Of a DNA stretch of 64,000 bases, positions 1-64,000 are shown piece by piece. This stretch comes from Spirirestis rafaelensis WJT71-NPBG6. GTDB lineage: Bacteria; Cyanobacteriota; Cyanobacteriia; Cyanobacteriales; Nostocaceae. The notes below the pieces were generated by a model, which ran no database searches, was not told the origin of the DNA, and was given only the letters and a program-made list of their open reading frames with translations. Position 1 is the first letter of the stretch; each line of letters begins with the position of its first letter. The stretch lies in NCBI GenBank assembly GCA_019359015.1, contig JAHHID010000036.1, positions 1-64,000 of the forward strand. The letters are read 5' to 3'. A program made the translations under genes and the position numbers.

Positions 1-106
1 CTCATCCTCGTCAAGAACTTTGAGAGAACTCTAGAAGACAGCGACTGCCAAGGTTAATCTTTGTTTTATTCGGCTGATGGTTAAGAGACTTGCAACCCCT
101 TCTTAG
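1..106 (+). pseudogene. 3' remnant of an IS transposase (IS5-like), frameshifted
   Basis: The left edge cuts this element. Frame 1 reads LILVKNFERTLEDSDCQG and stops at 55-57. A second frame starting near 47 reads AKVNLCFIRLMVKRLATPS and stops at 104-106. Together they resemble the C-terminal tail of IS5-type DDE transposases (a 'VKNFERTL...AKVNLCFIRLMLKRLA' type ending, recalled from the family), split by one frameshift. No terminal inverted repeat could be identified. The family call is from memory of the tail motif, so moderate confidence. Confidence 0.5.
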
Positions 107-147
107 ATCTCAAATCGGTTCTATAGGATTTACGCAAAACTAAAGTA

Positions 148-169
148 GGGGCAATTGATGAATTGCCCC
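148..169. terminator. Perfect 9-bp inverted repeat, terminator or dispersed palindrome
   Basis: GGGGCAATT (148-156) and AATTGCCCC (161-169) are separated by the loop GATG. It lies after the transposase remnant and before the riboswitch. It could terminate incoming transcription, but no clear U-run follows it. Such 'ggggcaatt-aattgcccc' hairpins also occur as dispersed repeats in cyanobacteria. Confidence 0.4.
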
Positions 170-256
170 TAAGTTATACAGAAACGAATTTATTCAAACT
201 GCTTGATCCCTACTTGCTTGACTCGTACCTGGGACAGATGTATGATTCATATCATA

Positions 257-373
257 TAGAAGGGGAGTAGCTGCTGGCAAAAGAATCAAAAGCCAGTACA
301 TTTGAATCAACATACTGGTGATAAACCTGGTTCAGATGGCAAGTATTTAGATATTTGATAGCGAGACCTTCAC
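257..373 (+). promoter_or_regulatory. yybP-ykoY manganese riboswitch aptamer
   Basis: The leader of the downstream Mn-exporter gene carries the hallmark conserved segments of the yybP-ykoY class. These are GGGGAGTAGC near 262-271, TCAACATACTGG near 306-317, and GCGAGACCTTC near 361-371. GAAGG (259-263) can pair with CCTTC (367-371) to close the P1 stem. This family senses Mn2+ and commonly precedes UPF0016/GDT1 and MntP genes, which is exactly the gene that follows. The class call rests on motif recognition plus gene context, not on a covariance model. Confidence 0.85.
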
Positions 374-454
374 TGAGTTCACACGAAAAAGTGTGAAGCT
401 TAGTGAAGTTTCGCAACCTCATCAAGCTTCACACAGGAAAAAAATCCTTAGGAG
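368..454 (+). promoter_or_regulatory. Riboswitch expression platform with competing hairpins and RBS
   Basis: Hairpin A pairs CTTCACT (368-374) with AGTGAAG (402-408) and TTCACAC (378-384) with GTGTGAA (391-397). Its left arm reuses bases of the aptamer P1 stem. Hairpin B pairs GTGTGAAGCTT (391-401) with AAGCTTCACAC (424-434), 11 bp without mismatch, and excludes hairpin A. A small AGGA/TCCT hairpin (435-448) then precedes GGAG (451-454), the ribosome site of the GTG start at 464. There is no U-run, so control is more likely translational than by termination. Confidence 0.6.
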
Positions 455-463
455 TTTGAGAGA

Positions 464-1084
464 GTGCTAACAGGTTTTACCGCAGGTTTATTATTAATCA
501 CAGTTTCCGAATTAGGAGATAAAACCTTTTTTATCGCCGCAATTTTAGCCATGCGTCACTCGCGACGGCTGGTATTAATAGGTGCGACAGCGGCTTTAGC
601 TGCGATGACAATAATTTCTGTGGTAGCGGGGCAAGCGGTATCTTTCTTGCCAAAGCTTTATATTCATTACGCAGAAATTGTTTTATTTATCGGCTTTGGT
701 ATCAAGCTGCTATATGATGCAACTCGAATGCCTGCATCTAGTTGTGATGCAGAAGTACTAGAAGAGGCAAAAGAAGCGGTAGAACAAGCAGAGAAGCAAC
801 TGCCCAAGAAAAAAACGCCACTGTCAATTATAGCAGAAGCCTTTGTATTAACATTTATGGCAGAGTGGGGCGATCGCACACAATTTGCCACCATTGCTCT
901 AGCGGCTAGCAACAACCCTTTTGGCGTAACTTTGGGCGCGATATTAGGGCATACTATTTGTGCAGTCATCGCCGTAAGTTGTGGACGAATGATAGCTGGG
1001 CGAATTTCCGAACGCCAACTCACCATTATTGGTGGATGCTTATTTATTGTGTTTGGTGTAGTTGCGGCGATGGAAGGGAGTTAG
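464..1084 (+). CDS. GDT1/UPF0016 (TMEM165-like) manganese exporter
   Basis: A 206-aa membrane protein built of two similar halves. Each half carries the family signature E-x-G-D-(K/R)-T: ELGDKT near residue 17 and EWGDRT near 135. The halves are joined by a charged linker around residues 85-115 (EEAKEAVEQAEKQ). About six hydrophobic segments are visible. In Synechocystis the homologue Mnx exports Mn2+ from the cytosol toward the thylakoid lumen or periplasm, and the family is generally a cation/H+ antiporter. The start is GTG, with GGAG 9 nt upstream. The Mn2+ riboswitch directly upstream fits induction by excess manganese. Confident for the family; the substrate is inferred from family and riboswitch. 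Confidence 0.93.
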   Translation: MLTGFTAGLLLITVSELGDKTFFIAAILAMRHSRRLVLIGATAALAAMTIISVVAGQAVSFLPKLYIHYAEIVLFIGFGIKLLYDATRMPASSCDAEVLEEAKEAVEQAEKQLPKKKTPLSIIAEAFVLTFMAEWGDRTQFATIALAASNNPFGVTLGAILGHTICAVIAVSCGRMIAGRISERQLTIIGGCLFIVFGVVAAMEGS

Positions 1085-1125
1085 GAGGAGCGGAGTTAAT
1101 GGTTAGTTGGAGCGTGGTTAGTTGT

Positions 1126-1166
1126 CCCCCACTCCCCCACTCCCCCACTCCCCCACTCTCCCCGAC
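1126..1166. repeat. Short tandem repeat, CCCCCACT type
   Basis: Five or so copies of an 8-bp CCCCCACT-like unit lie between the convergent GDT1 and TPR genes. This is a typical cyanobacterial short tandem repeat with no coding role. Confidence 0.7.
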
Positions 1167-1169
1167 TCC

Positions 1170-2039
1170 TCACGGTGTAGGAGAAGCCGTCGGGCTGGGT
1201 GAGGCTGTTGCTTGTTGGTTAATTTGGTCTTTATATTGAGCAGGTGCTAAAGTGGCAGCTTTGTCAAATAAAGGTTTTGCCTCTTCAATTTTGCCTTGTT
1301 CTTTCACAAGCAACGCCTTTGCCAAAACGGGGCGAAAATCTTTAGCATCGTTCTTAATTGCCTGATCGTAAATAGAAAAAGCTTGAGTGTAGCGTTTTTG
1401 GGAAGCGTAGACGTTGCCCAAAAGTACTTGCACGGCGATCGCATCCACACTTCCCGGTTGAATTTTATTTGCCTGGGTTGAGGTGGAGAGGGTATCTTGC
1501 AGCAAGCCGATCGCCGCTTCGGGGCGTTTTTGAGATAATAAAAGAGCCACCATTCCTTGTAAAGCTTCAATATCGCCAGGTTTAGTTGCTAAAACAGAGC
1601 GATAAGCTTGAGCTGCTCCTTCCTTGTCGCCAATTTGCTGTTTTGCTTGCGCTAATAATACGGCATATTTCGTTTGTTCTGGATTCAGCTTGACTAGCTT
1701 TTCCAAAGGTTCGATTACCGCTTGAATGTCAGGTGGCTGAATTTCACCTTTTCCTTTTTGACTCAGCAGCTGTAACCTAGCTTGTAATAACCCTTTAAGC
1801 GCGGCTTGATTTTCTGGTTCCCGTTGTAAAACTAATTCATAACCCCGTACTTCGTCTTCCACTTTTGATTTTGGGTCAGAAGCAGGTGAACTGGCGACTT
1901 TGGGGTTACTGGCGTTCTGAGTTTGGCGTTGCGTATCATTAAATGCCGTAATTAAAGGAACAACAGAAACCCCGACAAAAGCAAAAACTGCCAGCAACAG
2001 CACTACCTTAACCATCCAACGATTGCCCTGTTTAGACAC
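1170..2039 (-). CDS. Membrane-anchored tetratricopeptide-repeat protein
   Basis: A 289-aa protein. An N-terminal transmembrane segment (residues 10-32, VVLLLAVFAFVGVSVVPLI) is followed by a polar linker. TPR-like helical pairs then run from about residue 60 to 270: 'EPENQAALKGLLQARLQL', 'NPEQTKYAVLLAQAKQQIGD', 'KPGDIEALQGMVALLLSQKRPEAAI' and 'DAIAVQVLLGNVYASQKRYTQAFSIYDQAI'. The C-terminus is a Thr/Ser/Pro tail. TPRs mediate protein-protein contacts; the partner is unknown. The start is GTG with AAGGA 9 nt upstream. It faces the GDT1 gene tail to tail and is not obviously co-transcribed with it. Confidence 0.85.
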   Translation of the reverse strand: MSKQGNRWMVKVVLLLAVFAFVGVSVVPLITAFNDTQRQTQNASNPKVASSPASDPKSKVEDEVRGYELVLQREPENQAALKGLLQARLQLLSQKGKGEIQPPDIQAVIEPLEKLVKLNPEQTKYAVLLAQAKQQIGDKEGAAQAYRSVLATKPGDIEALQGMVALLLSQKRPEAAIGLLQDTLSTSTQANKIQPGSVDAIAVQVLLGNVYASQKRYTQAFSIYDQAIKNDAKDFRPVLAKALLVKEQGKIEEAKPLFDKAATLAPAQYKDQINQQATASPSPTASPTP

Positions 2040-2414
2040 AAAACCGTCCTTCTGCTGAATAATGAAACTATCATTAACACAAATCCGAAAGTTAAAAATT
2101 TTAAAAACTATGCGGAATACGGGTATTTAACTGTGAAATTTATAACAATTAGCAATTTACACTGCTAAAGTAGGTGATGCCTTTGGGGGAAATCCTCTGA
2201 AATTGTAGCTATGTTAAGCTGCCCAAACTAGTGTAAAGGCGCTAAATTACACATTTAGTATATAAATGGTAAGTTTAGCGTTTAGAGTATCACACAGAGC
2301 GCTCTGGCGTGGCTAATTTGAAAGAAATATACTTTTAAACGCCGCACAAACGCTCTTTTCAGCTGCCTTAGTAAAATCCCACAATGGGATGTGTCTCCGC
2401 CGCAAGGAGTTTAT
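2040..2414. other. Divergent intergenic region with promoters
   Basis: This 375-bp AT-rich spacer separates the leftward TPR gene from the rightward Gly-rich protein gene, so it must hold both promoters. A perfect short hairpin, ATCCCA-CAA-TGGGAT, sits at about 2376-2390, just before the AAGGAG ribosome site at 2404-2409. It could influence translation. I see no further gene. Confidence 0.5.
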
Positions 2415-3443
2415 ATGAATTCCGACCTGATGCCGTCGTCTGAACCGTCCAAATCATCTGCCTCTAATCAAGAGCCAACTAGTATAGAAGCAGGAAAACA
2501 AGTTGAAACTGAAAAACCAGCCCACGTCTCTAAGCCTGAGAATTCTTTAAAGGTTGACCCCAGCGAGACTGCCTCAGATGCAAACTTAGGCAATCGCCAG
2601 CAACCGATTCCCCCTCCCAGCGAACCGATGCAATATCGAGCGATCGGCTTAGTCCGAGGTAGCTATGTTGCTAGTAGTGAGCAATTCACTCAAGGAATCC
2701 TCCGGACTATAGATGGTGTAGAACTCAATGCCGTCCTTTTAGGTCGGATAATGAGTTTAGTTAAGAATCATTTAGATTTAGAAAAAGAACATTTGTGGGT
2801 AGTATATCCGCGTACAAGGCAAGAAAATGATGCACTGCACCTGCAAATTGTCGGGGTTTGGGAGCCAGAAAACCTCGCGAAACATTCGGCAGAAGATGAA
2901 AACCAAGACTCAAACTCACAAGAATTAGTTTCTAGTAATGAAGTTTCATCAGAATCTGAAGAAACTACCAGCGCTCTAATACCTTCATCAGAAATTACAG
3001 ATGGCGGTTTTTCAGTTCGTGGTGAAGTAGTTTATCAGTCTTTTGACGCTAAAAGCTTGGTGGTGAAGATTAAACAAGCCCCCCGCAAGACAGATGACAA
3101 ACCCAAGTATTTCAAGTTGAAACTTACAGGTGTACTTGGTACGAAAGCTGTCGGGAAGTTTTGGGACTTCCAAGTAAAGCGAGAAGCTGATTTATTAATG
3201 ATTGAAAACGCTACTGCGATCGCTGATTTGCCCAAAAAACGCAGACCACCTGAAAAAGGCGGTTTCCGTGGTGGCGGTGGCGGTCGCGGTGGCGGTGGTG
3301 GTGGCGGCAGAAAACCATATCCACCCAGACGCAGTAGCGGCGAAACCCCCCGCCCAATCAAGAAAGGCGAGTCATCGCCAGTGTCAAATCCCCTACCCAA
3401 AGCACCGGCTCCTAAGCCAATTAAACGACCGAAGCCGCAGTAG
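2415..3443 (+). CDS. Hypothetical protein with acidic linker and RGG/glycine-rich tail
   Basis: 342 aa from the ATG at 2415, chosen over an upstream GTG because AAGGAG lies 5 nt before it. Residues 1-70 are Ser/Pro/Gln-rich and probably disordered. A folded part (about 70-165) begins 'MQYRAIGLVRGSYVASSEQFTQGIL'. An acidic disordered linker follows. A second folded part (about 205-285) contains 'GFSVRGEVVYQSFDAKSLVVKI', resembling an OB-like beta barrel. The tail (285-342) is very basic, with GGFRGGGGGRGGGGGGG and proline/lysine. RGG tails usually bind RNA. I do not recognise a named family; a role with nucleic acid is inference only. Confidence 0.8.
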   Translation: MNSDLMPSSEPSKSSASNQEPTSIEAGKQVETEKPAHVSKPENSLKVDPSETASDANLGNRQQPIPPPSEPMQYRAIGLVRGSYVASSEQFTQGILRTIDGVELNAVLLGRIMSLVKNHLDLEKEHLWVVYPRTRQENDALHLQIVGVWEPENLAKHSAEDENQDSNSQELVSSNEVSSESEETTSALIPSSEITDGGFSVRGEVVYQSFDAKSLVVKIKQAPRKTDDKPKYFKLKLTGVLGTKAVGKFWDFQVKREADLLMIENATAIADLPKKRRPPEKGGFRGGGGGRGGGGGGGRKPYPPRRSSGETPRPIKKGESSPVSNPLPKAPAPKPIKRPKPQ

Positions 3444-3591
3444 AGGAGTGGGGGAGGGGAAGATGGGGGGAGTGGGGGACTCCTTGGAGACAAGGAGACA
3501 AGGAGACAAGGAGACAAGGAGACAAGGAGAATAATTGTTCTTTCCCCCCCTCTCCCCCTCTCCCCCTCTCCCCATCTCCCCTTCCTATAAA
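3444..3591. repeat. Tandem repeats, GGAGACAA and CCCCTCTC types
   Basis: About six copies of the 8-bp unit GGAGACAA (roughly 3485-3530) are followed by CT-rich CCCCTCTC units (3543-3585). They lie between the convergent Gly-rich protein and DUF39 genes. The complementary unit CCTTGTCT recurs at about 41395-41440, next to the K+ channel gene. No coding signal. Confidence 0.75.
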
Positions 3592-4761
3592 TCAAAACTC
3601 TGTCCACCTGTCTTGGGGCAAAAACGATCGCTCCATCGGAATTGGGGAAACTGCTTCTGTCAGGGTAAATGTCCCAGCTTCAATCCACTGCTTCAATTCT
3701 TGAGCCACTTGTCTGGAAAGAAACATACTCGCAAGGGGAGCAGCACGCACTGTTTTACCCTCAATAGTGACTCGCCCAGATTTGAGTTGGGCGTAACTCA
3801 CTAACCCAAAGGTGGGACGGACACGCCGAGGGATAGAAAAGTCTACTATCGGCGCTACTAAGTCTTTGTCAGTGACGCAAGCGCGTTCTACGACTTGTTC
3901 ATTTAATACCGGAAGTGGTACGCCTACACCCAACATTAGGGAAGGTCCGTAACTTTTGAAGTAGCAACCGCGTACCCAACGCGCATCCATTTGCTTGGCA
4001 TCACCAATTAAGGCTAAAGTGGCGGCAGGACCGATAGGTGTACGATTAGGTAATCGCTTTTGTAAAGGAAAGTGCTGAGTACCTTCCCATGAAACATAAC
4101 CAACACCACCGCCTAAGAAAATTCGCGTACCAATACCGATAAGCTGTAGTTCTGGGTCGTTGAGTAGGGGGGAAATGGCACCTGGGTTAGAGTAAACTGC
4201 ATTCCCCAAACGCGGTTGTAGTGGTCCGAGATAAGTAAAAAGTGGGCGATCGCCTCCATTTACGCCTACGATAAAATTTTGATAAAGATTGCGCGGATTA
4301 AATAAATAAAACTGATTTATGGTTTCACGGGTAATTGTCGTTTCAAAGGTGGCGCGGGGGTAACAATCTGTTACTTGTCCTTGCGCTCGTACATGTACGG
4401 GTTTTCCAGCGATTAAATCTTCGATTACATGACCACCACCGCGTTCCCGGACTTCTTCGCCGTCCATGACTTCGACGGCACAGCTTGCACCTATGTATAA
4501 ATCTACTGCACCAAAACCGGAATATACGGGGACACCATCTAACCAAGCGCGGCGAATTTTAATTGGTGGGTCAGTGTGCCCTAAGTTAATAATCGCACCT
4601 GATGATTCCATCGGCTCAAATGTGCCGGTAGTAATGACATCAGTTTCTTTGGCAACTTGAGTAACGCCAACTTCTGCAACTCGTGCTTTGAGTTCTTCAA
4701 CAGTCAACACTACCGCACGTTTGCGGCTAATTTTATCATTAATTTCAGCAAGCGATCGCAT
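3592..4761 (-). CDS. Homocysteine biosynthesis protein, DUF39/HcyBio family
   Basis: A 389-aa protein that looks full length for DUF39 (PF01837). It begins 'MRSLAEINDKISRKRAVVLTVEEL'. It carries the family's 'ETDVITTGTFEPMESSGAIINLGH' block near residues 40-62, the Cys-containing 'DLYIGASCAVEVMDGEEVRERGGGH' block near 87-111, and Gly-rich 'LGGGVGYVSWEGTQH' near 218. In methanogens and other microbes the family is linked to converting aspartate semialdehyde to homocysteine with sulfide. The exact reaction in cyanobacteria is not settled. HIP1 sites flank it. Transcription is probably independent of the kinase cluster beyond it. Strong family call. Confidence 0.88.
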   Translation of the reverse strand: MRSLAEINDKISRKRAVVLTVEELKARVAEVGVTQVAKETDVITTGTFEPMESSGAIINLGHTDPPIKIRRAWLDGVPVYSGFGAVDLYIGASCAVEVMDGEEVRERGGGHVIEDLIAGKPVHVRAQGQVTDCYPRATFETTITRETINQFYLFNPRNLYQNFIVGVNGGDRPLFTYLGPLQPRLGNAVYSNPGAISPLLNDPELQLIGIGTRIFLGGGVGYVSWEGTQHFPLQKRLPNRTPIGPAATLALIGDAKQMDARWVRGCYFKSYGPSLMLGVGVPLPVLNEQVVERACVTDKDLVAPIVDFSIPRRVRPTFGLVSYAQLKSGRVTIEGKTVRAAPLASMFLSRQVAQELKQWIEAGTFTLTEAVSPIPMERSFLPQDRWTEF

Positions 4762-4771
4762 ATTAGACTAG

Positions 4772-4862
4772 GAATTGGGCAATGGGCAATGGGCAATGGG
4801 TAACAAAAATTATCTCCTACCGCTATGCCCCATGCCCCTTATTATCATGCCCCATGCCCATT
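4772..4862. repeat. Heptamer repeats, GGGCAAT and CCCCATG types
   Basis: Tandem GGGCAAT units (about 4778-4800) face CCCATGC/CCCCATG units (about 4827-4862), making the spacer partly self-complementary. It separates the DUF39 gene from the hybrid kinase gene. Confidence 0.65.
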
Positions 4863-4865
4863 GCC

Positions 4866-6485
4866 CTATACTCGATTATGAAGCGGCAACCTAACTCTAA
4901 AGGTTGCACCCTGCCCTTCACCGTCACTCGCTGCGGTAATAGTGCCATTGTGCATTTCCACTAAACTACGGACGATCGCTAGTCCTAGTCCTAATCCTTT
5001 ATGCCTTGCTGTATATTGGTTATCAGCTTGACTAAATTGCTCGAACACGTAAGGCAAAAAGTCAGGACTAATACCAACACCTGTATCACTGACTGTAATC
5101 TGGGCGTAGGACTCAACTTGCTCTAACCAAATTGCAACCTGTCCCTGTTCTGGTGTAAATTTAATCGCGTTAGTCAGTAAATTCCATATAACTTGTTGTA
5201 ATCGGCTGGCATCGCCTAAAACTTCGCCGATTGTAAATTCAAGTGCTGACTCAATGACAATGCTTTTAGCATCAGCTAATGGACGCACTACATCAATTGC
5301 AGCATTAATTATTTCTGTCAAATCAACTGGGAACAGTTCAAGACGAAGTTTACCTTCTGTGATGCGTGAAAAGTCTAAGAGGTCTTGAATTAACTCGTTT
5401 TGTAACTTGGCGTTACGCTCAATTGTTGCTAATGCTCGTGCAGTAGCCAAGTTGTCTAACTTGCCACCTTGAATTAACTTTGTCCAACCGAGTATAGCAT
5501 TCAGAGGCGATCGCAACTCATGGGAAATAATTGCCAAAAACTGATCCTTTGTACGGTTGCTTGCTTCTGCTTCAACGCGGCAGGCTTTTTCTAGGGTTAG
5601 TAGTTGTTGCTTTTCTGCTTCGGCAAGTTTGTGTTGGCTGATGTCGCGTTGCACAAAAATAAAATTAGTGCATTCCCCAACTTCGTCAAGCATCGGGGTA
5701 ACATTAATTTCTGACCAAAACTCCGATCCGTCTTTGTGGTAGTTAATCAGTTCTACCTTTAAAGGCTGATAAGTACCCATCGCTTGACTAATTTGCTCTA
5801 GTACTTTTGGATCAGTTTTCAGTCCGTTGAGGATACTCGGTGTTTTACCTAAAACCTCCTCAGCACTGTAGCCAGTCATGCTGGTGAATGCTGCGTTGAC
5901 ATAGACTATCTGCGTTTTGCTCTCATCAATTGCCTTGACTTCAGTAACCATAACTGCATCGGTTACTTGAGATAAAATATAAGCCTGAAATTTTAATTGC
6001 TCTTGAGTCGTTTTCAGTTTCCACAGCAGTTCTACTTTTTCGAGAGCGTGCTGAAGAGTGGTTTGCAAATTTTCTGCTGTGAGCTGTTCTTTGCTGAGAT
6101 AGTCCGTAGCTCCTTTTTTCATTGCTTGGACAGCGATCGCTTCATTACCGCAACCTGTCAGCATCACCACGGGGATATCTGCCTTATTGCTTGCCTTTCT
6201 GAATTTCTCAAGAAACTCAAGACCATCCATATCAGGTAGGCAGTAATCGATTACAACGCAATCGGGCTGTAAAATCTTGCACAATTCTAACGCTTCTTCG
6301 CCAAACCCGGACTCAATGACACTATATATGTAGTTGGAGGCTTGGTGTAAATAACGGCGGAAAATTTGCCTATCTTCGTGACAATCATCAACGATGAGAA
6401 TGCTGCGTTGCTTTTGTGCCATTTTTTCCACCTTTAGCGACAATTCATCCGTGCTTGCTTCCTGAATTGATTTACTTATTTGCAT
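4866..6485 (-). CDS. Hybrid sensor histidine kinase, REC-PAS-HisKA-HATPase
   Basis: A 539-aa soluble protein. An N-terminal receiver domain (about residues 27-150) has the phospho-acceptor Asp in 'VVIDYCLPDMDG'. A short coiled linker leads to a PAS domain (about 170-285; 'VTDAVMVTEV', 'GYSAEEVLGKTPSIL', 'IFVQRDISQHK'). HisKA follows with the H-box 'FLAIISHELRSPLNAILGW' (about 320). The HATPase domain has N-box 'NLLTNAIKF', G1 'VSDTGVGISP' and G2 'GLGLGLAIVRSLVE'. No transmembrane segment is seen. REC before the kinase suggests it takes phosphate or a signal from another kinase of this cluster. It is the last gene of the leftward signalling cluster. Confidence 0.92.
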   Translation of the reverse strand: MQISKSIQEASTDELSLKVEKMAQKQRSILIVDDCHEDRQIFRRYLHQASNYIYSVIESGFGEEALELCKILQPDCVVIDYCLPDMDGLEFLEKFRKASNKADIPVVMLTGCGNEAIAVQAMKKGATDYLSKEQLTAENLQTTLQHALEKVELLWKLKTTQEQLKFQAYILSQVTDAVMVTEVKAIDESKTQIVYVNAAFTSMTGYSAEEVLGKTPSILNGLKTDPKVLEQISQAMGTYQPLKVELINYHKDGSEFWSEINVTPMLDEVGECTNFIFVQRDISQHKLAEAEKQQLLTLEKACRVEAEASNRTKDQFLAIISHELRSPLNAILGWTKLIQGGKLDNLATARALATIERNAKLQNELIQDLLDFSRITEGKLRLELFPVDLTEIINAAIDVVRPLADAKSIVIESALEFTIGEVLGDASRLQQVIWNLLTNAIKFTPEQGQVAIWLEQVESYAQITVSDTGVGISPDFLPYVFEQFSQADNQYTARHKGLGLGLAIVRSLVEMHNGTITAASDGEGQGATFRVRLPLHNRV

Positions 6486-6691
6486 ATAATTTTTTTATAC
6501 CAGGCTGATGCGATCGCATCAGCAAATTAAGACTTATCCGCTTTGACGGCAGATATTCTTAATTTCCTTTTGCCAACGCCAGGTTATCTCTCAAATATGA
6601 GCAAATTCTGAACAAATTATAAATTATGTCTAAAGATAGATTCGCAATATATATATATCAACTATTTAAGTCTTTGATATTACTATAAAAC

Positions 6692-7063
6692 TTAACTCCA
6701 ATTCAGGATTTTTGCCACTTGATCTGCCAGCTTCAAAGGGTCAAAGGGCTTGGCAATGACTCCTGCTACACCTAAGTGGGCAAACTGATTCGGCTCGGCA
6801 AACTGTATTTTCGCAGTCAGCAAAATAACTGGAATCGATTGGGTATCAGGTTTCTCTTGTAGATGATGAAATAAAGTGATACCATCCATTTCTGGCAGCA
6901 TCACATCTAGCAAAATGGCATTTGGCTGTTCAATTTCCGCTATGAGCAACCCTTCACTAGCTGTGGTAGCGATCAGTACTTGCCAACCTCCTAAGGTTTC
7001 TAAACAAGTCTGAACTACTTCGCTCAAACGTTCTTCATCATCAATCAGCAAAATTTGTCGCAT
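6692..7063 (-). CDS. Single-domain response regulator (CheY-like)
   Basis: 123 aa, one receiver domain. It starts 'MRQILLIDDEERL' with the acidic pair DDE, has the phospho-acceptor Asp in 'AILLDVMLPEMDG' (about 51), and the conserved Thr and Lys in 'VILLTAK' and 'VIAKPFDPLKL'. An upstream TTG two codons before also opens the frame, but the ATG at 7063 matches the domain edge. There is no output domain, so it likely acts as a phosphotransfer intermediate or protein-binding switch. It sits between two kinases, 91 bp from the triple-PAS kinase upstream. Confidence 0.9.
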   Translation of the reverse strand: MRQILLIDDEERLSEVVQTCLETLGGWQVLIATTASEGLLIAEIEQPNAILLDVMLPEMDGITLFHHLQEKPDTQSIPVILLTAKIQFAEPNQFAHLGVAGVIAKPFDPLKLADQVAKILNWS

Positions 7064-7154
7064 TACCAAAGGAGTATTTTTTTAGGCGATAAAGGTAGCC
7101 TACTTTGGAAGGCTGTACTCCTCTTCTTGCGCTGGTAGTAATCTGAGGGTGATT

Positions 7155-9194
7155 TTATTCCCCTTGCTGTAACGACAGTGGAAGGGTGAAATAGAAGGTA
7201 CTGCCTTCACCTAAAACGCTTTCAACCCAAATTTTTCCGCCATGCTGCTGCACAATAGTGCGACATATAGCTAGCCCAAGTCCAGTACCTCCTTGATTGC
7301 GAGAGTCTGAAGCATCAACTTGCTCAAACCTGCCAAAAATACTTTCTAGTTTATCACCAGGAATACCTCGCCCTTGGTCTTTGACTTTGAATAAGAGATA
7401 GGGAGTGGGGAGAGGGGAGTGGGGGGGAGTGGGGGAGGGGGAGAGTGGGGGAGTGGGGGACAAGGGAGACAAGGTAGCTATTTTCTCCTTGTCGCGTTGA
7501 ACTTCTGCACTAAGAATAACAGTACTGCTCGAAGGCGAAAATTTAACGGCGTTTCCTAGTAGATTGACAAGAGTTTGAATGATGCGATCGCGATCGGCAC
7601 ATATCTCAACAGATAGGGGAAAAACTGTTAGGGTGATGTTGGCTTCTTCGGCAAGGGATTGCACAGCGTCTATTGCTTGCTGCATTAACGTAGCAGCATT
7701 ACATGGATGCTTTGCCAATACAATTTTGCCTGATTCGAGTCGCTCTAAATCAAGAACTTGATTGACTAAACGTACTAAGCGTTCGGTGTCAAGGGTAGCA
7801 ATTTCTAACATGCGTCGCGCTTTTTGCGGTTGGTTGTCGAGTCGTCCGGAAGCGAGCAATCCTAAAGAGCCACGAATCGAAGCTAATGGTGTTCGCAATT
7901 CGTGGCTGACAATTGAAAGAAATTCGTTTTTCATTTTTTCTATGGCTCGCATTTCGGTGATGTCTTCAATGGTTCCGACATGACCGATTAATTCTTTTTG
8001 GTCAGAAAAAATGGGAGCTGTTTTCAGCCGACAAAAACGTATGCTTCCGTCTCGATGGACAGAACGTAGTTCGCCAATAAATTCTTGATTTGCTGTTACT
8101 GCTTGTAACCAGCGAGAAAAATAAAGCTGACGATCCTCTGGGTGAACGAATTTGATCCAGCCATGTCCTAAAGCTTCTTCAAAGGTGTAACCGCAAATTG
8201 CTTGAGCGCGAGGATTGGTGTAGATACATCGTCCTTGGGGATTTACTCGAAAAATGCCGACTGGGGAAGCTTCGCTGAGAACGCGGAATTCGTCTTCGCA
8301 CCAGCGTAAGGCTGATAATGCAAGTTTGCGTTCGCGTAGTGCGGCAACGCGTTCACGAAGTGTGCCGCAGGTATCGCTTATGTCCCGTCCTTCGGAAATT
8401 AATAATACTACTTTGCCGCTTTCATCTAAAAGAGGTTTGAGGGAAAAGTCAATTGTTCGCACTATCCCGGACGCACCGATTATATCTACTTCGTAGCGAA
8501 CAAATTCGCCTTTTGCGGCTTGAGCGATACCTTCGGCACACTGCGTGATCGCGCTTTTTAATTGCGTTTGTGTTTCCTCGGAAATTGTCCACCACTGCGC
8601 TTGCCAAAATGGATACCCAACTACATCTGTTGGTTGCAATCCGCCAAAATTCAGTGCTGTTTGATTAGCTTCTAAAAGTGTACCATCCAGTTTTAAAAGC
8701 CACATAAATTGAAATGTTTGGTCAAAGATAGCGCGAAATCGTCTTTCACTTTCTTGCAATGCGACTTCTGTTTGTTTGCGGTCGGTGATATCCTGAATTT
8801 GAGCGACAAAGTAGGATGGTTCACCTTGAGCATCCTGCACTAAAGATACACTCATTAATATCCAAATGATGTGCCCTAGTTTGTGATGGTAGCTTTTTTC
8901 TAGTTGAAAACTGCGAATTGAGCCGGATAGCAGTTGCTTGATGTTGCGAGCAAACTGAAAGTGATTGTTTTGTGAAGCGTAGACGCTCTGCGTCTTGTCG
9001 CTAGACATCGCCTGATAAGTTGTCGCTAGCAGTTCTGATTTTGAGTAACTGAGAATTTCACATAAAGCAGGATTAACTCTCAGCCAACGACCATCTAATC
9101 CTACCAGTGCCATGCCAATAGCTGCGTGGTCAAAGGCACTGCGAAACCGCTCTTCGCTTTCCCTTAATGCTTCTTTTGCTTCTCTGGTGTGCAT
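7155..9194 (-). CDS. PAS-PAS-PAS histidine kinase with repeat insertion
   Basis: A 679-aa soluble kinase. Three PAS domains (about residues 12-145, 146-270 and 300-415) begin 'ESEERFRSAFDHAAIGMAL', 'ESERRFRAIFDQTFQFMWL' and 'DEFRVLSEASPVGIFRV'. PAC ends are visible, e.g. 'YFVAQIQDITDRKQ'. HisKA has the H-box 'FLSIVSHELRTPLASIRGS' (about 428). The HATPase has N-box 'NLLGNAVKFSP', G1 'VKDQGRGIPG' and G2 'GTGLGLAICRTIV'. Between N and G1 boxes lies a Pro/Ser/Thr/Leu run encoded by short tandem repeats. The N-terminus begins inside a typical inter-PAS linker (TREAKEALRESEERF), so the protein may have lost an upstream domain. Confidence 0.9.
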   Translation of the reverse strand: MHTREAKEALRESEERFRSAFDHAAIGMALVGLDGRWLRVNPALCEILSYSKSELLATTYQAMSSDKTQSVYASQNNHFQFARNIKQLLSGSIRSFQLEKSYHHKLGHIIWILMSVSLVQDAQGEPSYFVAQIQDITDRKQTEVALQESERRFRAIFDQTFQFMWLLKLDGTLLEANQTALNFGGLQPTDVVGYPFWQAQWWTISEETQTQLKSAITQCAEGIAQAAKGEFVRYEVDIIGASGIVRTIDFSLKPLLDESGKVVLLISEGRDISDTCGTLRERVAALRERKLALSALRWCEDEFRVLSEASPVGIFRVNPQGRCIYTNPRAQAICGYTFEEALGHGWIKFVHPEDRQLYFSRWLQAVTANQEFIGELRSVHRDGSIRFCRLKTAPIFSDQKELIGHVGTIEDITEMRAIEKMKNEFLSIVSHELRTPLASIRGSLGLLASGRLDNQPQKARRMLEIATLDTERLVRLVNQVLDLERLESGKIVLAKHPCNAATLMQQAIDAVQSLAEEANITLTVFPLSVEICADRDRIIQTLVNLLGNAVKFSPSSSTVILSAEVQRDKEKIATLSPLSPTPPLSPSPTPPHSPLPTPYLLFKVKDQGRGIPGDKLESIFGRFEQVDASDSRNQGGTGLGLAICRTIVQQHGGKIWVESVLGEGSTFYFTLPLSLQQGE
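7396..7460. repeat. G-rich tandem repeat inside the kinase gene
   Basis: A run of GGGAGTGGGG-like units, of the kind found between genes elsewhere in this window, lies in frame inside the HATPase-coding part. It encodes about 25 residues rich in Pro, Ser and Thr (LSPLSPTPPLSPSPTPPHS). Reading frame is kept. Confidence 0.8.
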
Positions 9195-9479
9195 TTATTT
9201 TACATGCAATACTTCTGACTCCTGACTTCCGACTCCCGACTCCTGACTCCTAACTCCCGACTCCTAACTTCTGACTCCTAACTCCTAACTCCTGACTCCT
9301 AACTCCTAACTCCCGACTTTTGACTTCTAACTCCCAACTCCCGACTTCTGACTCCCGACTCCTGACTCCCGACTCCTAACTCCCGACTCCTGACTCCTAA
9401 CTCCTAACTCCTGACTGCTGACTCCCGACTCCTGACTTCTGACTCCCGACTCCTAACTCCTGAATTCTGATTTTATTTT
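9195..9479. repeat. 285-bp array of degenerate CTCCTAA/CTCCCGA units
   Basis: Nearly the whole gap between the phytochrome response regulator and the triple-PAS kinase is made of imperfect 7-8 bp units (ACTCCTGA, ACTCCTAA, ACTCCCGA), about 35 of them. There is no ORF and no visible promoter in it. It is one of the longest short-tandem-repeat runs in the window. Confidence 0.85.
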
Positions 9480-9935
9480 TTACACGTTTTCAGTATCAGG
9501 TAGACTAATTACTTCAAACCAGTACTTACTAAAAATTTCGATTGTCATTTTCAATTTATGGGCATCGATTGGTTTGAGAATATAACTATTTACACCATAT
9601 TCATAACAAGCTTCAATATCTTTGGGATTTGACGATGTAGAAAATACCACTACAGGAATAATTTTCAGACTATCATCCTGCTTCAATTGGTGTAGAATTT
9701 CTCGCCCATCTGTACCTGGCAAATTGAGGTCGAGTAAAATTAAAGATGGACGGGGTGCTGTTTTCTTATCTACATATTTGCCAGTATGATAGAGAAAGTC
9801 TAAAGCATCATCGCCATCAGTACAACGTTCAACTCTGTGAGGAAGAGATGCACTCTTCATCATGCGTTGTAAAGCAACAAAATCTTCATCGCTATCTTCA
9901 ATAACCAATAATGTTGGAGTTTGGTGTCCTAACAT
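9480..9935 (-). CDS. Phytochrome-associated response regulator (Rcp-type)
   Basis: 151 aa, a single receiver domain of the Rcp1 family. It has 'LLVIEDSDEDFVALQRMM' (acidic pocket), phospho-acceptor Asp in 'LILLDLNLPGTDGREIL' (about 70), 'VVVFSTSSNPKDIEACYEYGVNSYILKPID' with the conserved Ser/Thr and Lys, and a C-terminal helix extension typical of dimeric Rcp proteins. It lies 13 nt downstream of the phytochrome kinase on the same strand. It is therefore almost certainly the kinase's cognate phospho-acceptor, made from one transcript. Confidence 0.93.
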   Translation of the reverse strand: MLGHQTPTLLVIEDSDEDFVALQRMMKSASLPHRVERCTDGDDALDFLYHTGKYVDKKTAPRPSLILLDLNLPGTDGREILHQLKQDDSLKIIPVVVFSTSSNPKDIEACYEYGVNSYILKPIDAHKLKMTIEIFSKYWFEVISLPDTENV

Positions 9936-9948
9936 TTACTTACTTACC

Positions 9949-12195
9949 TCAACTTGGTAATGTGAAATAGAAAGTGCTACCTTCCCCATAAGTAGATTCT
10001 ACCCAAATTTTGCCACCGTGACGCTCGACAATTTTTTTGGCAATAGTTAAGCCTGCACCTGTACCACCACCATATTGACTTGCTGCGTGCAGACGTTTGA
10101 AAATGCGAAAAATATTATCTAGATGTTTTTCCCTAATTCCTATACCATTGTCTCGCACATAAAAAGTGATTGTGGATTGGTTTGTTGCTTCTTGTTGCTC
10201 TAAAAAGCCAATTTCTACTAATTTATTTGCTTTATCGTTGTATTTAATTGCGTTGCTAATTAAATTAGTAAATACTTCACTTATTTGAATGCGATCGCAT
10301 TTAATATCCGGTAATCGTTGGCAAATGTGAATATCTACATTATTAGTCTCTTTTAAACCAATTTTTAATACTTCTATGACACTTTCTACTAATTCGTGCA
10401 AGTTTGTCCCTCGCATTACAAGTTCGACTCGTCCTAAACGAGAAAAATGCAACAGAGAATTAATCAAATTTTCCATTCGCTGAGTCAGACGCACCAGAGT
10501 TTGCAGTTTTGCAATTCCATCTTCATTCAGCGAATCAGCGTAATCTTCAATGAGAAATGTTGAGTAGTTGTGAATTCCCCGTAGCGGTTCTTTTAAATCA
10601 TGAGAAGCAATGTAAGCAAAAGCATCTAATTCGCTGTTCCTGCGTTCTAATTCGATATTAATTTTTGCTAGTTCATCCGCTTTTTTTAGTACCATTCCTA
10701 CAATTGCGCTTTTGAGTTCTAAAGCACCATCAATTTCACATTGTCTCCAAGGTAAAGATTTAAATCGTACTGTTTCTTGCCACATTTCAAAGGATTTACG
10801 TGGTGACAGATGCAAACTACCATTTTCGTCAACTTCCACTGGTTTGTTAGGATTTCCCCCCCATTTTACAGTTTCAATAACTTCTGGACGAAACCACAAA
10901 ATCCAATGTTTTTGAGTTTTGGCAATCGCAAGTGCTAGCATTCCACCCGCAACATTTTGAAAATTTTCTGATGCTGGGTAAAGTTTTGCTAATGAATCTG
11001 TAGAAAAAACGTTATCGCTCTTAATATTCGCTGTTAACCAGCCTATTAAATCTTGAATATCTGCTTCTTTAGGCGTTTTACCAAATAATAGCAATTCTTG
11101 ATTCAAGCAGACAGCAACACCTTGAGCGCTGGCTAATTCTAATAATTCATTTTTCTGCTCAATTAAAGTATGCCCTAAATTTGTGGTTTGAGAAATAGCC
11201 TCAACCAACTTTGATTGAATTGTCTTAAGTTGAAGTTTGTAATCTAAATCTTCATTTTCTTCTTTAGTCCCAATGTCTAAAGACATAACATGTCCCAAAA
11301 ATTCGCAGACAGTGCGGATATAATAGGGTACATATTTAGGTGTATTATGATGGCAGGCAATCAATCCCCATAATTTTTTATTTTTAATTAAAGAAATTGA
11401 CATAGAAGCACTAACGCCCATATTCTGCAAATATTCAATATGTATGGGAGAAACACTCCTCAAAACTGAGTAACTTAAATCTATAGGTTCATTATTAATT
11501 GGACTATGAGTAGGAATCAGTTCTACAGGTTGATAATTAACATCAGGAATTAACCGTAACCAATTAAAAATATATAATTGCTTTGCTTGTTTGGGAATAT
11601 CTGATGCAGGATAGTGTAAACTCAAATAAGAAGCCAAATCATTTAATTTATCTTCGGCTATGACCTTACCAGCGCCTTCCGCATCAAAGCGATAGATCAT
11701 AACTCGGTCAAATCCTGTAATTTTTCGCACCTGTTTGGCTAAAACTTGACACAATTCTTGTAAAGTAAGTGTATCTTGTATTTTTTGTATAGGATTTTTT
11801 ACTAATTGATAAAAGCTAAAAAAGTCTTGAGAATTTTGTGATGTGACAGGCAATAATTCGAGAATTATATTATTTTTATAATTATGTATAATTCCATCAA
11901 ATAACAAAGTATTGTTTTGGTTTTTAAAAGATATTTTGAGAGCATTTACGCTTTCAAAGTCGTTAGATAAACATTGTTCAATAGCATAAATTTGCTCTGC
12001 ATCTATTAATTTTTGAAGTTGTTTACTTAACAATTCTTCTGGATGTATTCCAATCAAATCAAAACTATTTTTGCTAACTTGTAAAATAGTAAAATCTGAT
12101 TCTTTTAAAACAAAGAGAAGACCATGTGGTTGAATTAAACCAGGAATGTGAATTTCTTCGCGATCGCAATTAGTTAAATCTACATTTGTTTGCAT
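9949..12195 (-). CDS. Bacteriophytochrome-type (biliverdin-binding) histidine kinase, CphB-like
   Basis: 748 aa with PAS (about 15-115), GAF (140-310), PHY (320-500) and kinase (505-748). The GAF holds the phytochrome motif 'HYPASDIPKQAK'. At the usual phycocyanobilin-cysteine position the sequence is 'SVSPIHIEYLQNMGV': Ile stands where plant-type phytochromes have Cys. A Cys instead sits at residue 10 in 'LTNCDREEIHIPG', the biliverdin attachment site of bacteriophytochromes. The PHY tongue has 'SPRKSFEMW'. H-box is 'ASHDLKEPLRG', and G2 is 'GGGTGAGLTIAKKIVERHGG'. It should be a red/far-red light sensor kinase, shifted red. It matches the CphB/AphB class, paired with the downstream Rcp. Confidence 0.93.
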   Translation of the reverse strand: MQTNVDLTNCDREEIHIPGLIQPHGLLFVLKESDFTILQVSKNSFDLIGIHPEELLSKQLQKLIDAEQIYAIEQCLSNDFESVNALKISFKNQNNTLLFDGIIHNYKNNIILELLPVTSQNSQDFFSFYQLVKNPIQKIQDTLTLQELCQVLAKQVRKITGFDRVMIYRFDAEGAGKVIAEDKLNDLASYLSLHYPASDIPKQAKQLYIFNWLRLIPDVNYQPVELIPTHSPINNEPIDLSYSVLRSVSPIHIEYLQNMGVSASMSISLIKNKKLWGLIACHHNTPKYVPYYIRTVCEFLGHVMSLDIGTKEENEDLDYKLQLKTIQSKLVEAISQTTNLGHTLIEQKNELLELASAQGVAVCLNQELLLFGKTPKEADIQDLIGWLTANIKSDNVFSTDSLAKLYPASENFQNVAGGMLALAIAKTQKHWILWFRPEVIETVKWGGNPNKPVEVDENGSLHLSPRKSFEMWQETVRFKSLPWRQCEIDGALELKSAIVGMVLKKADELAKINIELERRNSELDAFAYIASHDLKEPLRGIHNYSTFLIEDYADSLNEDGIAKLQTLVRLTQRMENLINSLLHFSRLGRVELVMRGTNLHELVESVIEVLKIGLKETNNVDIHICQRLPDIKCDRIQISEVFTNLISNAIKYNDKANKLVEIGFLEQQEATNQSTITFYVRDNGIGIREKHLDNIFRIFKRLHAASQYGGGTGAGLTIAKKIVERHGGKIWVESTYGEGSTFYFTLPS

Positions 12196-12595
12196 AATAA
12201 TTACATTTTCAAGTATTATTAATTTTTTGCTCTTTAATTGAAGTAGTCATTAGTATAGCGTTCCTAAATGAATTGTGGCTACCTAGATTGCAATGTAGAG
12301 ACGTTTGCTGAAACGTCTCTACAGTAAATTTTACGCTTTTATTTATGATGGTATACCTATTGGATCTTAGGAAAATACTTTATTCCAGCGCCAATCGAAG
12401 CATGATTAATTTTTAATTAACAATTAATAATATATAAATAATATCACTACCGAGTGCTGAGAGCAGAGTAAGAGTGGTGATTGTTGAGCGTTGAGTGTTG
12501 AGTTAAATTTAAAAGTCAAAATTTAAAACTCAGGACTCAGAACTCAAGATTTCTAAAGTTTCTCCGGCTCGGAACTCAGGACTCAAAAGTTTCTC
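12196..12595. other. Intergenic region upstream of the phytochrome gene
   Basis: 400 bp, AT-rich, without a gene. It should contain the phytochrome promoter. A perfect 12-bp inverted repeat, GTAGAGACGTTT (12295-12306) and AAACGTCTCTAC (12311-12322), belongs to the dispersed GTAGAGACG palindrome family. From about 12450 to 12590 there are degenerate repeats of the ACTCAGGACTCA type. Confidence 0.5.
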
Positions 12596-14428
12596 TTACC
12601 ACAGTTGTATCCGTTTTAAACGGCTGATAATCCGGGTAATAAGTTCTGGTTCCACAATCGGTTTACCTACATAATCATCTGCACCTGCGGCAAATACTTG
12701 ACGTATGGTATCAGCATTTGTGTCAGATGTCAGTACTACGATAGGTAAATCTCCCCAATGAGGATCTTGACGTACTACTTGGCAAAGGTCAATACCGCTG
12801 AACGTAGGCATAGAAGCGTCTAAAATTAGTAGGTCGGGAACTGTAGTAGTTAGCACTTCCCAGAAATATTGGGGATCTTCTAAGGTTGTGACATCAAGTC
12901 CCCAAGGTTGTAGTAAATCGCTCAAAGTTGTCAGTACTTGGGAATCATCATCCACGATTAGAACTCTGGCTTCGTTCACCGTAGCTTGATTCAGTATCTG
13001 GGTGACAGCTTTGAGGATTTGCTCTGGGGCTATGGGCTTGTGTAAAAAGGCACGAGCGCCTAAACGAGCTACTTCTACTCGGTCAAGCAAGCTACCCCTT
13101 ATGGTCAAAACTAACACCGGGATTGAAGATTTACTTTGTGCTAATTCAGTCAGTAGCGTGAGTCCATTCTCATTGGTGTTAGCAAAAATCAGATTGAGCA
13201 AAATTGCGTCCGGGGGATTTTGAGCGATCGCTTCTCTACCAGCAGCCAAAGAATTCGCAACTACTAAGCGCAAATTTAAAGCGATCGCCGATTGCATGAT
13301 TTGTTCAACTAATAAGCGATCGTCATCAATTATCAGTATTACAGCAGATTGTTCCAAAACAGGGACAACAGCACTTAGAGTTGGTGTCTTTTCTAGTTCT
13401 TGTTGTAACAAACTAACTAGTTGCTGTAGTTGTGTTGATTGTTGTCCAATTGCTTCAGTTTCGAGCAACTCTTCAATCTCGCGTGCTAATCTGGAACCTT
13501 CATTAAAGCCAAAAGAACCCAGTGAACCTGCCATTTTATGAGCTTCTAGCTTGGCTGCGTGTTGGATTTGCTCGTTTAGGGTGTCTGTCATCAAAGCAGC
13601 AACCACCTGCTCAAATAATGCCAACTGACTAGTAAAGCTCTCCTTGTTGCGCTGCCAAATATTGTTAACAGATTCTATCACCATATTTTCAGCCTGTTGC
13701 CTGTCCGCATCACTAGAAGATAATGACCGCTCAGGTGCAGGTGTCCGTTGATCTGGTGGAGGTAAAAGCCGATATCCTAAGCCGTAGATTGTTTCAATTA
13801 AATCAGCAGTCATTCCTGCTGCTTTTAATTTTTGGCGAAGTTTTTTGATATGAGTTGTCACCGCATCCTCACCCGGATACTCGGCAATAGACCAAAGACG
13901 GTCTAAAATCATACTCCGGCTAAATATACGTTGCGGGTTTCGCAAGAAGAGCTGTAATAAACGATATTCTGTTGCTGTAAGTCGTAAAAGCCTCCCTTCA
14001 TAAATAACTTTGCTGCTGCTAGTATCAAGTTGCAGCTTTCCCCAAATGAGTACGGTAGCCAAAATATTACTTCCTCGTCGCAATAAAGCGCGAACGCGGG
14101 CAATTAGTTCTGACACGTCAAAAGGTTTGACCATGTAATCATCTGCACCTGCATCTAAACCCATCACCTTATCAGTGCTGCTATCTTTGACAGTTAATAG
14201 CAAAATCGGCATTTGATAACCGCTAGCTCGCAATTGACGACAAAGACTAATGCCATCCAGCCCAGGCAAAATTATATCGAGGATGATCAGGTCATATGCA
14301 AAGGTTCGCACTAGTTGCAAAGCTGTTTGACTCTCAGCGATCGTATCAACTATGTAATTATGGGATCTAAGCACTTCTGACACCATCGAAGCAGTACGCT
14401 GATCGTCCTCCACTACTAGAATTTTCAT
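12596..14428 (-). CDS. Multi-receiver regulator REC-wHTH-Hpt-REC-REC
   Basis: 610 aa from the ATG that follows GGAG by 6 nt (an upstream in-frame ATG at 14443 overlaps that site). Domain order: an OmpR-type receiver (1-118; Asp in 'LIILDIILPGLDG') and a winged-helix DNA-binding domain (125-220; 'LTATEYRLLQLFLRNPQRIFSRSMILDRLW'). Then a histidine phosphotransfer domain (about 255-340; 'AAKLEAHKMAGSLGSFGF') and two more receivers (about 365-480 and 490-605; Asp in 'LLNLIF' context and 'LLILDASMPTFSGIDL'). In the second receiver the usual Asp position reads 'AILLNLIFANTNE', so Asn replaces Asp and it may not be phosphorylated. It can both relay phosphate and bind DNA. Confidence 0.9.
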   Translation of the reverse strand: MKILVVEDDQRTASMVSEVLRSHNYIVDTIAESQTALQLVRTFAYDLIILDIILPGLDGISLCRQLRASGYQMPILLLTVKDSSTDKVMGLDAGADDYMVKPFDVSELIARVRALLRRGSNILATVLIWGKLQLDTSSSKVIYEGRLLRLTATEYRLLQLFLRNPQRIFSRSMILDRLWSIAEYPGEDAVTTHIKKLRQKLKAAGMTADLIETIYGLGYRLLPPPDQRTPAPERSLSSSDADRQQAENMVIESVNNIWQRNKESFTSQLALFEQVVAALMTDTLNEQIQHAAKLEAHKMAGSLGSFGFNEGSRLAREIEELLETEAIGQQSTQLQQLVSLLQQELEKTPTLSAVVPVLEQSAVILIIDDDRLLVEQIMQSAIALNLRLVVANSLAAGREAIAQNPPDAILLNLIFANTNENGLTLLTELAQSKSSIPVLVLTIRGSLLDRVEVARLGARAFLHKPIAPEQILKAVTQILNQATVNEARVLIVDDDSQVLTTLSDLLQPWGLDVTTLEDPQYFWEVLTTTVPDLLILDASMPTFSGIDLCQVVRQDPHWGDLPIVVLTSDTNADTIRQVFAAGADDYVGKPIVEPELITRIISRLKRIQLW

Positions 14429-14472
14429 GTCATACTCCGTCATAGCCGAGTATTAACTCATTTGCTGGACTG

Positions 14473-15003
14473 TTAATTTTGATAAAGCGCCAAAGCGGAA
14501 AATTGAGGGAAAGTGAAATAAAGCGATCGCAAAGCGTGTCGCAGACAAGCTGACGCAACACAAGCGCGGCAAGGCGATCGCAAATTTTCATAACTAAAGT
14601 AAGGATAATAAGTAGAAGCGAGTTGCTTACTCTTACCCTGTAGCGTTACCCTTTCTCTCTCGAAATCCCCGTCAAGAGTCCCTGTTATCAGGCAAACCGC
14701 AATTTCATGGCACTTTTGAGCTAATGACTGAATCGCTAGTAAAGCTTCTGGGATGATTGCAAATAACAGAGGCTTATTAGGGAAAACAACCAGATGAAAG
14801 TACCACCAATAGGCAATATTTTTCATTAGTCCTAAATGCTGAAAAGCAAGTCGCGTACTCTGGCTTCTCAGGATTTTTAACTCAGGACTTTGCTTTATAA
14901 TCTTAGCGATCTCTAACTGGGTGCTGCTATTCACCCGCAGAGACAAAAGTAGTCTCTGCAATTTAGTAGAGTTTTTGGCAACTGATACACGTAAGCTACT
15001 CAT
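14473..15003 (-). CDS. Hypothetical protein
   Basis: 176 aa of unknown function. AAGAGG lies 8 nt before the ATG. The middle has a hydrophobic stretch (residues 64-95, 'YWWYFHLVVFPNKPLLFAIIPEALLAI') and 'CHEIAVCLITGTLDGDFERERVTLQGKS'. The C-terminal 35 residues are encoded by a HIP1-rich dispersed-repeat stretch (14520-14585), so that tail may be a repeat-derived extension. It is the first gene of the leftward signalling cluster, 44 nt before the multi-receiver regulator, so co-transcription is possible. No family recognised. Confidence 0.6.
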   Translation of the reverse strand: MSSLRVSVAKNSTKLQRLLLSLRVNSSTQLEIAKIIKQSPELKILRSQSTRLAFQHLGLMKNIAYWWYFHLVVFPNKPLLFAIIPEALLAIQSLAQKCHEIAVCLITGTLDGDFERERVTLQGKSKQLASTYYPYFSYENLRSPCRACVASACLRHALRSLYFTFPQFSALALYQN

Positions 15004-15368
15004 ACAAAACCTCTTACTTTAGTAAGTTGTCATTTCACGCAAGCTAGAGGATAAAAATGAGGAAATGATGAAGAGTGGAAGATAAAGCTTGAGATTGTCT
15101 GCAAAAATTTTTATATAAGCTATAAAGCCCAGATTGTCACCGAAAAATGCGATAATATACAGCATTTATCTGCTTCATCGGAATGTGCGATGATTTGAGC
15201 ATTGGGCAATTTTGTTGAGGGGTAAAGGTTAAAGGGTAAAGGGGAAAGGAATTAATTCTTCTTCTCCCTCATCTTCCCCTGCTCCCCCTGCTCCCCTTCC
15301 TTGACAAAACTGGGAAAAGCATCGTAAATTATTTAATAACGAGCGTTCGATATATTTTTTTCCGATTA
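15004..15368. other. Divergent intergenic region before the TetR gene
   Basis: 365 bp between the leftward hypothetical gene and the rightward TetR gene. A GGTAAAGGGG/CCCCTGCTCC repeat run occupies about 15220-15300. The sequence ATAACGAGCGTTCGATAT near 15335-15352 is partly palindromic and sits where an autoregulatory TetR operator would lie, but this is only a guess. No gene seen. Confidence 0.4.
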
Positions 15369-15944
15369 ATGCCGAAGATTGTTGATCATGACCAATATCG
15401 CAAAGAACTACTTAGCAAATGCTTTGATTTATTTGCCGAGAAAGGCTATGGCTCGATTACCATGCGCCAAATTGCCGAAGGCTTAAAGGTTTCTACTGGC
15501 ACGCTGTATCATTACTTTCCCAGCAAGCAAGCTTTATTTGAGCAATTGATGGAGGAAATATGTCAACAAGATGTGTCGATGGCAATGGCTGAGTTGTCAG
15601 GAACGCAAACGCTGCCAGAACAGCTAGAAATTATTGGGAAATTCCTAATAAAAAAAGAGGATTATTTGATTAAATGGACTTATTTATTAGTTGATTTTTG
15701 TCAGCATCAAAACGCTCAGGGAATGGAAAATGTTGACGCATTTAATCGGATAAATGAGAGATATAAGCAAGCAATATATGATGTTTTAGGTATTCAAGAT
15801 CCAGTAATTGCCGCCTTTATATACTCGTTTTTTGATGGCTTAATCTTTGAGCGTCTATTGAATAACGAGATGGTTTCGATTCCCGAACAATGCGCTTTAT
15901 TGGGCAAAATGCTAACGGCATATTTAGAGAAAGAAAATAGCTAG
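15369..15944 (+). CDS. TetR/AcrR-family transcriptional regulator
   Basis: 191 aa. The N-terminal helix-turn-helix (about residues 10-55) reads 'RKELLSKCFDLFAEKGYGSITMRQIAEGLKVSTGTLYHYFPSKQ', a textbook TetR DNA-binding domain. The rest is an all-helical ligand-binding and dimerisation region. It is directly upstream of, and co-oriented with, the devB/DUF2834/devC/devA-like exporter genes. It therefore probably represses them and itself, released by the substrate of the pump. A small hairpin follows the stop, so read-through into devB is possible but uncertain. Confidence 0.92.
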   Translation: MPKIVDHDQYRKELLSKCFDLFAEKGYGSITMRQIAEGLKVSTGTLYHYFPSKQALFEQLMEEICQQDVSMAMAELSGTQTLPEQLEIIGKFLIKKEDYLIKWTYLLVDFCQHQNAQGMENVDAFNRINERYKQAIYDVLGIQDPVIAAFIYSFFDGLIFERLLNNEMVSIPEQCALLGKMLTAYLEKENS

Positions 15945-15951
15945 GAGTTGT

Positions 15952-15978
15952 AGAGACGCGATGAATCGCGTCTGTACG
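15952..15978. repeat. Dispersed palindrome, TAGAGACGCGAT type
   Basis: ACGCGAT and ATCGCGT with flanking GTAGAG/CTGTAC form a hairpin between the TetR gene and the devB-like gene. Related copies occur near 12295, 26830, 39295 and 59797. It may act as a weak terminator, or only be a dispersed repeat. Confidence 0.6.
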
Positions 15979-16045
15979 AAAGCCAGAATTCGGTTTAACC
16001 TGGGAACGAGAAACGAGAAATAAACTAGTTGAACAGGGAAAAATT

Positions 16046-17335
16046 ATGAGTAGCAATATTTTATTTAAACCTTCAAATCGTCATTGGTTGATTGGGTTAA
16101 TAGTTGCCGCAACTGGAATTACCGGCGCGATCGCTATTTATGGTGTTTCTCAATTTGGGCTTGCTGACAAATCTGCATCTAATCAAGTAGAAACTACACC
16201 TCGCATTCAAAAAGTAACAGCGTTAGCACGACTTGAACCAGAAGCAGAGGTAATTAAATTGTCTGCACCTTTAGCTTTGGATGGCGATCGCATAGCGAAA
16301 ATATTGGTATCTGAAGGTGATACAGTCAAAGCAGGACAAGTTGTGGCAATTCTCGATTCGCGCGATCGCTTGCAAGACGCTTTCCAACAAACTCAACAAC
16401 AGATAAATGTCGCCAAAGCTAAACTCGCACAAGTGAAAGCTGGTGCAAAAACCGGAGAAATTCAAGCACAACAAGCTAGTGTTGAACGTTTGCAGGCGCA
16501 ATTGCAAGGTGATAAAATCGCTCAAGCTGAAACTATAGCTCGATTAAAAGCGCAATTACAAGGAGACAACATTGCCCAACAAGCAACAATTAGAAAACTT
16601 GAAGCCGAACTTAACAACGCACAAGCTGAATATCAGCGCTATCAACAATTATATAAAGAAGGTGCAATTTCTAGCTCTTTGTTTGATAGTAAGCGGTTAA
16701 TTGTAGAAACTAGCAAACAGCAATTAAGTGAAGCGAAAGCCGTTTTCAACCGAATTAACGCCACTGGCAACAAGCAAATCAGCGAAGCCAAAGCCACACT
16801 CAACCGAATTAACGCCACTGGCAACAAGCAAATCAGCGAAGCCAAAGCCACATTTAATAGTATTGCAGAAGTTCGTTCGGTAGATGTGCAAGCAGCGCAG
16901 ACAGAAGTTGATAATGCGATCGCTTCAGCCAAACACGCCAAAACCGACTTAGAAGCAGCTTATATCAAAGCACCAATAACAGGAAAAATTCTGAAAATTC
17001 ACACGCGAATTGGCGAAAAAATTGATGACGCTGGTATTGCAGATTTAGCACAAGTTAATCGCATGGTTGCAGTTACAGAAGTTTATCAAACTGATATTAG
17101 TAAAGTGAAACTCGGACAGCAAGCTATAATTACCAGTCAAGCATTTTCCGGTAAACTGCGCGGCACGGTTTCTCAAATTGGCTTGCAGGTAAATCGGCAA
17201 AACGTCTTCAGCAATCAGCCAGGAGAAAACCTCGATCGCCGAGTAATTGAAGTAAAAATTCGCCTTCACCCCGAAGATAGTCAACGAGTTGCGGGTTTCA
17301 CCAACTTGCAGGTGCAGACAGCAATTGAATTGTAA
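16046..17335 (+). CDS. HlyD-family membrane fusion protein, DevB-like
   Basis: 429 aa. A short cytoplasmic start leads into one membrane segment (about 12-33, 'HWLIGLIVAATGITGAIAIYGVS'). Then come a lipoyl/barrel half ('LDGDRIAKILVSEGDTVKAGQVVAILDSRDRL'), a long coiled-coil hairpin (about 105-300) and the second lipoyl half ('AAYIKAPITGKILKIHTRIGEKI'). A beta-barrel C-terminus ends 'AGFTNLQVQTAIEL'. This is the periplasmic adaptor of a DevBCA exporter, linking the inner-membrane pump to TolC. The coiled coil contains an 18-residue unit (NRINATGNKQISEAKAT) twice in tandem from a 54-bp exact DNA duplication. AGGGAA lies before the ATG. Confidence 0.92.
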   Translation: MSSNILFKPSNRHWLIGLIVAATGITGAIAIYGVSQFGLADKSASNQVETTPRIQKVTALARLEPEAEVIKLSAPLALDGDRIAKILVSEGDTVKAGQVVAILDSRDRLQDAFQQTQQQINVAKAKLAQVKAGAKTGEIQAQQASVERLQAQLQGDKIAQAETIARLKAQLQGDNIAQQATIRKLEAELNNAQAEYQRYQQLYKEGAISSSLFDSKRLIVETSKQQLSEAKAVFNRINATGNKQISEAKATLNRINATGNKQISEAKATFNSIAEVRSVDVQAAQTEVDNAIASAKHAKTDLEAAYIKAPITGKILKIHTRIGEKIDDAGIADLAQVNRMVAVTEVYQTDISKVKLGQQAIITSQAFSGKLRGTVSQIGLQVNRQNVFSNQPGENLDRRVIEVKIRLHPEDSQRVAGFTNLQVQTAIEL

Positions 17336-17389
17336 ATTTCCAATTCCCTGATTTATAACGAATGTCTGATATAAATGGAGAATTTCAAT

Positions 17390-17713
17390 ATGCTTCAAAG
17401 TCTCTACTTAATACTTTGCATCGTTGGTTTTGTTTTGCCCTATTCTCAGCTCGTTCCGTTTCTTTTGGAACATGGATTTGATATTAAGCTGTTTTTTGAA
17501 CAGCTTTTTGCTAACCGAATTTCGGGATTTTTTGGCATGGATGTTGCGGTGTCATCCCTAGTCTTTTGGACATTTGTATTTTGGGAAGGAACACGTTTGA
17601 AAATGCGACATCTCTGGGTTTACGTTGTCTGCAATTTTTTGGTTGGTGTTTCGTTTGGTTTGCCGTTGTTTCTGTTAAGACGACAGCGCCAAGTTGAACA
17701 GCAAACTAATTAA
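17390..17713 (+). CDS. DUF2834 small membrane protein
   Basis: 107 aa from the ATG at 17390, chosen because GGAG (17377-17380) lies 9 nt upstream; an earlier ATG overlaps that site. Three hydrophobic segments are visible (about 3-24, 45-65 and 75-98). The sequence ends in a basic tail (LLRRQRQ). It contains 'FFGMDVAVSSLVFWTFVFWEG', characteristic of DUF2834. The function is unknown. Its position between the devB-like and devC-like genes is unusual and suggests an accessory to this exporter. Confidence 0.82.
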   Translation: MLQSLYLILCIVGFVLPYSQLVPFLLEHGFDIKLFFEQLFANRISGFFGMDVAVSSLVFWTFVFWEGTRLKMRHLWVYVVCNFLVGVSFGLPLFLLRRQRQVEQQTN

Positions 17714-17776
17714 TTGTAGTTAACATTTCAGCGCTAAAGCGCCGACTACGAAGTTATCAATTCTTAGGATTATAAT

Positions 17777-18943
17777 ATGCTGGGCAAATTATTTCGGAAA
17801 ACTCCGCTAGCGTGGCGGCAGTTAATGAAAGAAAAAACTCGTCTAATGGTTGCAGCGGCTGGGATTGCTTTTGCAGACATGCTAATGTTTAGTCAATTGG
17901 GCTTACAAGACTCGCTTTATGACAGCGCGACCTTGGCGCATAGCTTACTACAAGCAGATTTGGTAGTTATTAATCCCCAATTTCAAACTTTAGCTTCACC
18001 GAAAAGCTTTCTTAGAGAACGATTGTATCAAACATTGGCTTCGGAAAATGTTGAAGCAGTCAGTTCAATTTATATTGCGATAGGACAGTGGAAAAATGCT
18101 CAAACTCGCTTAAATCGGGCGATTTTGATATGGGGAGTAGAACCTGAAGCTCCTAGCTTTAAGTTACCAGAAGTCAGACAAAATGCGACAGATTTAAAAC
18201 TTCTGGATAACGTATTATTCGATCGCGCTTCTCGTCCAGAATATGGTGCGATCGCCGATATATTGCAAAAGCATCAGACAATGGAAACAGAATTGAATAA
18301 CCAAAACATTCAAGTAACAGGACTGTTTACTCTTGGCACATCCTTTGGTGCTGACGGTAACGTTATTACCAGCGATTCCACATTCTTGAAGTTGTTTCCC
18401 GAACGTCAACCGCATCAAATAGACGTAGGTTTAATCCAACTCAAACCCGGTATAAATCCTGACGTAGCCCAAGCGCAACTTACCGCAATTTTGCCAAAGG
18501 ATGTGAAAATCTTAACTACCCAAGGTTTTGTTGCAATAGAGAGATATTACTGGGAAAGCCAAGGCACAATTGGCTTTATTTTTGGACTTGGTGTAGTAGT
18601 CGGCTTTATCGTCGGGATTGTGATTGTTTATCAAATACTCTACACCGATGTGACAAATCATTTACCAGAGTATGCCACATTAAAAGCGATGGGTTATAGC
18701 GATCGCTACCTTCTTGGCGTGCTGTTACAAGAAGCACTCCTCTTAGCGATATTAGGGTATATTCCCGGATTTTTGATTTCCATCGGACTTTATCAATTGA
18801 CTTATGCAGCGACACTGCTACCGATTGGCATGACACTCAGCCGCGCCATCAGTGTATTTATTTTAACCGTAGTCATGTGTAGTGCATCTGGTGCGATCGC
18901 CATGCGAAAACTACAAGCTGCCGATCCCGCCGATATATTCTAA
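17777..18943 (+). CDS. DevC-like ABC exporter permease
   Basis: 388 aa, MacB/FtsX-type permease of the DevC family. The start 'MLGKLFRKTPLAWRQLMKEKTRLMVAAAGIAFADMLMF' holds the first membrane segment. A large periplasmic domain follows (about 45-255). Three membrane segments lie at about 262-285, 310-335 and 350-372. The end 'MRKLQAADPADIF' is typical of DevC. It forms the membrane part of the pump with the DevA-like ATPase 36 nt downstream. DevBCA pumps in Nostocales export glycolipids or other hydrophobic compounds. This copy's substrate is unknown. Confidence 0.93.
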   Translation: MLGKLFRKTPLAWRQLMKEKTRLMVAAAGIAFADMLMFSQLGLQDSLYDSATLAHSLLQADLVVINPQFQTLASPKSFLRERLYQTLASENVEAVSSIYIAIGQWKNAQTRLNRAILIWGVEPEAPSFKLPEVRQNATDLKLLDNVLFDRASRPEYGAIADILQKHQTMETELNNQNIQVTGLFTLGTSFGADGNVITSDSTFLKLFPERQPHQIDVGLIQLKPGINPDVAQAQLTAILPKDVKILTTQGFVAIERYYWESQGTIGFIFGLGVVVGFIVGIVIVYQILYTDVTNHLPEYATLKAMGYSDRYLLGVLLQEALLLAILGYIPGFLISIGLYQLTYAATLLPIGMTLSRAISVFILTVVMCSASGAIAMRKLQAADPADIF

Positions 18944-18979
18944 CTTTCCTCCTCTGCGCCTCTGCGTGAGAAAAATTCC

Positions 18980-19678
18980 ATGTCAACACAACCCGTCATC
19001 TCCGTCCAAAACCTCAACCATTACTTTGGTAGCGGAGAAGTTCGCAAACAAGCATTATTTGACATTAACTTAGAAATTTATCCAGGCGACATAGTAATTA
19101 TGACAGGTCCAAGTGGTTCCGGAAAAACCACATTATTGTCGTTAATGGGTGGACTGCGTTCTCCTCAAGAAGGTAGCCTAAAAATCTTATCAGAGGAAAT
19201 GTGCAAAGCCAGCAAAAAGCAGTTAACCCAAATTCGGCGACAGATTGGCTATATTTTCCAAGCACATAACTTGATGACATTTTTGACAGCTAAAGAAAAT
19301 GTACGAATGTCTCTAGAGTTACATGAAGAGATGTTAAATCAAGACATGGATGGCAAAGCGCTTGCCATGTTAGAAACAGTTGGTTTGGGAAATCGTGCTA
19401 ATTATTACCCAGAAAATCTATCAGGTGGACAAAAACAAAGAGTAGCGATCGCTCGTGCCTTGATCAGCCAACCTAAAATAGTTTTAGCAGACGAACCCAC
19501 TGCTGCACTCGACAAAAAATCGGGACGCGATGTCGTCGAATTAATGCAAAAACTTGCTAAAGAACAAGGCTGTACAATTTTGCTCGTTACTCATGACAAC
19601 CGCATCCTTGATATTGCCGATCGCATCATTTATATGGAAGATGGGCAATTAAAGGATGAAGGATTAAGGATGAAATAA
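18980..19678 (+). CDS. DevA-like ABC transporter ATPase
   Basis: 232 aa, complete ABC ATPase: Walker A 'GPSGSGKTTLL' (about 43), Q-loop 'IFQAHNLM', signature 'LSGGQKQRVAIARAL', Walker B 'IVLADEPTAALD', and H-loop 'LLVTHDNR'. It energises the DevC-like permease. The pump is regulated presumably by the TetR protein at the start of the cluster. The CRISPR array starts right after its stop, with its far (leader-distal) end toward this gene. The two loci therefore converge. Confidence 0.94.
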   Translation: MSTQPVISVQNLNHYFGSGEVRKQALFDINLEIYPGDIVIMTGPSGSGKTTLLSLMGGLRSPQEGSLKILSEEMCKASKKQLTQIRRQIGYIFQAHNLMTFLTAKENVRMSLELHEEMLNQDMDGKALAMLETVGLGNRANYYPENLSGGQKQRVAIARALISQPKIVLADEPTAALDKKSGRDVVELMQKLAKEQGCTILLVTHDNRILDIADRIIYMEDGQLKDEGLRMK

Positions 19679-19697
19679 GATGCAATAAAGCAATCTG

Positions 19698-22600
19698 AGT
19701 GAAATTTCAACTCCGGGGTTACTTTTATCCTTAAAGTGCTTGTCTCTGTTTCAATCCCTAATAGGGAGTAACTGAAATTTCAACTCCGGGGATAAAGTTA
19801 CCGAATGTGCTTCGCTCCCCGTTTCAATCCCTAATAGGGAGTAACTGAAATTTCAACATCCAGTCGTATTAGCCGCATTAGCCCTTTGCTCGTTTCAATC
19901 CCTAATAGGGAGTAACTGAAATTTCAACACCACCGCCAGTTGCCCCCGTCGCCCCCGGTACGCCCTGCGTTTCAATCCCTAATAGGGAGTAACTGAAATT
20001 TCAACGTGTTTGAATTCATGTACACCTTTTCAAATTACGGTTTCAATCCCTAATAGGGAGTAACTGAAATTTCAACTTCGCAAGCGAATTGCTTGGAATT
20101 CTAATAAAGCGGTTTCAATCCCTAATAGGGAGTAAGTGAAATTTCAACCTGAAGAATTACGTCTGTTATTTACTGATGGATTGTTTCAATCCCTAATAGG
20201 GAGTAAGTGAAATTTCAACTCTGGAGGGTGTCGGTAGAGCCTGCCGAGAGCGTAGTTTCAATCCCTAATAGGGAGTAAGTGAAATTTCAACTTAGACGGC
20301 AATACCTTGTGCGCCGACTGTGCCCGTTTCAATCCCTAATAGGGAGTAAGTGAAATTTCAACAAGCAATGCTATCGCATAGGCGTGCGCGACATAAAAGG
20401 GAGTCAGTTTCAATCCCTAATAGGGAGTAAGTGAAATTTCAACGCCCCCACTCCAACGAGTACGCCGCCCCAGTCAATTGTTTCAATCCCTAATAGGGAG
20501 TAAGTGAAATTTCAACCATCTATATGCGTGGCGCAGAGGCAGTATCAAAGTTTCAATCCCTAATAGGGAGTAAGTGAAATTTCAACGCTAGTCAATATTG
20601 ACGGTAAAGAATTTGAAATAGATGTTTCAATCCCTAATAGGGAGTAAGTGAAATTTCAACTCGCTCCTCAGGTGTCATTTCGGCGTAAATATGCGTCCAG
20701 TTTCAATCCCTAATAGGGAGTAAGTGAAATTTCAACAATCTGTGGCTACTCATAGCTGGTCGGTTCTACTTGTTTCAATCCCTAATAGGGAGTAAGTGAA
20801 ATTTCAACTCGTGGCGAATTCGTCCGAACTTATCGTCCCGCGTGTTTCAATCCCTAATAGGGAGTAAGTGAAATTTCAACTTCTGAGTAGGCAAGGCTGT
20901 CGGCGTAGTCCGGCGTTTCAATCCCTAATAGGGAGTAAGTGAAATTTCAACGCCTTAACTAGGGCTTCCGTGTAGCGCCCTGTGCCGTTTCAATCCCTAA
21001 TAGGGAGTAAGTGAAATTTCAACCTTCAGTCAAAGCGTATTGAGAGGCTTCTATATTGTTTCAATCCCTAATAGGGAGTAAGTGAAATTTCAACCTTTCG
21101 CTTCGCCCTGCGGGGTCGGTTTTTCGGCGTTTCAATCCCTAATAGGGAGTAAGTGAAATTTCAACCCAATACACCTTTATTTTAAGGGTAATCCCATCAT
21201 GTTTCAATCCCTAATAGGGAGTAAGTGAAATTTCAACCTAGGTAAAATATACGGGTTCCGGGAACTCCGGTGGTTTCAATCCCTAATAGGGAGTAAGTGA
21301 AATTTCAACCACCAGTGTTTTGTACCGAGCTTACGTAGCCCGTTTCAATCCCTAATAGGGAGTAAGTGAAATTTCAACAATCAATATCTACTCACCCAAA
21401 GAAATTCAAAGTCGTTTCAATCCCTAATAGGGAGTAAGTGAAATTTCAACGGTGTGTCTTTCACTGGTTTGTTTGACTTTTTTGTTGTTTCAATCCCTAA
21501 TAGGGAGTAAGTGAAATTTCAACATAGATTACCAAATCCAGAGAATGGAAATCCCTCGGTTTCAATCCCTAATAGGGAGTAAGTGAAATTTCAACGGTAA
21601 TGGCTCAATTAGCTACAGGAGGAGGCAAGTTTCAATCCCTAATAGGGAGTAAGTGAAATTTCAACATTAATGATGCCTTTTTCCCAGTAGTGAAGAGTTC
21701 TGTTTCAATCCCTAATAGGGAGTAAGTGAAATTTCAACCTGATAAATACGCGGATAGAAAAGCCGAAATCATAAGTTTCAATCCCTAATAGGGAGTAAGT
21801 GAAATTTCAACTCTAAATTTGAGTCCTAAAACTGAAAATTTAAAAGTTTCAATCCCTAATAGGGAGTAAGTGAAATTTCAACCTTTTTTACCTCCTGATA
21901 TCTCGTAAGATCCCCTGTTTCAATCCCTAATAGGGAGTAAGTGAAATTTCAACGATTTATTCTTAGTTCCAAAAAAGAGAGAGGACTTGTTTCAATCCCT
22001 AATAGGGAGTAAGTGAAATTTCAACCTGTTGAGTTGGTACAAGGTGGGCGTAAAATTGGTTTCAATCCCTAATAGGGAGTAAGTGAAATTTCAACGATTA
22101 AAGATAATGTGTATGCACGTAAAGTACTGTTGTTTCAATCCCTAATAGGGAGTAAGTGAAATTTCAACAATGACTTGATTAGGTGTTAGAGGTTTTCTTC
22201 CTTGTTTCAATCCCTAATAGGGAGTAAGTGAAATTTCAACTTCGCTGAAGTTGGGGCTTCCAAAATCAACTACACAAGGTTTCAATCCCTAATAGGGAGT
22301 AAGTGAAATTTCAACGTCGTAGCCGCCTTAGATGCTCACCCCAATCTGAAGTTTCAATCCCTAATAGGGAGTAAGTGAAATTTCAACGAACCCAATCGCA
22401 GGCAATGCCGAGGCAATTTGCACGTTTCAATCCCTAATAGGGAGTAAGTGAAATTTCAACCCTTTTTCCCTAAACCACCCTCTACCACTGCTGTTTCAAT
22501 CCCTAATAGGGAGTAAGTGAAATTTCAACTGTAGTTGTGGCATTTACCATCTACTCTTCCTTCTGTTTCAATCCCTAATAGGGAGTAAGTGAAATTTCAA

Positions 22601-23768
22601 CTAAGTTTAATGATGTTCATTACTCAGGAGATAGAAGTTTCAATCCCTAATAGGGAGTAAGTGAAATTTCAACTAAATCGTTCCAAGGTTGATTTCCCCG
22701 AACCAGGTTTCAATCCCTAATAGGGAGTAAGTGAAATTTCAACGTCATAAACTCCCTTTGGTGTTCCATTGAAGCTACTACGCGTTTCAATCCCTAATAG
22801 GGAGTAAGTGAAATTTCAACAAACGATGGAGGCACTTTAGCTTTAGGACTGCAAGTGGTTTCAATCCCTAATAGGGAGTAAGTGAAATTTCAACGCAGCA
22901 AGGGCAATGAAATTAGGTAAATCTATAAGTTTCAATCCCTAATAGGGAGTAAGTGAAATTTCAACCTTTTTGATGCTAATAACGCAATTATCAATGCCTC
23001 TGTTTCAATCCCTAATAGGGAGTAAGTGAAATTTCAACATGTGATTATCGAAAATATCGATGAATTTACTGATGTTTCAATCCCTAATAGGGAGTAAGTG
23101 AAATTTCAACCTTTGGATTATTAGCTATATTAAAGAGGTCGGAAGCAGTTTCAATCCCTAATAGGGAGTAAGTGAAATTTCAACTCTCTTTGGGCTATCT
23201 CTCCTTTTGAAAGGAGTTGTTTCAATCCCTAATAGGGAGTAAGTGAAATTTCAACAAACATCAAGATAGTATTAACCGTATTCAATTTGTTTCAATCCCT
23301 AATAGGGAGTAAGTGAAATTTCAACCTTAGTTTTTAGTACCAAAGTTAAAGCCTCAGCTAAAGTTTCAATCCCTAATAGGGAGTAAGTGAAATTTCAACG
23401 TTTTAGTTTATGGCTCTGATTTTCCCGCTGCCAATGGTGTTTCAATCCCTAATAGGGAGTAAGTGAAATTTCAACACAACTCTTACTAGATTTATCTTTG
23501 TCTAAATAATCAGTTTCAATCCCTAATAGGGAGTAAGTGAAATTTCAACAAGCAGTATTGTGTCGTGGGGATAGAACTAAGTTCGTTTCAATCCCTAATA
23601 GGGAGTAAGTGAAATTTCAACCCTACTGGAGGATCAAGCCTCCCTAAGTTGATTAATATGTTTCAATCCCTAATAGGGAGTAAGTGAAATTTCAACTTTA
23701 CTCCAAAGTCCTTTTACCAAGCCGTTGAAAGGTTTCAATCCCTAATAGGGAGTAAGTGAAATTTCAAC
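19698..23768 (-). CRISPR. Type I-D-associated CRISPR array, 56 full repeats plus one truncated
   Basis: The 37-bp repeat reads on the plus strand from GTTTCAATCCCTAATAGGGA to a ...GAAATTTCAAC end. On the minus strand it ends in GGGATTGAAAC, so crRNAs carry the usual ATTGAAAC 5' handle and the array is transcribed leftward. I located 56 full repeats, the first at 19748-19784 and the last at 23732-23768. Spacers are 32-44 nt, mostly 34-37. A 14-bp repeat stump lies at 19698-19711, followed by one more 36-nt spacer. The first five full repeats (leader-distal) have GTAACTG where all others have GTAAGTG. The leader is on the cas2 side. Confidence 0.97.
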
Positions 23769-23995
23769 AGTAAGAGGCTAAAACTGAGTCAGTATGAGGT
23801 TTTCAAGGTTCGGTTGCGCGGATGGGAAAATCATAACACACTCCAAAGCGATCGCACAATGTCAAAAAAGCTGAAACCTTTACTGTGTATGGTGCGCGGG
23901 TAGCTAGCGAGTGAAGACAATGGCAAAGCTGTGTCTTGCAAGGGATTCAGCCATTTTCATCAAAACCTCTTTTTCTACACCTACCCATCCGCGCA
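23769..23995 (-). promoter_or_regulatory. CRISPR leader and array promoter
   Basis: This 227-bp gap between the cas2 stop codon and the newest repeat is the expected leader. Reading leftward, an extended -10 box TGTTATGAT (TATGAT at 23835-23830) could start the pre-crRNA about 55 nt before the first repeat. A TTGACA lies too far upstream (24 nt) to be its -35. GCGCGGATGGG (23816-23826) and CCCATCCGCGC (23984-23994) form an 11-bp inverted repeat spanning the leader. Acquisition sites (integration-host-factor-like or Cas1-Cas2 motifs) cannot be assigned by eye. Confidence 0.7.
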
Positions 23996-24268
23996 CTAAG
24001 CAAAGAAAATTGTTTCATCGCGGGGTTGTTCGCCACCGATACGTTCAACTTTACCAAAACAACACGCGCATAGAAAGTAAAAGCGAATGCTATCGGTGTC
24101 AGGCTTAATCAACTTGTTCAAGCGCGATCGCAATTTTGCATATTGGGTATCGGTAAGCTGACATTCAAACACGCTATATTGTACCCATTGCCCGTAAGAC
24201 TTAAGGGTGCTGTGAATTTTGGTACGGCGTTTATCTTCAGAAATATCGTAGGAGACAACAACGTTCAT
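23996..24268 (-). CDS. cas2: CRISPR adaptation endonuclease Cas2
   Basis: 90 aa from the ATG at 24268 (a GTG four codons earlier is less likely). It begins 'MNVVVSYDISEDKRRTKIHSTLKSYG', the ferredoxin-like fold start with the conserved metal-binding Asp of 'YDIS'. It continues 'QYSVFECQLTDTQYAKLRSRLNKLI'. Cas2 dimers bridge two Cas1 dimers to integrate new spacers at the leader end. It is the last gene of the cas operon, 24 nt after cas1, and the leader begins right after its stop. Confidence 0.95.
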   Translation of the reverse strand: MNVVVSYDISEDKRRTKIHSTLKSYGQWVQYSVFECQLTDTQYAKLRSRLNKLIKPDTDSIRFYFLCACCFGKVERIGGEQPRDETIFFA

Positions 24269-24292
24269 CGTGACTTGCACTCTTTGAATTGA

Positions 24293-25294
24293 TTATTTCA
24301 AAACCAGTGGTGGATATTTTTCGCTTTCGCCCATTAAGTATTTTGCAAGCAACCGGGCTTGCAGTTCAAAAGCTTCTTGATACATGCATTTGCGTCCTAA
24401 GACTGGATGTTTAAACTCAGATTGTTTTTTCTGTGCGTACAGCCGCAAAAAGGTTTTGCGTCCTTCAGGGGTAAGGGAAACCGCACCGCTTAATGGCTCT
24501 GTAACAAAATCTGCGGGTGTCAAATAGCGTTTGTTTATTGCCAATAGTACAACTGCATCTACTATTAATGGGCGAAACTCCTCCATTAAGTCCAAAGCCA
24601 GCGATGGACGACCGTAGCGATCGCAATGCAAATACCCCAAATAAGGGTCAAACCCGACAATGTTAACTGCACCTTGAACATCGTGACGCAGCAACGAGTA
24701 CCCAAAGCTGAGTAGGGAATTGACTGGATCGGTTGGGGGACGCCGGACGCGGGTTTTAAATTCAAATTCCGCATTGCGAATGAGTTGGTTGAAACAGCCA
24801 AAATATGCAGCACTCCCCGCACCTTCCAGCCCACGTAACGAGTTTACTGTTTGTGTTGTGTCGATGGGTGCGATCGCATGTTCTATGCGGGTAATGCTAG
24901 CAGATAAATCCAAGTCTGTATCGCGTTGACGGCGGATAAGAGTGTTGCGGTAGTTTTTAAGTTTACCGCGTACAAACGCTTGTACGGCGTGAATTGCTTG
25001 AGGTGACTCACCCGCTGCTTGCCATTGGGCTTTGCGAACAAAGATATTTTTGGTAACTTCTGGCTCTAATCGTCCGAGATAGCGACCTGTATCGGTAAGA
25101 AAAGTCAGTGGAATTTGCCTTGTTAATAGTTCATTAACAACAGCTGGTGAAACTGTAGCACGCCCTAAAACTACAATACCATCGATTTTGAGTAATGGTA
25201 TATCTAAAATCGTTTTTTTGTCGAACTTGACGCTTAATCGTTCGTCGATTTTACCGATAAATGCATCATTTTGGGAAATGTAAACTGTGCCCAT
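24293..25294 (-). CDS. cas1: CRISPR integrase Cas1 (type I-D)
   Basis: 333 aa. The N-terminal beta domain is 'MGTVYISQNDAFIGKIDERLSVKFDKKTILDIPLLKIDGIVVLG'. The helical catalytic domain holds 'LRGLEGAGSAAYFGCFNQLI' with the metal-binding Glu, 'HCDRYGRPSLALDLMEEFRPLIVDAVVL' with the His and acidic residue. Length and motifs are normal for an active spacer integrase. It lies between cas4 (57 nt before) and cas2, as in other I-D adaptation modules. Confidence 0.96.
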   Translation of the reverse strand: MGTVYISQNDAFIGKIDERLSVKFDKKTILDIPLLKIDGIVVLGRATVSPAVVNELLTRQIPLTFLTDTGRYLGRLEPEVTKNIFVRKAQWQAAGESPQAIHAVQAFVRGKLKNYRNTLIRRQRDTDLDLSASITRIEHAIAPIDTTQTVNSLRGLEGAGSAAYFGCFNQLIRNAEFEFKTRVRRPPTDPVNSLLSFGYSLLRHDVQGAVNIVGFDPYLGYLHCDRYGRPSLALDLMEEFRPLIVDAVVLLAINKRYLTPADFVTEPLSGAVSLTPEGRKTFLRLYAQKKQSEFKHPVLGRKCMYQEAFELQARLLAKYLMGESEKYPPLVLK

Positions 25295-25351
25295 AAAGTA
25301 TGAGTTGAGTGTTATGAGTGTTTGATTGTTAAAAAATTTAAAATCAAAAAG

Positions 25352-25945
25352 TTAGAGTGCTTCTTGATAGCGACTTACTTTTTCTGTTGCTTGAGGTAAA
25401 CATCGTCCATACAAGCTGCATCCATCGCAGCGCTTGGTCTTGACAGCTTTAGGCATTGTCCCTGTAGATAAAAGTATTTGCACAGCTTCGATAGTAGCGA
25501 TCGCACTTTGTCGCAACTCTTCATTTATCTCGACTAATTGGCGTTGGTGCGAATGTGCGTAATAGATATAACCAGTATTAATAGTTTTTCCGGTCATTTC
25601 TTCTAAACACAAGGCTTGGGCGCAGACTTGCAGTTCATCGTTATCCCATTCACCTTTGCGTCCGCGTTTGTATTCAACAGGATAAAATTCGCCATTTTCA
25701 GCTTCGATTAAGTCTGATTTACCAATGAGTTTATGTGTATCTGATTTCAGCCAGATTGCCCGAATTTGCCAAGTTGATTCGCGGTTCCCTTCACTAACAG
25801 TATGCACGCGTTCATGTAAACTTGTGCCTTCAATTGTGTATTGGTTGTCAATAAATTCTCCCGCACAAAACATCCGCCAGCAGCGGTGCGGGCAGTAAGC
25901 ATATTGGTTTAATGCTGCAATTTGAATATATTCGTCATTTCTCAT
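25352..25945 (-). CDS. cas4: CRISPR adaptation nuclease Cas4
   Basis: 197 aa, RecB-type nuclease. The Fe-S cluster cysteines are visible: Cys18 in 'YAYCPHRCWRMFC' and three more in 'KRCDGCSLYGRC' near residues 172-182. The nuclease core includes 'LIGKSDLIEAENGEFYPVEYKRGRKGEW', with the Asp and the E-x-K pair, and a following Gln motif 'LQVCAQALCLEEM'. Cas4 trims prespacers and selects PAM-bearing ends before Cas1-Cas2 integration. It is co-directional with cas6 and cas1. Confidence 0.95.
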   Translation of the reverse strand: MRNDEYIQIAALNQYAYCPHRCWRMFCAGEFIDNQYTIEGTSLHERVHTVSEGNRESTWQIRAIWLKSDTHKLIGKSDLIEAENGEFYPVEYKRGRKGEWDNDELQVCAQALCLEEMTGKTINTGYIYYAHSHQRQLVEINEELRQSAIATIEAVQILLSTGTMPKAVKTKRCDGCSLYGRCLPQATEKVSRYQEAL

Positions 25946-25987
25946 TGGTTATTTATCTTTTATTATTTTTAGCTTTATTAACAATTG

Positions 25988-26809
25988 CTAATTTCTAACT
26001 CTTCTAACCATACCCATACCCATTGTGCTTTTTCGCCCTACGCCTGCATATATTGCAAAATCAGCTAAGGCATTTATTTTTTTGATTGATATTGGTTCCA
26101 TTTCACCAAAAATACGATAGCTAATTTCGCCAACACAGCCAATAAATTTGCTATCGTAGTTGCTTAGAATTTGGGTATTGATGTTAAAAAAACTGGGATA
26201 AATAGATTCGACGGGGATATTATCAAATTCAATCCCACTGTATTTATTCCAGCGACTGAGAAGACTGTTAAAGACACATTCTCGAATTGGTAGTACGGTA
26301 TCGTATCCTCCTTGACGAAATGCTGTAGGGGTGGCAAAGGTGAAGTTAATAGTGCGATCGCTTTCTGATGCTTGTTCATATAATTGTGCGTAGGTGCAAG
26401 CATTTGCCCAAGGTTGGGTAGATTGGGGTGTCCCTTGAATGCTGGTAATAAATAAATCAGCAGAACCCAAATGCCAAGGTTGGTTGGGGTTAAGGTTTAG
26501 CCATAGCGGAGTCAGCTTGCTAAATAGAGTGTCGTCTAATAGAGAGATGCGCCACCAACAGCAAGTACCTGGGGCAATAGGTTTTTGATGACATAATTGC
26601 AAGGTGTGATAATTTTTGTGGCTTGGTTGTATTTGTAAGGGAGAAAGAGTAAAAGGCTTGTCTGCGTTGGATGAATGCAGATAGTCTCCTAATGTTTTAT
26701 CTACCGAACTAACAAGCGTTAAAAATAGGGCGTGGAGATGTCTGCCGGTGAGGAAATCAGGGTAGATGGAGGATTTTGGTGTGAGGTTGAGAACGAGGCT
26801 ATGGGGCAT
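25988..26809 (-). CDS. cas6: crRNA-processing endoribonuclease Cas6
   Basis: 273 aa. It begins 'MPHSLVLNLTPKSSIYPDFLTGRHLHALFLTL', the usual Cas6 opening with a candidate His near residue 24 or 27. It ends with the glycine-rich loop 'YAGVGRKSTMGMGMVRRV', the C-terminal signature of the family. It should cut the repeat 8 nt from its 3' end below the TCCCT/AGGGA hairpin, leaving ATTGAAAC tags. It sits between csc1 and cas4. A dispersed palindrome (26830-26856) lies just upstream of its start. Confidence 0.93.
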   Translation of the reverse strand: MPHSLVLNLTPKSSIYPDFLTGRHLHALFLTLVSSVDKTLGDYLHSSNADKPFTLSPLQIQPSHKNYHTLQLCHQKPIAPGTCCWWRISLLDDTLFSKLTPLWLNLNPNQPWHLGSADLFITSIQGTPQSTQPWANACTYAQLYEQASESDRTINFTFATPTAFRQGGYDTVLPIRECVFNSLLSRWNKYSGIEFDNIPVESIYPSFFNINTQILSNYDSKFIGCVGEISYRIFGEMEPISIKKINALADFAIYAGVGRKSTMGMGMVRRVRN

Positions 26810-26829
26810 AATACAAAAGTTTTTGTATT

Positions 26830-26856
26830 GTAGAGACGCAAATTTAACGCATCTAC
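26830..26856. repeat. Dispersed palindrome between csc1 and cas6
   Basis: GTAGAGACGC and ACGCATCTAC face each other across AAATTTA. The hairpin is imperfect and belongs to the GTAGAGACG family seen elsewhere in the window. It could attenuate the transcript between effector and processing genes. Confidence 0.5.
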
Positions 26857-26882
26857 AAAAGGACTGTACTAAGTTGATTTGT

Positions 26883-27590
26883 TCAATTATTAAAACAATA
26901 TTCCATCCGAGCCGGAATTTTTACTTCTTGGATTTTATCAAATTGGTAGTATTGCCCTCGCATTTGCACATTTTTAATTAAGCTTACTGGAGGCATATTT
27001 ACCACGTCATAGCTAATCACTTGATTAGTGAACATCACATCTAGGGGATTTAAAGGGTAGGTACAAGTAAATATACCTTCAACAATTTTATGTTTTGGTA
27101 ATTCTTCAACAATTACCTCAGCCTTACTCATCCATTTACCTAAGCGAATCCATTTTGATAATCTGAGTTTATTGCCAGAAATAACAAAAAACTCAAATTT
27201 ACTTTCTGGCGCAATTTCTTTTGCTCTACCAAAACTAGGGATATTTTTCTGAGTTTTTTGCATCTCAACATGATAATTGTTATTAGCATACTTCCAGGTG
27301 TTGAGGATAGAAGAATGATTGAGCGATCGCGCTGGAGTTACGTAAATTTTCTGTTGATTGAGTGGCGTTAAATGCTCCTCATATTTTGGCACTTGTTCGG
27401 GGCAAAAGTATCGATAGGAATGTTCTTCAGCAACGGTAGTAGAGTAGATTTTGCTATCAACTAAACCCAATGCATAACAAAGAGCGTAATTGTGGATTAT
27501 TGGCTCTGTTTCATACAATCGCCCGATTTCACGAGTTGCGAAATAAAGGCTGTCGTGCAACTCTAATTGACAACGGTAAATAAACACCAT
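26883..27590 (-). CDS. csc1: Type I-D Cascade subunit Csc1 (Cas5d)
   Basis: 235 aa. The start 'MVFIYRCQLELHDSLYFATREIGRLYETEPIIHNYALCYALGLV' is diagnostic of Csc1, the Cas5-type subunit of I-D Cascade that caps the 5' end of the crRNA. The start codon overlaps the csc2 stop by one base (TAATG), so the two are translationally coupled. Normal length. Together with Csc2 and Cas10d it defines the I-D subtype. Confidence 0.94.
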   Translation of the reverse strand: MVFIYRCQLELHDSLYFATREIGRLYETEPIIHNYALCYALGLVDSKIYSTTVAEEHSYRYFCPEQVPKYEEHLTPLNQQKIYVTPARSLNHSSILNTWKYANNNYHVEMQKTQKNIPSFGRAKEIAPESKFEFFVISGNKLRLSKWIRLGKWMSKAEVIVEELPKHKIVEGIFTCTYPLNPLDVMFTNQVISYDVVNMPPVSLIKNVQMRGQYYQFDKIQEVKIPARMEYCFNN

Positions 27591-28624
27591 TACTCTTTCC
27601 CCGCTTTAGCAGCAGTTTTCTTCTTGCTGATATGCTTCTTGGCATAATCTTTAGCTTCTGCATCAGCTTTTTGCAAAATTGCCTGAATTCCTTTCTCACT
27701 TCCTGTTAAAGTTTTGACTTCATTAATTAAGGATACAAAAGCATCACCAATGAAATCTCTATGAACAATGAACTCATCAGCCATTAACGCCTCAATAGCA
27801 TTTTTAGCAGCAGTAATTACATCATCTTCATCTAGTGGATCGGGAGGATTTATAGTATTATTAGATTTCATTTGGTCATATATTGCCTGAGTCCAACGCA
27901 GGTTACTAGTGATTTCTCCATCCGCAAATACGACACCAATTAACTCATTTCTAACGCGACCTGTACGGGTAGTTTGCGCCCCATAGTGACGAGTTCGCAA
28001 AATGTTATTAAAAACGTAAAGGAAGCTAGCTTCAGTGGGGTCTTTCAAGGTGACAATACTAGGGAAGAAAACTTGCGGTCTAATATGGTCTTGTTGGTTA
28101 ATTCTGGCTGTTACTGTACCTATTTCACCATCTACTTTACCATCTGATTTCTTTTCTCCTTTTGCAGCCATTGTGCCATTTTCATAGGGAGCATTGAGGG
28201 TAAAACTTTCGTGTGATTCATCAAAAGATGTAATTGAAAATGCTGTATCTACGACAACTTTGGATTTTTCAGAGCCAGAATCACCAATAGCAAACCCGTA
28301 AATAATGCAATCAGGATTATCCATTGCAAAAGCTACGTTATATTCACATTCTTCAGCAGTCATTAAACCATAGTTCCGTAGCAATTCTCGGCCTACTAAA
28401 CGTTCTGGCGTTGATTGCTTACGTTTGAACATCGACAAACGGCTAATTGTAGTTTTATCTTTGACTCCGGCTCTTACCCGTGCTTTATTAAGTTCTGAAT
28501 CTGTCTGAAATAAAGGATAAGACTCGGTAATACGAATAGTCAAAAAATGGACATATTTACCCATTGGCTTGTATGGAATTTCAGATTGAAAAAACTTCGC
28601 TTCAACAGTCTTCAATAATGACAT
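27590..28624 (-). CDS. csc2: Type I-D Cascade backbone subunit Csc2 (Cas7d)
   Basis: 344 aa from the ATG at 28624, which has GGAG 9 nt before it; an ATG at 28639 overlaps that site. The sequence 'MSLLKTVEAKFFQSEIPYKPMGKYVHFLTIRITESYPLFQTD', 'GRELLRNYGLMTAEECEYNVAFAMDNPDCIIYGFAIGDSG' and 'ILRTRHYGAQTTRTGRVRNELIGVVFADGEI' identifies Csc2. This is the Cas7-type protein that polymerises along the crRNA. A lysine-rich tail ends the protein. It is between cas10d (80 nt upstream) and csc1. Confidence 0.95.
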   Translation of the reverse strand: MSLLKTVEAKFFQSEIPYKPMGKYVHFLTIRITESYPLFQTDSELNKARVRAGVKDKTTISRLSMFKRKQSTPERLVGRELLRNYGLMTAEECEYNVAFAMDNPDCIIYGFAIGDSGSEKSKVVVDTAFSITSFDESHESFTLNAPYENGTMAAKGEKKSDGKVDGEIGTVTARINQQDHIRPQVFFPSIVTLKDPTEASFLYVFNNILRTRHYGAQTTRTGRVRNELIGVVFADGEITSNLRWTQAIYDQMKSNNTINPPDPLDEDDVITAAKNAIEALMADEFIVHRDFIGDAFVSLINEVKTLTGSEKGIQAILQKADAEAKDYAKKHISKKKTAAKAGKE

Positions 28625-28704
28625 ATTTTTTGTCTCCAAATTAAATGAAATAATCGCTTGATAGTTTTGTACGCAGAATCGTTATTTCTATAGGCTAAAA
28701 TAGC

Positions 28705-31700
28705 CTACAAAGCTTCATCTTCATTTTCTTCTTGTATATCATTATCAGGTTTATTACCTTTATCATGGCGTTCTTTATCATTTTCTAGACGATATAAAAA
28801 CTCGCAAGTATCTTTGATTAGATTGAGTTGACGGCCAGCTAAACGAGCGCGATCGCCTGCAAATGATTTTTCAAAAACTTCTACTACAAAGTGTTGTGCA
28901 AAATTTAAAATTGCCTCTCTTTCTTCATCACGATGAACGATAACCCAACGTCCCTCTGCTGTTGAGTTACGCACTCGCTCCATCAATTTAAAAATTTTTG
29001 CAGCTACCGCATCAACTAATACTTCACCTTGAAAGAAGTTTTTGTCGGCTTTGATAATAGTCTCAGCAGCCTCATCAATTGGTTTCAAGATAGCATTAGA
29101 CTTGATTGGTTTTCCTTTACTAGATTTTGCTCGGTAAAATTTGCGGTAAAGTTCAGTTAATTTTTTGGGATGATGCAAGTGTGATTCTTCTGCCATAGTC
29201 CATTTCTCCAGGTGAAAATCATATTTAACATAAGGGTCAAAACAAGGGTAAAAGTGGTTAGCATAAAGCTTAATTTTACTCAAGCTTGCAGCATCAACTT
29301 TTTGGTTACGCACCCACCGATTGAGATAAGAAAAGACGTACAGTGGACTGGTTTCAAAATCTTTAGCCAGTTCCGTAAATCTCCCCCAGTTGGCATCGTA
29401 ACCAGACTTCCCCTGTCGCGCATTCACATCTAAATGAATGGCATAAGCGGCGGTAAGCACATTTAAAGGTGCTGGATATTGGATGCCGTTTTCGTTCCAG
29501 CCTTCGAGGATGTAGTCAAGACGGAAGCGATCGCGCCTTACTAAAGCACGAAAAGCATGAGGCGCACTATCAAGGAAAACGCTTTCCTCAAATTCAGCCC
29601 CATCATTAAAAGGTGGAATTGGTGACTCTGAAATCACAGTTTTAACATCTAAAATCATTGGGAAAGCAAACGCTAACCAAGTTGGCATTACCCAAGATTC
29701 TGTATCGGTGCTGTCTCTTCCTGGCGGGAGCGCCATGAAGTAAAATGTTAAAGGCTGGTCTTCAGGATAGGAAAGCTTAAAGGTGCGATCCTTGTCACGC
29801 TGGAGGTTTTCATCGATTAAGAAACTATCTACACTTTGGTAGCGATCGCGCCCCAAGTCCGCCTGTAAATCCTTACTGATAAAATGATTCCGAACGCCCG
29901 TATCAAAGCGAGTTTGAGCAATACCATTGTATGCTTTCTGCAAAAACTTATTAGTCTCTGGAGTAAAGTAATAAGTAGGATAAAAGTAGAGATAGCGATA
30001 TTTACCATCTTCAAATCGCTTACCTACAGCTTGAGTTTGATTCATCAAGATTTGCCTCAGCATCATCTCCATACCTGCAATACTGGAGATATTGCGTTTA
30101 GCGTTGGAACCTCCTAACATCTGCTTATTTGTATAAACTTGTGGCGTAAATAAAACTGCTGATTCCATTTGCTCAGTAACCGTGTAAGCAGAATGAGAAA
30201 TTGAGCAGATTAATTGTTTCCCTCGCCCTGCTTTTTTCGCAGCATTGTAATTATCTAACTCATTTAGAAATGTTTCAACTTGAGTTTTAACAGATGGCTC
30301 TTGATTAGTGCCTGGTAACATGACAACTCGTTTTACCCAAAGCCTTAAATCATCCCAACCATCAGGTAATTCATACTGAGAAATTATCGGAAAAATTAAG
30401 GTTGTCAAATAGTCAATGACTTGCTGACAAGCTTCGCGGACATCTTCAATACCTGGATGATGTTCTAAATATTTAGCCGCCAGATAGTACCATTCATAAG
30501 GTACTCCTCCAGTATTTCCCTTTAACTTGTTTTCTTTGAGACTTTCATTAATGCGTTGAATTTCTCTAATTTGGGGTAAACATTCTGCTATATTCCAAAA
30601 TTCTGCAACTTTGTGAGTTAAATCAAAATCGGGAACTGCTGGCAGCTTTTTATCTTTCTTACGAGCAGAATCAACGCGATTAACTGTTTCTTCCCAAATC
30701 TTCCGGCTAACTAAATCCCCAAATTCTGCTATTTGGTCAATGCGGATATCATCTTCAAATTTGAAGTCATAATCAGCAGATAAAACATTTTGTTGCTGAA
30801 ACTTATTCAGATTTTCGCTGCGACTTTTAGCAACAGAGCCTTTATTAGGGTTTAAGATGCGTAATGTTGCATCTAAGGCTACTTTCATCAAGCCTATATC
30901 ATCAAAAAATAAGTTGTAATATTCGGCATATTTCATGCCTTTGCCATCTCTACCAAATCCTGTTTGTCTCAGGCGTAATTGACCTGAACAAAGCGATTTA
31001 ATACTATTAACTACACGATCTGGTAAATCTTCCGGCGAGATAGCTGGAGCATTGCGCGAAGCCAAGTAAATTACGCCTGTTGGCAGATATAACAAAGGTT
31101 CATAGTAGGTCTGCTCATCAGTATTGAGTCTAGTATGAGCCTGGATTAAAGCATTATTTACCACATTAGTTAAAACACCACGATTCTCAGCAATGCTGTG
31201 ATAGGTAAATTTTAATTGCCCATCACTGAGGCTGTGGAGAATTCCATTTAATGTTTGGTGTTCTGCATCTTGAGGATGCTTAATAACTGAGGAAACTAAA
31301 TCAGCTAAATAAGTTAAATCAGCAAGACATATCAGGATATAATCATCAATTATTGGCTGTAAACCATACTCAGAAACATTGAGATTTGTATCATTTCGAC
31401 GCTGGGCATTGTAGGCAATAAATAACAAATCATCTCGATATTCTTGCCATGCTGTTGGTTCATCAGGACTAACAAATTTATCAAGACCTAATTCACAGAC
31501 TATAACATCTATAATTTCGCGGTGGGCATCTACAGATAACTTGCGAATGTCTTGTTCTTTATCTTGGCTAATTGTTTTATAATTATCTGGCATTTTAGGA
31601 AATAGCCGATAATCAAACTTTTCAAAATCATGTAAAATAAACCCAGCAATTAATAACCGTCTTTCTTGTTCTTGAATTACCCTTTTTGCAGTGGTATCAA

Positions 31701-32193
31701 GTTTATTTAGACAACGCTCTATTAAATTAGCTGGTAGTAAACCATTGAGTAAATGAGTATTTAAAGATTGATCACCTGCATTTCTTCGATCAAGTTTTTT
31801 CGGCTCTTTTATTTTGTGGCTTTTACCTAAATTATTTTTGTGGAAATTCTCTATCTCCTTTTCTCTCTTTTTATCGAAATAATCAAAAAATTTACCACCT
31901 TTGGCTGTGACTCCAACTGCTACCCGTAAAAGATTGGGTAAAACGTAATCACTAAATTCCTGCATAATTAAATCATCGTCATTTTCTGATTTAATTGCAT
32001 CTTGCAGTAACTTGAGGGTTAAGAGTTCTGCTGATTGTGTTTCGACTTTTAGATTAGATGTTTCTTGAAAGTCAGAATCATCTCCAGACATCCAATCATC
32101 ATCTGATAGTTCGGAAGTTGAATCATTTTCTATTTCTGCTTTTAAGAGTGATAGTTGTTGATATTCATCTGATTTCTTAGTTTTTTTAGCCAT
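28705..32193 (-). CDS. cas10d: Type I-D large subunit Cas10d (Csc3) with HD nuclease
   Basis: 1162 aa. After an acidic, probably disordered N-terminus (1-60), an HD-type nuclease domain follows. It includes 'LNTHLLNGLLP' (about 145) and 'LIAGFILHDFEKFDYRL' (about 181-197), the HD pair being at 188-189. The central and C-terminal parts are typical of Csc3, e.g. 'RQTGFGRDGKGMKYAEYYNLFFDDIGLM' and 'AYAIHLDVNARQGKSGYDANWGRF'. In I-D the HD nuclease sits on Cas10d rather than Cas3, and Cas10d also reads the PAM. It ends acidic (NDIQEENEDEAL). It follows the YhcG-type nuclease gene by 59 nt. Confidence 0.95.
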   Translation of the reverse strand: MAKKTKKSDEYQQLSLLKAEIENDSTSELSDDDWMSGDDSDFQETSNLKVETQSAELLTLKLLQDAIKSENDDDLIMQEFSDYVLPNLLRVAVGVTAKGGKFFDYFDKKREKEIENFHKNNLGKSHKIKEPKKLDRRNAGDQSLNTHLLNGLLPANLIERCLNKLDTTAKRVIQEQERRLLIAGFILHDFEKFDYRLFPKMPDNYKTISQDKEQDIRKLSVDAHREIIDVIVCELGLDKFVSPDEPTAWQEYRDDLLFIAYNAQRRNDTNLNVSEYGLQPIIDDYILICLADLTYLADLVSSVIKHPQDAEHQTLNGILHSLSDGQLKFTYHSIAENRGVLTNVVNNALIQAHTRLNTDEQTYYEPLLYLPTGVIYLASRNAPAISPEDLPDRVVNSIKSLCSGQLRLRQTGFGRDGKGMKYAEYYNLFFDDIGLMKVALDATLRILNPNKGSVAKSRSENLNKFQQQNVLSADYDFKFEDDIRIDQIAEFGDLVSRKIWEETVNRVDSARKKDKKLPAVPDFDLTHKVAEFWNIAECLPQIREIQRINESLKENKLKGNTGGVPYEWYYLAAKYLEHHPGIEDVREACQQVIDYLTTLIFPIISQYELPDGWDDLRLWVKRVVMLPGTNQEPSVKTQVETFLNELDNYNAAKKAGRGKQLICSISHSAYTVTEQMESAVLFTPQVYTNKQMLGGSNAKRNISSIAGMEMMLRQILMNQTQAVGKRFEDGKYRYLYFYPTYYFTPETNKFLQKAYNGIAQTRFDTGVRNHFISKDLQADLGRDRYQSVDSFLIDENLQRDKDRTFKLSYPEDQPLTFYFMALPPGRDSTDTESWVMPTWLAFAFPMILDVKTVISESPIPPFNDGAEFEESVFLDSAPHAFRALVRRDRFRLDYILEGWNENGIQYPAPLNVLTAAYAIHLDVNARQGKSGYDANWGRFTELAKDFETSPLYVFSYLNRWVRNQKVDAASLSKIKLYANHFYPCFDPYVKYDFHLEKWTMAEESHLHHPKKLTELYRKFYRAKSSKGKPIKSNAILKPIDEAAETIIKADKNFFQGEVLVDAVAAKIFKLMERVRNSTAEGRWVIVHRDEEREAILNFAQHFVVEVFEKSFAGDRARLAGRQLNLIKDTCEFLYRLENDKERHDKGNKPDNDIQEENEDEAL

Positions 32194-32252
32194 TTTCTTT
32201 ATTAAATTAAATAAGATTTGACTTTTCCAGCATTATCGTTAATCGTCAAGAT

Positions 32253-33272
32253 TCATTCAAATCCTTCTAGCAATTTAGCAACTTGTTCTGGATCTGGAAG
32301 TTGATTTTTTAATTCTTGTGGTACTTTAGAAACTATTTGGTAAGTTGCAACACCAATTGGTTTATTAGATTCCTTTAGTGCATATTCCACAATAGTTCTC
32401 TGTTTGGATTTACAAAGAATAATGCCAATAGAAGGATTTTCTTCTGGTAGCTTTACCGTGTTATCTAAAACAGCTAAATAAAACTGCATTTTGCCAACAT
32501 ATTCAGGTAAAAACTTACCAATTTTTAATTCTATTGCCACCAAACACTTCAAACGGCGATGATATAATAGGATATCTATAAAATATTCCTCATCATCAAC
32601 TTCTAAACGATATTGGCTACCAATAAAAGCAAATATTCCACCCATTTCTTGTAAGAAAGGTTGAACTTTTGCTAAAATTGACTCTTCTAGCTGTCGTTCG
32701 CTGTGTTCATCTGCTAATTCTAAAAAATCAAAAGTATATTCATCTTTAACTGCTAGCTTTAATTGGTTACGTATCTCTGCTGAAATACTTTGATCAAAAT
32801 TAGTTTGATTAAGCAGAGTTTTTTCATAAGTTTGATTTTCAATTTGGTGAATTAATACGTTTTTTGTCCAGCCAAACTTCCGAGTCATTCTAATGTAAAA
32901 CTCTCGTTCTAAGTCATCTTTGCATTTTTCTAAAATGACCAAATTGTGAGTCCATCCAATTTCTGCAACCATTGGTTGCAGTTTTTGATTTTGGCTATAT
33001 GTGACGTAAAAATTCCGCATATTCCAGATATTTCTAGCAGAAAAACCACTAATACCAGGAAACTCTGCTTGTAAGTCTTTTGCTAGCTGTTCTACTACTG
33101 ATTTACCCCAACTAGCATCCTGTTGTTTGATAACAATCATCTGCCCAATATCCCAATACAGGTTAATCATTTCCCGATTAACTGCCTTTAATGCTTCGTA
33201 CTGGGCTGAACGAATCCGTTGTTGTACTTCCATAAGTAGATGTCTGTAATCGTCAGAAATGAAATTACTCAT
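32253..33272 (-). CDS. YhcG/DUF1016-family PD-(D/E)XK nuclease
   Basis: 339 aa. The N-terminal DUF1016 helical region begins 'FISDDYRHLLMEVQQRIRSAQYEALKAVNREMINLYWDIGQMI' and contains 'GFSARNIWNMRNFYVTY'. The C-terminal nuclease domain has 'VDDEEYFIDILLYHRRLKCLVAIELKIGKFLPEYVGKMQFYLAVLD'. The Asp and E-x-K catalytic set is intact. The family is widespread near restriction-modification and other defence genes; its activity is poorly known. Here it is inside the cas operon, in the same orientation, 59 nt ahead of cas10d. Its presence there is not part of the standard I-D gene set. Family call is strong; a role in CRISPR immunity is inference. Confidence 0.9.
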   Translation of the reverse strand: MSNFISDDYRHLLMEVQQRIRSAQYEALKAVNREMINLYWDIGQMIVIKQQDASWGKSVVEQLAKDLQAEFPGISGFSARNIWNMRNFYVTYSQNQKLQPMVAEIGWTHNLVILEKCKDDLEREFYIRMTRKFGWTKNVLIHQIENQTYEKTLLNQTNFDQSISAEIRNQLKLAVKDEYTFDFLELADEHSERQLEESILAKVQPFLQEMGGIFAFIGSQYRLEVDDEEYFIDILLYHRRLKCLVAIELKIGKFLPEYVGKMQFYLAVLDNTVKLPEENPSIGIILCKSKQRTIVEYALKESNKPIGVATYQIVSKVPQELKNQLPDPEQVAKLLEGFE

Positions 33273-33437
33273 AATAAAAATATTTAAACTAGCTGCATAG
33301 GTTCAACAAGCTTGTACATCTTTCCGTGCCAAGTGCGAGATGCTTGCAACAAAGTTTTAACGCATCTTGGTGTCTGCCACTATAAGCACCAGAAAATAAC
33401 TTTTTGAATGCTATTAAAATTTTAATTTGGAGAAGGA

Positions 33438-33470
33438 GGGGGCTTTTAAAATGATTTATTTTAAGCCCCC
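33438..33470. terminator. Strong hairpin, GGGGGCTT / AAGCCCCC
   Basis: GGGGGCTTTTAAAAT (33438-33452) pairs with ATTTTAAGCCCCC (33458-33470) with a small bulge. T-rich sequence follows on the plus strand and A/T-rich sequence on both sides. It lies immediately after the stop of the 63-aa ORF on the minus strand. It therefore probably ends that transcript and separates it from the nuclease-cas10d genes. Confidence 0.7.
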
Positions 33471-33478
33471 TTTAAATT

Positions 33479-33670
33479 TTAAGCAGCCAATTTCATCAAC
33501 TTCATAGGTATTAAGCAAGTTGGCTCTGGAAATAAATCGAGTTCGAGTTGTTCGTACTCGATGGGTTGCGGAACTTCCTCGAACTGCTTTTCTTCACCAT
33601 CATTAGCAGTAAAATGCTTAGATGTGTAAAGACGTAGGTCGAAGAGTTCCAACTGCTTATAAAAATCCAT
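33479..33670 (-). CDS. Small acidic hypothetical protein inside the cas locus
   Basis: 63 aa, beginning 'MDFYKQLELFDLRLYTSK' with a similar 'EYEQLELDLFPEP' near residue 39 and ending 'MKLMKLAA'. GGAG lies 10 nt before the ATG and the strong hairpin terminator begins right after the stop, so this looks like a genuine short gene. No family recognised. It lies between cas3d and the YhcG nuclease gene, downstream of a highly structured leader and of a site matched by the mini-CRISPR spacer. It is a candidate product (toxin or other) of a CRISPR-controlled unit, but that is speculation. Confidence 0.6.
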   Translation of the reverse strand: MDFYKQLELFDLRLYTSKHFTANDGEEKQFEEVPQPIEYEQLELDLFPEPTCLIPMKLMKLAA

Positions 33671-33890
33671 GCAGTTGAAGCTCCATTTACTTTTTGTGCA
33701 TGGTGGCTCTTGTCATCAAAAAGGCGTGATAGCGTCGGCAGCGTGTTAGCATTTGTGGCAACGCTCATGCGGCTGAGGTAAGAAATTATCAATACCGCAG
33801 CCGTAAGAGCGTCGTCTATGCTCAAACATCGGTGACAACGAGTTTCCGTCTCTGAACTTGAAGGCTGACACCACCGCCTAAATAATAACA
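33671..33890 (-). ncRNA. Candidate structured leader or small RNA upstream of the 63-aa ORF
   Basis: Leftward, this stretch contains a long hairpin. Arms 33793-33812 and 33761-33780 pair at 17 of 20 positions across a 12-nt loop. A weak promoter (-10 TATTTA at 33884-33879, -35-like CTGAAC at 33906-33901) could start it near 33872. Within it a 27-codon ORF (33829-33746) reads MFEHRRRSYGCGIDNFLPQP...CHKC, with a cysteine-rich end and an AGA-CGA-CGC arginine run. Whether RNA or peptide matters cannot be told from sequence. Confidence 0.4.
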
Positions 33891-33898
33891 CATCGTAT

Positions 33899-33917
33899 AA
33901 GTTCAGCATAGGAAGAC
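33899..33917 (-). promoter_or_regulatory. Site matched by the mini-CRISPR spacer, with GTC PAM
   Basis: The minus strand reads GTC then TTCCTATGCTGAACTT. The sequence after the solitary repeat at 34001-34020 starts TTCCGATGCTGAACTT: 15 of 16 match. GTC fits the GTH-type PAM reported for type I-D. The site covers the -35-like part of the putative leftward promoter. The match is seen directly; its function is inferred. Confidence 0.55.
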
Positions 33918-33920
33918 CAC

Positions 33921-33948
33921 TTGTAAATTTAGACTAAATAGTTATAAA
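33921..33948 (+). promoter_or_regulatory. Putative promoter of the mini-CRISPR
   Basis: TTGTAA (33921-33926), 16 bp, TATAAA (33943-33948): a good vegetative sigma-factor promoter pointing right. A start near 33955 would give a leader of about 40 nt before the first solitary repeat. Nothing else on the plus strand here would need a promoter. Confidence 0.55.
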
Positions 33949-33995
33949 ATCAGGGTGGGCGAACTTTAGCACTGCTTTCAGAAATTTAGGCAGTT

Positions 33996-34128
33996 TAAAA
34001 TCCCTATCAGGGATTGAAATTTCCGATGCTGAACTTGAAGGCTTATACCTTCTCGCCCAAATTTGCAAGCCCTTACATTTATTGAATAAGGGTTTGCAAG
34101 ATTCTAAAATCCCTATCAGGGATGAAAC
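33996..34128 (+). CRISPR. Mini-CRISPR: two degenerate solitary repeats downstream of cas3d
   Basis: TCCCTATCAGGGATTGAAAT (34001-34020) and TCCCTATCAGGGATGAAAC (34110-34128), each preceded by TAAAA, match the processed end of the array repeat (TCCCTATTAGGGATTGAAAC), but on the plus strand. The hairpin arms TCCCT/AGGGA are kept and only the loop differs. The second copy lacks one T in the handle. The 84-nt interval is longer than one spacer. The second repeat ends against the cas3d stop codon, so a rightward RNA would be antisense to the cas3d 3' end. Confidence 0.7.
34062..34101. terminator. 13-bp hairpin after cas3d
   Basis: TTGCAAGCCCTTA and TAAGGGTTTGCAA pair (one G-T) across an 11-nt loop. 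It lies 30-70 nt downstream of the cas3d stop and inside the interval between the two solitary repeats. It may terminate the leftward cas3d transcript or fold within the rightward RNA. It has no long U-run. Confidence 0.5.
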
Positions 34129-34129
34129 T

Positions 34130-36337
34130 CTAAACTATCCATATCTCTTCCCCCTGGAAACGATAAGCTTGAGTATCTAGCAATAGTGCAGACTGCCCGA
34201 AAGCAATGCAGTATGGTGGTGTATTATCTAAAACACTATATTGGTCACTAATTGGGTAAATCTGAAAGTGCATTGGCAATCTTCCTTGCTGACGTACTCT
34301 CTCTAAGGGAAAAGGCAGCAGATAACTAACTAATGCCTGTTTCTTCAATTGCTTGTTAATTTCACTAATCCAATAGTTTGCAGGTTGCCAAACCTGAATA
34401 CCTAACAACACCTGCACATCCCAAGTATCAGCAAAGGGTTTCAAGTCCCCAGGATAAGTAAATTTCCAATCTAGTCTTTCTTCTCGATAGCGAAGTAATT
34501 TCATAAATCCTAAACAGTTTTTAAATCTGCCTTTGGGAATAGTTGTATCTGTGCGTTCTGCTGTCGCTTGTCGCAGTCGTTCAAATTCTGTCCCTTTTAT
34601 CGGTTCAATTTCCAAGTTGCTGAGAATTCCTGGTAAATCGTAGGTTTTGAACTTATCAGCCTCATTTTTCTCGGTAGTATCGTAAATTCCACACAGTAAA
34701 GGACTCTTACCACGAAAGCTCACAGCCTCCTCTAAAATAGGATTTCCCTTATCTGTTCCTGAAAGTTCGTGCCATTTTTCTTCCCATTCTTTGCTACGGA
34801 CAAAGGCTGCTTTAAGATTGGCTTTTCTTTTGTCAGTGCTGAAAACTATCTCACAATCTTTCTTTAGTGCTTCCTGACTACCTGCTGCATATTGCTCTTT
34901 AATATTAGGATGTCCCAACTGCCGAACCAGTCGCATAGATTGAACAACACCCCATTTAAAGTAATAGCCTGTAAAATCATTAATTTTGCGGTATTTATCC
35001 CTAATTTGATCATGAAAAAATGGACGTTCATAAACTTCGCCTGACTTCAATAGTGGTGCTTCATCCTTCTCATCTTTTTCAAAAAGCCTTTTCACCAAAA
35101 ATTCAGGGACAAGTGCATAAGCAGTAAAGTTAGTAAAATTAATCTGCTGTCCGTCACGTTCATAACCATCATGTCGTCCCAGTCTGCCTAAACGCTGGAT
35201 AAAATTACCTGCGTCTGCTGATTCAAAAAACAAGAAATTGATTTTGAAATCAACACCCACATCAATAGTGCTAGTTCCTAAAACTAAATCAGCATCTAGG
35301 GATTCTTCTTTAGTTTTTTTCCCAGATAAACCAGTATTTTCTTCAACTGTGAAATTATACGGCTGGAGAAAAGGTGTAAAAAAATCCTTTAATCGTTTCA
35401 CAGCAGCAATAGAATTAAGAATAATTGCGCCTTTGCTATCTGGATGCTTTTGTAAATGATCTAAAATCAACGCTACATTGTCTCTTAACCAAGTTTCAGA
35501 AGCCTTAGATGTAGATTCTAAACCGACAAAATGCAATGATATTTCCCCTACGACTTTTCGCCAATATTGAGTTTTTAGATGCTCAAATTCAGTAATAGTG
35601 TTAGGAAATTGATATTTATTCTCTTCAACTGGGTTAATTTCATGACAGCGAAAATCTGCTAATTTAAGCCTCTCAATTAATTGGGGATTTGGGGTAGCAG
35701 AAAGGAATAAAAACTTTTTACGCCTGTTAGTACGACGAATCAAAAGCATTGTGTTAATTACGCTGGCAATTTGTGGCGCTTTGAACACATGAAATTCATC
35801 AAAAAGAATGACATTAAAACGCTTATCTATTCTATTCCAGAGTTTATCTGGATTATCTTTATAAAGTAAATATGACCCATAATGTAGATAGTGAAAAATA
35901 TCAGGATTGGTAAGCAAAATTTCAGATTGCCCAGCGCGAGTTTCTAAAGCTACTCCTTTTTTCAAGTTTTCTTCTTCAGCATAAATTTCTAATTCTTGTC
36001 CACTTAATCTATTAACGCGCGGTTTATGTTCAGGCTGAAATTGCTCAATGTATCCTTTAATTTGTTTTTCTTGATCTCTAGCGAGTTCGTTTGTGGGATA
36101 TAGCCCTAAAACAGGAGAGTGTCTTTGCAAAATATCCAGGTATCCGGCGAGACTTTTACCATCGCCAGTCATTGCAGTGTTGAATACTACATCAATATTT
36201 GGATCGCGCAACGCTTCTAAAGTTGCGGCTTGATGCCAAGAAAGTAACCAATCTTTAGGTAATTTCACCTCGTCAGGTGTTGGGACAGTTTGGGAGTAAA
36301 CAGGCTTAAGAGTAATAATTTTGTATGCTTCGGTCAT
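34130..36337 (-). CDS. cas3: Type I-D CRISPR helicase Cas3d (Cas3')
   Basis: 735 aa superfamily-2 helicase without an HD domain, as expected for I-D. Walker A is 'TAMTGDGKSLAGYL' (GDGKS at 58-62), DExH is 'ILFDEFHVF' (about 175), motif III 'LFLSATPNP', and motif V/VI regions are 'LGTSTIDVGVDFKIN' and 'NFIQRLGRLGRHDGY'. It unwinds target DNA after Cascade binding, while Cas10d supplies the nuclease. Its start overlaps the stop of the DUF5615 toxin gene by 4 nt (ATGA). It is therefore likely translated in coupling with the toxin-antitoxin pair. Confidence 0.94.
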   Translation of the reverse strand: MTEAYKIITLKPVYSQTVPTPDEVKLPKDWLLSWHQAATLEALRDPNIDVVFNTAMTGDGKSLAGYLDILQRHSPVLGLYPTNELARDQEKQIKGYIEQFQPEHKPRVNRLSGQELEIYAEEENLKKGVALETRAGQSEILLTNPDIFHYLHYGSYLLYKDNPDKLWNRIDKRFNVILFDEFHVFKAPQIASVINTMLLIRRTNRRKKFLFLSATPNPQLIERLKLADFRCHEINPVEENKYQFPNTITEFEHLKTQYWRKVVGEISLHFVGLESTSKASETWLRDNVALILDHLQKHPDSKGAIILNSIAAVKRLKDFFTPFLQPYNFTVEENTGLSGKKTKEESLDADLVLGTSTIDVGVDFKINFLFFESADAGNFIQRLGRLGRHDGYERDGQQINFTNFTAYALVPEFLVKRLFEKDEKDEAPLLKSGEVYERPFFHDQIRDKYRKINDFTGYYFKWGVVQSMRLVRQLGHPNIKEQYAAGSQEALKKDCEIVFSTDKRKANLKAAFVRSKEWEEKWHELSGTDKGNPILEEAVSFRGKSPLLCGIYDTTEKNEADKFKTYDLPGILSNLEIEPIKGTEFERLRQATAERTDTTIPKGRFKNCLGFMKLLRYREERLDWKFTYPGDLKPFADTWDVQVLLGIQVWQPANYWISEINKQLKKQALVSYLLPFPLERVRQQGRLPMHFQIYPISDQYSVLDNTPPYCIAFGQSALLLDTQAYRFQGEEIWIV

Positions 36338-36720
36338 TTATCTTTTCTCTCCACCTCAATATCCTGATATTCTTGAATACTTCCTTGTCGAATTAGCCAT
36401 AATTTACCAGTCACATCTGCTGCTTCAAGTCCAGCAATTAAAGTTTCTGTAACTGTATGATAATCTTCAAAAGTAGGACGAGATGGTAAACGAATGACTA
36501 TAATTCCTGTATAGTGAGAACGATTATATTTAAGACGATTTCCGAATCCTCTATCTATCGTTACTAAACATCTATTCTCGCTACGACAAATATCAATTAA
36601 TTCCTCATCAGGAGTTGAAATTAAACCTTGTTCTCGGACAGTGGCAACATCATGTCCTGCAAGACGCAATAATGTAGCTACTCGCAGACTACCAAGATTT
36701 TCATCAAGTTTAATATTCAC
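36334..36720 (-). CDS. DUF5615 PIN-like toxin
   Basis: 128 aa. Begins 'MNIKLDENLGSLRVATLLRLAGHDVATVREQGL' with the conserved 'LDENL' Asp/Glu, followed by 'DEELIDICRSENRCLVTIDRGFGN' with the second acidic site. This is the DUF5615 (Mut7-C/PIN-like RNase) fold that usually partners DUF433. The GTG start overlaps the antitoxin stop (GTGA), and its stop overlaps the cas3d ATG (ATGA). The sequence is full length with no broken motif. Predicted ribonuclease toxin of a type II toxin-antitoxin pair. Confidence 0.88.
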   Translation of the reverse strand: MNIKLDENLGSLRVATLLRLAGHDVATVREQGLISTPDEELIDICRSENRCLVTIDRGFGNRLKYNRSHYTGIIVIRLPSRPTFEDYHTVTETLIAGLEAADVTGKLWLIRQGSIQEYQDIEVERKDK

Positions 36721-36977
36721 TTTTGTGATTCCTTTTGCAACCCCAAAGGAATTTCTACATAGCTATCTCTTGTCATCTCCGCAGCGTATGCAATACAGGA
36801 TAGGATATCTTCTTGTTCCAAACCGGGATATTCTTCTAAAATTGTCTCTATTTTTTCTCCACTTGCAAGAAGGTCGAGAATTAAACTAACCCATATACGA
36901 TGACCTTTAATACAAGGTTTACCGAAACAAATATTTGGATCAATGGAAATTCGAGATAGTAAATCGTTCTTAGTCAT
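36717..36977 (-). CDS. DUF433 antitoxin
   Basis: 86 aa from the ATG at 36977, chosen because GGAG lies 8 nt upstream and it matches the family start ('MTKNDLLSRISIDPNICFGKPCIKGHRIWVSLILDLLASGEKIETILEEYPGLEQEDILSCIAYA'). The frame also stays open upstream to 37112. The 'GKPCIKGHRI' and 'YPGLEQEDILSCIAYA' motifs are classic DUF433, a winged-helix antitoxin that binds its own promoter. First gene of the leftward cas transcript. It may add autoregulation to the cas promoter next to it. Confidence 0.9.
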   Translation of the reverse strand: MTKNDLLSRISIDPNICFGKPCIKGHRIWVSLILDLLASGEKIETILEEYPGLEQEDILSCIAYAAEMTRDSYVEIPLGLQKESQK

Positions 36978-37146
36978 TGAAACTTCTCCAAATTTGTCGT
37001 AATTCTTCTCAATGAATCCTCTTCTCCTAATTCTATATTTGGACTTACACTTAAATAGTGTCCGTAACTGGTTGTTAAAAACTATATTGGCACGCAAAAT
37101 AGAAGTTGACAAGAGAGTTTACGTATAAAGTACACGGACACTTTTA
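36978..37146. promoter_or_regulatory. Divergent cas/WYL control region with inverted repeat operator
   Basis: AGTGTCCGT (37057-37065) reappears inverted as ACGGACACT (37134-37142), and both arms carry matching TTAAA flanks. The left copy also forms a small palindrome, ACACT-TAAAT-AGTGT (37047-37061). The right copy abuts the WYL start codon at 37147 and overlaps its TATAAA (37124-37129). A regulator binding both sites could control both directions. TTGACA at 37106-37111 is only 12 bp from that TATAAA, so promoter boxes are uncertain. Confidence 0.6.
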
Positions 37147-38040
37147 ATGAGTCGAAAAGGTCAATCTATTACACTGTCGATATCAGAACGTGATAAAGCC
37201 GAGCTAGAAGCGATCGCTCGTGAATTCGGTATGATGTGGGGAGAAGAGCAGCCTAACATCTCTAAGTTAATTAAAGCGATCGCTCAACGTAAGTTACTCA
37301 TCGGTAACAATAACGATTGGAAAGAACCACGCATTAGAGCATTACATCGATGTATCAATGCGTTGACAGACATCGGGCAAATTGAACAAGCCCAAATCAT
37401 TGCAAACTTACTTCTCGAACGCAGCGAATTATCATTACCGTTGCGAGGCGAAATCGAACGTTTCTTAGAGAATTTGCCCCCACCTTGGCGCTTAGAAATA
37501 GACCGCTACATCTTACGCGAACAGCCCTTTCAGCTTTCCTATCAAGATGCAGCAGAGCGTGTGTTTAATTTTACCGTTCGCTATGCCAAAGTTACACCCC
37601 ACGAAAAGCGGCAATATCTTGATTGCTGGTGCGAAGAAACAGAAGGAAACTTTGATATACCAGAACTGGTTCACAACTGGAGTTTACGATTAGACCGAAT
37701 TACTGAAGCTGCTGTTATGCCAATTTCTGGTGAGTGGCGATCTAATTTGGCCCAGATAGAAGTGGAAATGCATCTATTTGCTGGTTTGGCTTTTGCCTAT
37801 CAAGCTAAACCAGAAGACAATATTAATGAGTGGCTACCAGATAAAGCGCGAGTCCGGCGAGTTGTCAGGCGAGTATCTAGTACATTTTGGTTTAGCCGCG
37901 AAGTCATGCAATATGCACCAGATTGTGTGGTTATATTACCAGAAAATGTGCGATCGCTCGTTAAAGAAAAACTTAAATCCCTTTGCCACAAATATGACTT
38001 GGAAGTTCATTGCCAAGATTTAAACTCCACTAGCAACTAA
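37147..38040 (+). CDS. WYL-domain transcriptional regulator of the cas locus
   Basis: 297 aa. The N-terminus, 'MSRKGQSITLSISERDKAELEAIAREFGMMWGEEQPNISKLIKAIAQ', looks like a ribbon-helix-helix/winged DNA-binding part. The C-terminal half contains a WYL-type ligand domain ('FQLSYQDAAERVFNFTVRYAKVTPHEKRQYLDCWCEET', then 'HLFAGLAFAYQAK'). In Synechocystis a WYL protein (sll7009) beside the type I-D locus represses it. This gene has the same position, divergent from the cas operon, so it is probably a functional counterpart. Little ribosome-site signal; perhaps leaderless. Confidence 0.88.
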   Translation: MSRKGQSITLSISERDKAELEAIAREFGMMWGEEQPNISKLIKAIAQRKLLIGNNNDWKEPRIRALHRCINALTDIGQIEQAQIIANLLLERSELSLPLRGEIERFLENLPPPWRLEIDRYILREQPFQLSYQDAAERVFNFTVRYAKVTPHEKRQYLDCWCEETEGNFDIPELVHNWSLRLDRITEAAVMPISGEWRSNLAQIEVEMHLFAGLAFAYQAKPEDNINEWLPDKARVRRVVRRVSSTFWFSREVMQYAPDCVVILPENVRSLVKEKLKSLCHKYDLEVHCQDLNSTSN

Positions 38041-38521
38041 GCTCTCTACTATTATCAAACCAGCTTAGATTGCAATCTAAGCTGTTCCAACAGATGCCTC
38101 GCGAACAATATTTTCTTTGTTTTCCCCTTTATTTTCCTTAACCGAGCAGTATTGCGGGGCAATGGGAATTAAACAAGTTCAAGATCGCTCATGCGCGTTC
38201 TAATACGATTCTTTCCATGCCCCATGATGCCAGATGCCGGACTCGGAACGGCAGTCGCAGATAGCGCAAAGAAGCCCAACGCGGCTATGCCTCAAACTCC
38301 TCCACCCCCGCACGAAACTAGCGCTCCGCAACGCGCTGCCTCGGAAACCTCCCTTCTCAGATGCGGAGACGCTACGCGAACGGGTTCAACAATGAGTGCG
38401 GGACGGTACAGGCAACCGCGCCCGTGTTTCACCGCACGGCACTGGCTCCCCCATGCCTCATCTCATAGTATTCTAAAATGGCAAATTCCTTTTTTGGGAA
38501 AAGATATTGAGAGGATACGCC
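38041..38521. repeat. Repeat-rich intergenic region after the WYL gene
   Basis: A dispersed repeat mosaic of CG-rich hairpin pieces occupies about 38200-38450 (e.g. GCAACGCGCTGCC, GCGGAGACGCTACGCGAAC). The 119-codon ORF across it is repeat sequence, not a gene. An AAGCTTAGATTGCAATCTAAGCT-like palindrome near 38063-38085 may terminate the WYL transcript. Confidence 0.55.
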
Positions 38522-38728
38522 ATGAGTATTTGGGTAAACGAGCAAATTGATCCCTCTGGCATGATTCATGCTTGTATTGCCTGTTGTGATGAGTCTCAGG
38601 CAAAAGATTGTCATGAATCCTTTGAGAACAATTTGACTCAGACGCAAAAGGCAACTGGTTGGGTAGCGCGATTGCGAACTGTTGATTCTTGGGATGAAGT
38701 TCCTGTCAATGCTTTAAAACTGAATTAA
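38522..38728 (+). CDS. Small hypothetical protein
   Basis: 68 aa from the ATG at 38522, with GAGAGGA 7-8 nt upstream. Sequence 'MSIWVNEQIDPSGMIHACIACC' then 'DCHESFENNLTQTQKATGWVARLRTVDSWDEVP'. Three or four cysteines near residues 18-30 may bind metal. I do not recognise a family. Codon use is ordinary and the frame is clean, so probably real. Confidence 0.6.
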   Translation: MSIWVNEQIDPSGMIHACIACCDESQAKDCHESFENNLTQTQKATGWVARLRTVDSWDEVPVNALKLN

Positions 38729-38749
38729 TTTACCAAGAAGGGGAAAAGG

Positions 38750-38908
38750 GGAGGCAGTGCGGTGAGGCAGTACGGTCTTGGGGTCTCCCCAAGTAGAGTA
38801 ACTGCCGTTAGCGTAGCGTTAGCGACGCAGGAGCGTCACCCGTAAGGGTCTTCTCCCAAAGGGAGAGGCTAGCGCCAAGGGGTCTCCCCAAGTGGAGCAC
38901 CTGCCGTG
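38750..38908. repeat. Dispersed palindromic repeat, copy 1
   Basis: This runs from GGCAGTGCGGTGAGGCAGTA through GAGTAACTGCCG, ACCCGTAAGGGTCTTCTCCC and AAGGGGTCTCCCC to TGGAGCACCTGCC. It has several internal hairpins. A diverged copy of the same element lies at 55338-55466. No ORF; a non-autonomous dispersed element is likely. Confidence 0.75.
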
Positions 38909-39485
38909 AAAGGGCAAGGGGTAAGGGGTAAAGGAAGAAGAAAGAACTTTTCTTTTCTTCGGTATAAAGCCCCTATTTTTAAATATGGAGAATATTAAAG
39001 AACGGCAGCTTATGCGTGTCCGATGACATGCATAACGTGCCGAAGATTTTAGCAGACACGTAGAACGGTAAAAATCACCATCCATGCTCTTATTCCCCTA
39101 TTTTTGAAGAGGGGGAAAGGGACTCATGTAAAGAAGTAATTTTAAATATTTTTACTAATTTTAAATAACTCCGACCCTTTCCCCCTTCCCCCTTCCCCCT
39201 CTTTTTCATTTGCTCTTATCCCATTTTTCCTTGTTTTTTGATCCATTATCCTTTATGCCTGATATTTTCCCAGGTACGATTTTTATTTTGGGAATTAGAG
39301 ACGCAAACAATCGCTTGCGTCTCTAACTATATAACGTTGCATAAATCCGGAAATTGTCTCCGAATATAAGTAAGTAGTATCAGAACAAGTTAAGAAAGGA
39401 TAAAAGTGCGATTAAAAATTCACATTTTTGTCACAATGAATTCAAATAAACATAACATATTATGGAAAATTGATGATTTTTATGA
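38909..39485. other. Intergenic region before the MMADHC-like gene
   Basis: 577 bp without a clear gene. It contains purine-rich repeats (about 39100-39120), pyrimidine repeats (39175-39205), and a GAGACGCAAACAATCGCTTGCGTCTC palindrome (39298-39323, 8-bp arms). AT-rich sequence from 39360 on may hold the promoter of the next gene. Confidence 0.45.
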
Positions 39486-40127
39486 ATGTTTAAGAGTTAT
39501 CATCGAAATCAAGGATTTAAATACAAAACTTGCAAAAACCGAATAAATGTAGTGAACTACCCCAACGTTTACACTTCGGAGCAAGGCTGTCCCATTAATT
39601 TAGTTGGCAAACCGGGACAAGCAGTTGACATTTCGATTCATTCCCCCAGTCAGTATATCTGTGCCAACCGTGAACGGATATTACCAGATTGGAAAAACCA
39701 GCCGTCTTTTTGGGTGGTGATTGTCTTACAGCGATCGCGATATCAATTAGTAGAAAGTACGCCAACAATAGAGAAAGAAAAAGAACGCTTGCGGGAAAAA
39801 TTTATGAGGTTTGGCTGTGACGTAGCTTTTAATTTGCGCGATCGCAGTTATATGACAGACATAATCGATCCCCGCACTGGCTATCCCTTACTTTCTCATC
39901 CTGGACAAATTCCCCACGACGACACAGCCGTTATCAAAGCTTTACTTAACTACCCAGTGCTCAAAAATAAATGCCGTGTCTTAATTCATCCGAATTGGGG
40001 CATGGCAGTTTATCCAAGTATCTTAATATCCGAAGCTCCCCCAACGATCATCGAATCGGTAACTAAAAGTATAGCCCCCATGCATGGTTGGCAAGAGGTT
40101 GGTCAAGAGTCATTAGTTAGTAGTTAA
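39486..40127 (+). CDS. MMADHC-like protein (methylmalonic aciduria and homocystinuria type D family)
   Basis: 213 aa in the longest frame; translation may instead begin at GTG 39552, giving 'VNYPNVYTSEQGCPINLVGKPGQAVDISIHSPSQYICANRERILP'. Later motifs are 'FWVVIVLQRSRYQLVESTPTIEKEKERLREKFMRFGCDVAFNLRDRSYMTDIIDPRTGYP' and 'HPNWGMAVYPSIL'. It resembles the MMADHC (CblD) family, which in animals directs cobalamin to methionine synthase or methylmalonyl-CoA mutase. Cyanobacterial members are annotated under this name but their job is untested. Family call from memory of the motif pattern. Confidence 0.65.
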   Translation: MFKSYHRNQGFKYKTCKNRINVVNYPNVYTSEQGCPINLVGKPGQAVDISIHSPSQYICANRERILPDWKNQPSFWVVIVLQRSRYQLVESTPTIEKEKERLREKFMRFGCDVAFNLRDRSYMTDIIDPRTGYPLLSHPGQIPHDDTAVIKALLNYPVLKNKCRVLIHPNWGMAVYPSILISEAPPTIIESVTKSIAPMHGWQEVGQESLVSS

Positions 40128-40228
40128 TTGTTCATAGTTAGTGGTTACTGGTTAGTGGTTAGCTGTTAATTCTTGATTATTTTTGTCTCCCTCATCTCCC
40201 TCCTAAACCCCCACTTTCCCACAGCGCA

Positions 40229-41293
40229 TCAGCTATTTTTCGGTTTACGCACTTTCTGAGAACCAATTGGTCCAAGGATTTGGTTTAGGCTACGCAGCTG
40301 TTCAGCTGTACCCATGCAAATCAGCAAATCTCCTGGTAATAAAATAGTATCGCCAGTGGGACCGCCGATGAGAGTGCCATCGGTGCGACGAATTGCTAAA
40401 ATTAACGCTCCAGTTTGCGATCGCAATCTTGCTTTCTGCAAAGTTTGACCGAGATACGGACAAATTGCCGGATCGAGCAAAACTTCTTCCATATATAGTT
40501 GTCGGTCTGCACCTGTGAGAATACCATCAACAAAATCCATTACCTGCGGTCTGAGGGCAGATGCTGCCATTCTTTTGCCCCCAGTAATATAAGGAGAAAT
40601 CACCGCATCAGCACCCCCACGTTGTAATTTTTGTACAGCTTCTTCTGTACTTGCGCGGGCGATCGCTCGAATATTTGGATTGAGTGTTTTTGCTGAAAGG
40701 ACCACGTATAAATTTTCTGCGTCTGAAGGCAGTGCTGCTACAATACAAATTGCCCGTTGAATCCCAACCTTATAGAGAGTTTCATCCAAAGTTGCATCAC
40801 CTTGGTATAATGTGAAACCTTCAGATTGCGCTTTTCGCACCGATTCAATCTCCGAATCAATAATTACAAAAGGTACGCCTTCTGCCCGAAACTCTTTGGC
40901 AATTTGACGACCAGTCCGACTAAATCCACAGAGGATGTAATGTTCTGACAAAGATTCCATTAGGCGTCGCTGTTGTCGTAATCGAATTCCTTCTTGAAAG
41001 TAACCTTGAATTAACGCTTCTGTAAATCTATTGACGATGAAACCGATAGTAATCACGCCCATTAAAATCAAGGCGATCGTAAACAAGCGTCCTCGGTTTC
41101 CCAAAGGATTTGTCTCACCATAGCCCACAGTAGCTAAGGTGATGACCGTCATATAAGCTGCATCTTCCCAACTCCACTGTTCTACTAACCTGTACCATAA
41201 AGTCCCAATGATGAAGACACCGCCGAGGGCAGCGGTTCCTGCCATCAACTCTGTTTGGATGCGGCGATATTTTTGCTCAAGCGTTGAATACAC
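40229..41293 (-). CDS. Potassium channel with RCK (TrkA-N/TrkA-C) domains
   Basis: 354 aa. Membrane helices at about 15-35 and 70-95 flank a pore loop with the K+ selectivity filter in 'TVITLATVGYGETNPLGNRG'. A Rossmann-type RCK domain follows: 'HYILCGFSRTGRQIAKEFRAEGVPFVIID' and 'GDATLDETLYKVG'. A TrkA-C domain is near residues 255-340. This is the MthK-like architecture, a gated K+ channel of the plasma membrane. Start is GTG. It lies alone, convergent with the MMADHC-like gene and divergent from argD. Confidence 0.92.
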   Translation of the reverse strand: MYSTLEQKYRRIQTELMAGTAALGGVFIIGTLWYRLVEQWSWEDAAYMTVITLATVGYGETNPLGNRGRLFTIALILMGVITIGFIVNRFTEALIQGYFQEGIRLRQQRRLMESLSEHYILCGFSRTGRQIAKEFRAEGVPFVIIDSEIESVRKAQSEGFTLYQGDATLDETLYKVGIQRAICIVAALPSDAENLYVVLSAKTLNPNIRAIARASTEEAVQKLQRGGADAVISPYITGGKRMAASALRPQVMDFVDGILTGADRQLYMEEVLLDPAICPYLGQTLQKARLRSQTGALILAIRRTDGTLIGGPTGDTILLPGDLLICMGTAEQLRSLNQILGPIGSQKVRKPKNS

Positions 41294-41309
41294 AGTTTTT
41301 CATGATTTG

Positions 41310-41460
41310 GGGCATGGGGAAGGGGGAGGAGGGGAGAGGGGGAGAGGGGGAGAGGGGGAAAGGGGGAAAGGGGGAAAGAAGAATTATTCTCCTTGCCCCT
41401 TGTCTCCTTGTCTCCTTGTCTCCTTGTCTCCTTGTCTCCCCAGTCCCCTTGTCGCCATTC
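41310..41460. repeat. Tandem repeats, GGGGGAGA and CCTTGTCT types
   Basis: GGGAGAGGGG/GGGAAAGGGG units (about 41320-41378) are followed by five or so CCTTGTCT octamers (about 41395-41440). They lie between the divergent K+ channel and argD genes. The octamer is the complement of that at 3485-3530. Confidence 0.75.
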
Positions 41461-41561
41461 ACTAACACAGGACAGTAAATAATAAGAAATTTTGAAGATT
41501 TTCTATCACACTAGTAAATAACTATAGGATGAAAAACTTTCACTTCTAAGCGATAGTAAGT

Positions 41562-42836
41562 ATGCAGACTTTAAAACAAGCGACAATACCTCCACAGTCA
41601 GATTCTGTACAATCTACTCCGTTTGATGCAGATAGCTTTGATCAAGTCGTCATGTCCACTTATGCGCGATTTCCCTTAGCCCTAGAAAAAGGCGCAGGAT
41701 GCCGCGTTTGGGATACACAAGGACGGGAATATCTGGATTTTGTCGCCGGAATTGCCACTTGCACTTTAGGACACGCCCACCCAGCATTAGTAGAAGCGGT
41801 GACAAAGCAAATTCAAAAGCTGCATCACGTTTCTAATTTGTACTACATTCCCGAACAAGCGGAATTAGCAAAATGGATAGTTGAACATTCTTGTAGCGAT
41901 CGCGTGTTTTTCTGCAATTCCGGCGCGGAAGCGAATGAAGCTGCAATTAAACTTGCGCGAAAATACGCACACACAGTATTACAAATTGACAAACCAATAA
42001 TACTCACAGCTCATGCCAGTTTCCACGGACGGACTTTGGCGACAATTACCGCTACCGGACAGCCGAAGTATCAAAAACACTTTGACCCATTAGTGCCGGG
42101 ATTCCACTATGTACCTTACAACGATATTGCCGCAGTAGAAGCCGCAATAAGCGAACTTGATGAAGGTGATTATCGCGTAGCGGCGATTTTAATCGAGCCA
42201 TTGCAAGGAGAAGGCGGAGTGCGTCCGGGTGACGTTGCTTACTTCCAAAAACTGCGGAAAATATGCGATGAAACCGGCATTTTATTGATTTTCGATGAAG
42301 TGCAAGTAGGGATGGGACGCAGCGGTAAATTATGGGGTTATGAACATCTTGGCGTTGAGCCGGATATTTTCACCAGTGCTAAAGGCTTGGGTGGCGGTAT
42401 CCCCATTGGCGCAATGATGAGTAAGTCATTCTGCGATGTTTTCCAACCTGGGGAACATGCTAGCACCTTTGGTGGCAATCCCTTTGCTTGTGGAGTTGCG
42501 CTTTCGGTGTGTCAGACATTGGAACAAGAGAATATTTTAGAGAATGTGCAGGATCGGGGCGAACAATTGCGAGATGGATTGAGAGCGATCGCTCTTAAAT
42601 ATCCCCACATAATTACCGAAGTACGCGGCTGGGGTTTAATCAACGGGATGGAGTTACAAGCAGACATTCAGCTAACCGCTGGTGATATCGTCAAAGCCGC
42701 AATGGACGAAGGCTTATTACTCGTACCAGCAGGACCGAAAGTTCTCCGCTTTGTACCACCGTTGATTGTGACAGAAAAAGAAGTAGAAACAGCATTGCAA
42801 GCTCTTGATAAGGCGATCGCCACTGTAACTGCATAG
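41562..42836 (+). CDS. argD: Acetylornithine aminotransferase ArgD
   Basis: 424 aa, class III PLP aminotransferase: 'CRVWDTQGREYLDFVAGIATCTLGHAHP', 'FFCNSGAEANEAAIKLARKYAH', 'SFHGRTLATITATGQPKYQKHFDPLVPGF', 'LLIFDEVQVGMGRSGKLWGYEHLGVEPDI', and the PLP-binding Lys in 'FTSAKGLGGGIPIGAMM'. It makes N-acetylornithine from N-acetylglutamate semialdehyde in arginine synthesis. A link to the nearby cyanophycin genes (arginine-aspartate polymer) is thematic, not an operon. Confidence 0.95.
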   Translation: MQTLKQATIPPQSDSVQSTPFDADSFDQVVMSTYARFPLALEKGAGCRVWDTQGREYLDFVAGIATCTLGHAHPALVEAVTKQIQKLHHVSNLYYIPEQAELAKWIVEHSCSDRVFFCNSGAEANEAAIKLARKYAHTVLQIDKPIILTAHASFHGRTLATITATGQPKYQKHFDPLVPGFHYVPYNDIAAVEAAISELDEGDYRVAAILIEPLQGEGGVRPGDVAYFQKLRKICDETGILLIFDEVQVGMGRSGKLWGYEHLGVEPDIFTSAKGLGGGIPIGAMMSKSFCDVFQPGEHASTFGGNPFACGVALSVCQTLEQENILENVQDRGEQLRDGLRAIALKYPHIITEVRGWGLINGMELQADIQLTAGDIVKAAMDEGLLLVPAGPKVLRFVPPLIVTEKEVETALQALDKAIATVTA

Positions 42837-42963
42837 GGCATTGGGCATCGGGCATTGGGCATCGGGCATAGGGCATCGGGAGATGGGGAGATGAGGAAGC
42901 AAATTCTCCCTTGTCCCCTTATCCCCTTGTCCCCCTGTCCCCCTGTCCCCTTGTCCCCAGTCC
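42837..42963. repeat. Tandem repeats between argD and larB
   Basis: GGGCATT/GGGCATC/GGGCATA heptamers (42838-42880) then CCCCTTGT/CCCCCTGT octamers (about 42908-42960). Convergent genes on either side; no coding signal. Confidence 0.7.
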
Positions 42964-43743
42964 CTAATCCCCAGTCGCCAACTTATTCGCAGTCCGCAAA
43001 ATCTGCCCTGCTAAAACAGCTGCGCCAAAGCCATTATCAATATTCACTACTCCGACTCCGGCAGCACAGGAATTGAGCATTGTCAAGAGGGGCGCTAACC
43101 CACCAAAACTTGCACCGTAACCGATGCTAGTGGGAACGGCAATTACCGGACAATCTGCCAAACCCGCAACCACACTGGGTAAAGCGCCTTCCATCCCCGC
43201 AACGACAATTAACACCGAAGCCGAATCGATGACATGGCGGTTATTCAACAAGCGGTGAATACCAGCGACGCCGACATCCCAAAGGCGTTCTACGCGGAAA
43301 CCAGAAAGTTCAGCAGTGACAGCAGCTTCTTCAGCTACAGGTAAATCAGCAGTACCAGCCGAAAGAATGCCAATATTACCAGAATACTGAGGTTCGATAG
43401 TTGGGGGAGTTATGGCACAAATCCGCGCCGACTCGTAATATCGCAAACCTTGAACCTTGCTTGCGAGTGTAGCGTAAACTTCTGGTTCAATTCGCGTAGC
43501 CATCACCACCGGGTTACGCAGACGCATCACTTCCATAATTTGAGCAATTTGATCCGGAGTTTTGCCAAGTCCCCAAATCACCTCTGGAAAGCCGGTTCTC
43601 AATTGGCGATGGTGGTCGATTTTGGCAAACTCACCGACAGGCTCATAAGCTAAATTTTTCAGTTTGTCTAACGCCACATCAGGGGTGACGTTACCATTAG
43701 CGACTGCTTGTAGGAGCGATCGCAAATCTTTTTCATCAGTCAT
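42964..43743 (-). CDS. larB: LarB, nickel-pincer cofactor biosynthesis carboxylase
   Basis: 259 aa from the ATG at 43743; the open frame upstream is repeat sequence (MPYALCPMPYA). The N-terminal part is 'LRSLLQAVANGNVTPDVALDKLKNLAYEPVGEFAKIDHHRQLRTGFPEVIWG'. The C-terminal PurE/AIR-carboxylase-like domain has 'GNIGILSAGTADLPVAEEAAVTAEL', 'VAGMEGALPSVVAGLADCPVIAVPTSIGYGASFGG' and 'NIDNGFGAAVLAGQI'. LarB carboxylates nicotinate adenine dinucleotide at the start of the pathway to the nickel cofactor of lactate racemase-type enzymes. Family certain; which enzyme uses the cofactor here is unknown. Confidence 0.92.
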   Translation of the reverse strand: MTDEKDLRSLLQAVANGNVTPDVALDKLKNLAYEPVGEFAKIDHHRQLRTGFPEVIWGLGKTPDQIAQIMEVMRLRNPVVMATRIEPEVYATLASKVQGLRYYESARICAITPPTIEPQYSGNIGILSAGTADLPVAEEAAVTAELSGFRVERLWDVGVAGIHRLLNNRHVIDSASVLIVVAGMEGALPSVVAGLADCPVIAVPTSIGYGASFGGLAPLLTMLNSCAAGVGVVNIDNGFGAAVLAGQILRTANKLATGD

Positions 43744-43850
43744 TGTTAATTGGGCATAGGGCATAGGGCATAGGGCATAGGGCATTGGGCATAGGGCATT
43801 GGTAATAATTCTTTTTCTAGGGACTAGGGACTAGTCCCTAGTCCCCATTC
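43744..43850. repeat. Heptamer repeats, GGGCATA type
   Basis: About seven GGGCATA/GGGCATT units (43752-43800) are followed by the nested palindrome AGGGACTAGGGACTAGTCCC (about 43819-43838). It sits between the co-oriented larB and solute-binding-protein genes. Confidence 0.7.
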
Positions 43851-43851
43851 C

Positions 43852-45639
43852 CTAATCAGTTACTTTCAATTCGTAGAGGTTCCAGAATGGACCACCAAGA
43901 GCACTGTACTTCACACCGGTAAAGCGATCACGCACAGCTTGTAAATTCAACCTTTCCACCAAATGAATAAACGGCAACTGTTCCGAAGCGATGCGCTGAT
44001 ATTCGTAATAATATTGCTTACGCTTGTTTTCATCAACTTCCTGCGCTCCTTTAATATAAAGCAGATCAATTTGCTTTTCCCAGTCAGCAGCTTCCCACCC
44101 AGTTATTCCGGACTGTCCCGGTTGTGGAGCTTGATTAAATGTGTGGGATGCTCCATTAATCCTCCAGATATTGCTGGCACCATGAGGTTCAATTCCACCT
44201 CCAGCAAATCCCCCAAGGTAACAATCCCAAGTTTGGGCAACTTTAAGTTTATCCAAATAAGCGTTGAAACTAAGAATTTGCAAATCAACTCTAATCCCTA
44301 GTTTAGCCAAATCGCGTCTGATTTGCGCTGCCATGTCTCCTCTAACTTTTCTTTCGGCATTAGTTAGCAAAGTGAATCGTACTTGATTTCCGTCAGCATC
44401 TACTAATTGATTTGCAGAGTTATATTTGAAGCCTGCTTGTAAAAGTAATTTCTTTGCCTTTTCTGGATCGTGATTGTAAACCTTTAAACCTTTTTCTGGT
44501 GGAAGGTAAAAGGGACTTTTGACATAAACAAAGGAATTTTGCAGTTCACCTAATCCCCGAAAAGCATTTGTTTTCATCGTTTCGCGGTCAAGGGCATAAG
44601 CTATAGCCTGCCGAAATTCCTTTTTATTAAACCACCGAGACTTGATCGGATCTACAGAAGGCTCGCCCTTAGAATTTTTAGCTTTACTTAAGTTGAAAGA
44701 AATAAAAGTCGTACCTGTATCTGGTCCACCGTTATATATTTTAAATTTCGCCCGTTTTTCCTCTTGTTTGAGCAAACTAAACCCTTCCGGAGCAACTTCC
44801 AAATCATCTAATTGTCCAGAGCGAAAACTAATCAACTGGTTCTCAGTAGATTCAATAATTTGGTAAACAATTCGCTCAATATAAGGTTGAGGTTTACCTT
44901 GAGCATCTTTGCGCCAATAGTATGGATTGCGCCGGAATATCACTCGCTGACTGGGAATATAGCTTTCCATCACATAGGGACCGTTACCGACAATTTCTTT
45001 CAGATTGGTTCCTGTCGTCCACATTGAGAGAAACTGAAGATTGCCATCAGATCCCTTCGTTTGGGTAGATTTTTGCAGGATATGAGCCGGCAAAATTTCT
45101 ATTCCACCTACTAATCTCAAAAAAGGCGCAAACGGTTCCGGCACAGTGAATTCTACTCGACGTTCATCAAGTTTTTTCACTGTCGGCAACTTACCGCTTT
45201 CGCCAATTTTTAGAGCATCTTTGGTAGGCGTAGGTACTTTGGGATTTAGGTAAATGTCTTTGTAGGTAAAGACAATATCATCAGCAGTCATTGGTTGACC
45301 ATCTGACCACTTAAGTCCTGGTCGCAGGGTAATTACAATTCGCTGCCCATTATTAGTGACTTCCCAAGACTCAGCTAAAGCAGGTTCTAGCTTAGTCGTG
45401 AACGGGTTTGTTGTCATCAACGAGTCATAAATAAAACCAAAAACACTATATGCCGACTCATTCAGCGCTGGGTTAAAAGTTGAAGGCTCACCTAAAACGG
45501 CAATGACGAGTTGCGGCACCTGAGCCGCAGCGGTTCTGAAATTAGCAGGGTTGCAAGCGGTAACTGTAAGTGCTGTAATCATCAGAATTACGAGTAACCA
45601 AGAACGCCTGATTGTGGGAAAGATGCTAGCAAATTTCAT
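43852..45639 (-). CDS. ABC transporter solute-binding lipoprotein, family 5 (peptide/nickel type)
   Basis: 595 aa from the ATG at 45639. An N-terminal lipoprotein signal (hydrophobic 13-27, lipobox 'LTVTAC' with Cys29) anchors it outside the inner membrane. Then come 'FNPALNESAYSVFGFIYDSLMTTNPFTTKLEPALAESWEV', 'LRPGLKWSDGQPMTADDIVFTYK' (SBP_bac_5 signature), 'GTTFISFNLSK' and 'FRQAIAYALDRETM'. It should capture oligopeptides or similar ligands for an ABC importer, but no permease gene lies nearby in the window. Orphan binding proteins are common in cyanobacteria. The next stretch (45640-45996) has no gene. Confidence 0.92.
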   Translation of the reverse strand: MKFASIFPTIRRSWLLVILMITALTVTACNPANFRTAAAQVPQLVIAVLGEPSTFNPALNESAYSVFGFIYDSLMTTNPFTTKLEPALAESWEVTNNGQRIVITLRPGLKWSDGQPMTADDIVFTYKDIYLNPKVPTPTKDALKIGESGKLPTVKKLDERRVEFTVPEPFAPFLRLVGGIEILPAHILQKSTQTKGSDGNLQFLSMWTTGTNLKEIVGNGPYVMESYIPSQRVIFRRNPYYWRKDAQGKPQPYIERIVYQIIESTENQLISFRSGQLDDLEVAPEGFSLLKQEEKRAKFKIYNGGPDTGTTFISFNLSKAKNSKGEPSVDPIKSRWFNKKEFRQAIAYALDRETMKTNAFRGLGELQNSFVYVKSPFYLPPEKGLKVYNHDPEKAKKLLLQAGFKYNSANQLVDADGNQVRFTLLTNAERKVRGDMAAQIRRDLAKLGIRVDLQILSFNAYLDKLKVAQTWDCYLGGFAGGGIEPHGASNIWRINGASHTFNQAPQPGQSGITGWEAADWEKQIDLLYIKGAQEVDENKRKQYYYEYQRIASEQLPFIHLVERLNLQAVRDRFTGVKYSALGGPFWNLYELKVTD

Positions 45640-45996
45640 AATTTTAATATTCAAGTCTTTTGCTAAAGTGATTAAGATTGTAGCCAACCCAGGAAGTTTT
45701 TAGTTTTTTTGAGATACTGAATACCACTATTTCGTAAAATCTCTACAACTTCATATTTTGATTGCTACTTAAAAATACTTTTGTTTTATCATTTTTTAGC
45801 AATGCCCATCCACAAATTACTTTCAATGTAAAGTATCACTGGCGATTGCTAATAAGCTTGACTAGTTCGGTCTGATAATACTTCTAATCAACCGATATTT
45901 GTTATTTCCTCTAAGGTTTCTTTGTTGCTATCAATCATTAATTCCCATCTTAACCACTGTTAAAATAGCGCCACTAAGCCAGCAAATAAAATTTAC
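45640..45996. other. Intergenic region upstream of the binding-protein gene
   Basis: 357 bp, AT-rich, no ORF worth calling. It should contain the promoter of the leftward binding-protein gene. No strong repeat or hairpin noticed. Confidence 0.4.
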
Positions 45997-46479
45997 TCAC
46001 TCAGCAAAGAGCAAAACAACAGCATAAGCACAAATACCTTCTTCGCGTCCCACGGGACCTAATTTTTCGTTAGTCGTGGCTTTGATACCAACTTGATTTG
46101 GTTGTAATTGTAAAACACCCGCTAATTTGTCGCGCATATTACCAATATGCGGTTTTAACTTTGGACGTTCTGCGACTACTACCGAATCAATATTGCCAAT
46201 TTGCCAACCGCGATCGCGTATCAGTTTATCTACTTGAGCTAATAACATTAAACTATCAGCCCCCGCCCATTGAGCATCGCTAGGGGGGAAATAATGTCCA
46301 ATATCCCCTAAAGACAAAGCACCCAACATCGCGTCCATAATCGCGTGCGTTAGGACATCAGCATCACTATGTCCTAACAAACCAACTTCGTGAGGAATCT
46401 TAACACCTCCCAAAATCAAAGAGCGATCGCTCACCAGTTGGTGAATATCATAACCGTTACCAATGCGAATATTAGTCAT
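45997..46479 (-). CDS. ispF: 2-C-methyl-D-erythritol 2,4-cyclodiphosphate synthase IspF
   Basis: 160 aa, full length. Zn-site and substrate motifs are seen: '[12 protein letters not shown]' (Asp/His) and '[35 protein letters not shown]'. The end is '[26 protein letters not shown]'. It catalyses the fifth step of the MEP isoprenoid pathway, needed for carotenoids, phytol and quinones. Separated from trmD by 140 bp of repeat-rich sequence, same strand. Confidence 0.97.
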
Positions 46480-46619
46480 TAATTAGTTGTTGGTTGTTAG
46501 TTACTATTTATTGGACATTGGGAAAACAGAAGGGGAAAGGGGAAAGGGAAAAGAATTAATTCTTCATCTGTCTCCCCCTGCTCTCTTGTCCCCCCCTGCT
46601 CCTTATCTCCCTATCGCTC

Positions 46620-47303
46620 CTACTCCCCCGGCTCATTGAGCAAATCAGGACGACGTAAGCGTGTTCTTGCAACTTGTTGTTGATAACGCCACTTGGCGAT
46701 CGCTGCATGATTACCGCTAAGTAATACATCAGGCACTTTCCAGCCGCGAAAATTTGCCGGACGGGTATACTGGGGATAGTCTAATAATCCCTCCTCAAAA
46801 CTTTCTGATTCTAAAGACTCCGCTTTGCCCACGGTTCCGGGAAGCAGTCGCATCACGCCATTAATCAAAGCCATTGCCGGAATTTCTCCACCCGTTAATA
46901 CAAAATCACCCAGAGATACTTCGCGGGTAACTAAATGCAGCACTCGCTCATCTACTCCTTCATAATGTCCACAGATGACAATTAACTGGTCATAATTTGT
47001 CGCCAGTTCTCGTAACAGCGGTTGATTTATCGTTTGACCTTGAGGACTCATCAAAATAACCTCTCTGCGAGGTAAAATCGGCAGCGACTCCACAGCCTTA
47101 AAAATGGGTTCTGGCTTCATCAGCATTCCCACTCCACCACCATATGGTTCATCATCCACCTTCCGGTGCTTGTCAGTGGTAAAGTCTCGTGGATTAACCA
47201 AATTAATTTCGGCAATTTTTTTGGCTAAAGCTTTACCCAAAAGCCCAGAACTGAGAACAGAGATAAACGAGTCAGGAAATAGCGTAACTATATCAAAGCG
47301 CAC
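46620..47303 (-). CDS. trmD: tRNA (guanine37-N1)-methyltransferase TrmD
   Basis: 227 aa, full length. The trefoil-knot SPOUT motifs are present: 'MRFDIVTLFPDSF', 'VDDEPYGGGVGMLMKPEPIF', 'LIVICGHYEGVDERV', 'SLGDFVLTGGEIPAMALINGVMRLLPG' and 'SLESESFEEGLLDYPQYTRP'. It methylates G37 next to the anticodon in tRNAs reading CNN codons, preventing frameshifts. Not clustered with rimM or rplS here, unlike in many bacteria. Confidence 0.97.
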   Translation of the reverse strand: MRFDIVTLFPDSFISVLSSGLLGKALAKKIAEINLVNPRDFTTDKHRKVDDEPYGGGVGMLMKPEPIFKAVESLPILPRREVILMSPQGQTINQPLLRELATNYDQLIVICGHYEGVDERVLHLVTREVSLGDFVLTGGEIPAMALINGVMRLLPGTVGKAESLESESFEEGLLDYPQYTRPANFRGWKVPDVLLSGNHAAIAKWRYQQQVARTRLRRPDLLNEPGE

Positions 47304-47999
47304 AGTAATTCGTATTCAACGACACTAATCTTAAATTGGCATGTCTGAAAAAAGAGGGGGAAAGGGGAATTTTAAGAGGAAAAAGGTTAAAGGGGAAAGG
47401 GGAAAGGAATAAAAAAACTTTTATCTTTGTTGTTCGCTTTCCCCCCTTTATGACCCTTGCCCCTTGCACCAGTGCAAGAGTCCCTCTCCCCGTCTGATGT
47501 CGCGTACAAGACTTATGGGGTTTCATCAATAGTATCTAAAAGTACCAGACAAGATTGGATTTTCTGCGGCAGCAAAAGTTTTTCTAATTACTTAATTTAT
47601 GTTTAAATATTGTGACAACTACATTTAAATTAATAATCGAAGCAAGTTAACAACTTCCACCTGATGCATCAAGCCAGCCTCAGAAAAAAGCGTGCCAATA
47701 CCTGCTTTCCCCAAGCAGTATTATGCCAGTCTGGAAAATTAGGACAGGTGAAAAACACTCTTCTTTGTGCTGAGGAACGGCAAAAGACACTACCGCTCGT
47801 TGGGGTATGACAGTCTCAAGGAAGCAAAAATTTCTCCCTACCTTCAGATTTGTCTACACATCAAGCAACAGAGCGGAGTTTCTGCAAAAGCCGCAACTCA
47901 ACGCCTGTTCAAGTGTCCTCCTTTGAAGCGAAGCGGGAACATTATCAGAAAAAATGAACCTTGTTTTATTCACCCGAAGTTGTTGACAGGAGAAACACA
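47304..47999. other. Long intergenic region before the cyanophycin genes
   Basis: 696 bp between trmD (leftward) and cphB (rightward). About 47350-47460 is purine/pyrimidine tandem repeat. From 47560 to 47960 the sequence is AT-rich and then mixed, with only poor short ORFs. I take it as promoter and leader of the cphB-cphA unit, perhaps with gene remnants. Confidence 0.4.
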
Positions 48000-48863
48000 A
48001 TGCCGCAATTAAAAGCTAAATCGCTGGAAATGAGGACACCTCAAGCAACTAAGACCGCCGTTCTAGTTATCGGAGGCGCAGAAGACAAAGTTCACGGACG
48101 TGAAATCCTGAGAACTTTTTTTGGACGTGCCGGTGCTAGCAATGGCTATATTACAATAATTCCATCAGCCTCCCGCGAACCTGCCATCATTGGTGGTCGG
48201 TATACCCGGATTTTTGAAGAAATGGGTGCTAAAAAGGTTGAGATATTAGACATTCGGGAACGGGAACAGTGTGAAAGCGCCGAAACAAAAGCATCCTTAG
48301 AAGCCTGTAGCGGGGTGTTTTTGACAGGAGGGGATCAATTGCGCCTTTGCGGTGTGTTGGCGGATACGCCAGCGATGGAAATTATCAGGCAACGAGTGAG
48401 AGCAGGGCAGCTTACCTTAGCAGGCACTTCGGCAGGGGCAGCAGTGATGGGGCATCATATGATTGCTGGCGGTGGCAGTGGTGAAACACCAAAACGTTCT
48501 CTAGTTGATATGGCGACAGGTTTAGGATTTATTCCAGAAGTTATTGTCGATCAACACTTTCACAATCGCAATCGGATGGGAAGGTTAATTAGCGCGATCG
48601 CCGCACATCCCGATCGCCTGGGCATTGGTATCGATGAAGATACCTGTGCCATGTTTGAAAGGGATGGTTGGCTACAAGCTATGGGCAAAGGCAGTGTAAC
48701 AATTGTCGATCCCACAGAAGTGACACACACCAACGAACCCCATGTCGGAGCTTCAGAACCGCTAACGGTGCATAATTTGCGACTGCATATCCTCAGTCAT
48801 GGCGATCGCTTCCACCTATACCAACGCACCGTTCTACCCGCTGTACACCGTATTTCCAGCTGA
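48000..48863 (+). CDS. cphB: Cyanophycinase CphB
   Basis: 287 aa from the ATG at 48000, with AGGAG 8 nt upstream. Core: 'TAVLVIGGAEDKVHGREILRTFFGRAGASNGYITIIPSASREPAIIG', nucleophile Ser in 'LTLAGTSAGAAVMGHHMIAGG', and 'GLGFIPEVIVDQHFHNRNRMGRLISAIA'. A peptidase S51-type serine exopeptidase that degrades cyanophycin to beta-Asp-Arg dipeptides in the cytoplasm. It precedes cphA by 182 bp, the usual cphB-cphA order, so store breakdown and synthesis are neighbours. Confidence 0.97.
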   Translation: MPQLKAKSLEMRTPQATKTAVLVIGGAEDKVHGREILRTFFGRAGASNGYITIIPSASREPAIIGGRYTRIFEEMGAKKVEILDIREREQCESAETKASLEACSGVFLTGGDQLRLCGVLADTPAMEIIRQRVRAGQLTLAGTSAGAAVMGHHMIAGGGSGETPKRSLVDMATGLGFIPEVIVDQHFHNRNRMGRLISAIAAHPDRLGIGIDEDTCAMFERDGWLQAMGKGSVTIVDPTEVTHTNEPHVGASEPLTVHNLRLHILSHGDRFHLYQRTVLPAVHRISS

Positions 48864-48892
48864 CGGAATAGAGTATCTGAGGTTACACTGTG

Positions 48893-48983
48893 TTGACCGC
48901 TAATTTCTCGCTAGCTGGAGAAAAGTAAGGATAATACCATGTAAAAATAAAAAACTGTTTGCAATGAACAGTTTAGCGGTCAA
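48893..48983. promoter_or_regulatory. Nested inverted repeats between cphB and cphA
   Basis: TTGACCGCTAA (48893-48903) and TTAGCGGTCAA (48973-48983) are perfect 11-bp complements. Inside lies a second hairpin, AAACTGTT (48952-48959) with AACAGTTT (48967-48974). They sit 60 nt ahead of the cphA start. They could terminate, attenuate or bind a regulator. Purely structural observation. Confidence 0.5.
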
Positions 48984-49045
48984 TTCGAGTATGAAACTAG
49001 TAGAAAACTAGAATTTAGGTTCCGAATCTCCATCTACCTATTCCC

Positions 49046-51748
49046 ATGAGAATCCTCAAGATCCAGACATTACGCGGCCCCAATTACTGGAGCATTCGAC
49101 GCCACAAGCTCATAGTCATGCGCCTCGACTTGGAAAATCTCGCCGAGACGCCCTCGAATGAAATTCCTGGCTTCTATGAAGGATTAGTTGAGGCACTGCC
49201 AAGTTTGGAGGGTCATTATTGCTCGCCTGGCTGTCGTGGTGGCTTTTTGTTACGGGTTCGCGAAGGCACCATGATGGGTCATATCGTCGAACACGTAGCC
49301 TTAGAACTCCAGGAATTATCCGGAATGCAGGTAGGCTTTGGTCGGACTCGCGAAACCGCCACACCTGGGGTTTACCAGGTAGTAATCGAATACCTGAATG
49401 AAGAAGCCGGACGCTATGCAGCACGCGCAGCAGTGCGGTTGTGCCAAAGCATAGTTGATCGAGGTCGTTATCCTAAAGCCGAATTAGAGCAAGACTTACA
49501 AGACTTAAAAGAATTGTGGCGTGATGCTTCCTTAGGACCCTCAACAGAAGCAATTGTCAAAGAAGCCGAAAAAAGAGGCATTCCCTGGATGTCTTTGCCG
49601 GCACGCTTTTTGATTCAGCTAGGTTACGGGGCTAACCAAAAGCGGATGCAAGCCACAATGACCGATAATACCAGCGTTCTGGGCGTAGAACTCGCTGGCG
49701 ACAAAGAAGCCACCAAACGCATCTTAGCTGCATCGGGAGTGCCAGTTCCCAGAGGCACGGTAATTAACTTCTTAGATGATTTAGAAGAAGCTATTGAACA
49801 CGTTGGCGGCTTTCCCATCGTCATCAAGCCCGTAGATGGCAATCATGGACGCGGCATCACCATTGATATCCGCACCAGAGAAGAAGCAGAAGCCGCTTAC
49901 GATGCCGCCAGACAAGTTTCTCGCGCAATCATTGTTGAGCGCTATTACGTCGGACGCGACCATAGAGTACTGGTGATAGATGGCAAAGTAGTAGCAGTAG
50001 CTGAACGCGTGCCAGCTCATGTAGTCGGTAATGGCAGATCCACCATAGCCGACTTGATTGAGGAAACCAATCAAGACCCAAATCGCGGTGAAGGACATGA
50101 TAATGTCCTGACAAAAATTGAGCTAGACCGCACCAGTTATCAGCTACTAGAAAGGCAAGGCTACACTCTCAATAGCGTGCCAAATAAAGGTGTGATGTGT
50201 TATCTCCGGGCAACTGCTAACCTAAGTACAGGTGGTATTGCCGTAGACCGCACCGACGAAATCCACCCAGAAACCGTTTGGCTAGCACAACGGGTAGTCA
50301 AAATTATCGGTTTGGATATCGCCGGACTTGATGTTGTCACCACCGATATTAGCCGTCCTTTGCGCGAAGTCGATGGCGTGATTGTTGAAGTTAACGCTGC
50401 CCCAGGTTTCCGGATGCACGTTGCCCCCAGCGTTGGCATCCCCCGCAACGTCGCCGGCGCTGTGATGGATATGCTGTTCCCCAACGACCAATCCAGCAGC
50501 ATTCCGATTCTCACTGTAACGGGTACGAACGGCAAAACCACTACCACTCGCCTGCTAGCACACATTTGCAAGCAAACAGGCAAAGTCGTAGGTTATACGA
50601 CTACAGACGGAACTTATATCGGTGATTACTTAGTTGAGACGGGAGACAATACCGGTCCCCAAAGCGCTCAGTTAATTTTGCAAGACGCAACTGTAGAAGT
50701 AGCAGTGCTGGAAACGGCTCGCGGCGGTCTTCTCCGCTCAGGGCTGGGTTTTGAAGCCGCAAATGTGGGTGTGGTATTGAATGTTGCCGCCGATCATTTA
50801 GGCATAGGCGACATTGATACTATCGATCAATTGGCTAATCTCAAGAGTGTGGTAGCCGAATCTGTCTATCCTGATGGCTATGCAGTGCTCAACGCCGATG
50901 ATGTGCGCGTCGCCGCGATGGCAGAAAAAACCAAAGCGAATATTGCTTACTTCACCATGAACCCGGATTCGGATCTGGTACGAAAGCACATCCAAAAGGG
51001 TGGAGTCGCAGCAGTGTATGAAAATGGCTATTTGTCAATAGTCAAAGGCGATTGGACGCACCGTATAGAAAGGGCAGAAAATATACCTCTGACAATGGGT
51101 GGACGTGCGCCGTTTATGATTGCTAATGCTTTAGCAGCTTCTCTGGCGGCGTTTGTGCAAAATGTGACAATTGAACAGATTCGTGCTGGCTTGAAAACGT
51201 TCCGTGCTTCGGTCAGTCAAACGCCAGGACGAATGAATTTGTTTAATTTGGGGAATCACCACGCTTTGGTAGATTATGCTCATAACGCGGCTAGTTATGA
51301 AGCTGTGGGTTCATTTGTCCGCAACTGGAATACAGGACAGCGAATTGGTGTAGTTGGTGGACCAGGCGATCGCCGTGACGAAGACTTTGTTACTTTAGGT
51401 AAACTGGCAGCAGATATTTTCGATTACATCATCGTCAAAGAAGATGATGATACGCGGGGACGCGCACGAGGTTCAGCTTCAAGCCTAATTACCCAAGGCA
51501 TCACCCAAGTCAAGCCTAATTGCCGCCATGAAGTCGTTATGGACGAAACGCAAGCAATTAACAAAGCTTTAGATATGGCTCCTGATAACAGCCTGGTGGT
51601 GATTTTACCAGAAAGTGTCAGCCGCGCTATTAAGTTAATTAAACTGCGCGGTCTAGTTAAAGAGGAGTTGCATCAATCAAATACTACAACTAATCCTGTA
51701 GATTCCCAAATTGGGGTGACTTCTTCTGTGTTAAATAAGCTGTTATGA
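49046..51748 (+). CDS. cphA: Cyanophycin synthetase CphA
   Basis: 900 aa, full length. The N-terminal domain (1-160) begins 'MRILKIQTLRGPNYWSIRRHKLIVMRLDL'. The ATP-grasp domain (about 215-480; 'FPIVIKPVDGNHGRGITIDI', 'GVIVEVNAAPGFRMHVAPS') adds Asp. The Mur-ligase-like domain (about 485-870; P-loop 'VTGTNGKTTTTRLLAHI', 'ETARGGLLRSGLGF', 'LVDYAHNAASYEA') adds Arg. It polymerises aspartate and arginine into multi-L-arginyl-poly-L-aspartate, the nitrogen store. Located after cphB. Confidence 0.98.
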   Translation: MRILKIQTLRGPNYWSIRRHKLIVMRLDLENLAETPSNEIPGFYEGLVEALPSLEGHYCSPGCRGGFLLRVREGTMMGHIVEHVALELQELSGMQVGFGRTRETATPGVYQVVIEYLNEEAGRYAARAAVRLCQSIVDRGRYPKAELEQDLQDLKELWRDASLGPSTEAIVKEAEKRGIPWMSLPARFLIQLGYGANQKRMQATMTDNTSVLGVELAGDKEATKRILAASGVPVPRGTVINFLDDLEEAIEHVGGFPIVIKPVDGNHGRGITIDIRTREEAEAAYDAARQVSRAIIVERYYVGRDHRVLVIDGKVVAVAERVPAHVVGNGRSTIADLIEETNQDPNRGEGHDNVLTKIELDRTSYQLLERQGYTLNSVPNKGVMCYLRATANLSTGGIAVDRTDEIHPETVWLAQRVVKIIGLDIAGLDVVTTDISRPLREVDGVIVEVNAAPGFRMHVAPSVGIPRNVAGAVMDMLFPNDQSSSIPILTVTGTNGKTTTTRLLAHICKQTGKVVGYTTTDGTYIGDYLVETGDNTGPQSAQLILQDATVEVAVLETARGGLLRSGLGFEAANVGVVLNVAADHLGIGDIDTIDQLANLKSVVAESVYPDGYAVLNADDVRVAAMAEKTKANIAYFTMNPDSDLVRKHIQKGGVAAVYENGYLSIVKGDWTHRIERAENIPLTMGGRAPFMIANALAASLAAFVQNVTIEQIRAGLKTFRASVSQTPGRMNLFNLGNHHALVDYAHNAASYEAVGSFVRNWNTGQRIGVVGGPGDRRDEDFVTLGKLAADIFDYIIVKEDDDTRGRARGSASSLITQGITQVKPNCRHEVVMDETQAINKALDMAPDNSLVVILPESVSRAIKLIKLRGLVKEELHQSNTTTNPVDSQIGVTSSVLNKLL

Positions 51749-51791
51749 GTGGGGTTTCCCACTTTATGCTTGATACTTCTGACTTCATCGT

Positions 51792-51971
51792 TTACTTTAC
51801 ATCTTCTTTTTCTTCCGGACTGGTTTCGTCGCTGGGATTTTTCATTTCCTCTTTAAACCCCCTGAGGGTTTTGCCCAGTGCGCTTCCTAGTTCGGGAATT
51901 TTTTTTGGTCCAAAAATTAAAATAGCAACTATAGCGATTACACCCACTTCCGTCCATCCCAGTCCAAACAT
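51792..51971 (-). CDS. tatA: Twin-arginine translocase subunit TatA/TatE
   Basis: 59 aa. AGGAG lies 6-7 nt before the ATG at 51971. Sequence: one membrane helix 'WTEVGVIAIVAILIFGPKKI', the hinge 'GPKKIPELGSALGK', then the amphipathic helix 'TLRGFKEEMKNP' and an acidic tail (SPEEKEDVK). This is the pore-forming TatA-type subunit that exports folded proteins across plasma or thylakoid membranes. It is convergent with cphA, with 43 bp between the stops. Confidence 0.95.
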   Translation of the reverse strand: MFGLGWTEVGVIAIVAILIFGPKKIPELGSALGKTLRGFKEEMKNPSDETSPEEKEDVK

Positions 51972-52024
51972 AAATATCTCCTGTCAACTCTTCTTTACTA
52001 ACTATAGACAGTAGTGATGTTTTT

Positions 52025-52071
52025 GTAGTGAGCGTTTTAACGCTTCATGAAAGGACTGAAGTCCTTACTAC
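52025..52071. repeat. Cloverleaf-like palindrome overlapping the kinase stop codon
   Basis: GTAGT (52025-52029) closes with ACTAC (52067-52071). Inside are two hairpins, AGCGTT-TTA-ACGCT and AGGACT-GA-AGTCCT. The kinase stop codon (52068-52070) lies in the outer stem. Likely a dispersed element reused as 3' end of the kinase gene. Confidence 0.6.
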
Positions 52072-53477
52072 GAATCTCGCGTAATCGGTATATTTAACCA
52101 ATCACTCAATTCATGTGCTAGCCATTCGAGTTCAACTTCAGATTTGACAATACCATTATTAATACCTATTTCATACTTCTGGACTCCTGCCCAAATCTCT
52201 AATTGCGCCGGCACTTGAAAGCGGTTTCCTTCAAAATCTTTAGTAAAGTGGTTGGAAGTATAAACCAATTTAGTAATATCTTGTGTTGGCGATGGACGCT
52301 GATAAAATTGCAATCCAAATATCTTTGTCGTGAAGGCAATTTGCTTTTTTGTCAAGCGCAATCCGGTACTTTTGAATAAAGGAAATAGTAGTAAAGACGC
52401 TAGATGAAAGCCAGCACCCCAAAAAGGAAGGGAAAACAAGCTAAAGATTATATTGACAGGAAAAGGGGCGGCAAGAGCGGCAGTTGTCCAAAAAAAGATA
52501 AATGAATTCCAGGCGATCGCAAACAAACCCGTGAACACCATCGAGGATTGAAAGCCAGCCGGCGGAATCAAAATTAAGAGCGAATCTCCATCCTTGGTAA
52601 GTTGTATTTTGCTACCTGCTGGTTTATGCAAAGCTAAAGTAGTGATTCTGGGTTGTGAATCATTTAAAGCTGCAAGTGCTTCAACAGCAGAACTCAAACG
52701 CTTTTCTAGACTCGGTTCAGTCATCCACCGCAACCAATCAGTAAAAGCGGGACTGAGATTAGTAAGATGCTCAAAAGAAATGCGAAAATCCTTTTGGGGT
52801 AAATCTGCTGGGTGCAAACCCGTGACCAAGTAAATTAACGTTGCACCTAAACTATAAAGGTCAGAGGCGCTTGTTGTGCGATCGCCAAATTGTTCAGGTG
52901 GCATATAGCCATATGTTCCTACTACAGTGCGAGTTCCGCTTTCTTTAGCAACAGTCTGCACCGAGCCAAAATCTACAAGGTATACTTGAGCGACATTATT
53001 ACCAGTGCGTTGGCGTAGCCCGCCGTAGGCATCGCCCAATAAAATATTGCTAGGCTTAATATCGCGGTGAATTACAGACGGATGCAACCCATGTAAGTAA
53101 ATGAGAATGGATAAAAGTTCTTTAGCTACTTCTTTTACTTCTGCTTCCGTAAAACTACGCCCACTGTTTAAGTATTGCTCTAAAGTTTGTGCCGGGATAT
53201 AAGACTGTACTAAAGCAAATCCTTTAATAGAAGGTGAATTTACCTCAAAATAATCTAAATAGCGCGGAATTTGGGGATGATACAAAGATTTTAAAGTTTC
53301 GGCTTCTCGTTCAAACAGCTTGAGATCGTCCCATTCAAAATCACTGTTGAAAGAAAGTAACTTTATTACAACTAATTCCTCAGTTTTCAAATCACGAGCT
53401 AAGAGCGATCGCCGTCCTGCCTTTTTTCCCAACTGCTGCTGAATTTCGTAGCGTTCGCCTAATATTTGACCGTTCAT
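52068..53477 (-). CDS. Serine/threonine protein kinase with C-terminal membrane segments
   Basis: 469 aa from the ATG at 53477 (the frame upstream is repeat sequence MPFALCPLPFF). The kinase domain (about 10-270) has 'LGERYEIQQQLGKKAGRRSLLARD', the ATP Lys in 'LVVIKLLSF', catalytic loop 'VIHRDIKPSNIL', 'VYLVDFGSV' and 'GTYGYMPPEQF'. The Gly-loop is atypical (QLGKKAGRRS). Two membrane segments (about 325-375) follow, then a soluble domain of about 100 residues. A Pkn2/Hanks-type cyanobacterial kinase anchored in a membrane. Substrates unknown. Confidence 0.92.
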   Translation of the reverse strand: MNGQILGERYEIQQQLGKKAGRRSLLARDLKTEELVVIKLLSFNSDFEWDDLKLFEREAETLKSLYHPQIPRYLDYFEVNSPSIKGFALVQSYIPAQTLEQYLNSGRSFTEAEVKEVAKELLSILIYLHGLHPSVIHRDIKPSNILLGDAYGGLRQRTGNNVAQVYLVDFGSVQTVAKESGTRTVVGTYGYMPPEQFGDRTTSASDLYSLGATLIYLVTGLHPADLPQKDFRISFEHLTNLSPAFTDWLRWMTEPSLEKRLSSAVEALAALNDSQPRITTLALHKPAGSKIQLTKDGDSLLILIPPAGFQSSMVFTGLFAIAWNSFIFFWTTAALAAPFPVNIIFSLFSLPFWGAGFHLASLLLFPLFKSTGLRLTKKQIAFTTKIFGLQFYQRPSPTQDITKLVYTSNHFTKDFEGNRFQVPAQLEIWAGVQKYEIGINNGIVKSEVELEWLAHELSDWLNIPITRDS

Positions 53478-53640
53478 GACAAAAAAGAAGGGTAAAGGGC
53501 AAAGGGCAAAGGGCAATCATGGTCTGGGTGAAAGGGAAAAGGGGAAGGGGGAAAGGAAAAAACTCTTCTTCCTTTACCCTTTACCCTTTACCCTTTTCCC
53601 CTCTTAAAAAAGCCCATTCCCCATTCCCATTCCCCTTTTA
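53478..53640. repeat. Purine/pyrimidine tandem repeats
   Basis: AAAGGGC/AAAGGGG units (53490-53560), then TTTACCC units (53572-53602) complementary to them, and CCCATTC units (53615-53638). It lies between the divergent kinase and cbiT genes. The complementary runs could fold on each other. Confidence 0.7.
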
Positions 53641-53658
53641 GTTTAATTGTAGAACCCT

Positions 53659-54261
53659 ATGCCCTCACAACTTTGGCCCTACATTACTCCTGGTATTCCC
53701 GATGAGTTGTTTGAAAGCTTACCCGGAATTCCTCTTTCACAGCGCGAAATTCGCCTGCTGTTGATAGCTCAACTGCGTCTGTTACCCAATTCAGTGTTGT
53801 GGGATGTTGGCGCGGGAACAGGTACAATTCCGGTAGAAGTGGGGTTGTTGTGTCCTGAGGGGCAGATTATCGCAGTGGAAAGAGATGAAGAAGTAGCCAA
53901 CTTGATTCGGCGCAACTGCGATCGCTTTGAAGTGAAGAATGTTGAAGTCATTGAAGGTAGTGCCCCAGAGTGTTTGCACAATCTAAAAGAGAAACCTGAT
54001 CGCGTTTGCATTGAGTCCGGACGTTCCATCCAGGAAATTTTGCCAGCAGTCTGGCATTATTTACCATCATCCGGTCGAGTTGTCGCCACAGCTGCTAGTC
54101 TAGAAACTCTGTATGCTATTTCTCAAAGCTTTTCTCAACTGCAAGCTCGGAATGTTGAAGTTGTCCAGTCGGCAATTAATCGCTTAGAAACACGCGGCTA
54201 TTCGCAAACCTTTGCAGCCGTCGATCCCATTTTTATCCTCAGTGGTGAGAAACTAGACTAA
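53659..54261 (+). CDS. cbiT: Precorrin-6Y C5,15-methyltransferase, decarboxylating subunit CbiT
   Basis: 200 aa. SAM-dependent methyltransferase with motif I 'VLWDVGAGTGTIPVEVGLLCPEGQIIAVERDEE' and N-terminus 'ITPGIPDELFESLPGIPLSQREIRLLLIAQLRL', the typical CbiT opening (dedicated to precorrin). It methylates C15 and decarboxylates the acetate at C12 during corrin ring formation for cobalamin. A separate CbiT rather than a CobL fusion. cdsA follows in the same direction 107 bp on. Confidence 0.93.
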   Translation: MPSQLWPYITPGIPDELFESLPGIPLSQREIRLLLIAQLRLLPNSVLWDVGAGTGTIPVEVGLLCPEGQIIAVERDEEVANLIRRNCDRFEVKNVEVIEGSAPECLHNLKEKPDRVCIESGRSIQEILPAVWHYLPSSGRVVATAASLETLYAISQSFSQLQARNVEVVQSAINRLETRGYSQTFAAVDPIFILSGEKLD

Positions 54262-54368
54262 ATCTGAAGGATGAACGCTGTTCGCGCAGCGTCTCCAAAG
54301 GAGAAGGATAAAGGATAAATAACAACTCAAACTTCAAACTTCATCCTTTTTACTCCACACTTATATCT

Positions 54369-55262
54369 ATGCCCTGGTCTCGAATTATTAGTGGAATTGT
54401 GGCGATCGCCCTTGCTTTAAGTGCGACCCTTTTAGGGGGTTGGTACTTTACTTTTATGTTTGCGGCGATTATCTTTTTGGGTCAACAGGAATATTTTGAA
54501 TTAGTGCGAAGCAAAGGTATCGCTCCTGCCGCTAAAACTACTCTTGTTGTCAGCCAAGCCTTGTTAGTGATTTGTACTCTTAATGGCTCTTTAGCTGATG
54601 CTGTCACGCCATTGGCTGGCACATTTATTTGTTTTTACTTATTGTTTCAGCCGAAGATGGCAACGATCGCCGATATTTCCGCTTCGATTATGGGGTTATT
54701 TTACACCGGTTATTTGCCGAGCTACTGGGTAAGGTTACGCGGAATTGATAGTGAAGGTATCAACAATCTACCTTTAGGTGGGTACTTACCCCCAGATTGG
54801 CTAGATATTATTCAAAAAGGAAATTTTGCTTTTCTACCACAAGGTTTGACAGCAACAGCGCTGACCTTCCTCTGCATTTGGTCAGCTGACATCGGCGCTT
54901 ACACTTTCGGCAAATTCTTCGGTAAAACTCCTCTGTCTGATATCAGCCCGAAAAAAACCGTTGAAGGAGCACTATTTGGCATTAGCGCCAGCGTTCTCAC
55001 AGCCGTGGCAGGAGCTTATTTTCTTAACTGGTCAAAACCTCCTTTGACTGGTATGGCGCTGGGTTTACTGATTGGGATCGCTAGTCTTTTGGGCGACCTC
55101 ACCGAATCCATGCTCAAACGCGATGCTGGGGTAAAAGATTCAGGGCAATTAATCCCAGGTCACGGCGGGATCTTAGATCGTACTGATAGTTATATTTTTA
55201 CCGCTCCTTTAGTTTACTACTTCGTCACACTCGTATTACCACTGCTAGGGACTAGAGGCTAG
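54369..55262 (+). CDS. cdsA: Phosphatidate cytidylyltransferase CdsA
   Basis: 297 aa with about eight membrane segments. The C-terminal family signature is intact: 'LGDLTESMLKRDAGVKDSGQLIPGHGGILDRTDSYIFTAPLVYYF'. Earlier, 'WSADIGAYTFGKFFGKTPLSDISPKKTVEGALFG' gives the Mg/CTP-binding part. It makes CDP-diacylglycerol for phosphatidylglycerol, the only phospholipid of cyanobacteria. Possible co-transcription with cbiT. Repeats follow the stop. Confidence 0.96.
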   Translation: MPWSRIISGIVAIALALSATLLGGWYFTFMFAAIIFLGQQEYFELVRSKGIAPAAKTTLVVSQALLVICTLNGSLADAVTPLAGTFICFYLLFQPKMATIADISASIMGLFYTGYLPSYWVRLRGIDSEGINNLPLGGYLPPDWLDIIQKGNFAFLPQGLTATALTFLCIWSADIGAYTFGKFFGKTPLSDISPKKTVEGALFGISASVLTAVAGAYFLNWSKPPLTGMALGLLIGIASLLGDLTESMLKRDAGVKDSGQLIPGHGGILDRTDSYIFTAPLVYYFVTLVLPLLGTRG

Positions 55263-55604
55263 GGGCAATTGAAGAGGGGGAAAGGGAAAAGGGACTCATG
55301 GGAAAGGGGAAAGGGGATTAGAAGAGGGGGAAAGGGGAGCCACTGCGGTGAGGCAGTACGGTCTTGGTGTCGGACCAAGTAGAGTAACTGCCGAACCCGT
55401 AAGGGTCTTCTCCCGAAGGGAGAGGCGCTTCTCCAAGGGGTTTCCACTCATTGGAGCATCTGCCTATGATTGGGGAATAAAAAGAAGTTTCAGAATTTTA
55501 CTTCGACAATACCCAATGCCCAATGCCCCATGCCTAATGCCGTTGAAATTAGAGACATAAGAAAAAATCAACAATAATTATTTTTAATTTTTAATTCTTA
55601 ATCA
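55263..55604. repeat. Dispersed palindromic repeat, copy 2, with flanking tandem repeats
   Basis: GGGGAAAGGG-type purine repeats (55275-55337) precede a diverged copy of the 38750 element (about 55338-55466). Shared blocks are GCGGTGAGGCAGTACGGTCT, AGTAGAGTAACTGCCG, ACCCGTAAGGGTCTTCTCCC and the TGGAGCA(C/T)CTGCC end. CCCAATGC heptamers follow at 55510-55540. No gene. Confidence 0.72.
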
Positions 55605-56318
55605 TTAGGGATTAACGTTAATCCCTCCGCGACAGACTAGTTTACCTGGGATCAGCGTTAATTCTTGGATATCGACATCTGGACCTAGATCCAGATAGTG
55701 TCCTTGATTACCCTCTGTAAGCACTGCGGTGTCGTATTTTATTTGGATTTGTGACAGTTGCAATTCATGACCGCTGAGTAATTCTAGGTTTACACTCATC
55801 TCAATCGTGGTGGGATTGGTTTCGGGTGCTTGTATTCCGCAAACTATCAATCTATTATTTGCAAGAGCAATTGTTTGCCAAGCAGTTGGCTTGGAATTTC
55901 CGCTGTGTTCTGGTAATAGTTTTAGCAGTACATCATTTAAAGCAGTCGATAATAATTCCGATGAGAGAGAAGCTTTAAGATCCTCCTCGTTCAGGATAAC
56001 CTCGCCAACTACTGGTACTGTTTCTAACAGACGCAGCGGTTGTCCCTTGAGTACTGCGCCGATGTTTATCCTTATATTTTCTGCTTTTAGTAAAATTTCT
56101 GTGAGATGGAGACCTTGATAAATTCCATGATTAGCAAAAATAGATACTCCAGGAATGCGACCGGAAAGAAGTTGACGATCGCTTGCTTGAATTTCCACTT
56201 CCAGTTGCGATATCTGGCTGACTTGCGATCGCAACCACAGCTTTAGTGCTGTTTTTAGTACATTGGTTATGATGCGTATCTTGTGGGGATTTTTGGGTGA
56301 TGAATTTTCTTTATGCAT
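55605..56318 (-). CDS. DUF2993 (LmeA-type) phospholipid-binding protein
   Basis: 237 aa. 'AADRQLLSG'-type family start is seen as 'VEIQASDRQLLSGRIPGVSIFANHGIYQGLHLTEILLKAENIRINIGAVLKGQPLRLLETVPVVGEVILNEEDL', diagnostic of DUF2993. The domain repeats in the C-terminal part. LmeA of mycobacteria binds phospholipid and serves the cell envelope; the cyanobacterial role is unknown. There is no clear signal peptide. Divergent from the pseudouridine synthase gene. Confidence 0.87.
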   Translation of the reverse strand: MHKENSSPKNPHKIRIITNVLKTALKLWLRSQVSQISQLEVEIQASDRQLLSGRIPGVSIFANHGIYQGLHLTEILLKAENIRINIGAVLKGQPLRLLETVPVVGEVILNEEDLKASLSSELLSTALNDVLLKLLPEHSGNSKPTAWQTIALANNRLIVCGIQAPETNPTTIEMSVNLELLSGHELQLSQIQIKYDTAVLTEGNQGHYLDLGPDVDIQELTLIPGKLVCRGGINVNP

Positions 56319-56464
56319 CTAATCAACTTTTTGATGACTGTCTATATGGCAAGCAATTAAGCGCTCAAACAGAATTCAACTGTAGCATTTGTGGCTATCA
56401 CCAACAAAATGCAAGTATTATAGTTAATTTAATTAATCCTGAAAAAAATATAAGTAATTTCAAC

Positions 56465-57259
56465 ATGGAGGAAAGGTTACAAAAGATTCTATCCAAATGG
56501 GGTATAGCCTCAAGACGCGAAGCCGAAGAAATGATCGGGCGATCGCGGGTGCGGATCAATGGCGAATTAGCGCATTTAGGTCAAAAAGCTGACCCGCTCA
56601 TAGACACCATCACAGTAGATGGCAAGCCGATATCTAGTCTTGTGCGTCCAGCTTTAATTTATTTATTAGTACACAAACCGGCTGGAATAGTTTCCACCTG
56701 CGAAGATCCTCAAGGACGACCAACAGTTTTGCATCTACTACCGAAAGAATTAAGAGAAAATCAAGGCATTCATCCAGTTGGTCGTTTAGATGCATACTCT
56801 ACAGGGGCATTAATACTTACAAATGATGGAAACTTGACATTTGGGTTAACTCATCCCAGCCACAATATTCCTAAGACTTATCGTGTTTTGGTAAAAGGTC
56901 ATCCTCCAGAATCAGTGTTACAAAAATGGCGTCAGGGTGTGATGCTGGAGGGTAAAAAAACACGATCGGCGCAAGTGCGCCTAATAAAAAGTTTGGCAGA
57001 TGAAAGCTGCCTAGAAATTATTTTAAAGGAGGGAAGAAATCGTCAGATTCGCCGTGTAGCCGAACTGCTGGGATACCCAGTGATTAAGCTGCACCGCACA
57101 GCCATAGGTCCAATTAAATTAGAAAAGCCCGGAGAACCTTCTTTAGCTGAAGGTTCATATCGTTCCCTAAAAGATGATGAGATTCGCTTTTTGCAAGAGC
57201 AAATTAAGCACATACCTATTAATGATTCAGCTGGGTTTAGGAGTATCAAACAATCATGA
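56465..57259 (+). CDS. RsuA/RluB-family pseudouridine synthase
   Basis: 264 aa from the ATG at 56465; an upstream in-frame ATG at 56297 would give unlikely extra residues. An S4 RNA-binding domain (1-60; 'RLQKILSKWGIASRREAEEMIGRSRVRINGE') is followed by the catalytic domain, with the active-site Asp in 'HPVGRLDAYSTGALILTNDG' (about 110) and 'EGRNRQIRRVAELLGYPVIKL'. It isomerises uridine in rRNA; RluB-type 23S rRNA is likely but not proven. Its stop overlaps the next gene's start by 4 nt (ATGA). Confidence 0.94.
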   Translation: MEERLQKILSKWGIASRREAEEMIGRSRVRINGELAHLGQKADPLIDTITVDGKPISSLVRPALIYLLVHKPAGIVSTCEDPQGRPTVLHLLPKELRENQGIHPVGRLDAYSTGALILTNDGNLTFGLTHPSHNIPKTYRVLVKGHPPESVLQKWRQGVMLEGKKTRSAQVRLIKSLADESCLEIILKEGRNRQIRRVAELLGYPVIKLHRTAIGPIKLEKPGEPSLAEGSYRSLKDDEIRFLQEQIKHIPINDSAGFRSIKQS

Positions 57260-58038
57260 AATGGCAAAAAAGCAAGAATGATGACCAACCAGTAATTTCT
57301 GTGGAGCAATTACGAGCCGAAAAGTTGGCAGAATTGGGCGGTCAACTTTGGGTAAAGCGTCAAGAACAAGGTTTATCCTTGGATGAAATGGTCGCATTAA
57401 CCATGATTCCCCGTCGGTTGTTGCAGGGGATCGAAGAAGGCAATTTAGGTGATTTGCCAGAACCAATTTATATTCGCGGTTTAATTAGGCAATTTGCTGA
57501 TGCACTGGGGTTAGATGGAGCGGAATTTGCTAAGAGTTTCCCCGTAGGCTCAAATCGCGTTAACCTTACACCTGGTTGGAAACCTACGCCCTTCGGTCAA
57601 GTGCTGCGTCCTTTTCATCTTTACGTGCTTTACATCGGTTTGATTGTCTGTTCTGTTAACGGCTTGTCTCAATTATTGAATAATGCCGCTATCCAAGCAA
57701 ACAATAGCGAAGGTACGGAAAAAGCACAGATTCAACCGAAACAAACACAGCCAGAACTTCAACCTGTTAGCAATATCACCACTAACGGACAGGCAGTGCA
57801 GATTGGTGTGACCTTAAAGGAGAAATCTTGGATTCGCGTAGTAGCTGATGGTAAAACTCAGTTTGAAGGCGAATTGCCACAAGGAACCCAACGCACTTGG
57901 AAAGCTCAAGATCAACTGACAGTTAAAGCCGGCAACGCAGGGGCAGTGTTGGTGAGTGTCAATAAAGAGCAAGCCAAGCCAATGGGAGATGTTGGGAAAG
58001 TCAAAGAAGTCATAGTTGCTGCCAGGGCTGGGACTTGA
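57256..58038 (+). CDS. RodZ-like helix-turn-helix protein with DUF4115 domain
   Basis: 260 aa. An Xre-type helix-turn-helix (about 22-95; 'LWVKRQEQGLSLDEMVALTMIPRRLLQGIEEGNLGDLPEPIYIRGLIRQFADALG') precedes one membrane segment (about 121-140, 'LYVLYIGLIVCSVNGLSQLL'). A polar linker leads to a C-terminal DUF4115 beta domain ('IGVTLKEKSWIRVVADGKTQFEGELPQGTQRTWKAQDQLTVKAGNAGAVLVSVN'). This layout matches RodZ, which tethers MreB to the wall-synthesis machine. Translationally coupled to the pseudouridine synthase gene. Confidence 0.9.
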   Translation: MKWQKSKNDDQPVISVEQLRAEKLAELGGQLWVKRQEQGLSLDEMVALTMIPRRLLQGIEEGNLGDLPEPIYIRGLIRQFADALGLDGAEFAKSFPVGSNRVNLTPGWKPTPFGQVLRPFHLYVLYIGLIVCSVNGLSQLLNNAAIQANNSEGTEKAQIQPKQTQPELQPVSNITTNGQAVQIGVTLKEKSWIRVVADGKTQFEGELPQGTQRTWKAQDQLTVKAGNAGAVLVSVNKEQAKPMGDVGKVKEVIVAARAGT

Positions 58039-58170
58039 GGAGAGGAGGAGCAGGGGGAGCAGGGGGAGCAGGGGGAGCAGGGGGAGCAGGGGGAGCAGGG
58101 GGAGCAAAAGAATTCTTTTTTCCCAATGCCCATTGCCCATTGCCCAATGCCCAATGCCCAATGCCCCCAC
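58039..58170. repeat. Nonamer repeat AGGGGGAGC and CCCAATG heptamers
   Basis: Six to seven copies of a 9-bp AGGGGGAGC unit (58048-58105) are followed by CCCATTG/CCCAATG heptamers (58121-58165). The first block would read as a Ser-Arg-Gly repeat in one frame, but no gene is implied. Convergent genes flank it. Confidence 0.75.
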
Positions 58171-58180
58171 TCCCCCTATC

Positions 58181-59689
58181 TCAGTTCACCTGTGGGGCAC
58201 GACCATAAAGGGTGGTGAGATCTTTCAGCTTTGATCTTAATTCATGGGTTAAAGCTTCTGATTGATATCGCCAGTCCCAGTTACCTTCGGCAACGCTAGG
58301 CGTATTCATCCGCCCTTGGCTGTCTAATCCTAAAACATCTTGTAAGGGGATAATTGCCTGATTTGCTACAGAACTCAAGGCAAGTCGAATTAAATCCCAG
58401 TGAATGCCTTCAGGACTGACAGAACCTAAATAAAGCAACAAGTTTCGCTTTTCCCAGTCCGACGCTTGATTGAACCAGCCTACGGTTGTGTCGTTGTCGT
58501 GAGTGCCGGTGTAAACTACGGCGTTGCGCGGGTAATTGAAGGGTAAAAAGCCATTACCGGGATCGGAACCAAAGGCAAATTGCAAAACTTTCATGCCCGG
58601 AAATTCAAATTTGTCGCGCAGTGCTTCTACCTCTGGGGTGATTACACCTAAATCTTCCGCCAAAACCGGCAGCTTGCCCAATTTTTGTTTGATTTCCTCA
58701 AATAATTTGTCTCCTGGGGCTTTGATCCACTCTCCATTCATGGCTGTCTGTTCACCTTGTTTGACAGCCCAGTAAGCTTCAAATCCGCGAAAGTGGTCGA
58801 TGCGAATTACGTCTATGTAATCCAGCATTGCTTCAAAGCGCTTCACCCACCATTTAAAGTTTTGTTTTTCTAATTCATCCCACTTGTAAACTGGGTTGCC
58901 CCACAATTGACCGGTGGCGCTAAAGTAATCTGGTGGAACTCCCGCCATTAGTGAGGCTTCTCCTGTGTTTTCATCTAAGCAAAAAATATCAGGATTAGAC
59001 CAGACATCAGCGCTGTCGTGAGCTACGTAGATGGGGATATCACCAATAATTTCTATACCAGCCATGTTGGCATAGCTCTTCAACTCAGACCACTGGCGGA
59101 AAAATTCATATTGCGTGTATTTGTAATAAAAAATCTCCGCATCCATCTCTTGCCGCACTCGATCCATTGCTTCTGGTTGGCGCGATCGCACTTCTGGTTC
59201 CCAAGTATGCCAGCTTGCACCTTTGTTGGCATCTTTCAATGCCATAAATAAGGCGTAATCATCCAGCCAATAAGCTTTGATCTCACAAAAACCAGCAAAT
59301 TCTTTTTGTTGTGCCGGTCCTGCTTGGGTTTTAAAGTTCTCGCAGGCTTTCTTTAATAGCCCAATCTTAAATGGTACAACTTGCTCGTAGTTGACTTTAT
59401 TCGGCTCAAATCCTGGTAAATTAGCAAAGTCTTCTTCTGATAGCAAACCTTGCTCTAACAGTTTTTGGGGGCTGATGAGTAGAGGGTTTCCTGCTACTGC
59501 TGAATAAGAAGCATAAGGAGAATTACCGTAACCAGTCGGTCCTAATGGCAGAACTTGCCAATATTGTTGCTGAGTTTCTCTCAAGAAATCAATAAAAGCG
59601 TAAGCTTCTACTCCTAAGTCACCAATGCCGAATCGACTGGGAAATGAGGTGGGATGAAGTAAAATACCGCTGGATCTGAAAAAAGGCAT
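58181..59689 (-). CDS. malQ: 4-alpha-glucanotransferase MalQ (amylomaltase)
   Basis: 502 aa, GH77, full length. Start 'MPFFRSSGILLHPTSFPSRFGIGDLG'. Active-site blocks are 'VIRIDHFRGFEAYW' (nucleophile Asp), 'LPVLAEDLGVITPEV' (acid/base Glu region) and 'VYTGTHDNDTTVGWF' (third acid). It transfers alpha-1,4-glucan segments during glycogen and malto-oligosaccharide turnover in the cytoplasm. It stands alone between repeats. Confidence 0.97.
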   Translation of the reverse strand: MPFFRSSGILLHPTSFPSRFGIGDLGVEAYAFIDFLRETQQQYWQVLPLGPTGYGNSPYASYSAVAGNPLLISPQKLLEQGLLSEEDFANLPGFEPNKVNYEQVVPFKIGLLKKACENFKTQAGPAQQKEFAGFCEIKAYWLDDYALFMALKDANKGASWHTWEPEVRSRQPEAMDRVRQEMDAEIFYYKYTQYEFFRQWSELKSYANMAGIEIIGDIPIYVAHDSADVWSNPDIFCLDENTGEASLMAGVPPDYFSATGQLWGNPVYKWDELEKQNFKWWVKRFEAMLDYIDVIRIDHFRGFEAYWAVKQGEQTAMNGEWIKAPGDKLFEEIKQKLGKLPVLAEDLGVITPEVEALRDKFEFPGMKVLQFAFGSDPGNGFLPFNYPRNAVVYTGTHDNDTTVGWFNQASDWEKRNLLLYLGSVSPEGIHWDLIRLALSSVANQAIIPLQDVLGLDSQGRMNTPSVAEGNWDWRYQSEALTHELRSKLKDLTTLYGRAPQVN

Positions 59690-59840
59690 TGCTTTACCTG
59701 AATTATAGAAAGAACCGATTGTCTGAAGACACGCGCTCGCGATCGCATAGAATTTATCACGTAACAGTAGTTAGTTGTTGGTTGACAAAAAACTCCTAAC
59801 AGACGCGATGAATTGCGTCTCTACCACATTCCTAATAACC

Positions 59841-60272
59841 ATGTCTTACCGCAATCCGGCTCCGACAGTTGATATCATCATCGAATTGGTTGATCGTCCT
59901 CATCGACCAATAGTGTTAATCGAAAGACATAATCCTCCTTTGGGTTGGGCAATTCCTGGTGGTTTTGTCGATTATGGGGAATCTGTGGAAGTGGCAGCGC
60001 GGCGCGAAGCCGAGGAGGAGACTGGTTTGCAGGTAGAATTAATTGAACAATTTCTGGTGTATTCTGACCCTAGTCGCGATCCCCGTCAACATACGCTAAG
60101 TATTGTGTTTTTGGCAACAGCGACCGGTGAACCGTGTGCTGGGGATGATGCAAAAAGTGTCGCGATGTTTGAGTCTTGGCGTGTGCCTGGTAATTTATGT
60201 TTTGACCACGATCGCATTTTGCAGGATTATTGGCGGTATCGGCATTATCGTATACGTCCCAGGTTAGGGTAG
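59841..60272 (+). CDS. NUDIX hydrolase
   Basis: 143 aa from the ATG at 59841; the longer frame upstream includes a dispersed GACGCGATGAATTGCGTC palindrome. Nudix box: '[24 protein letters not shown]' has the full G-x5-E-x7-REUXEEXGU pattern. It likely hydrolyses a nucleoside diphosphate derivative such as ADP-ribose. The substrate is not determinable here. Next to ridA (33 bp), a possible housekeeping 'damage-control' pair. Confidence 0.93.
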
Positions 60273-60305
60273 AAAACGAACCGCACTCGTAGCAGAGGAG
60301 AGAAG

Positions 60306-60701
60306 ATGAGTAAAAGGGTAATTCGGACAGAGAAGGCACCGGCTCCGGTGGGACCTTATAATCAAGCGATCGCTGTTTCTGGTGAGTTGGTGTTTGTAGC
60401 TGGGCAAATTCCCCTTGATGCGGGTTCGGGGGAGATTGTTGGGGTGGGAGATGTGACGCAGCAAACACAGCAGGTGATGGCGAATTTAGAAGCAATTCTG
60501 CAAGCTTCTGGGGCGGGGTTTGATAATGTGGTGAAGACGACTGTGTTTTTAGCTGATATGAATGATTTCGCGGCGATGAATGCAGTTTATGCAAAGTTTT
60601 TTGATGAAGCGATCGCGCCGGCGCGTGCTTGTGTGCAGGTGTCGCGTTTACCTAAGGATGTTTTGGTGGAAATTGATTGTATCGCGGTGATTGGGGGTTA
60701 G
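60306..60701 (+). CDS. ridA: RidA-family 2-iminobutanoate/2-iminopropanoate deaminase
   Basis: 131 aa. Signature '[36 protein letters not shown]' and the Arg that holds the carboxylate in '[25 protein letters not shown]' are present. It hydrolyses reactive enamine/imine products of PLP enzymes such as threonine dehydratase. GAGGAGAGAAG precedes the start. Normal length for the family. Confidence 0.96.
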
Positions 60702-60723
60702 CGATCGCTTGCTTTACAATCTT

Positions 60724-60963
60724 TCAACTTTGCTCGTAATAATACAAAAACTCGTCACGGGAGATACCTGATTGAGCGCAGATGGATCTCAGTGTTGAAC
60801 TTTTAATTTTGGAGTGATTGGGCATAGTCAAGGGCATTGTTGTGGCATCCGGATTGTAGCGCACCATGACAATATGCTTTCGCTCCCCCAAGACAATAAA
60901 TCCAAGTAACTCCAATGTTCTAATTACTTTGGCTAATGGTGCATCTACAGGAAATTTAGACAT
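60724..60963 (-). CDS. hicA: HicA-type mRNA interferase toxin
   Basis: 79 aa, double-stranded-RNA-binding-like fold: 'KVIRTLELLGFIVLGERKHIVMVRYNPDATTMPLTMPNHSKIKSSTLRSICAQSGISRDEFLYYY'. The catalytic His is in 'GERKHIVMV' and 'LPNHSKIK'-like 'MPNHSKIKSSTLRSI' follows. It lies downstream of hicB and its ATG overlaps the hicB stop (TAATG), so translation is coupled. A type II toxin cleaving mRNA when HicB is lost. Confidence 0.9.
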   Translation of the reverse strand: MSKFPVDAPLAKVIRTLELLGFIVLGERKHIVMVRYNPDATTMPLTMPNHSKIKSSTLRSICAQSGISRDEFLYYYEQS

Positions 60964-61184
60964 TAAATAGATACCTCAGCTTCAGCGACAAAGGCTTCTA
61001 GCACTAGTGATTCTTCTAAAACATCATTGCCAAATGTTTCAATATGGCAACGGATAGCAGATTTAACATCAGTCAATGCTTCCTCGTAGGTGTCACCCTC
61101 ACCAACAACAACTCCTTTGATCCCTAAGGGATAGGCTATGTAACCATCAGAATGTTTTTCGACAATAATTTTAATTGGTGTCAT
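60963..61184 (-). CDS. hicB: HicB-type antitoxin
   Basis: 73 aa. The family's partial RNase-H-like fold is seen in 'IKIIVEKHSDGYIAYPLGIKGVVVGEGDTYEEALTDVKSAIRCHIETFG'. There is no added DNA-binding domain at the C-terminus, which is short. It neutralises HicA and comes first in the pair. Some cyanobacterial HicB proteins are of this short type. Confidence 0.9.
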   Translation of the reverse strand: MTPIKIIVEKHSDGYIAYPLGIKGVVVGEGDTYEEALTDVKSAIRCHIETFGNDVLEESLVLEAFVAEAEVSI

Positions 61185-61314
61185 GAGTATTCTGTTTTGT
61201 CAAACACTGCTGTAGCAAGGCTTGGGAAAAATTTTATTTTAGGACATTTCATAAGTGCGATCGCTCTCTCGATTTGGGAATACTTACTTTAGTCAACTCA
61301 AGGGAGTAAGAAAA

Positions 61315-61788
61315 ATGGCAGACAATAAAATCAGTGCGAATTTTTCTGCAACAGATCGGCTGGCAGTGATGGATGCGATCGCCACTATTCGGCAAAAGTT
61401 ACCGTTTTTGATTGATTTGACAACTGAAGACCGGCGAACAATAGTAAAGATGGGAGATAAAAGTCGGGCTTTTGTCAGCAAAGCCTTGGAAGTGGCGACA
61501 CAAAACCCGGAATTTTTGCCCCGTTCTTTTGATGTCGAAGAAATGCGTCGAGATTTGGTGCTATATGAGGCGTTGTATCCAATTTTGCTTTCTTTAACTC
61601 AACTGCAAGAATTGGTAGATGATACTTATATAGCTATTGGTAGTGAAGCGTATGCAGCAGCGCTGGCTGTTTACGGCTATGCCAAGGCTAGCGGTGACGT
61701 GACTGGTTTAGATGCAGTCATTGATGAAATGGGACGCAGGTTTACCCGTCGTTCTAAGAAAAAGCAACCTGAAAATTCAGTTAACTAA
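61315..61788 (+). CDS. Hypothetical protein (all-helical)
   Basis: 157 aa from the ATG at 61315, with AGGGAG upstream (61301-61306). Sequence 'FSATDRLAVMDAIATIRQKLPFLIDLTTEDRRTIVKMGDKSRAFVSKALEVATQNPEFLPRSFDVEEMRRDLVLYEALYPILLSLTQLQELVDDTYIAIGSEAYAAALAVYGYAKA' looks like a widespread helical protein of unknown function. The basic tail (RRFTRRSKKKQPE) could contact nucleic acid. No named family recognised. Confidence 0.8.
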   Translation: MADNKISANFSATDRLAVMDAIATIRQKLPFLIDLTTEDRRTIVKMGDKSRAFVSKALEVATQNPEFLPRSFDVEEMRRDLVLYEALYPILLSLTQLQELVDDTYIAIGSEAYAAALAVYGYAKASGDVTGLDAVIDEMGRRFTRRSKKKQPENSVN

Positions 61789-61833
61789 AGCTGTAAATAA
61801 GCGGTTTGCCGAAATCAAAGTAGCTCACAGGAT

Positions 61834-62250
61834 GAAGCCTGAGGCTACACGAACTAAGTCCGCCTGCGCGGACTATCAATTTACAACCATATTAAGCCTG
61901 CTCCGTCAGGCTTCGCTCGTATAGCCCCACCCTTCTAGGGTGAGGGCTTTTAATTTCGTCTGCAAAGTCGCCGACAGGCTGAAGCCTGAGGCTACACGAA
62001 CCAAGTCCGCCTACGCGGACTATCAATTTACAACCATATTAAGCCTGCTCCGTCAGGCTTCGCTCGTATAGCCCCACCCTTCCAGGGTGAGGGCTTTTAA
62101 TTTCGTCTGCAAAGTCGCCGACAGGCTGAAGCCTGAGGCTACACGAACCAAGTCCGCCTGCGCGGACTATCAATTTACAACCATATTAAGCCTGCTCCGT
62201 CAGGCTTCGCTCGTATAGCCCCACCCTTCCAGGGTGAGGGCTTTCAATTT
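61834..62250. repeat. Three tandem copies of a 147-bp hairpin-rich repeat
   Basis: The anchor GAAGCCTGAGGCTACACGAAC lies at 61834, 61981 and 62128, exactly 147 bp apart. Each unit holds three hairpins: AGTCCGC-CTGC-GCGGACT, AAGCCTG-CTCCGT-CAGGCTT and CCCACCCTT-CCA-GGGTGAGGG. Copies are nearly identical; the last is slightly short. No protein is implied. It starts about 45 bp after the preceding gene. Confidence 0.85.
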
Positions 62251-62272
62251 TATATATCAAATATTAATGTTC

Positions 62273-62524
62273 GAGCCTCAGAAGGTCAACGATGAGCCTC
62301 AGAAGGTCAACGATGAGCATCAGAAGGTCAACGATGAGCCTCAGAAGGTCAACGATGAGCCTCAGAAGGTCAACGATGAGCCTCAGAAGGTCAACGATGA
62401 GCCTCAGAAGGTCAACGATGAGCATTAGAAGGTCAACGATGAGCATCAGAAGGTCAACATTGAGCCTCAGAAGGTCAACGATGAGCATCAGAAGGTCAAC
62501 GATGAGCATCAGAAGGTCAACTTT
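62273..62524. repeat. 12-copy minisatellite with 21-bp unit
   Basis: Twelve uninterrupted units of the pattern GAGCMTCAGAAGGTCAACGAT (M = C or A) occupy 252 bp. Because 21 is a multiple of three, several frames stay open and yield heptapeptide repeats such as EPQKVND, MSLRRST or LRLIVDL. One unit has a TAG in the EPQKVND frame. No ribosome site or flanking gene supports translation. Confidence 0.85.
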
Positions 62525-62639
62525 GAGGCTTTGAGGAGCGATACCTACGGTAAGCTACGAAGATCGCACTTCAAAACAAATCATTAACCTTTACATTAGC
62601 CTTTGGGAATATCTACTAACTACAGCGTTTCATTAATTT

Positions 62640-62765
62640 GTAGCGTTTTGAAACGCAGAGGGACGCAAAGTCAGCGCAAAGTAACGCGGAGTTTTTCTGA
62701 AATTAATAGCGCAAATTCTCCGCGTGCCTCTGGGCTTACCTCTGTGTCCCTTTGCGTTTAAATTT
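62640..62765. repeat. Imperfect inverted repeat, GCAGAGGGACGCAAAG type
   Basis: AAACGCAGAGGGACGCAAAG (about 62651-62670) faces TCTGTGTCCCTTTGCGTTTA (about 62742-62761), with further complementary AACGCGGAG/CTCCGCGT pieces within. A 'CCTCTGCG' version occurs at 18951-18968. Dispersed cyanobacterial palindrome upstream of the NTPase gene. Confidence 0.55.
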
Positions 62766-62872
62766 CAACCCTCAATTAGCCCAGTCTACAAATAAATTTG
62801 TCAAAATCCGAAATCCGGGGTGGGTAATTAGTAGCTACAGTGTAAGTAATTGCACCTCCAGCCGAAACAGAA

Positions 62873-64000
62873 GTGAATAACCCACAAAAAAAGCCCAAGA
62901 GCTTACAAGATATCCTCCAGCAACGGCAGCAATCAGGCTTTGTCGGGCGTGAAGAACAAGTTAGCCTGTTTCGTCAAAATTTGGACTTGTCCCTGGAAGA
63001 CTCGCGCAGGCAGTTTCTGTTTAATGTTTGGGGTCAAGGGGGTGTAGGTAAAAGCACACTGTTACGCCAGTTTCGCAAAATGGCGGAGTCAGCGAAAATG
63101 GTCGCGGCTCATACAGATGATAGTGAAAAATCTGTCCCTGAAGCTATGGGTCGTCTGGCTGAACAGTTAGAACAGCAAAATCATAAACTGCCGCAGTTTA
63201 CCGAACGCTACAAAGTTTATCGTCAGAAGCGGCAAGAATTAGAAAGCGATCCCGAAGCACCTCAAGGATTTTCCGCTTTTGTGGGAAAAACTGTGGCAAA
63301 AACAGGTGTGCTTTTAGCGCGTCGAGTTCCCGTTGGGGGGGCTGTATTTGACTTTATAGATGAGGATGCTGTAGCCTCGCAAGCTGGGGAATGGGCATCT
63401 TATGTGGCAAAGAAATTAACCAACAAAGACGAAGTTCGCTTAATTCAAGAACCTGTGGAAATGCTGACTCCGCTATTTTTGCAGGATATTTCCAAATTAG
63501 CGGAGAAATCTGGCGTAGCACTGTTTTTCGATACTTATGAATGCACCGAGGATTTTCTCGATAACTGGCTGCGAGAAATTTTAGAAGGTCGTTACGGTGA
63601 AGTTCCTCTAAATATATTAGTTATTATCGCCGGACGGCAAGAATTAGATAAAAATCATTGGGCGCCTTACGAGGGGTTAATGATTCGTTTTCCTTTGGAA
63701 CCGTTTACCGAAGAGGAAGCTCAACAGTATTTGACTCGTAAAGGCATTATCGACAGTCGTGTTATTGAAGTGATTTTACGTCTTTCTGGACGCTTGCCGC
63801 TATTAGTCGCAACTTTGGCGGCTGGAAGTCCCAATGACCCTAGTCAAGTAGGCGATCCTAGTGGTACGGCTGTAGAACGCTTCTTAAAATGGATTGACGA
63901 TCCCAAGCGGCGACAATTAGCTTTAGATGCAGCAATTCCGCGTTGTTTAAATCGAGATGTGTTGGCGAAGTTGCGAGAAGAAGATGAAGCTGATGATCTA
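62873..64000 (+). CDS. STAND-type P-loop NTPase, 3' end outside the window
   Basis: At least 376 codons; open to the right edge. GTG at 62873 is the only reasonable start after the stop at 62843-62845. Walker A is 'NVWGQGGVGKSTLLRQF' (about 52-68). Walker B is 'SGVALFFDTYECTEDF'. Sensor-like 'NILVIIAGRQELDKNHW' follows, and 'LPLLVATLAAGSPN' is the GxP helix region. The N-terminal 'FVGREEQVSLFRQNL' is the AAA-16-like/NB-ARC lead-in. Such NTPases often carry repeats or effector domains further on and act in signalling or defence. The C-terminal partner cannot be seen. Confidence 0.85.
   Translation, partial: MNNPQKKPKSLQDILQQRQQSGFVGREEQVSLFRQNLDLSLEDSRRQFLFNVWGQGGVGKSTLLRQFRKMAESAKMVAAHTDDSEKSVPEAMGRLAEQLEQQNHKLPQFTERYKVYRQKRQELESDPEAPQGFSAFVGKTVAKTGVLLARRVPVGGAVFDFIDEDAVASQAGEWASYVAKKLTNKDEVRLIQEPVEMLTPLFLQDISKLAEKSGVALFFDTYECTEDFLDNWLREILEGRYGEVPLNILVIIAGRQELDKNHWAPYEGLMIRFPLEPFTEEEAQQYLTRKGIIDSRVIEVILRLSGRLPLLVATLAAGSPNDPSQVGDPSGTAVERFLKWIDDPKRRQLALDAAIPRCLNRDVLAKLREEDEADDL

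Follow-up and report, generated by a model that had tools for sequence, protein, structure and literature searches.

Autoregulation of cas genes by crRNA-like RNAs has been described under the name CreR (crRNA-like Cas autoregulators, Liu et al. 2023, as summarised in PMC12737573), according to which the cas locus carries ectopic repeats, the guide pairs over a short stretch, a PAM is present and the target lies upstream of the effector genes. Related to these are the CRISPR-repressed toxins CreTA and CrePA, whose toxins are a small RNA (CreT) and a KilA-N protein (CreP); CreA antitoxins need pairing at positions 1-5 and 7-11 (PMC8501985). As set out by Makarova et al. 2012 (PMC3506569), the anticodon nuclease PrrC is encoded inside the EcoprrI restriction-modification (R-M) operon, where it is held by protein contact and possibly forms a second line, and it has been proposed there that cargo toxins are kept in check by immune components and not by antitoxins. 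HEPN-MNT and DUF433-PIN toxin-antitoxin (TA) systems are known from cyanobacteria (PMC4963859), and for the YhcG family Feder and Bujnicki 2005 reported no neighbourhood association save one R-M case (PMC1189080). A literature search on DUF1016 together with CRISPR returned no relevant work by title and abstract; in the open literature searched, which covers CreR through a review, we found no description of YhcG as a component of I-D operons, of a TA/YhcG slot before cas10d, or of regulatory crRNAs in type I-D.

In many filamentous cyanobacteria YhcG lies inside the I-D effector operon and a mini-CRISPR guide points at the putative control region of that same operon, which suggests that Cascade may restrain a back-up nuclease. 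Each component has a known parallel, in CreR, in CreTA/CrePA, in PrrC or in the TA genes of defence islands. The arrangement shares with CreR the features listed above, whereas the unit here, compared with that summary, also holds YhcG and TA genes. The proposed likeness to CreTA and CrePA is that Cascade with a crRNA-like RNA would restrain a harmful gene through seed pairing at the positions given; however, YhcG is a PD-(D/E)XK protein encoded in a cas operon and only a putative toxin. As with PrrC a nuclease gene sits inside a defence operon, although control here would be transcriptional. In sister loci this slot is taken by HEPN-MNT and DUF433-PIN genes, but YhcG has no constant antitoxin partner; and, in contrast to the 2005 survey of the family, one YhcG group is tied here to type I-D.

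The DNA analysed, a stretch of 64,000 nucleotides (hereafter the window), was annotated with PADLOC for cas genes and with Pfam for the TA genes (DUF433, DUF5615). The type I-D gene set is present (cas10d, cas3', cas7d, cas5d, cas6, cas4, cas1), and the order on one strand is DUF433, DUF5615, cas3d, YhcG, cas10d, cas7d, cas5d, cas6d, cas4, cas1 (Table 1). A CRISPR array of ~56 repeats lies beyond cas1, at 19.7-24 kb, and a WYL-domain gene is divergent from the opposite end of the cas operon. The coordinates agree with the preliminary description, in which YhcG was placed co-oriented with cas10d and 59 nt from it, with cas3d on the upstream side. Synonymous divergence from sister loci, calculated over 24293-36337, differs strongly between the segments cas3d-YhcG, cas10d-cas7d-cas5d and cas6d-cas4-cas1, and the nearest YhcGs (96-99%) come with the window's own cas3d lineage (cas3d 86-94%); the operon is thus mosaic, since the downstream cas genes diverge differently from cas3d-YhcG.

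Table 1. Coordinates of the type I-D locus and of the mini-CRISPR features in the window.
Feature	Position	Strand	Basis
YhcG-family PD-(D/E)XK nuclease (predicted), DUF1016_N + YhcG_C, 339 aa	32253..33272	-	profiles, motif
cas10d (csc3), large subunit of type I-D, separated from the upstream YhcG by 59 nt	28705..32193	-	PADLOC
cas7d (csc2)	27590..28639	-	PADLOC, Pfam
cas5d (csc1)	26883..27590	-	PADLOC
cas3d (cas3' helicase), upstream of YhcG	34130..36337	-	PADLOC
Toxin-antitoxin pair DUF433-DUF5615, immediately upstream of cas3d	36334-37112	-	Pfam
63-aa ORF between target and YhcG, conserved in other I-D intervals	33482..33670	-	
Strong hairpin between 63-aa ORF and YhcG, -16.9 kcal/mol, z -3.1, no T tract	33432..33480	-	
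Ectopic repeat R1 of mini-CRISPR, crRNA orientation, antisense to cas operon	33984..34020	+	
Guide, first 16 nt, TTCCGATGCTGAACTT, of putative CreR/CreA-like RNA	34021..34036	+	
Second repeat R2, degenerate, touching cas3d stop region	34104..34128	+	
Putative target GTC|TTCCTATGCTGAACTT, PAM GTC, 15/16 nt match, 627 bp upstream of YhcG start codon	33899..33917	-	

The YhcG ORF of the window is intact, starts with ATG and is matched over its full length by DUF1016_N (E=1.1e-48) and YhcG_C (1.7e-62), bearing out the earlier claim of a complete PD-(D/E)XK protein with an E-L-K motif, here E248-L249-K250. It thus shares both domains and the motif of the YhcG/DUF1016 family (PF06250 + PF17761, COG4804; PADLOC PDC-S02); PDC-S02 itself matches at 1.6e-152, and a PADLOC profile labelled CRISPR-associated PD-DExK matches as well. 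The catalytic residues predicted from the sequence are E192/E196-D233-E248xK250: in an alignment of 40 relatives E192, E196, D233 and L249 are invariant, position 248 holds either E or D, and 39 of them have K250. No meaningful match was returned by a PDB sequence search, and an AF2 model of low confidence (pLDDT 62) gave weak Foldseek matches to PD-(D/E)XK folds (2vld, MGME1). The protein is the sole match to the YhcG_C profile in the 7.07-Mb genome. The constant adjoining antitoxin gene by which a type II toxin-antitoxin system is recognised was not found for YhcG, DUF433 standing beside it in some loci only, and no antitoxin gene was seen in the cas3d-cas10d interval of the window. DUF433 was also considered as a general YhcG antitoxin and rejected: it is missing from many loci and also partners DUF5615.

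To place this neighbourhood in context, a genome collection was scanned for the 80 closest relatives, picked by similarity to the window YhcG, and their flanks were annotated by tblastn. Cas loci host 46 of the 80, and in 38 of these YhcG immediately precedes cas10d, cas3d being recognisable on the upstream side in almost every case. Two loci (L058, L076) have the order YhcG-cas3d-cas10d, and in six further cas loci YhcG is placed elsewhere: in the Calothrix-type loci L052, L067, L068, L079 and L099 the array is followed directly by YhcG and then by a cas6 gene, and in L072 it is flanked by the cas3d and cas6 genes of a different I-D lineage. The gap from the end of YhcG to cas10d is 8-64 nt in 30 of the 35 intact cases without an intervening HEPN gene, and a HEPN (often MNT-HEPN) module fills it in 15 other cases. 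On pANA02, a complete plasmid from Anabaena sp. 90, the order is cas3', a 65-aa ORF, YhcG, a HepT-like gene and cas10d. At the level of sequence, therefore, the association with I-D loci and the tandem order with cas10d are established.

Outside CRISPR loci, YhcG was located between hsdM and hsdS (L081, L106), adjoining hsdS or hsdM (L089, L091), beside BrxA (L078), with helicase and/or Eco57I-type methylase genes as neighbours (L069, L097, L105), or among metabolic or unassigned neighbours (L063, L083, L109). Judging by these neighbourhoods, a nuclease-family gene lodged in DNA-targeting defence operons is a recurring theme for YhcG. Relatives at 54% identity are also carried by viral-classed contigs (L201-L203).

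In the YhcG tree a 50-row group (SH-aLRT 93) consists of cas-linked members only, with the YhcGs of L072 and L086 falling outside it. A second tree, from which long branches were removed, requires two changes of the cas label, and a constraint keeping the 50 cas-linked rows together was not rejected (p-AU 0.66); monophyly of the cas-linked group is thus compatible with the data, not proven. YhcG dN/dS against the window copy ranges from 0.04 to 0.16, similar to or below that of cas10d of the same loci (about 0.08 to 0.27), values by which cas-linked YhcG is under purifying selection. The genomic survey for DUF1016 next to cas10d that had been proposed in the preliminary description was carried out, and it recovered the neighbourhood in dozens of I-D loci; the notion of an incidental neighbour is rejected by the recurrence, by the group-specific association and by the purifying selection. 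As for the two scenarios offered there, co-expression with the effector is supported on anatomical grounds by the 8-64 nt gaps to cas10d, and the idea of an inserted independent system was too weak given that the cas-linked group is under purifying selection.

We also searched an even sample of 386 cyanobacterial genomes with PF06250 and TIGR03174 and scored the cas3d-cas10d intervals. The main I-D lineage (lineage A, 38 loci) has cargo of any kind in 30 loci: intact YhcG in 12 (one before cas3d), MNT and/or HEPN genes in 19 and DUF433/DUF5615 in 10; YhcG relics occur beside intact cas genes in 3 (G087, G101, G278). Lineage B has DUF433-DUF5615 in 3/4 loci, and lineage C, in which the interval is short, has cargo in 0/13. 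A Pfam check of representatives confirmed the nucleotidyltransferase, HepT-like, DUF433 and DUF5615 domains. By these counts the interval is a slot for toxin-antitoxin-like cargo, YhcG being one recurrent occupant, and since most I-D loci lack YhcG or keep it only in decayed form, the gene is dispensable. The preliminary description had missed that HEPN-MNT and DUF433-DUF5615 share this slot, and also that the slot is preceded by a mini-CRISPR whose target, flanked by GTN, belongs to that operon. Relics with large internal deletions (L143, L146, L148) lie beside intact cas genes and indicate turnover of the cargo. In sister loci a DUF433-DUF5615-type pair is found between cas3d and cas10d; the window has its pair upstream of cas3d.

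These counts bear on two other accounts of YhcG. It could be an auxiliary interference nuclease that aids the I-D effector on target DNA, supplements the Cas10d HD nuclease and is regulated only through its operon position; the close tandem with cas10d at 8-64 nt, the conserved catalytic motif and the presence of the family in R-M, BREX and helicase/methylase operons, i.e. in DNA-targeting systems, would all fit. However, just 12/38 lineage-A loci have YhcG, relics stand beside intact cas genes in 3, and the slot otherwise holds TA genes and not other interference nucleases, so that we consider this account improbable. Alternatively, YhcG could be a stand-alone defence gene or selfish addiction cargo that is functionally unconnected with Cascade and uses the I-D locus as a site both safe and mobile. 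PDC-S02 is indeed a single-gene candidate in PADLOC, relics and turnover mark the interval as a hot spot, and the operon segments are mosaic; but the YhcG group is confined to cas loci, its position and orientation are conserved, it is under purifying selection, and YhcG is located beyond the putative crRNA target site (Table 1), and this account too seems unlikely to us.

Turning to that site, R1 matches the array repeat at 18 of its last 20 nucleotides, and an RNA running from R1 to R2 has a more stable predicted fold than its shuffled versions (z -4.0). The guide and the GTC-flanked target pair up to nt 16, with the mismatch at position 5 (within the seed) and not at 6; the target pattern has one exact occurrence in the 64 kb, the chance expectation being 0.04 even allowing <=2 mismatches. 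A further near-copy of the guide, TTCCGTCTCTGAACTTGAAGGCTGA, lies at 33844-33868 (+), with a match of 21/25, and is preceded by AGT, not GTN; a search with a 25-nt guide favours this near-copy because pairing at the GTC-flanked target stops at nt 16. Second near-copies of the guide were also seen in L047, L145 and L156. The putative target is upstream of the YhcG-cas10d unit, where a promoter scan gave scores near background. Read-through to YhcG is unsure in the window since the strong hairpin and 627 bp separate the target from YhcG; the hairpin at 33432-33480 could attenuate or end read-through into the gene.

Most lineage-A loci have one or two such ectopic repeats directly after the cas3d stop, in antisense orientation, and the sequence following the repeat handle matches a site usually 75-160 bp away. 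A guide-target pair is present in 28/38 lineage-A loci and was also seen in lineage B; the pANA02 locus has its own pair (14/16, PAM GTC). For statistics on guides we took one representative per distinct guide octamer (n=34) and its best 16-nt match irrespective of PAM. A 5' GTN, the published I-D PAM (PMC10212523), flanks 26/34 best matches (chance 1/16, p=5e-25, with related loci counted and descent ignored in the p-value). Mismatches fall on guide positions 6/12 in 38/52 cells, against 40/364 elsewhere in positions 1-16 (p=9e-21, ignoring descent); position 6 is outside the type I seed (PMC10212523). As a negative control, guides from the proximal repeat (at the cas3d 3' end, interval position ~65) matched no better than shuffled sequences. 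The 6-nt mismatch period is predicted by the crRNA geometry of type I complexes and not by tandem duplication. That the similarity is a chance or duplication artefact, as could be imagined from guide and target sharing one intergenic region and from the near-copy at 33844-33868, which hints at local duplication, is therefore extremely improbable in view of the period of 6, the GTN PAM in 26/34 distinct guides and the shuffles. The pairing of guide, target and PAM with its 6-nt mismatch period can be regarded as established on the same footing as the gene order.

Guide-target pairs are found in 27/33 cargo loci versus 4/22 cargo-free ones (p=4e-6, ignoring descent), and within lineage A alone in 25/30 loci with cargo versus 3/8 without (p=0.02, ignoring descent). 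The cargo-free I-D loci G066, G172 and G203 have pairs, and therefore Cas autoregulation may be the primary role of the pairs and is probably the original one, the cargo having come later under the same control. These pairs, together with those of lineage B, speak for the mini-CRISPR being no more than a CreR for autoregulation of cas10d-cas7d-cas5d, with YhcG and the TA genes as passengers whose induction is a by-product; against this stands the enrichment of cargo where pairs occur (27/33 vs 4/22, a count that ignores descent), and we regard it as a possible reading on the unlikely side.

The reading that we prefer, and to which we give an even chance, is that Cascade represses the I-D effector operon and that YhcG serves in it as an accessory nuclease, in the role of a guard or back-up. 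We infer repression, derepression and guard action of YhcG in the following way. The mini-CRISPR RNA would be made and loaded into I-D Cascade, and the guide would lead it to the site with the GTN flank, which lies between mini-CRISPR and cargo. Bound there, Cascade would repress the [cargo]-cas10d-cas7d-cas5d unit, without cutting because pairing stops at ~16 nt, too short for normal interference. YhcG would belong to the repressed unit, a step that is weakest in the window and strongest in loci like L031, in which 13 nt separate the end of an 81-aa ORF from YhcG. Were Cascade titrated, lost or blocked (by an anti-CRISPR or by many crRNAs), the unit would be derepressed, and more effector would be produced together with YhcG as a back-up or abortive DNase, by the same reasoning as for CrePA or for PrrC within EcoprrI.

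More tentatively, with somewhat less than even confidence, we propose that cyanobacterial I-D loci have a general crRNA-controlled 'guard slot' before cas10d, with YhcG, HEPN-MNT and DUF433-PIN as interchangeable occupants, and that a block of Cascade would release fresh effector plus a nuclease for suicide or back-up. In this manner the YhcG/DUF1016 family, so far poorly understood, would gain a testable role, and a concrete mechanism is supplied for how an immune complex could restrain cargo toxins. If true, Cascade autoregulation would extend to the I/III-hybrid subtype I-D, and the response of cells to anti-CRISPRs against I-D could be predicted.

Small ORFs also occur in the interval. A 75-aa ORF (L050:9282-9509, with similar ones in L151-L154 and L170-L172) is common between cas3d and cas10d; it had no match in Pfam and looks winged-helix-like by eye. 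The 63-aa ORF of the window, likewise with no match in a Pfam search, is conserved at ~47-50% in other I-D intervals (e.g. L041:9622-9813) and contains two QLEL-type motifs, QLELFDL and QLELDLF, which resemble beta-clamp-binding motifs.

What the first reader, a model, noticed from the sequence alone, without database searches (positions are those of the whole stretch)
33840..34130. Possible CreTA-like RNA guard or cas-regulating mini-CRISPR in a type I-D locus
Seen in sequence: between cas3d and the YhcG nuclease gene, two solitary repeat-like units (34001-34020 and 34110-34128) sit on the strand opposite the cas genes. They keep the Cas6 hairpin (TCCCT/AGGGA) and nearly the whole ATTGAAAC handle of the main array repeat. 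A good promoter (TTGTAA-16-TATAAA, 33921-33948) points at them. The bases after the first repeat start TTCCGATGCTGAACTT and match the minus strand at 33914-33899 in 15 of 16 positions, with GTC immediately 5', which fits the GTH PAM reported for type I-D. That site overlaps the -35-like part of a leftward promoter for a structured RNA and a 63-aa ORF. Established: CreTA modules use a degenerate repeat RNA to make Cascade repress a toxin promoter, and other mini-arrays autoregulate cas genes. Inference: this is such a module, linked to I-D, which I do not know to be described.
Basis: partly seen in the sequence, partly recalled or inferred. Interest (0 to 1): 0.92.

Follow-up and report, generated by a model that had tools for sequence, protein, structure and literature searches.

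The report
Self-regulating mini-CRISPR of type I-D systems
Many cyanobacteria appear to carry, beside one kind of CRISPR immune system, a tiny two-repeat CRISPR whose guide RNA points back at the switch (and perhaps at the messenger RNA) of the immune genes themselves, so that the system could sense and limit its own amount.

Summary
Between cas3d and yhcG-cas10d lies a two-repeat mini-array, antisense to the cas genes (33984-34020, 34093-34128). Its spacer matches the minus strand at 33914-33899 in 15 of 16 bases beside a GTC PAM; 0 of 2000 shuffles did as well. It is conserved: 82 of 112 I-D loci have such a repeat. In 67 of these 82 the spacer has a GTH-flanked site upstream, against 19 of 1640 swapped spacers. 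With no PAM rule, 52 of 63 strong matches still follow GTT or GTC, and mismatches peak at positions 6 and 12, the mark of a Cascade R-loop. Loci outside the order, thresholds unchanged: 19 of 22 against 3 of 440. The site often lies just upstream of an extended -10 promoter reading towards cas10d. Best reading: CreR-like feedback on the I-D effector genes; a toxin guard is not supported but not excluded. New: a second, PAM-less spacer copy (window 33844-33872) differs from the spacer mostly at every sixth base, as if the same guide also binds the cas transcript. No RNA data exist here; the main catalogue paper could not be read.

The parts
33984..34020 (+). Repeat R1 of the mini-array (Cas6-type hairpin TCCCTATCAGGGA, handle ATTGAAAT 34013-34020)
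   Evidence: RF01318, model 1-37/37, 34.7 bits
34021..34092 (+). Spacer S1 = guide of the CreR-like RNA; matching part 34021-34036. 72 nt, about twice the usual length, with a hairpin predicted at 34063-34099
   Evidence: 0 of 70 swapped spacers match the upstream region as well
34093..34128 (+). Repeat R2, one T lost before the handle
   Evidence: RF01318, 1-37/37, 35.9 bits
33921..33950 (+). Promoter-like sequence of the mini-array (TTGTAA-18-TAAAAT)
   Evidence: weak on its own
33898..33914 (-). DNA target of S1 (TTCCTATGCTGAACTTA; mismatches at 5 and 17)
33915..33917 (-). PAM GTC of the target
33882..33890 (-). Extended -10 promoter TG-T-TATTAT reading towards cas10d; start site near 33875 inferred
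   Evidence: TGnTAnnnT at +22..+31 of the protospacer in 16 of 47 loci, 1.14 expected
33844..33872 (+). S0: PAM-less second copy of the spacer; the leftward transcript is complementary to the guide here
33479..33670 (-). 63-aa ORF, first likely gene after the controlled promoter; family linked to TTC-type spacers
   Evidence: no Pfam family
32253..33272 (-). yhcG (DUF1016_N + PDDEXK nuclease)
28705..32193 (-). cas10d, large subunit of I-D Cascade
   Evidence: position and size in the locus; loci with annotated Cas10d/Csc3 at this place; no Pfam match
27590..28639 (-). csc2 (cas7d)
26883..27590 (-). csc1 (cas5d), by position only
   Evidence: no Pfam match
25988..26809 (-). cas6, presumed processor of the mini-array RNA
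34130..36337 (-). cas3d (Cas3' helicase); the mini-array starts just after its stop
   Evidence: homologs annotated type I-D Cas3'
19748..23768 (-). Main CRISPR array, 37-nt repeat GTTGAAATTTCACTTACTCCCTATTAGGGATTGAAAC

Best explanation
The element is a two-repeat mini-CRISPR that makes a crRNA-like regulatory RNA (CreR-like) for the type I-D system itself. Shown by comparison: the antisense mini-array downstream of cas3d, its partial (about 17-nt) match to a PAM-flanked site 40-216 nt upstream of the first repeat, the R-loop signature of that match, and a promoter at a preferred distance. Inferred: Cas6 cuts the RNA; Cascade loaded with it binds 33898-33914 over the upstream/-35 part of the extended -10 promoter and represses transcription into the small gene, yhcG, cas10d and the other effector genes; because pairing stops near position 17 the complex blocks rather than cleaves. 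Low Cascade, an anti-CRISPR, or competing crRNAs would relieve it, giving feedback. In 21 loci there are two or more sites, some on both strands, so the mini-array's own promoter may be controlled too.
For: Antisense repeats downstream of cas3d in 82 of 112 loci. Cognate GTH-flanked sites in 67 of 82, swaps 19 of 1640. With no PAM rule and all 17 positions scored, 63 of 82 reach 13/17 (swaps 54 of 1640), and 52 of the 63 follow GTT/GTC (GTH background 4.2%; 2 of 54 swap matches); mismatches at 6 and 12 are 38 and 36 of 63, at the other positions from 1 to 16 between 1 and 14, at 17 20. Extended -10 at +22..+31 in 16 of 47 loci, 1.14 expected. Class-level set outside the order, thresholds unchanged: 19 of 22, swaps 3 of 440; without a PAM rule 13 of 16 follow GTT/GTC and positions 6 and 12 mismatch in 10 of 16 each, the other positions from 1 to 16 in 0-5, 17 in 8. 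Repeat found in 2 of 11 loci whose cas3d-cas10d gap is 350 nt or less, in 50 of 70 with a longer gap (loci with over 2 kb downstream). I-D Cascade uses a GTN PAM (PMC9123187, passages). A seed of 1-5 and 7-11 is shown by mutation for CreA (PMC8501985, passages).
Against: No RNA data: neither the guide nor the start site has been seen. 15 of 82 loci with a repeat have no site at the threshold, and 3 of 22 in the class set. Two relatives (L003, L005) have deletions that remove the site, so the control is dispensable at least there. 30 of 112 loci lack a repeat by my pattern, though at least two of those (L067, L098) carry mini-arrays with another repeat; in the class set 16 of 38 lack it. In 20 of 67 loci the best site is on the mini-array strand, and 31 of the 47 others have no extended -10 at the set distance. 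The excess of mismatches at 18 is not clear, since it lies beyond the scored stretch (45, against 29 and 33 at 19 and 20). In the window an inverted repeat lies between the 63-aa ORF and yhcG; the terminator scan did not flag it, but it could separate the small gene from cas10d. Loci are related by descent: 67 loci hold 48 distinct 17-nt spacers.
Confidence: 0.86

Rival explanations
1. CreTA/CrePA-type guard: the mini-array represses a toxic small gene or RNA (here the 63-aa ORF), so that loss of Cascade harms the cell and the CRISPR system becomes addictive.
For: A small gene is first after the promoter in many loci and its family goes with the spacer family; toxin-antitoxin-like genes (DUF433 with PIN-like DUF5615, MNT/HepT) often follow. 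Mini-array, promoter and small gene look exchanged as one cassette between close relatives.
Against: The gene families differ widely and none of the small first genes scanned has a firm Pfam match; L112 has cas10d 136 nt from the target with no other ORF listed, and in L060 and L064 cas10d starts 40 nt after the small gene.
Confidence: 0.1
2. The second copy S0 is a second guide that shares the promoter target, so that S0 and S1 differ only where bases are free, rather than S0 being bound by the S1 guide.
For: It would also explain mismatches at every sixth base; S0 is preceded by a faintly handle-like stretch (GGGGGTTGAGATT) in some families; used as a guide, S0 has a GTH-flanked site of 11/15 or more in 11 of 40 loci.
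Against: Where S0 and S1 differ at paired positions 4-17, the promoter site agrees with S1 in 52 of 60 cells and with S0 in 5; S0 fits the promoter target at 11/15 or more in 11 of 36 loci, S1 in all 36. Both figures are biased towards S1, because the sites were chosen for their fit to S1. S0 differs from S1 at positions 1-3, the seed, in 21-25 of 42 loci.
Confidence: 0.12
3. Decayed remnant of an ordinary array, or a phage-type RNA anti-CRISPR, with no regulatory role.
For: Standalone repeats can arise by array decay (inference); solitary repeats act as RNA anti-CRISPRs in phages (PMC10651486, start of abstract and passages).
Against: Same strand and neighbourhood in many loci, with a matching, PAM-flanked site that shows the kink signature, across 16 family labels in the order and 8 outside it (counted by hand).
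Confidence: 0.03

Closest known systems
CreR, crRNA-like RNA repressing cas operons in type I and V-A systems (review PMC12737573; one section and passages read)
   Same: Repeat-derived guide, match to the promoter of cas genes, feedback logic.
   Different: The parts I read name no I-D case; here the subunit is Cas10d, the mini-array is antisense downstream of cas3d, 21 loci have two or more sites, and a PAM-less second site S0 exists.
CRISPR-derived mini-arrays catalogued by Shmakov et al. 2023 (NAR, gkad495; recalled only, not held)
   Same: As I recall it: two repeat-like units around a spacer partly matching promoters of cas genes or cargo genes, mostly type I.
   Different: I could not check whether I-D of cyanobacteria is in that catalogue; I recall nothing in it like S0.
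CreTA toxin-antitoxin RNA guards (PMC8501985, passages)
   Same: Seed 1-5 and 7-11 next to a PAM in a promoter region; two degenerate repeats.
   Different: The controlled unit leads into cas10d, and no toxin was identified.
Type I-D of Synechocystis PCC 6803 on pSYSA
   Same: Same subtype, with a WYL-domain gene next to cas3.
   Different: cas10d starts 13 nt after cas3 ends, leaving no room for this element there.

Membership tests
CreR-type autoregulatory RNA | Repeat-derived guide (two repeats around one spacer) near the cas genes | tested here: met
CreR-type autoregulatory RNA | Seed match next to a valid PAM in the promoter region of the effector genes | tested here: met
   promoter by sequence only
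CreR-type autoregulatory RNA | Pairing too short for cleavage | tested here: inconclusive
   Mismatch counts rise from position 17 on, but positions beyond 17 were not scored and cleavage was not tested
CreR-type autoregulatory RNA | Processed RNA bound to Cascade, and repression that needs Cascade | not testable with these tools
   needs RNA sequencing and reporter assays
CreTA | Repeat-flanked guide matching a promoter by a seed next to a PAM | tested here: met
CreTA | The repressed promoter drives a toxic RNA (creT) | tested here: inconclusive
   The promoter leads into cas10d; no Pfam toxin signature in the 63-aa ORF; toxicity not testable here
CreTA | Repeats markedly degenerate compared with those of the array | not tested
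   Only the repeat core was scored
Type I-D CRISPR-Cas | cas3' helicase apart from a Cas10d large subunit; csc2, csc1, cas6, cas4, cas1, cas2, array | tested here: met
   for cas3', csc2, cas6, cas1 and array; cas10d, csc1, cas4 and cas2 by position or by annotated relatives

The most novel reading that the evidence does not exclude
One guide, two kinds of target: the I-D mini-array RNA makes Cascade bind both the DNA of the effector promoter (PAM plus about 17 nt) and the effector transcript itself as RNA (S0, positions 4-29, no PAM), a two-level self-limiting or titration circuit and a natural role for the single-stranded RNA binding of type I-D Cascade.
Probability: 0.5. Interest if true: 0.88.

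Novelty: new variant of a known kind. Interest (0 to 1): 0.78.

Why it matters
A 2023 review of type I-D lists as open whether its single-stranded nucleic-acid targeting has a physiological role (PMC10212523, passages). S0 gives a concrete, conserved candidate. The element also suggests how many cyanobacteria could keep I-D levels in check, is absent from the model strain Synechocystis 6803 at this place, and offers dozens of natural guide-target pairs under the same kink rule for testing how partial pairing separates binding from cutting.

Tried and rejected
Toxin reading of the 63-aa ORF: no Pfam family; homologs in 4 of 60 family genomes, the window's own included. Of the three others, two lie next to cas3d (G366 by position; L119); the third was not looked at. 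Structured leader: not supported in the window (z -0.32). In families b/c S0 lies in a conserved stretch of about 120 nt with an inverted repeat, but consensus folding of 18 sequences was weak on either strand (-2.20 and -1.39 kcal/mol). Wobble asymmetry to tell RNA from DNA at S0: T>C plus G>A 39 against 15 the other way at paired positions, 22 against 15 at kinked ones; only suggestive and shaped by family structure. WYL-type regulator as alternative control: homolog upstream in 45 of 48 held-out loci with a repeat and 25 of 27 without, so no trade-off. Rfam found only CRISPR repeat families in the stretch. Genome-wide regulon: two further two-mismatch sites, not pursued. No S0 passed the threshold in loci with ACAGA or ACTGT spacers (one search list); whether it exists there was not resolved.

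The first check of the report changed these points: position 18 is no longer counted as part of the signature; the class-level mismatch counts, which came from a score that leaves out positions 6 and 12, are replaced by the fair count; a swap control for S0 was added.

Rows dropped or hand-set: L074 (cas3d at a contig end) before the 112; R1 of L027 set by hand to its second repeat; L110 and L088 (first repeat misassigned) dropped but present in the 42; identical pairs counted once. Of 165 order genomes with a match, 110 were used; of 50 class genomes outside the order, 38.
Full report
What is there. The window lies in a 7.07-Mb genome of 143 contigs, a cyanobacterium by its relatives. On the minus strand it holds a type I-D locus: cas3d (34130-36337), an 857-nt gap, yhcG (32253-33272), cas10d, csc2, csc1, cas6, cas4, cas1, cas2 and an array at 19748-23768 (cas10d, csc1, cas4 and cas2 by position). 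The gap carries, on the opposite strand, two repeats that Rfam recognises over their full length as CRISPR-DR5, under the curated score. They are 109 nt apart; in 61 order loci with two repeats the distance is mostly 69-79 nt, range 58-109. In the window the longer spacer contains a strong predicted hairpin (whole RNA z -3.52) and its first 16 bases are left unpaired.

The match is not chance. The first 16 spacer bases match the minus strand at 33914-33899 in 15, next to GTC. None of 2000 dinucleotide shuffles of the 700-nt region reach 15 of 16, none of 70 foreign spacers fits as well, and in the whole genome no other GTH-flanked site lies within one mismatch of the pattern.

It is conserved. 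Six named relatives (cas3d 86-94% identical) already show it by eye: five keep a mini-array right after the cas3d stop, with another spacer, and L003 a single repeat. In L002, L004, L006 and L007 the spacer resembles a GTT-flanked site downstream; by the later score L002 and L004 (as L009, L010) reach 14 of 15, L006 only 10, and L007's first repeat was missed by the pattern. L003 and L005 have deletions that remove the site. I then took 113 loci (110 of the 165 order genomes with a cas3d match, plus L003, L006, L007); one had no downstream sequence. Of 112, 82 have a repeat (15 of 19 core positions, handle at least 6 of 7) within 1.5 kb downstream of cas3d on the antisense strand. L067 and L098 carry mini-arrays with a different repeat and are not among the 82.

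The spacer-site pairs behave like Cascade targets. For each locus I searched up to 700 nt upstream of the first repeat. Requiring a GTH PAM and scoring positions 1-17 without 6 and 12, 67 of 82 cognate spacers have a site of at least 11 of 15, against 19 of 1640 foreign spacers. That rule was shaped on part of these loci, so I also tested without it: with no PAM and all 17 positions, 63 of 82 reach 13 of 17 (54 of 1640 swaps); 52 of those 63 follow GTT or GTC, where 4.2% would be background; and mismatches fall at 6 (38) and 12 (36), against 1 to 14 at the other positions from 1 to 16 and 20 at position 17. Position 18 (45) lies beyond the scored stretch and is not clear evidence (19 and 20: 29 and 33). 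That every sixth base of a Cascade guide is flipped out and unpaired is recalled knowledge; the 1-5 and 7-11 seed of CreA was seen in PMC8501985 (passages). The 67 loci carry 16 family labels (counted by hand) and 48 distinct 17-nt spacers.

Independent test. With thresholds unchanged, 38 loci from outside the order (of 50 matching class genomes) gave a repeat in 22 and a target in 19 of these 22, against 3 of 440 swaps; L160, L169 and L170 had a repeat but no site at the threshold. Without a PAM rule 16 of 22 reach 13 of 17, 13 of them after GTT or GTC, with mismatches at 6 and 12 in 10 of 16 each and 0-5 at the other positions from 1 to 16.

What the site controls. 47 of the 67 best sites lie on the coding strand of cas10d, 20 on the mini-array strand. 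21 loci have two or more sites, in tandem 22-32 nt apart (83 in L056) or on both strands. On the cas10d strand an extended -10 (TGnTAnnnT) stands at +22 to +31 from the protospacer start in 16 of 47 loci, 1.14 expected; in the window it is TGT-TATTAT at 33890-33882. The guide would cover the upstream and -35 part of that promoter. Downstream come a small gene, often toxin-antitoxin-like cargo (DUF433/DUF5615, MNT/HepT, YhcG), then cas10d. In L112 cas10d is 136 nt from the site. Where cas10d follows cas3d within 350 nt, 2 of 11 loci have the repeat; with longer gaps 50 of 70 (only loci with over 2 kb downstream). The Synechocystis 6803 locus is of the short kind.

The small gene. Its family tends to go with the spacer family (by eye): a 63-aa QLELFDLR...QLELDLFP protein with TTC-type spacers (9 of 12 loci), small winged-helix-like proteins with many AAATA/GAATA spacers, coiled-coil-like proteins with ACAGA and some others. 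Pfam gives nothing firm for the small first genes scanned. In the window the mini-array, promoter and small gene differ from those of near relatives while cas3d (86-95%) and yhcG (95-98%) are similar, so the cassette may be exchanged as a unit.

The second copy, S0. Local alignment of each full spacer to up to 1.4 kb upstream, on its own strand and without weighting positions, finds a second spacer-like element without a GT PAM (18 of 30 or better) in 42 of 82 order loci against 26 of 820 foreign spacers, and in 14 of 22 class loci against 11 of 220. By score within 520 nt, 29 of 82 beat all 40 swaps. The three bases before it read A-N-T in 31 of 42. In the window it is 33844-33872. Over the 42 loci S0 and S1 mismatch at 6, 12, 18, 24 and 30 in 30, 26, 35, 31 and 37, at 1-3 in 21-25, at 8 in 24, and at the other positions from 4 to 29 in 0-16. 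On 39 distinct pairs (positions 4-30) the mismatch fraction at multiples of six is 0.76, at the other five phases 0.03-0.28; in each of six spacer families it is 0.68-0.93 at multiples of six, the highest other phase being 0.39. Fourteen pairs outside the order give 0.77 against 0.00-0.23. So the S1 guide in Cascade fits S0 along positions 4-29. That S0 is instead a second guide for the promoter is less likely but not excluded: where S0 and S1 differ at paired positions 4-17 the promoter agrees with S1 in 52 of 60 cells, a figure biased by how the sites were chosen, and S0 as a guide has a site in 11 of 40 loci. Against a DNA target at S0 speak the missing PAM and the poor seed; [quoted passage not shown] The RNA complementary to the guide at S0 is the cas-direction transcript. 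In TTC-type loci S0 would lie at its 5' end (start site inferred), in AAATA/GAATA-type loci between the small gene and the next one in those looked at. What binding there does (blocking translation, stopping RNA polymerase, or soaking up guide complexes) is open.

What is known. CreR is described as widespread in type I and V-A (PMC12737573, one section and passages); I-D was not named in what I read. Shmakov et al. 2023, which I recall as the main catalogue of such mini-arrays, was not held, so I cannot say that I-D is absent from it. In the rows shown by searches no title or abstract start describes this in I-D; the lists were capped. The 2023 I-D review speaks of protein regulators and has none of the terms CreTA, crRNA-like or mini. 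I file the element as a new variant of a known kind; S0 is the part with no counterpart I know of.

Noticed in passing
L017, L035, L047 and others of families b/c, about 430-560 nt upstream of R1: S0 lies within a conserved noncoding stretch of about 120 nt (GACTTAACCAGCCAT ... GGGGGTTGAGA ... AAGCTTCCCTC) bounded by an inverted repeat; no clear consensus fold.
   Followed up: partly
window, about 33438-33470: A long inverted repeat (GGGGGCTTTTAAAAT...ATTTTAAGCCCCC, read) between the 63-aa ORF and yhcG; not flagged as a terminator.
   Followed up: no
window 36334-37112: DUF5615 (PIN-like) and DUF433 gene pair directly upstream of cas3d; DUF433 or MNT-like genes also sit between the small gene and cas10d in a number of other loci.
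   Followed up: partly
window 37147-38040: Divergent gene with a WCX domain, taken as a WYL-type regulator from its place; homologs upstream of cas3d in 70 of 75 held-out loci.
   Followed up: partly
L067, L098, downstream of cas3d: Mini-arrays with a different repeat stem (AATCCCG...CGGGACTGAAA) and an AAATA-type spacer, missed by the repeat pattern.
   Followed up: no
L003; L005/L012: Deletions that remove the target while keeping one or both repeats: natural loss-of-control alleles.
   Followed up: partly
L027, 204 nt after the cas3d stop: A third repeat further out, perhaps a relic of a longer array.
   Followed up: no
window 61816-62250 and 62273-62521: Near-perfect tandem arrays of a 147-nt unit (3 copies) and of a 21-nt unit (about 12 copies).
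   Followed up: no
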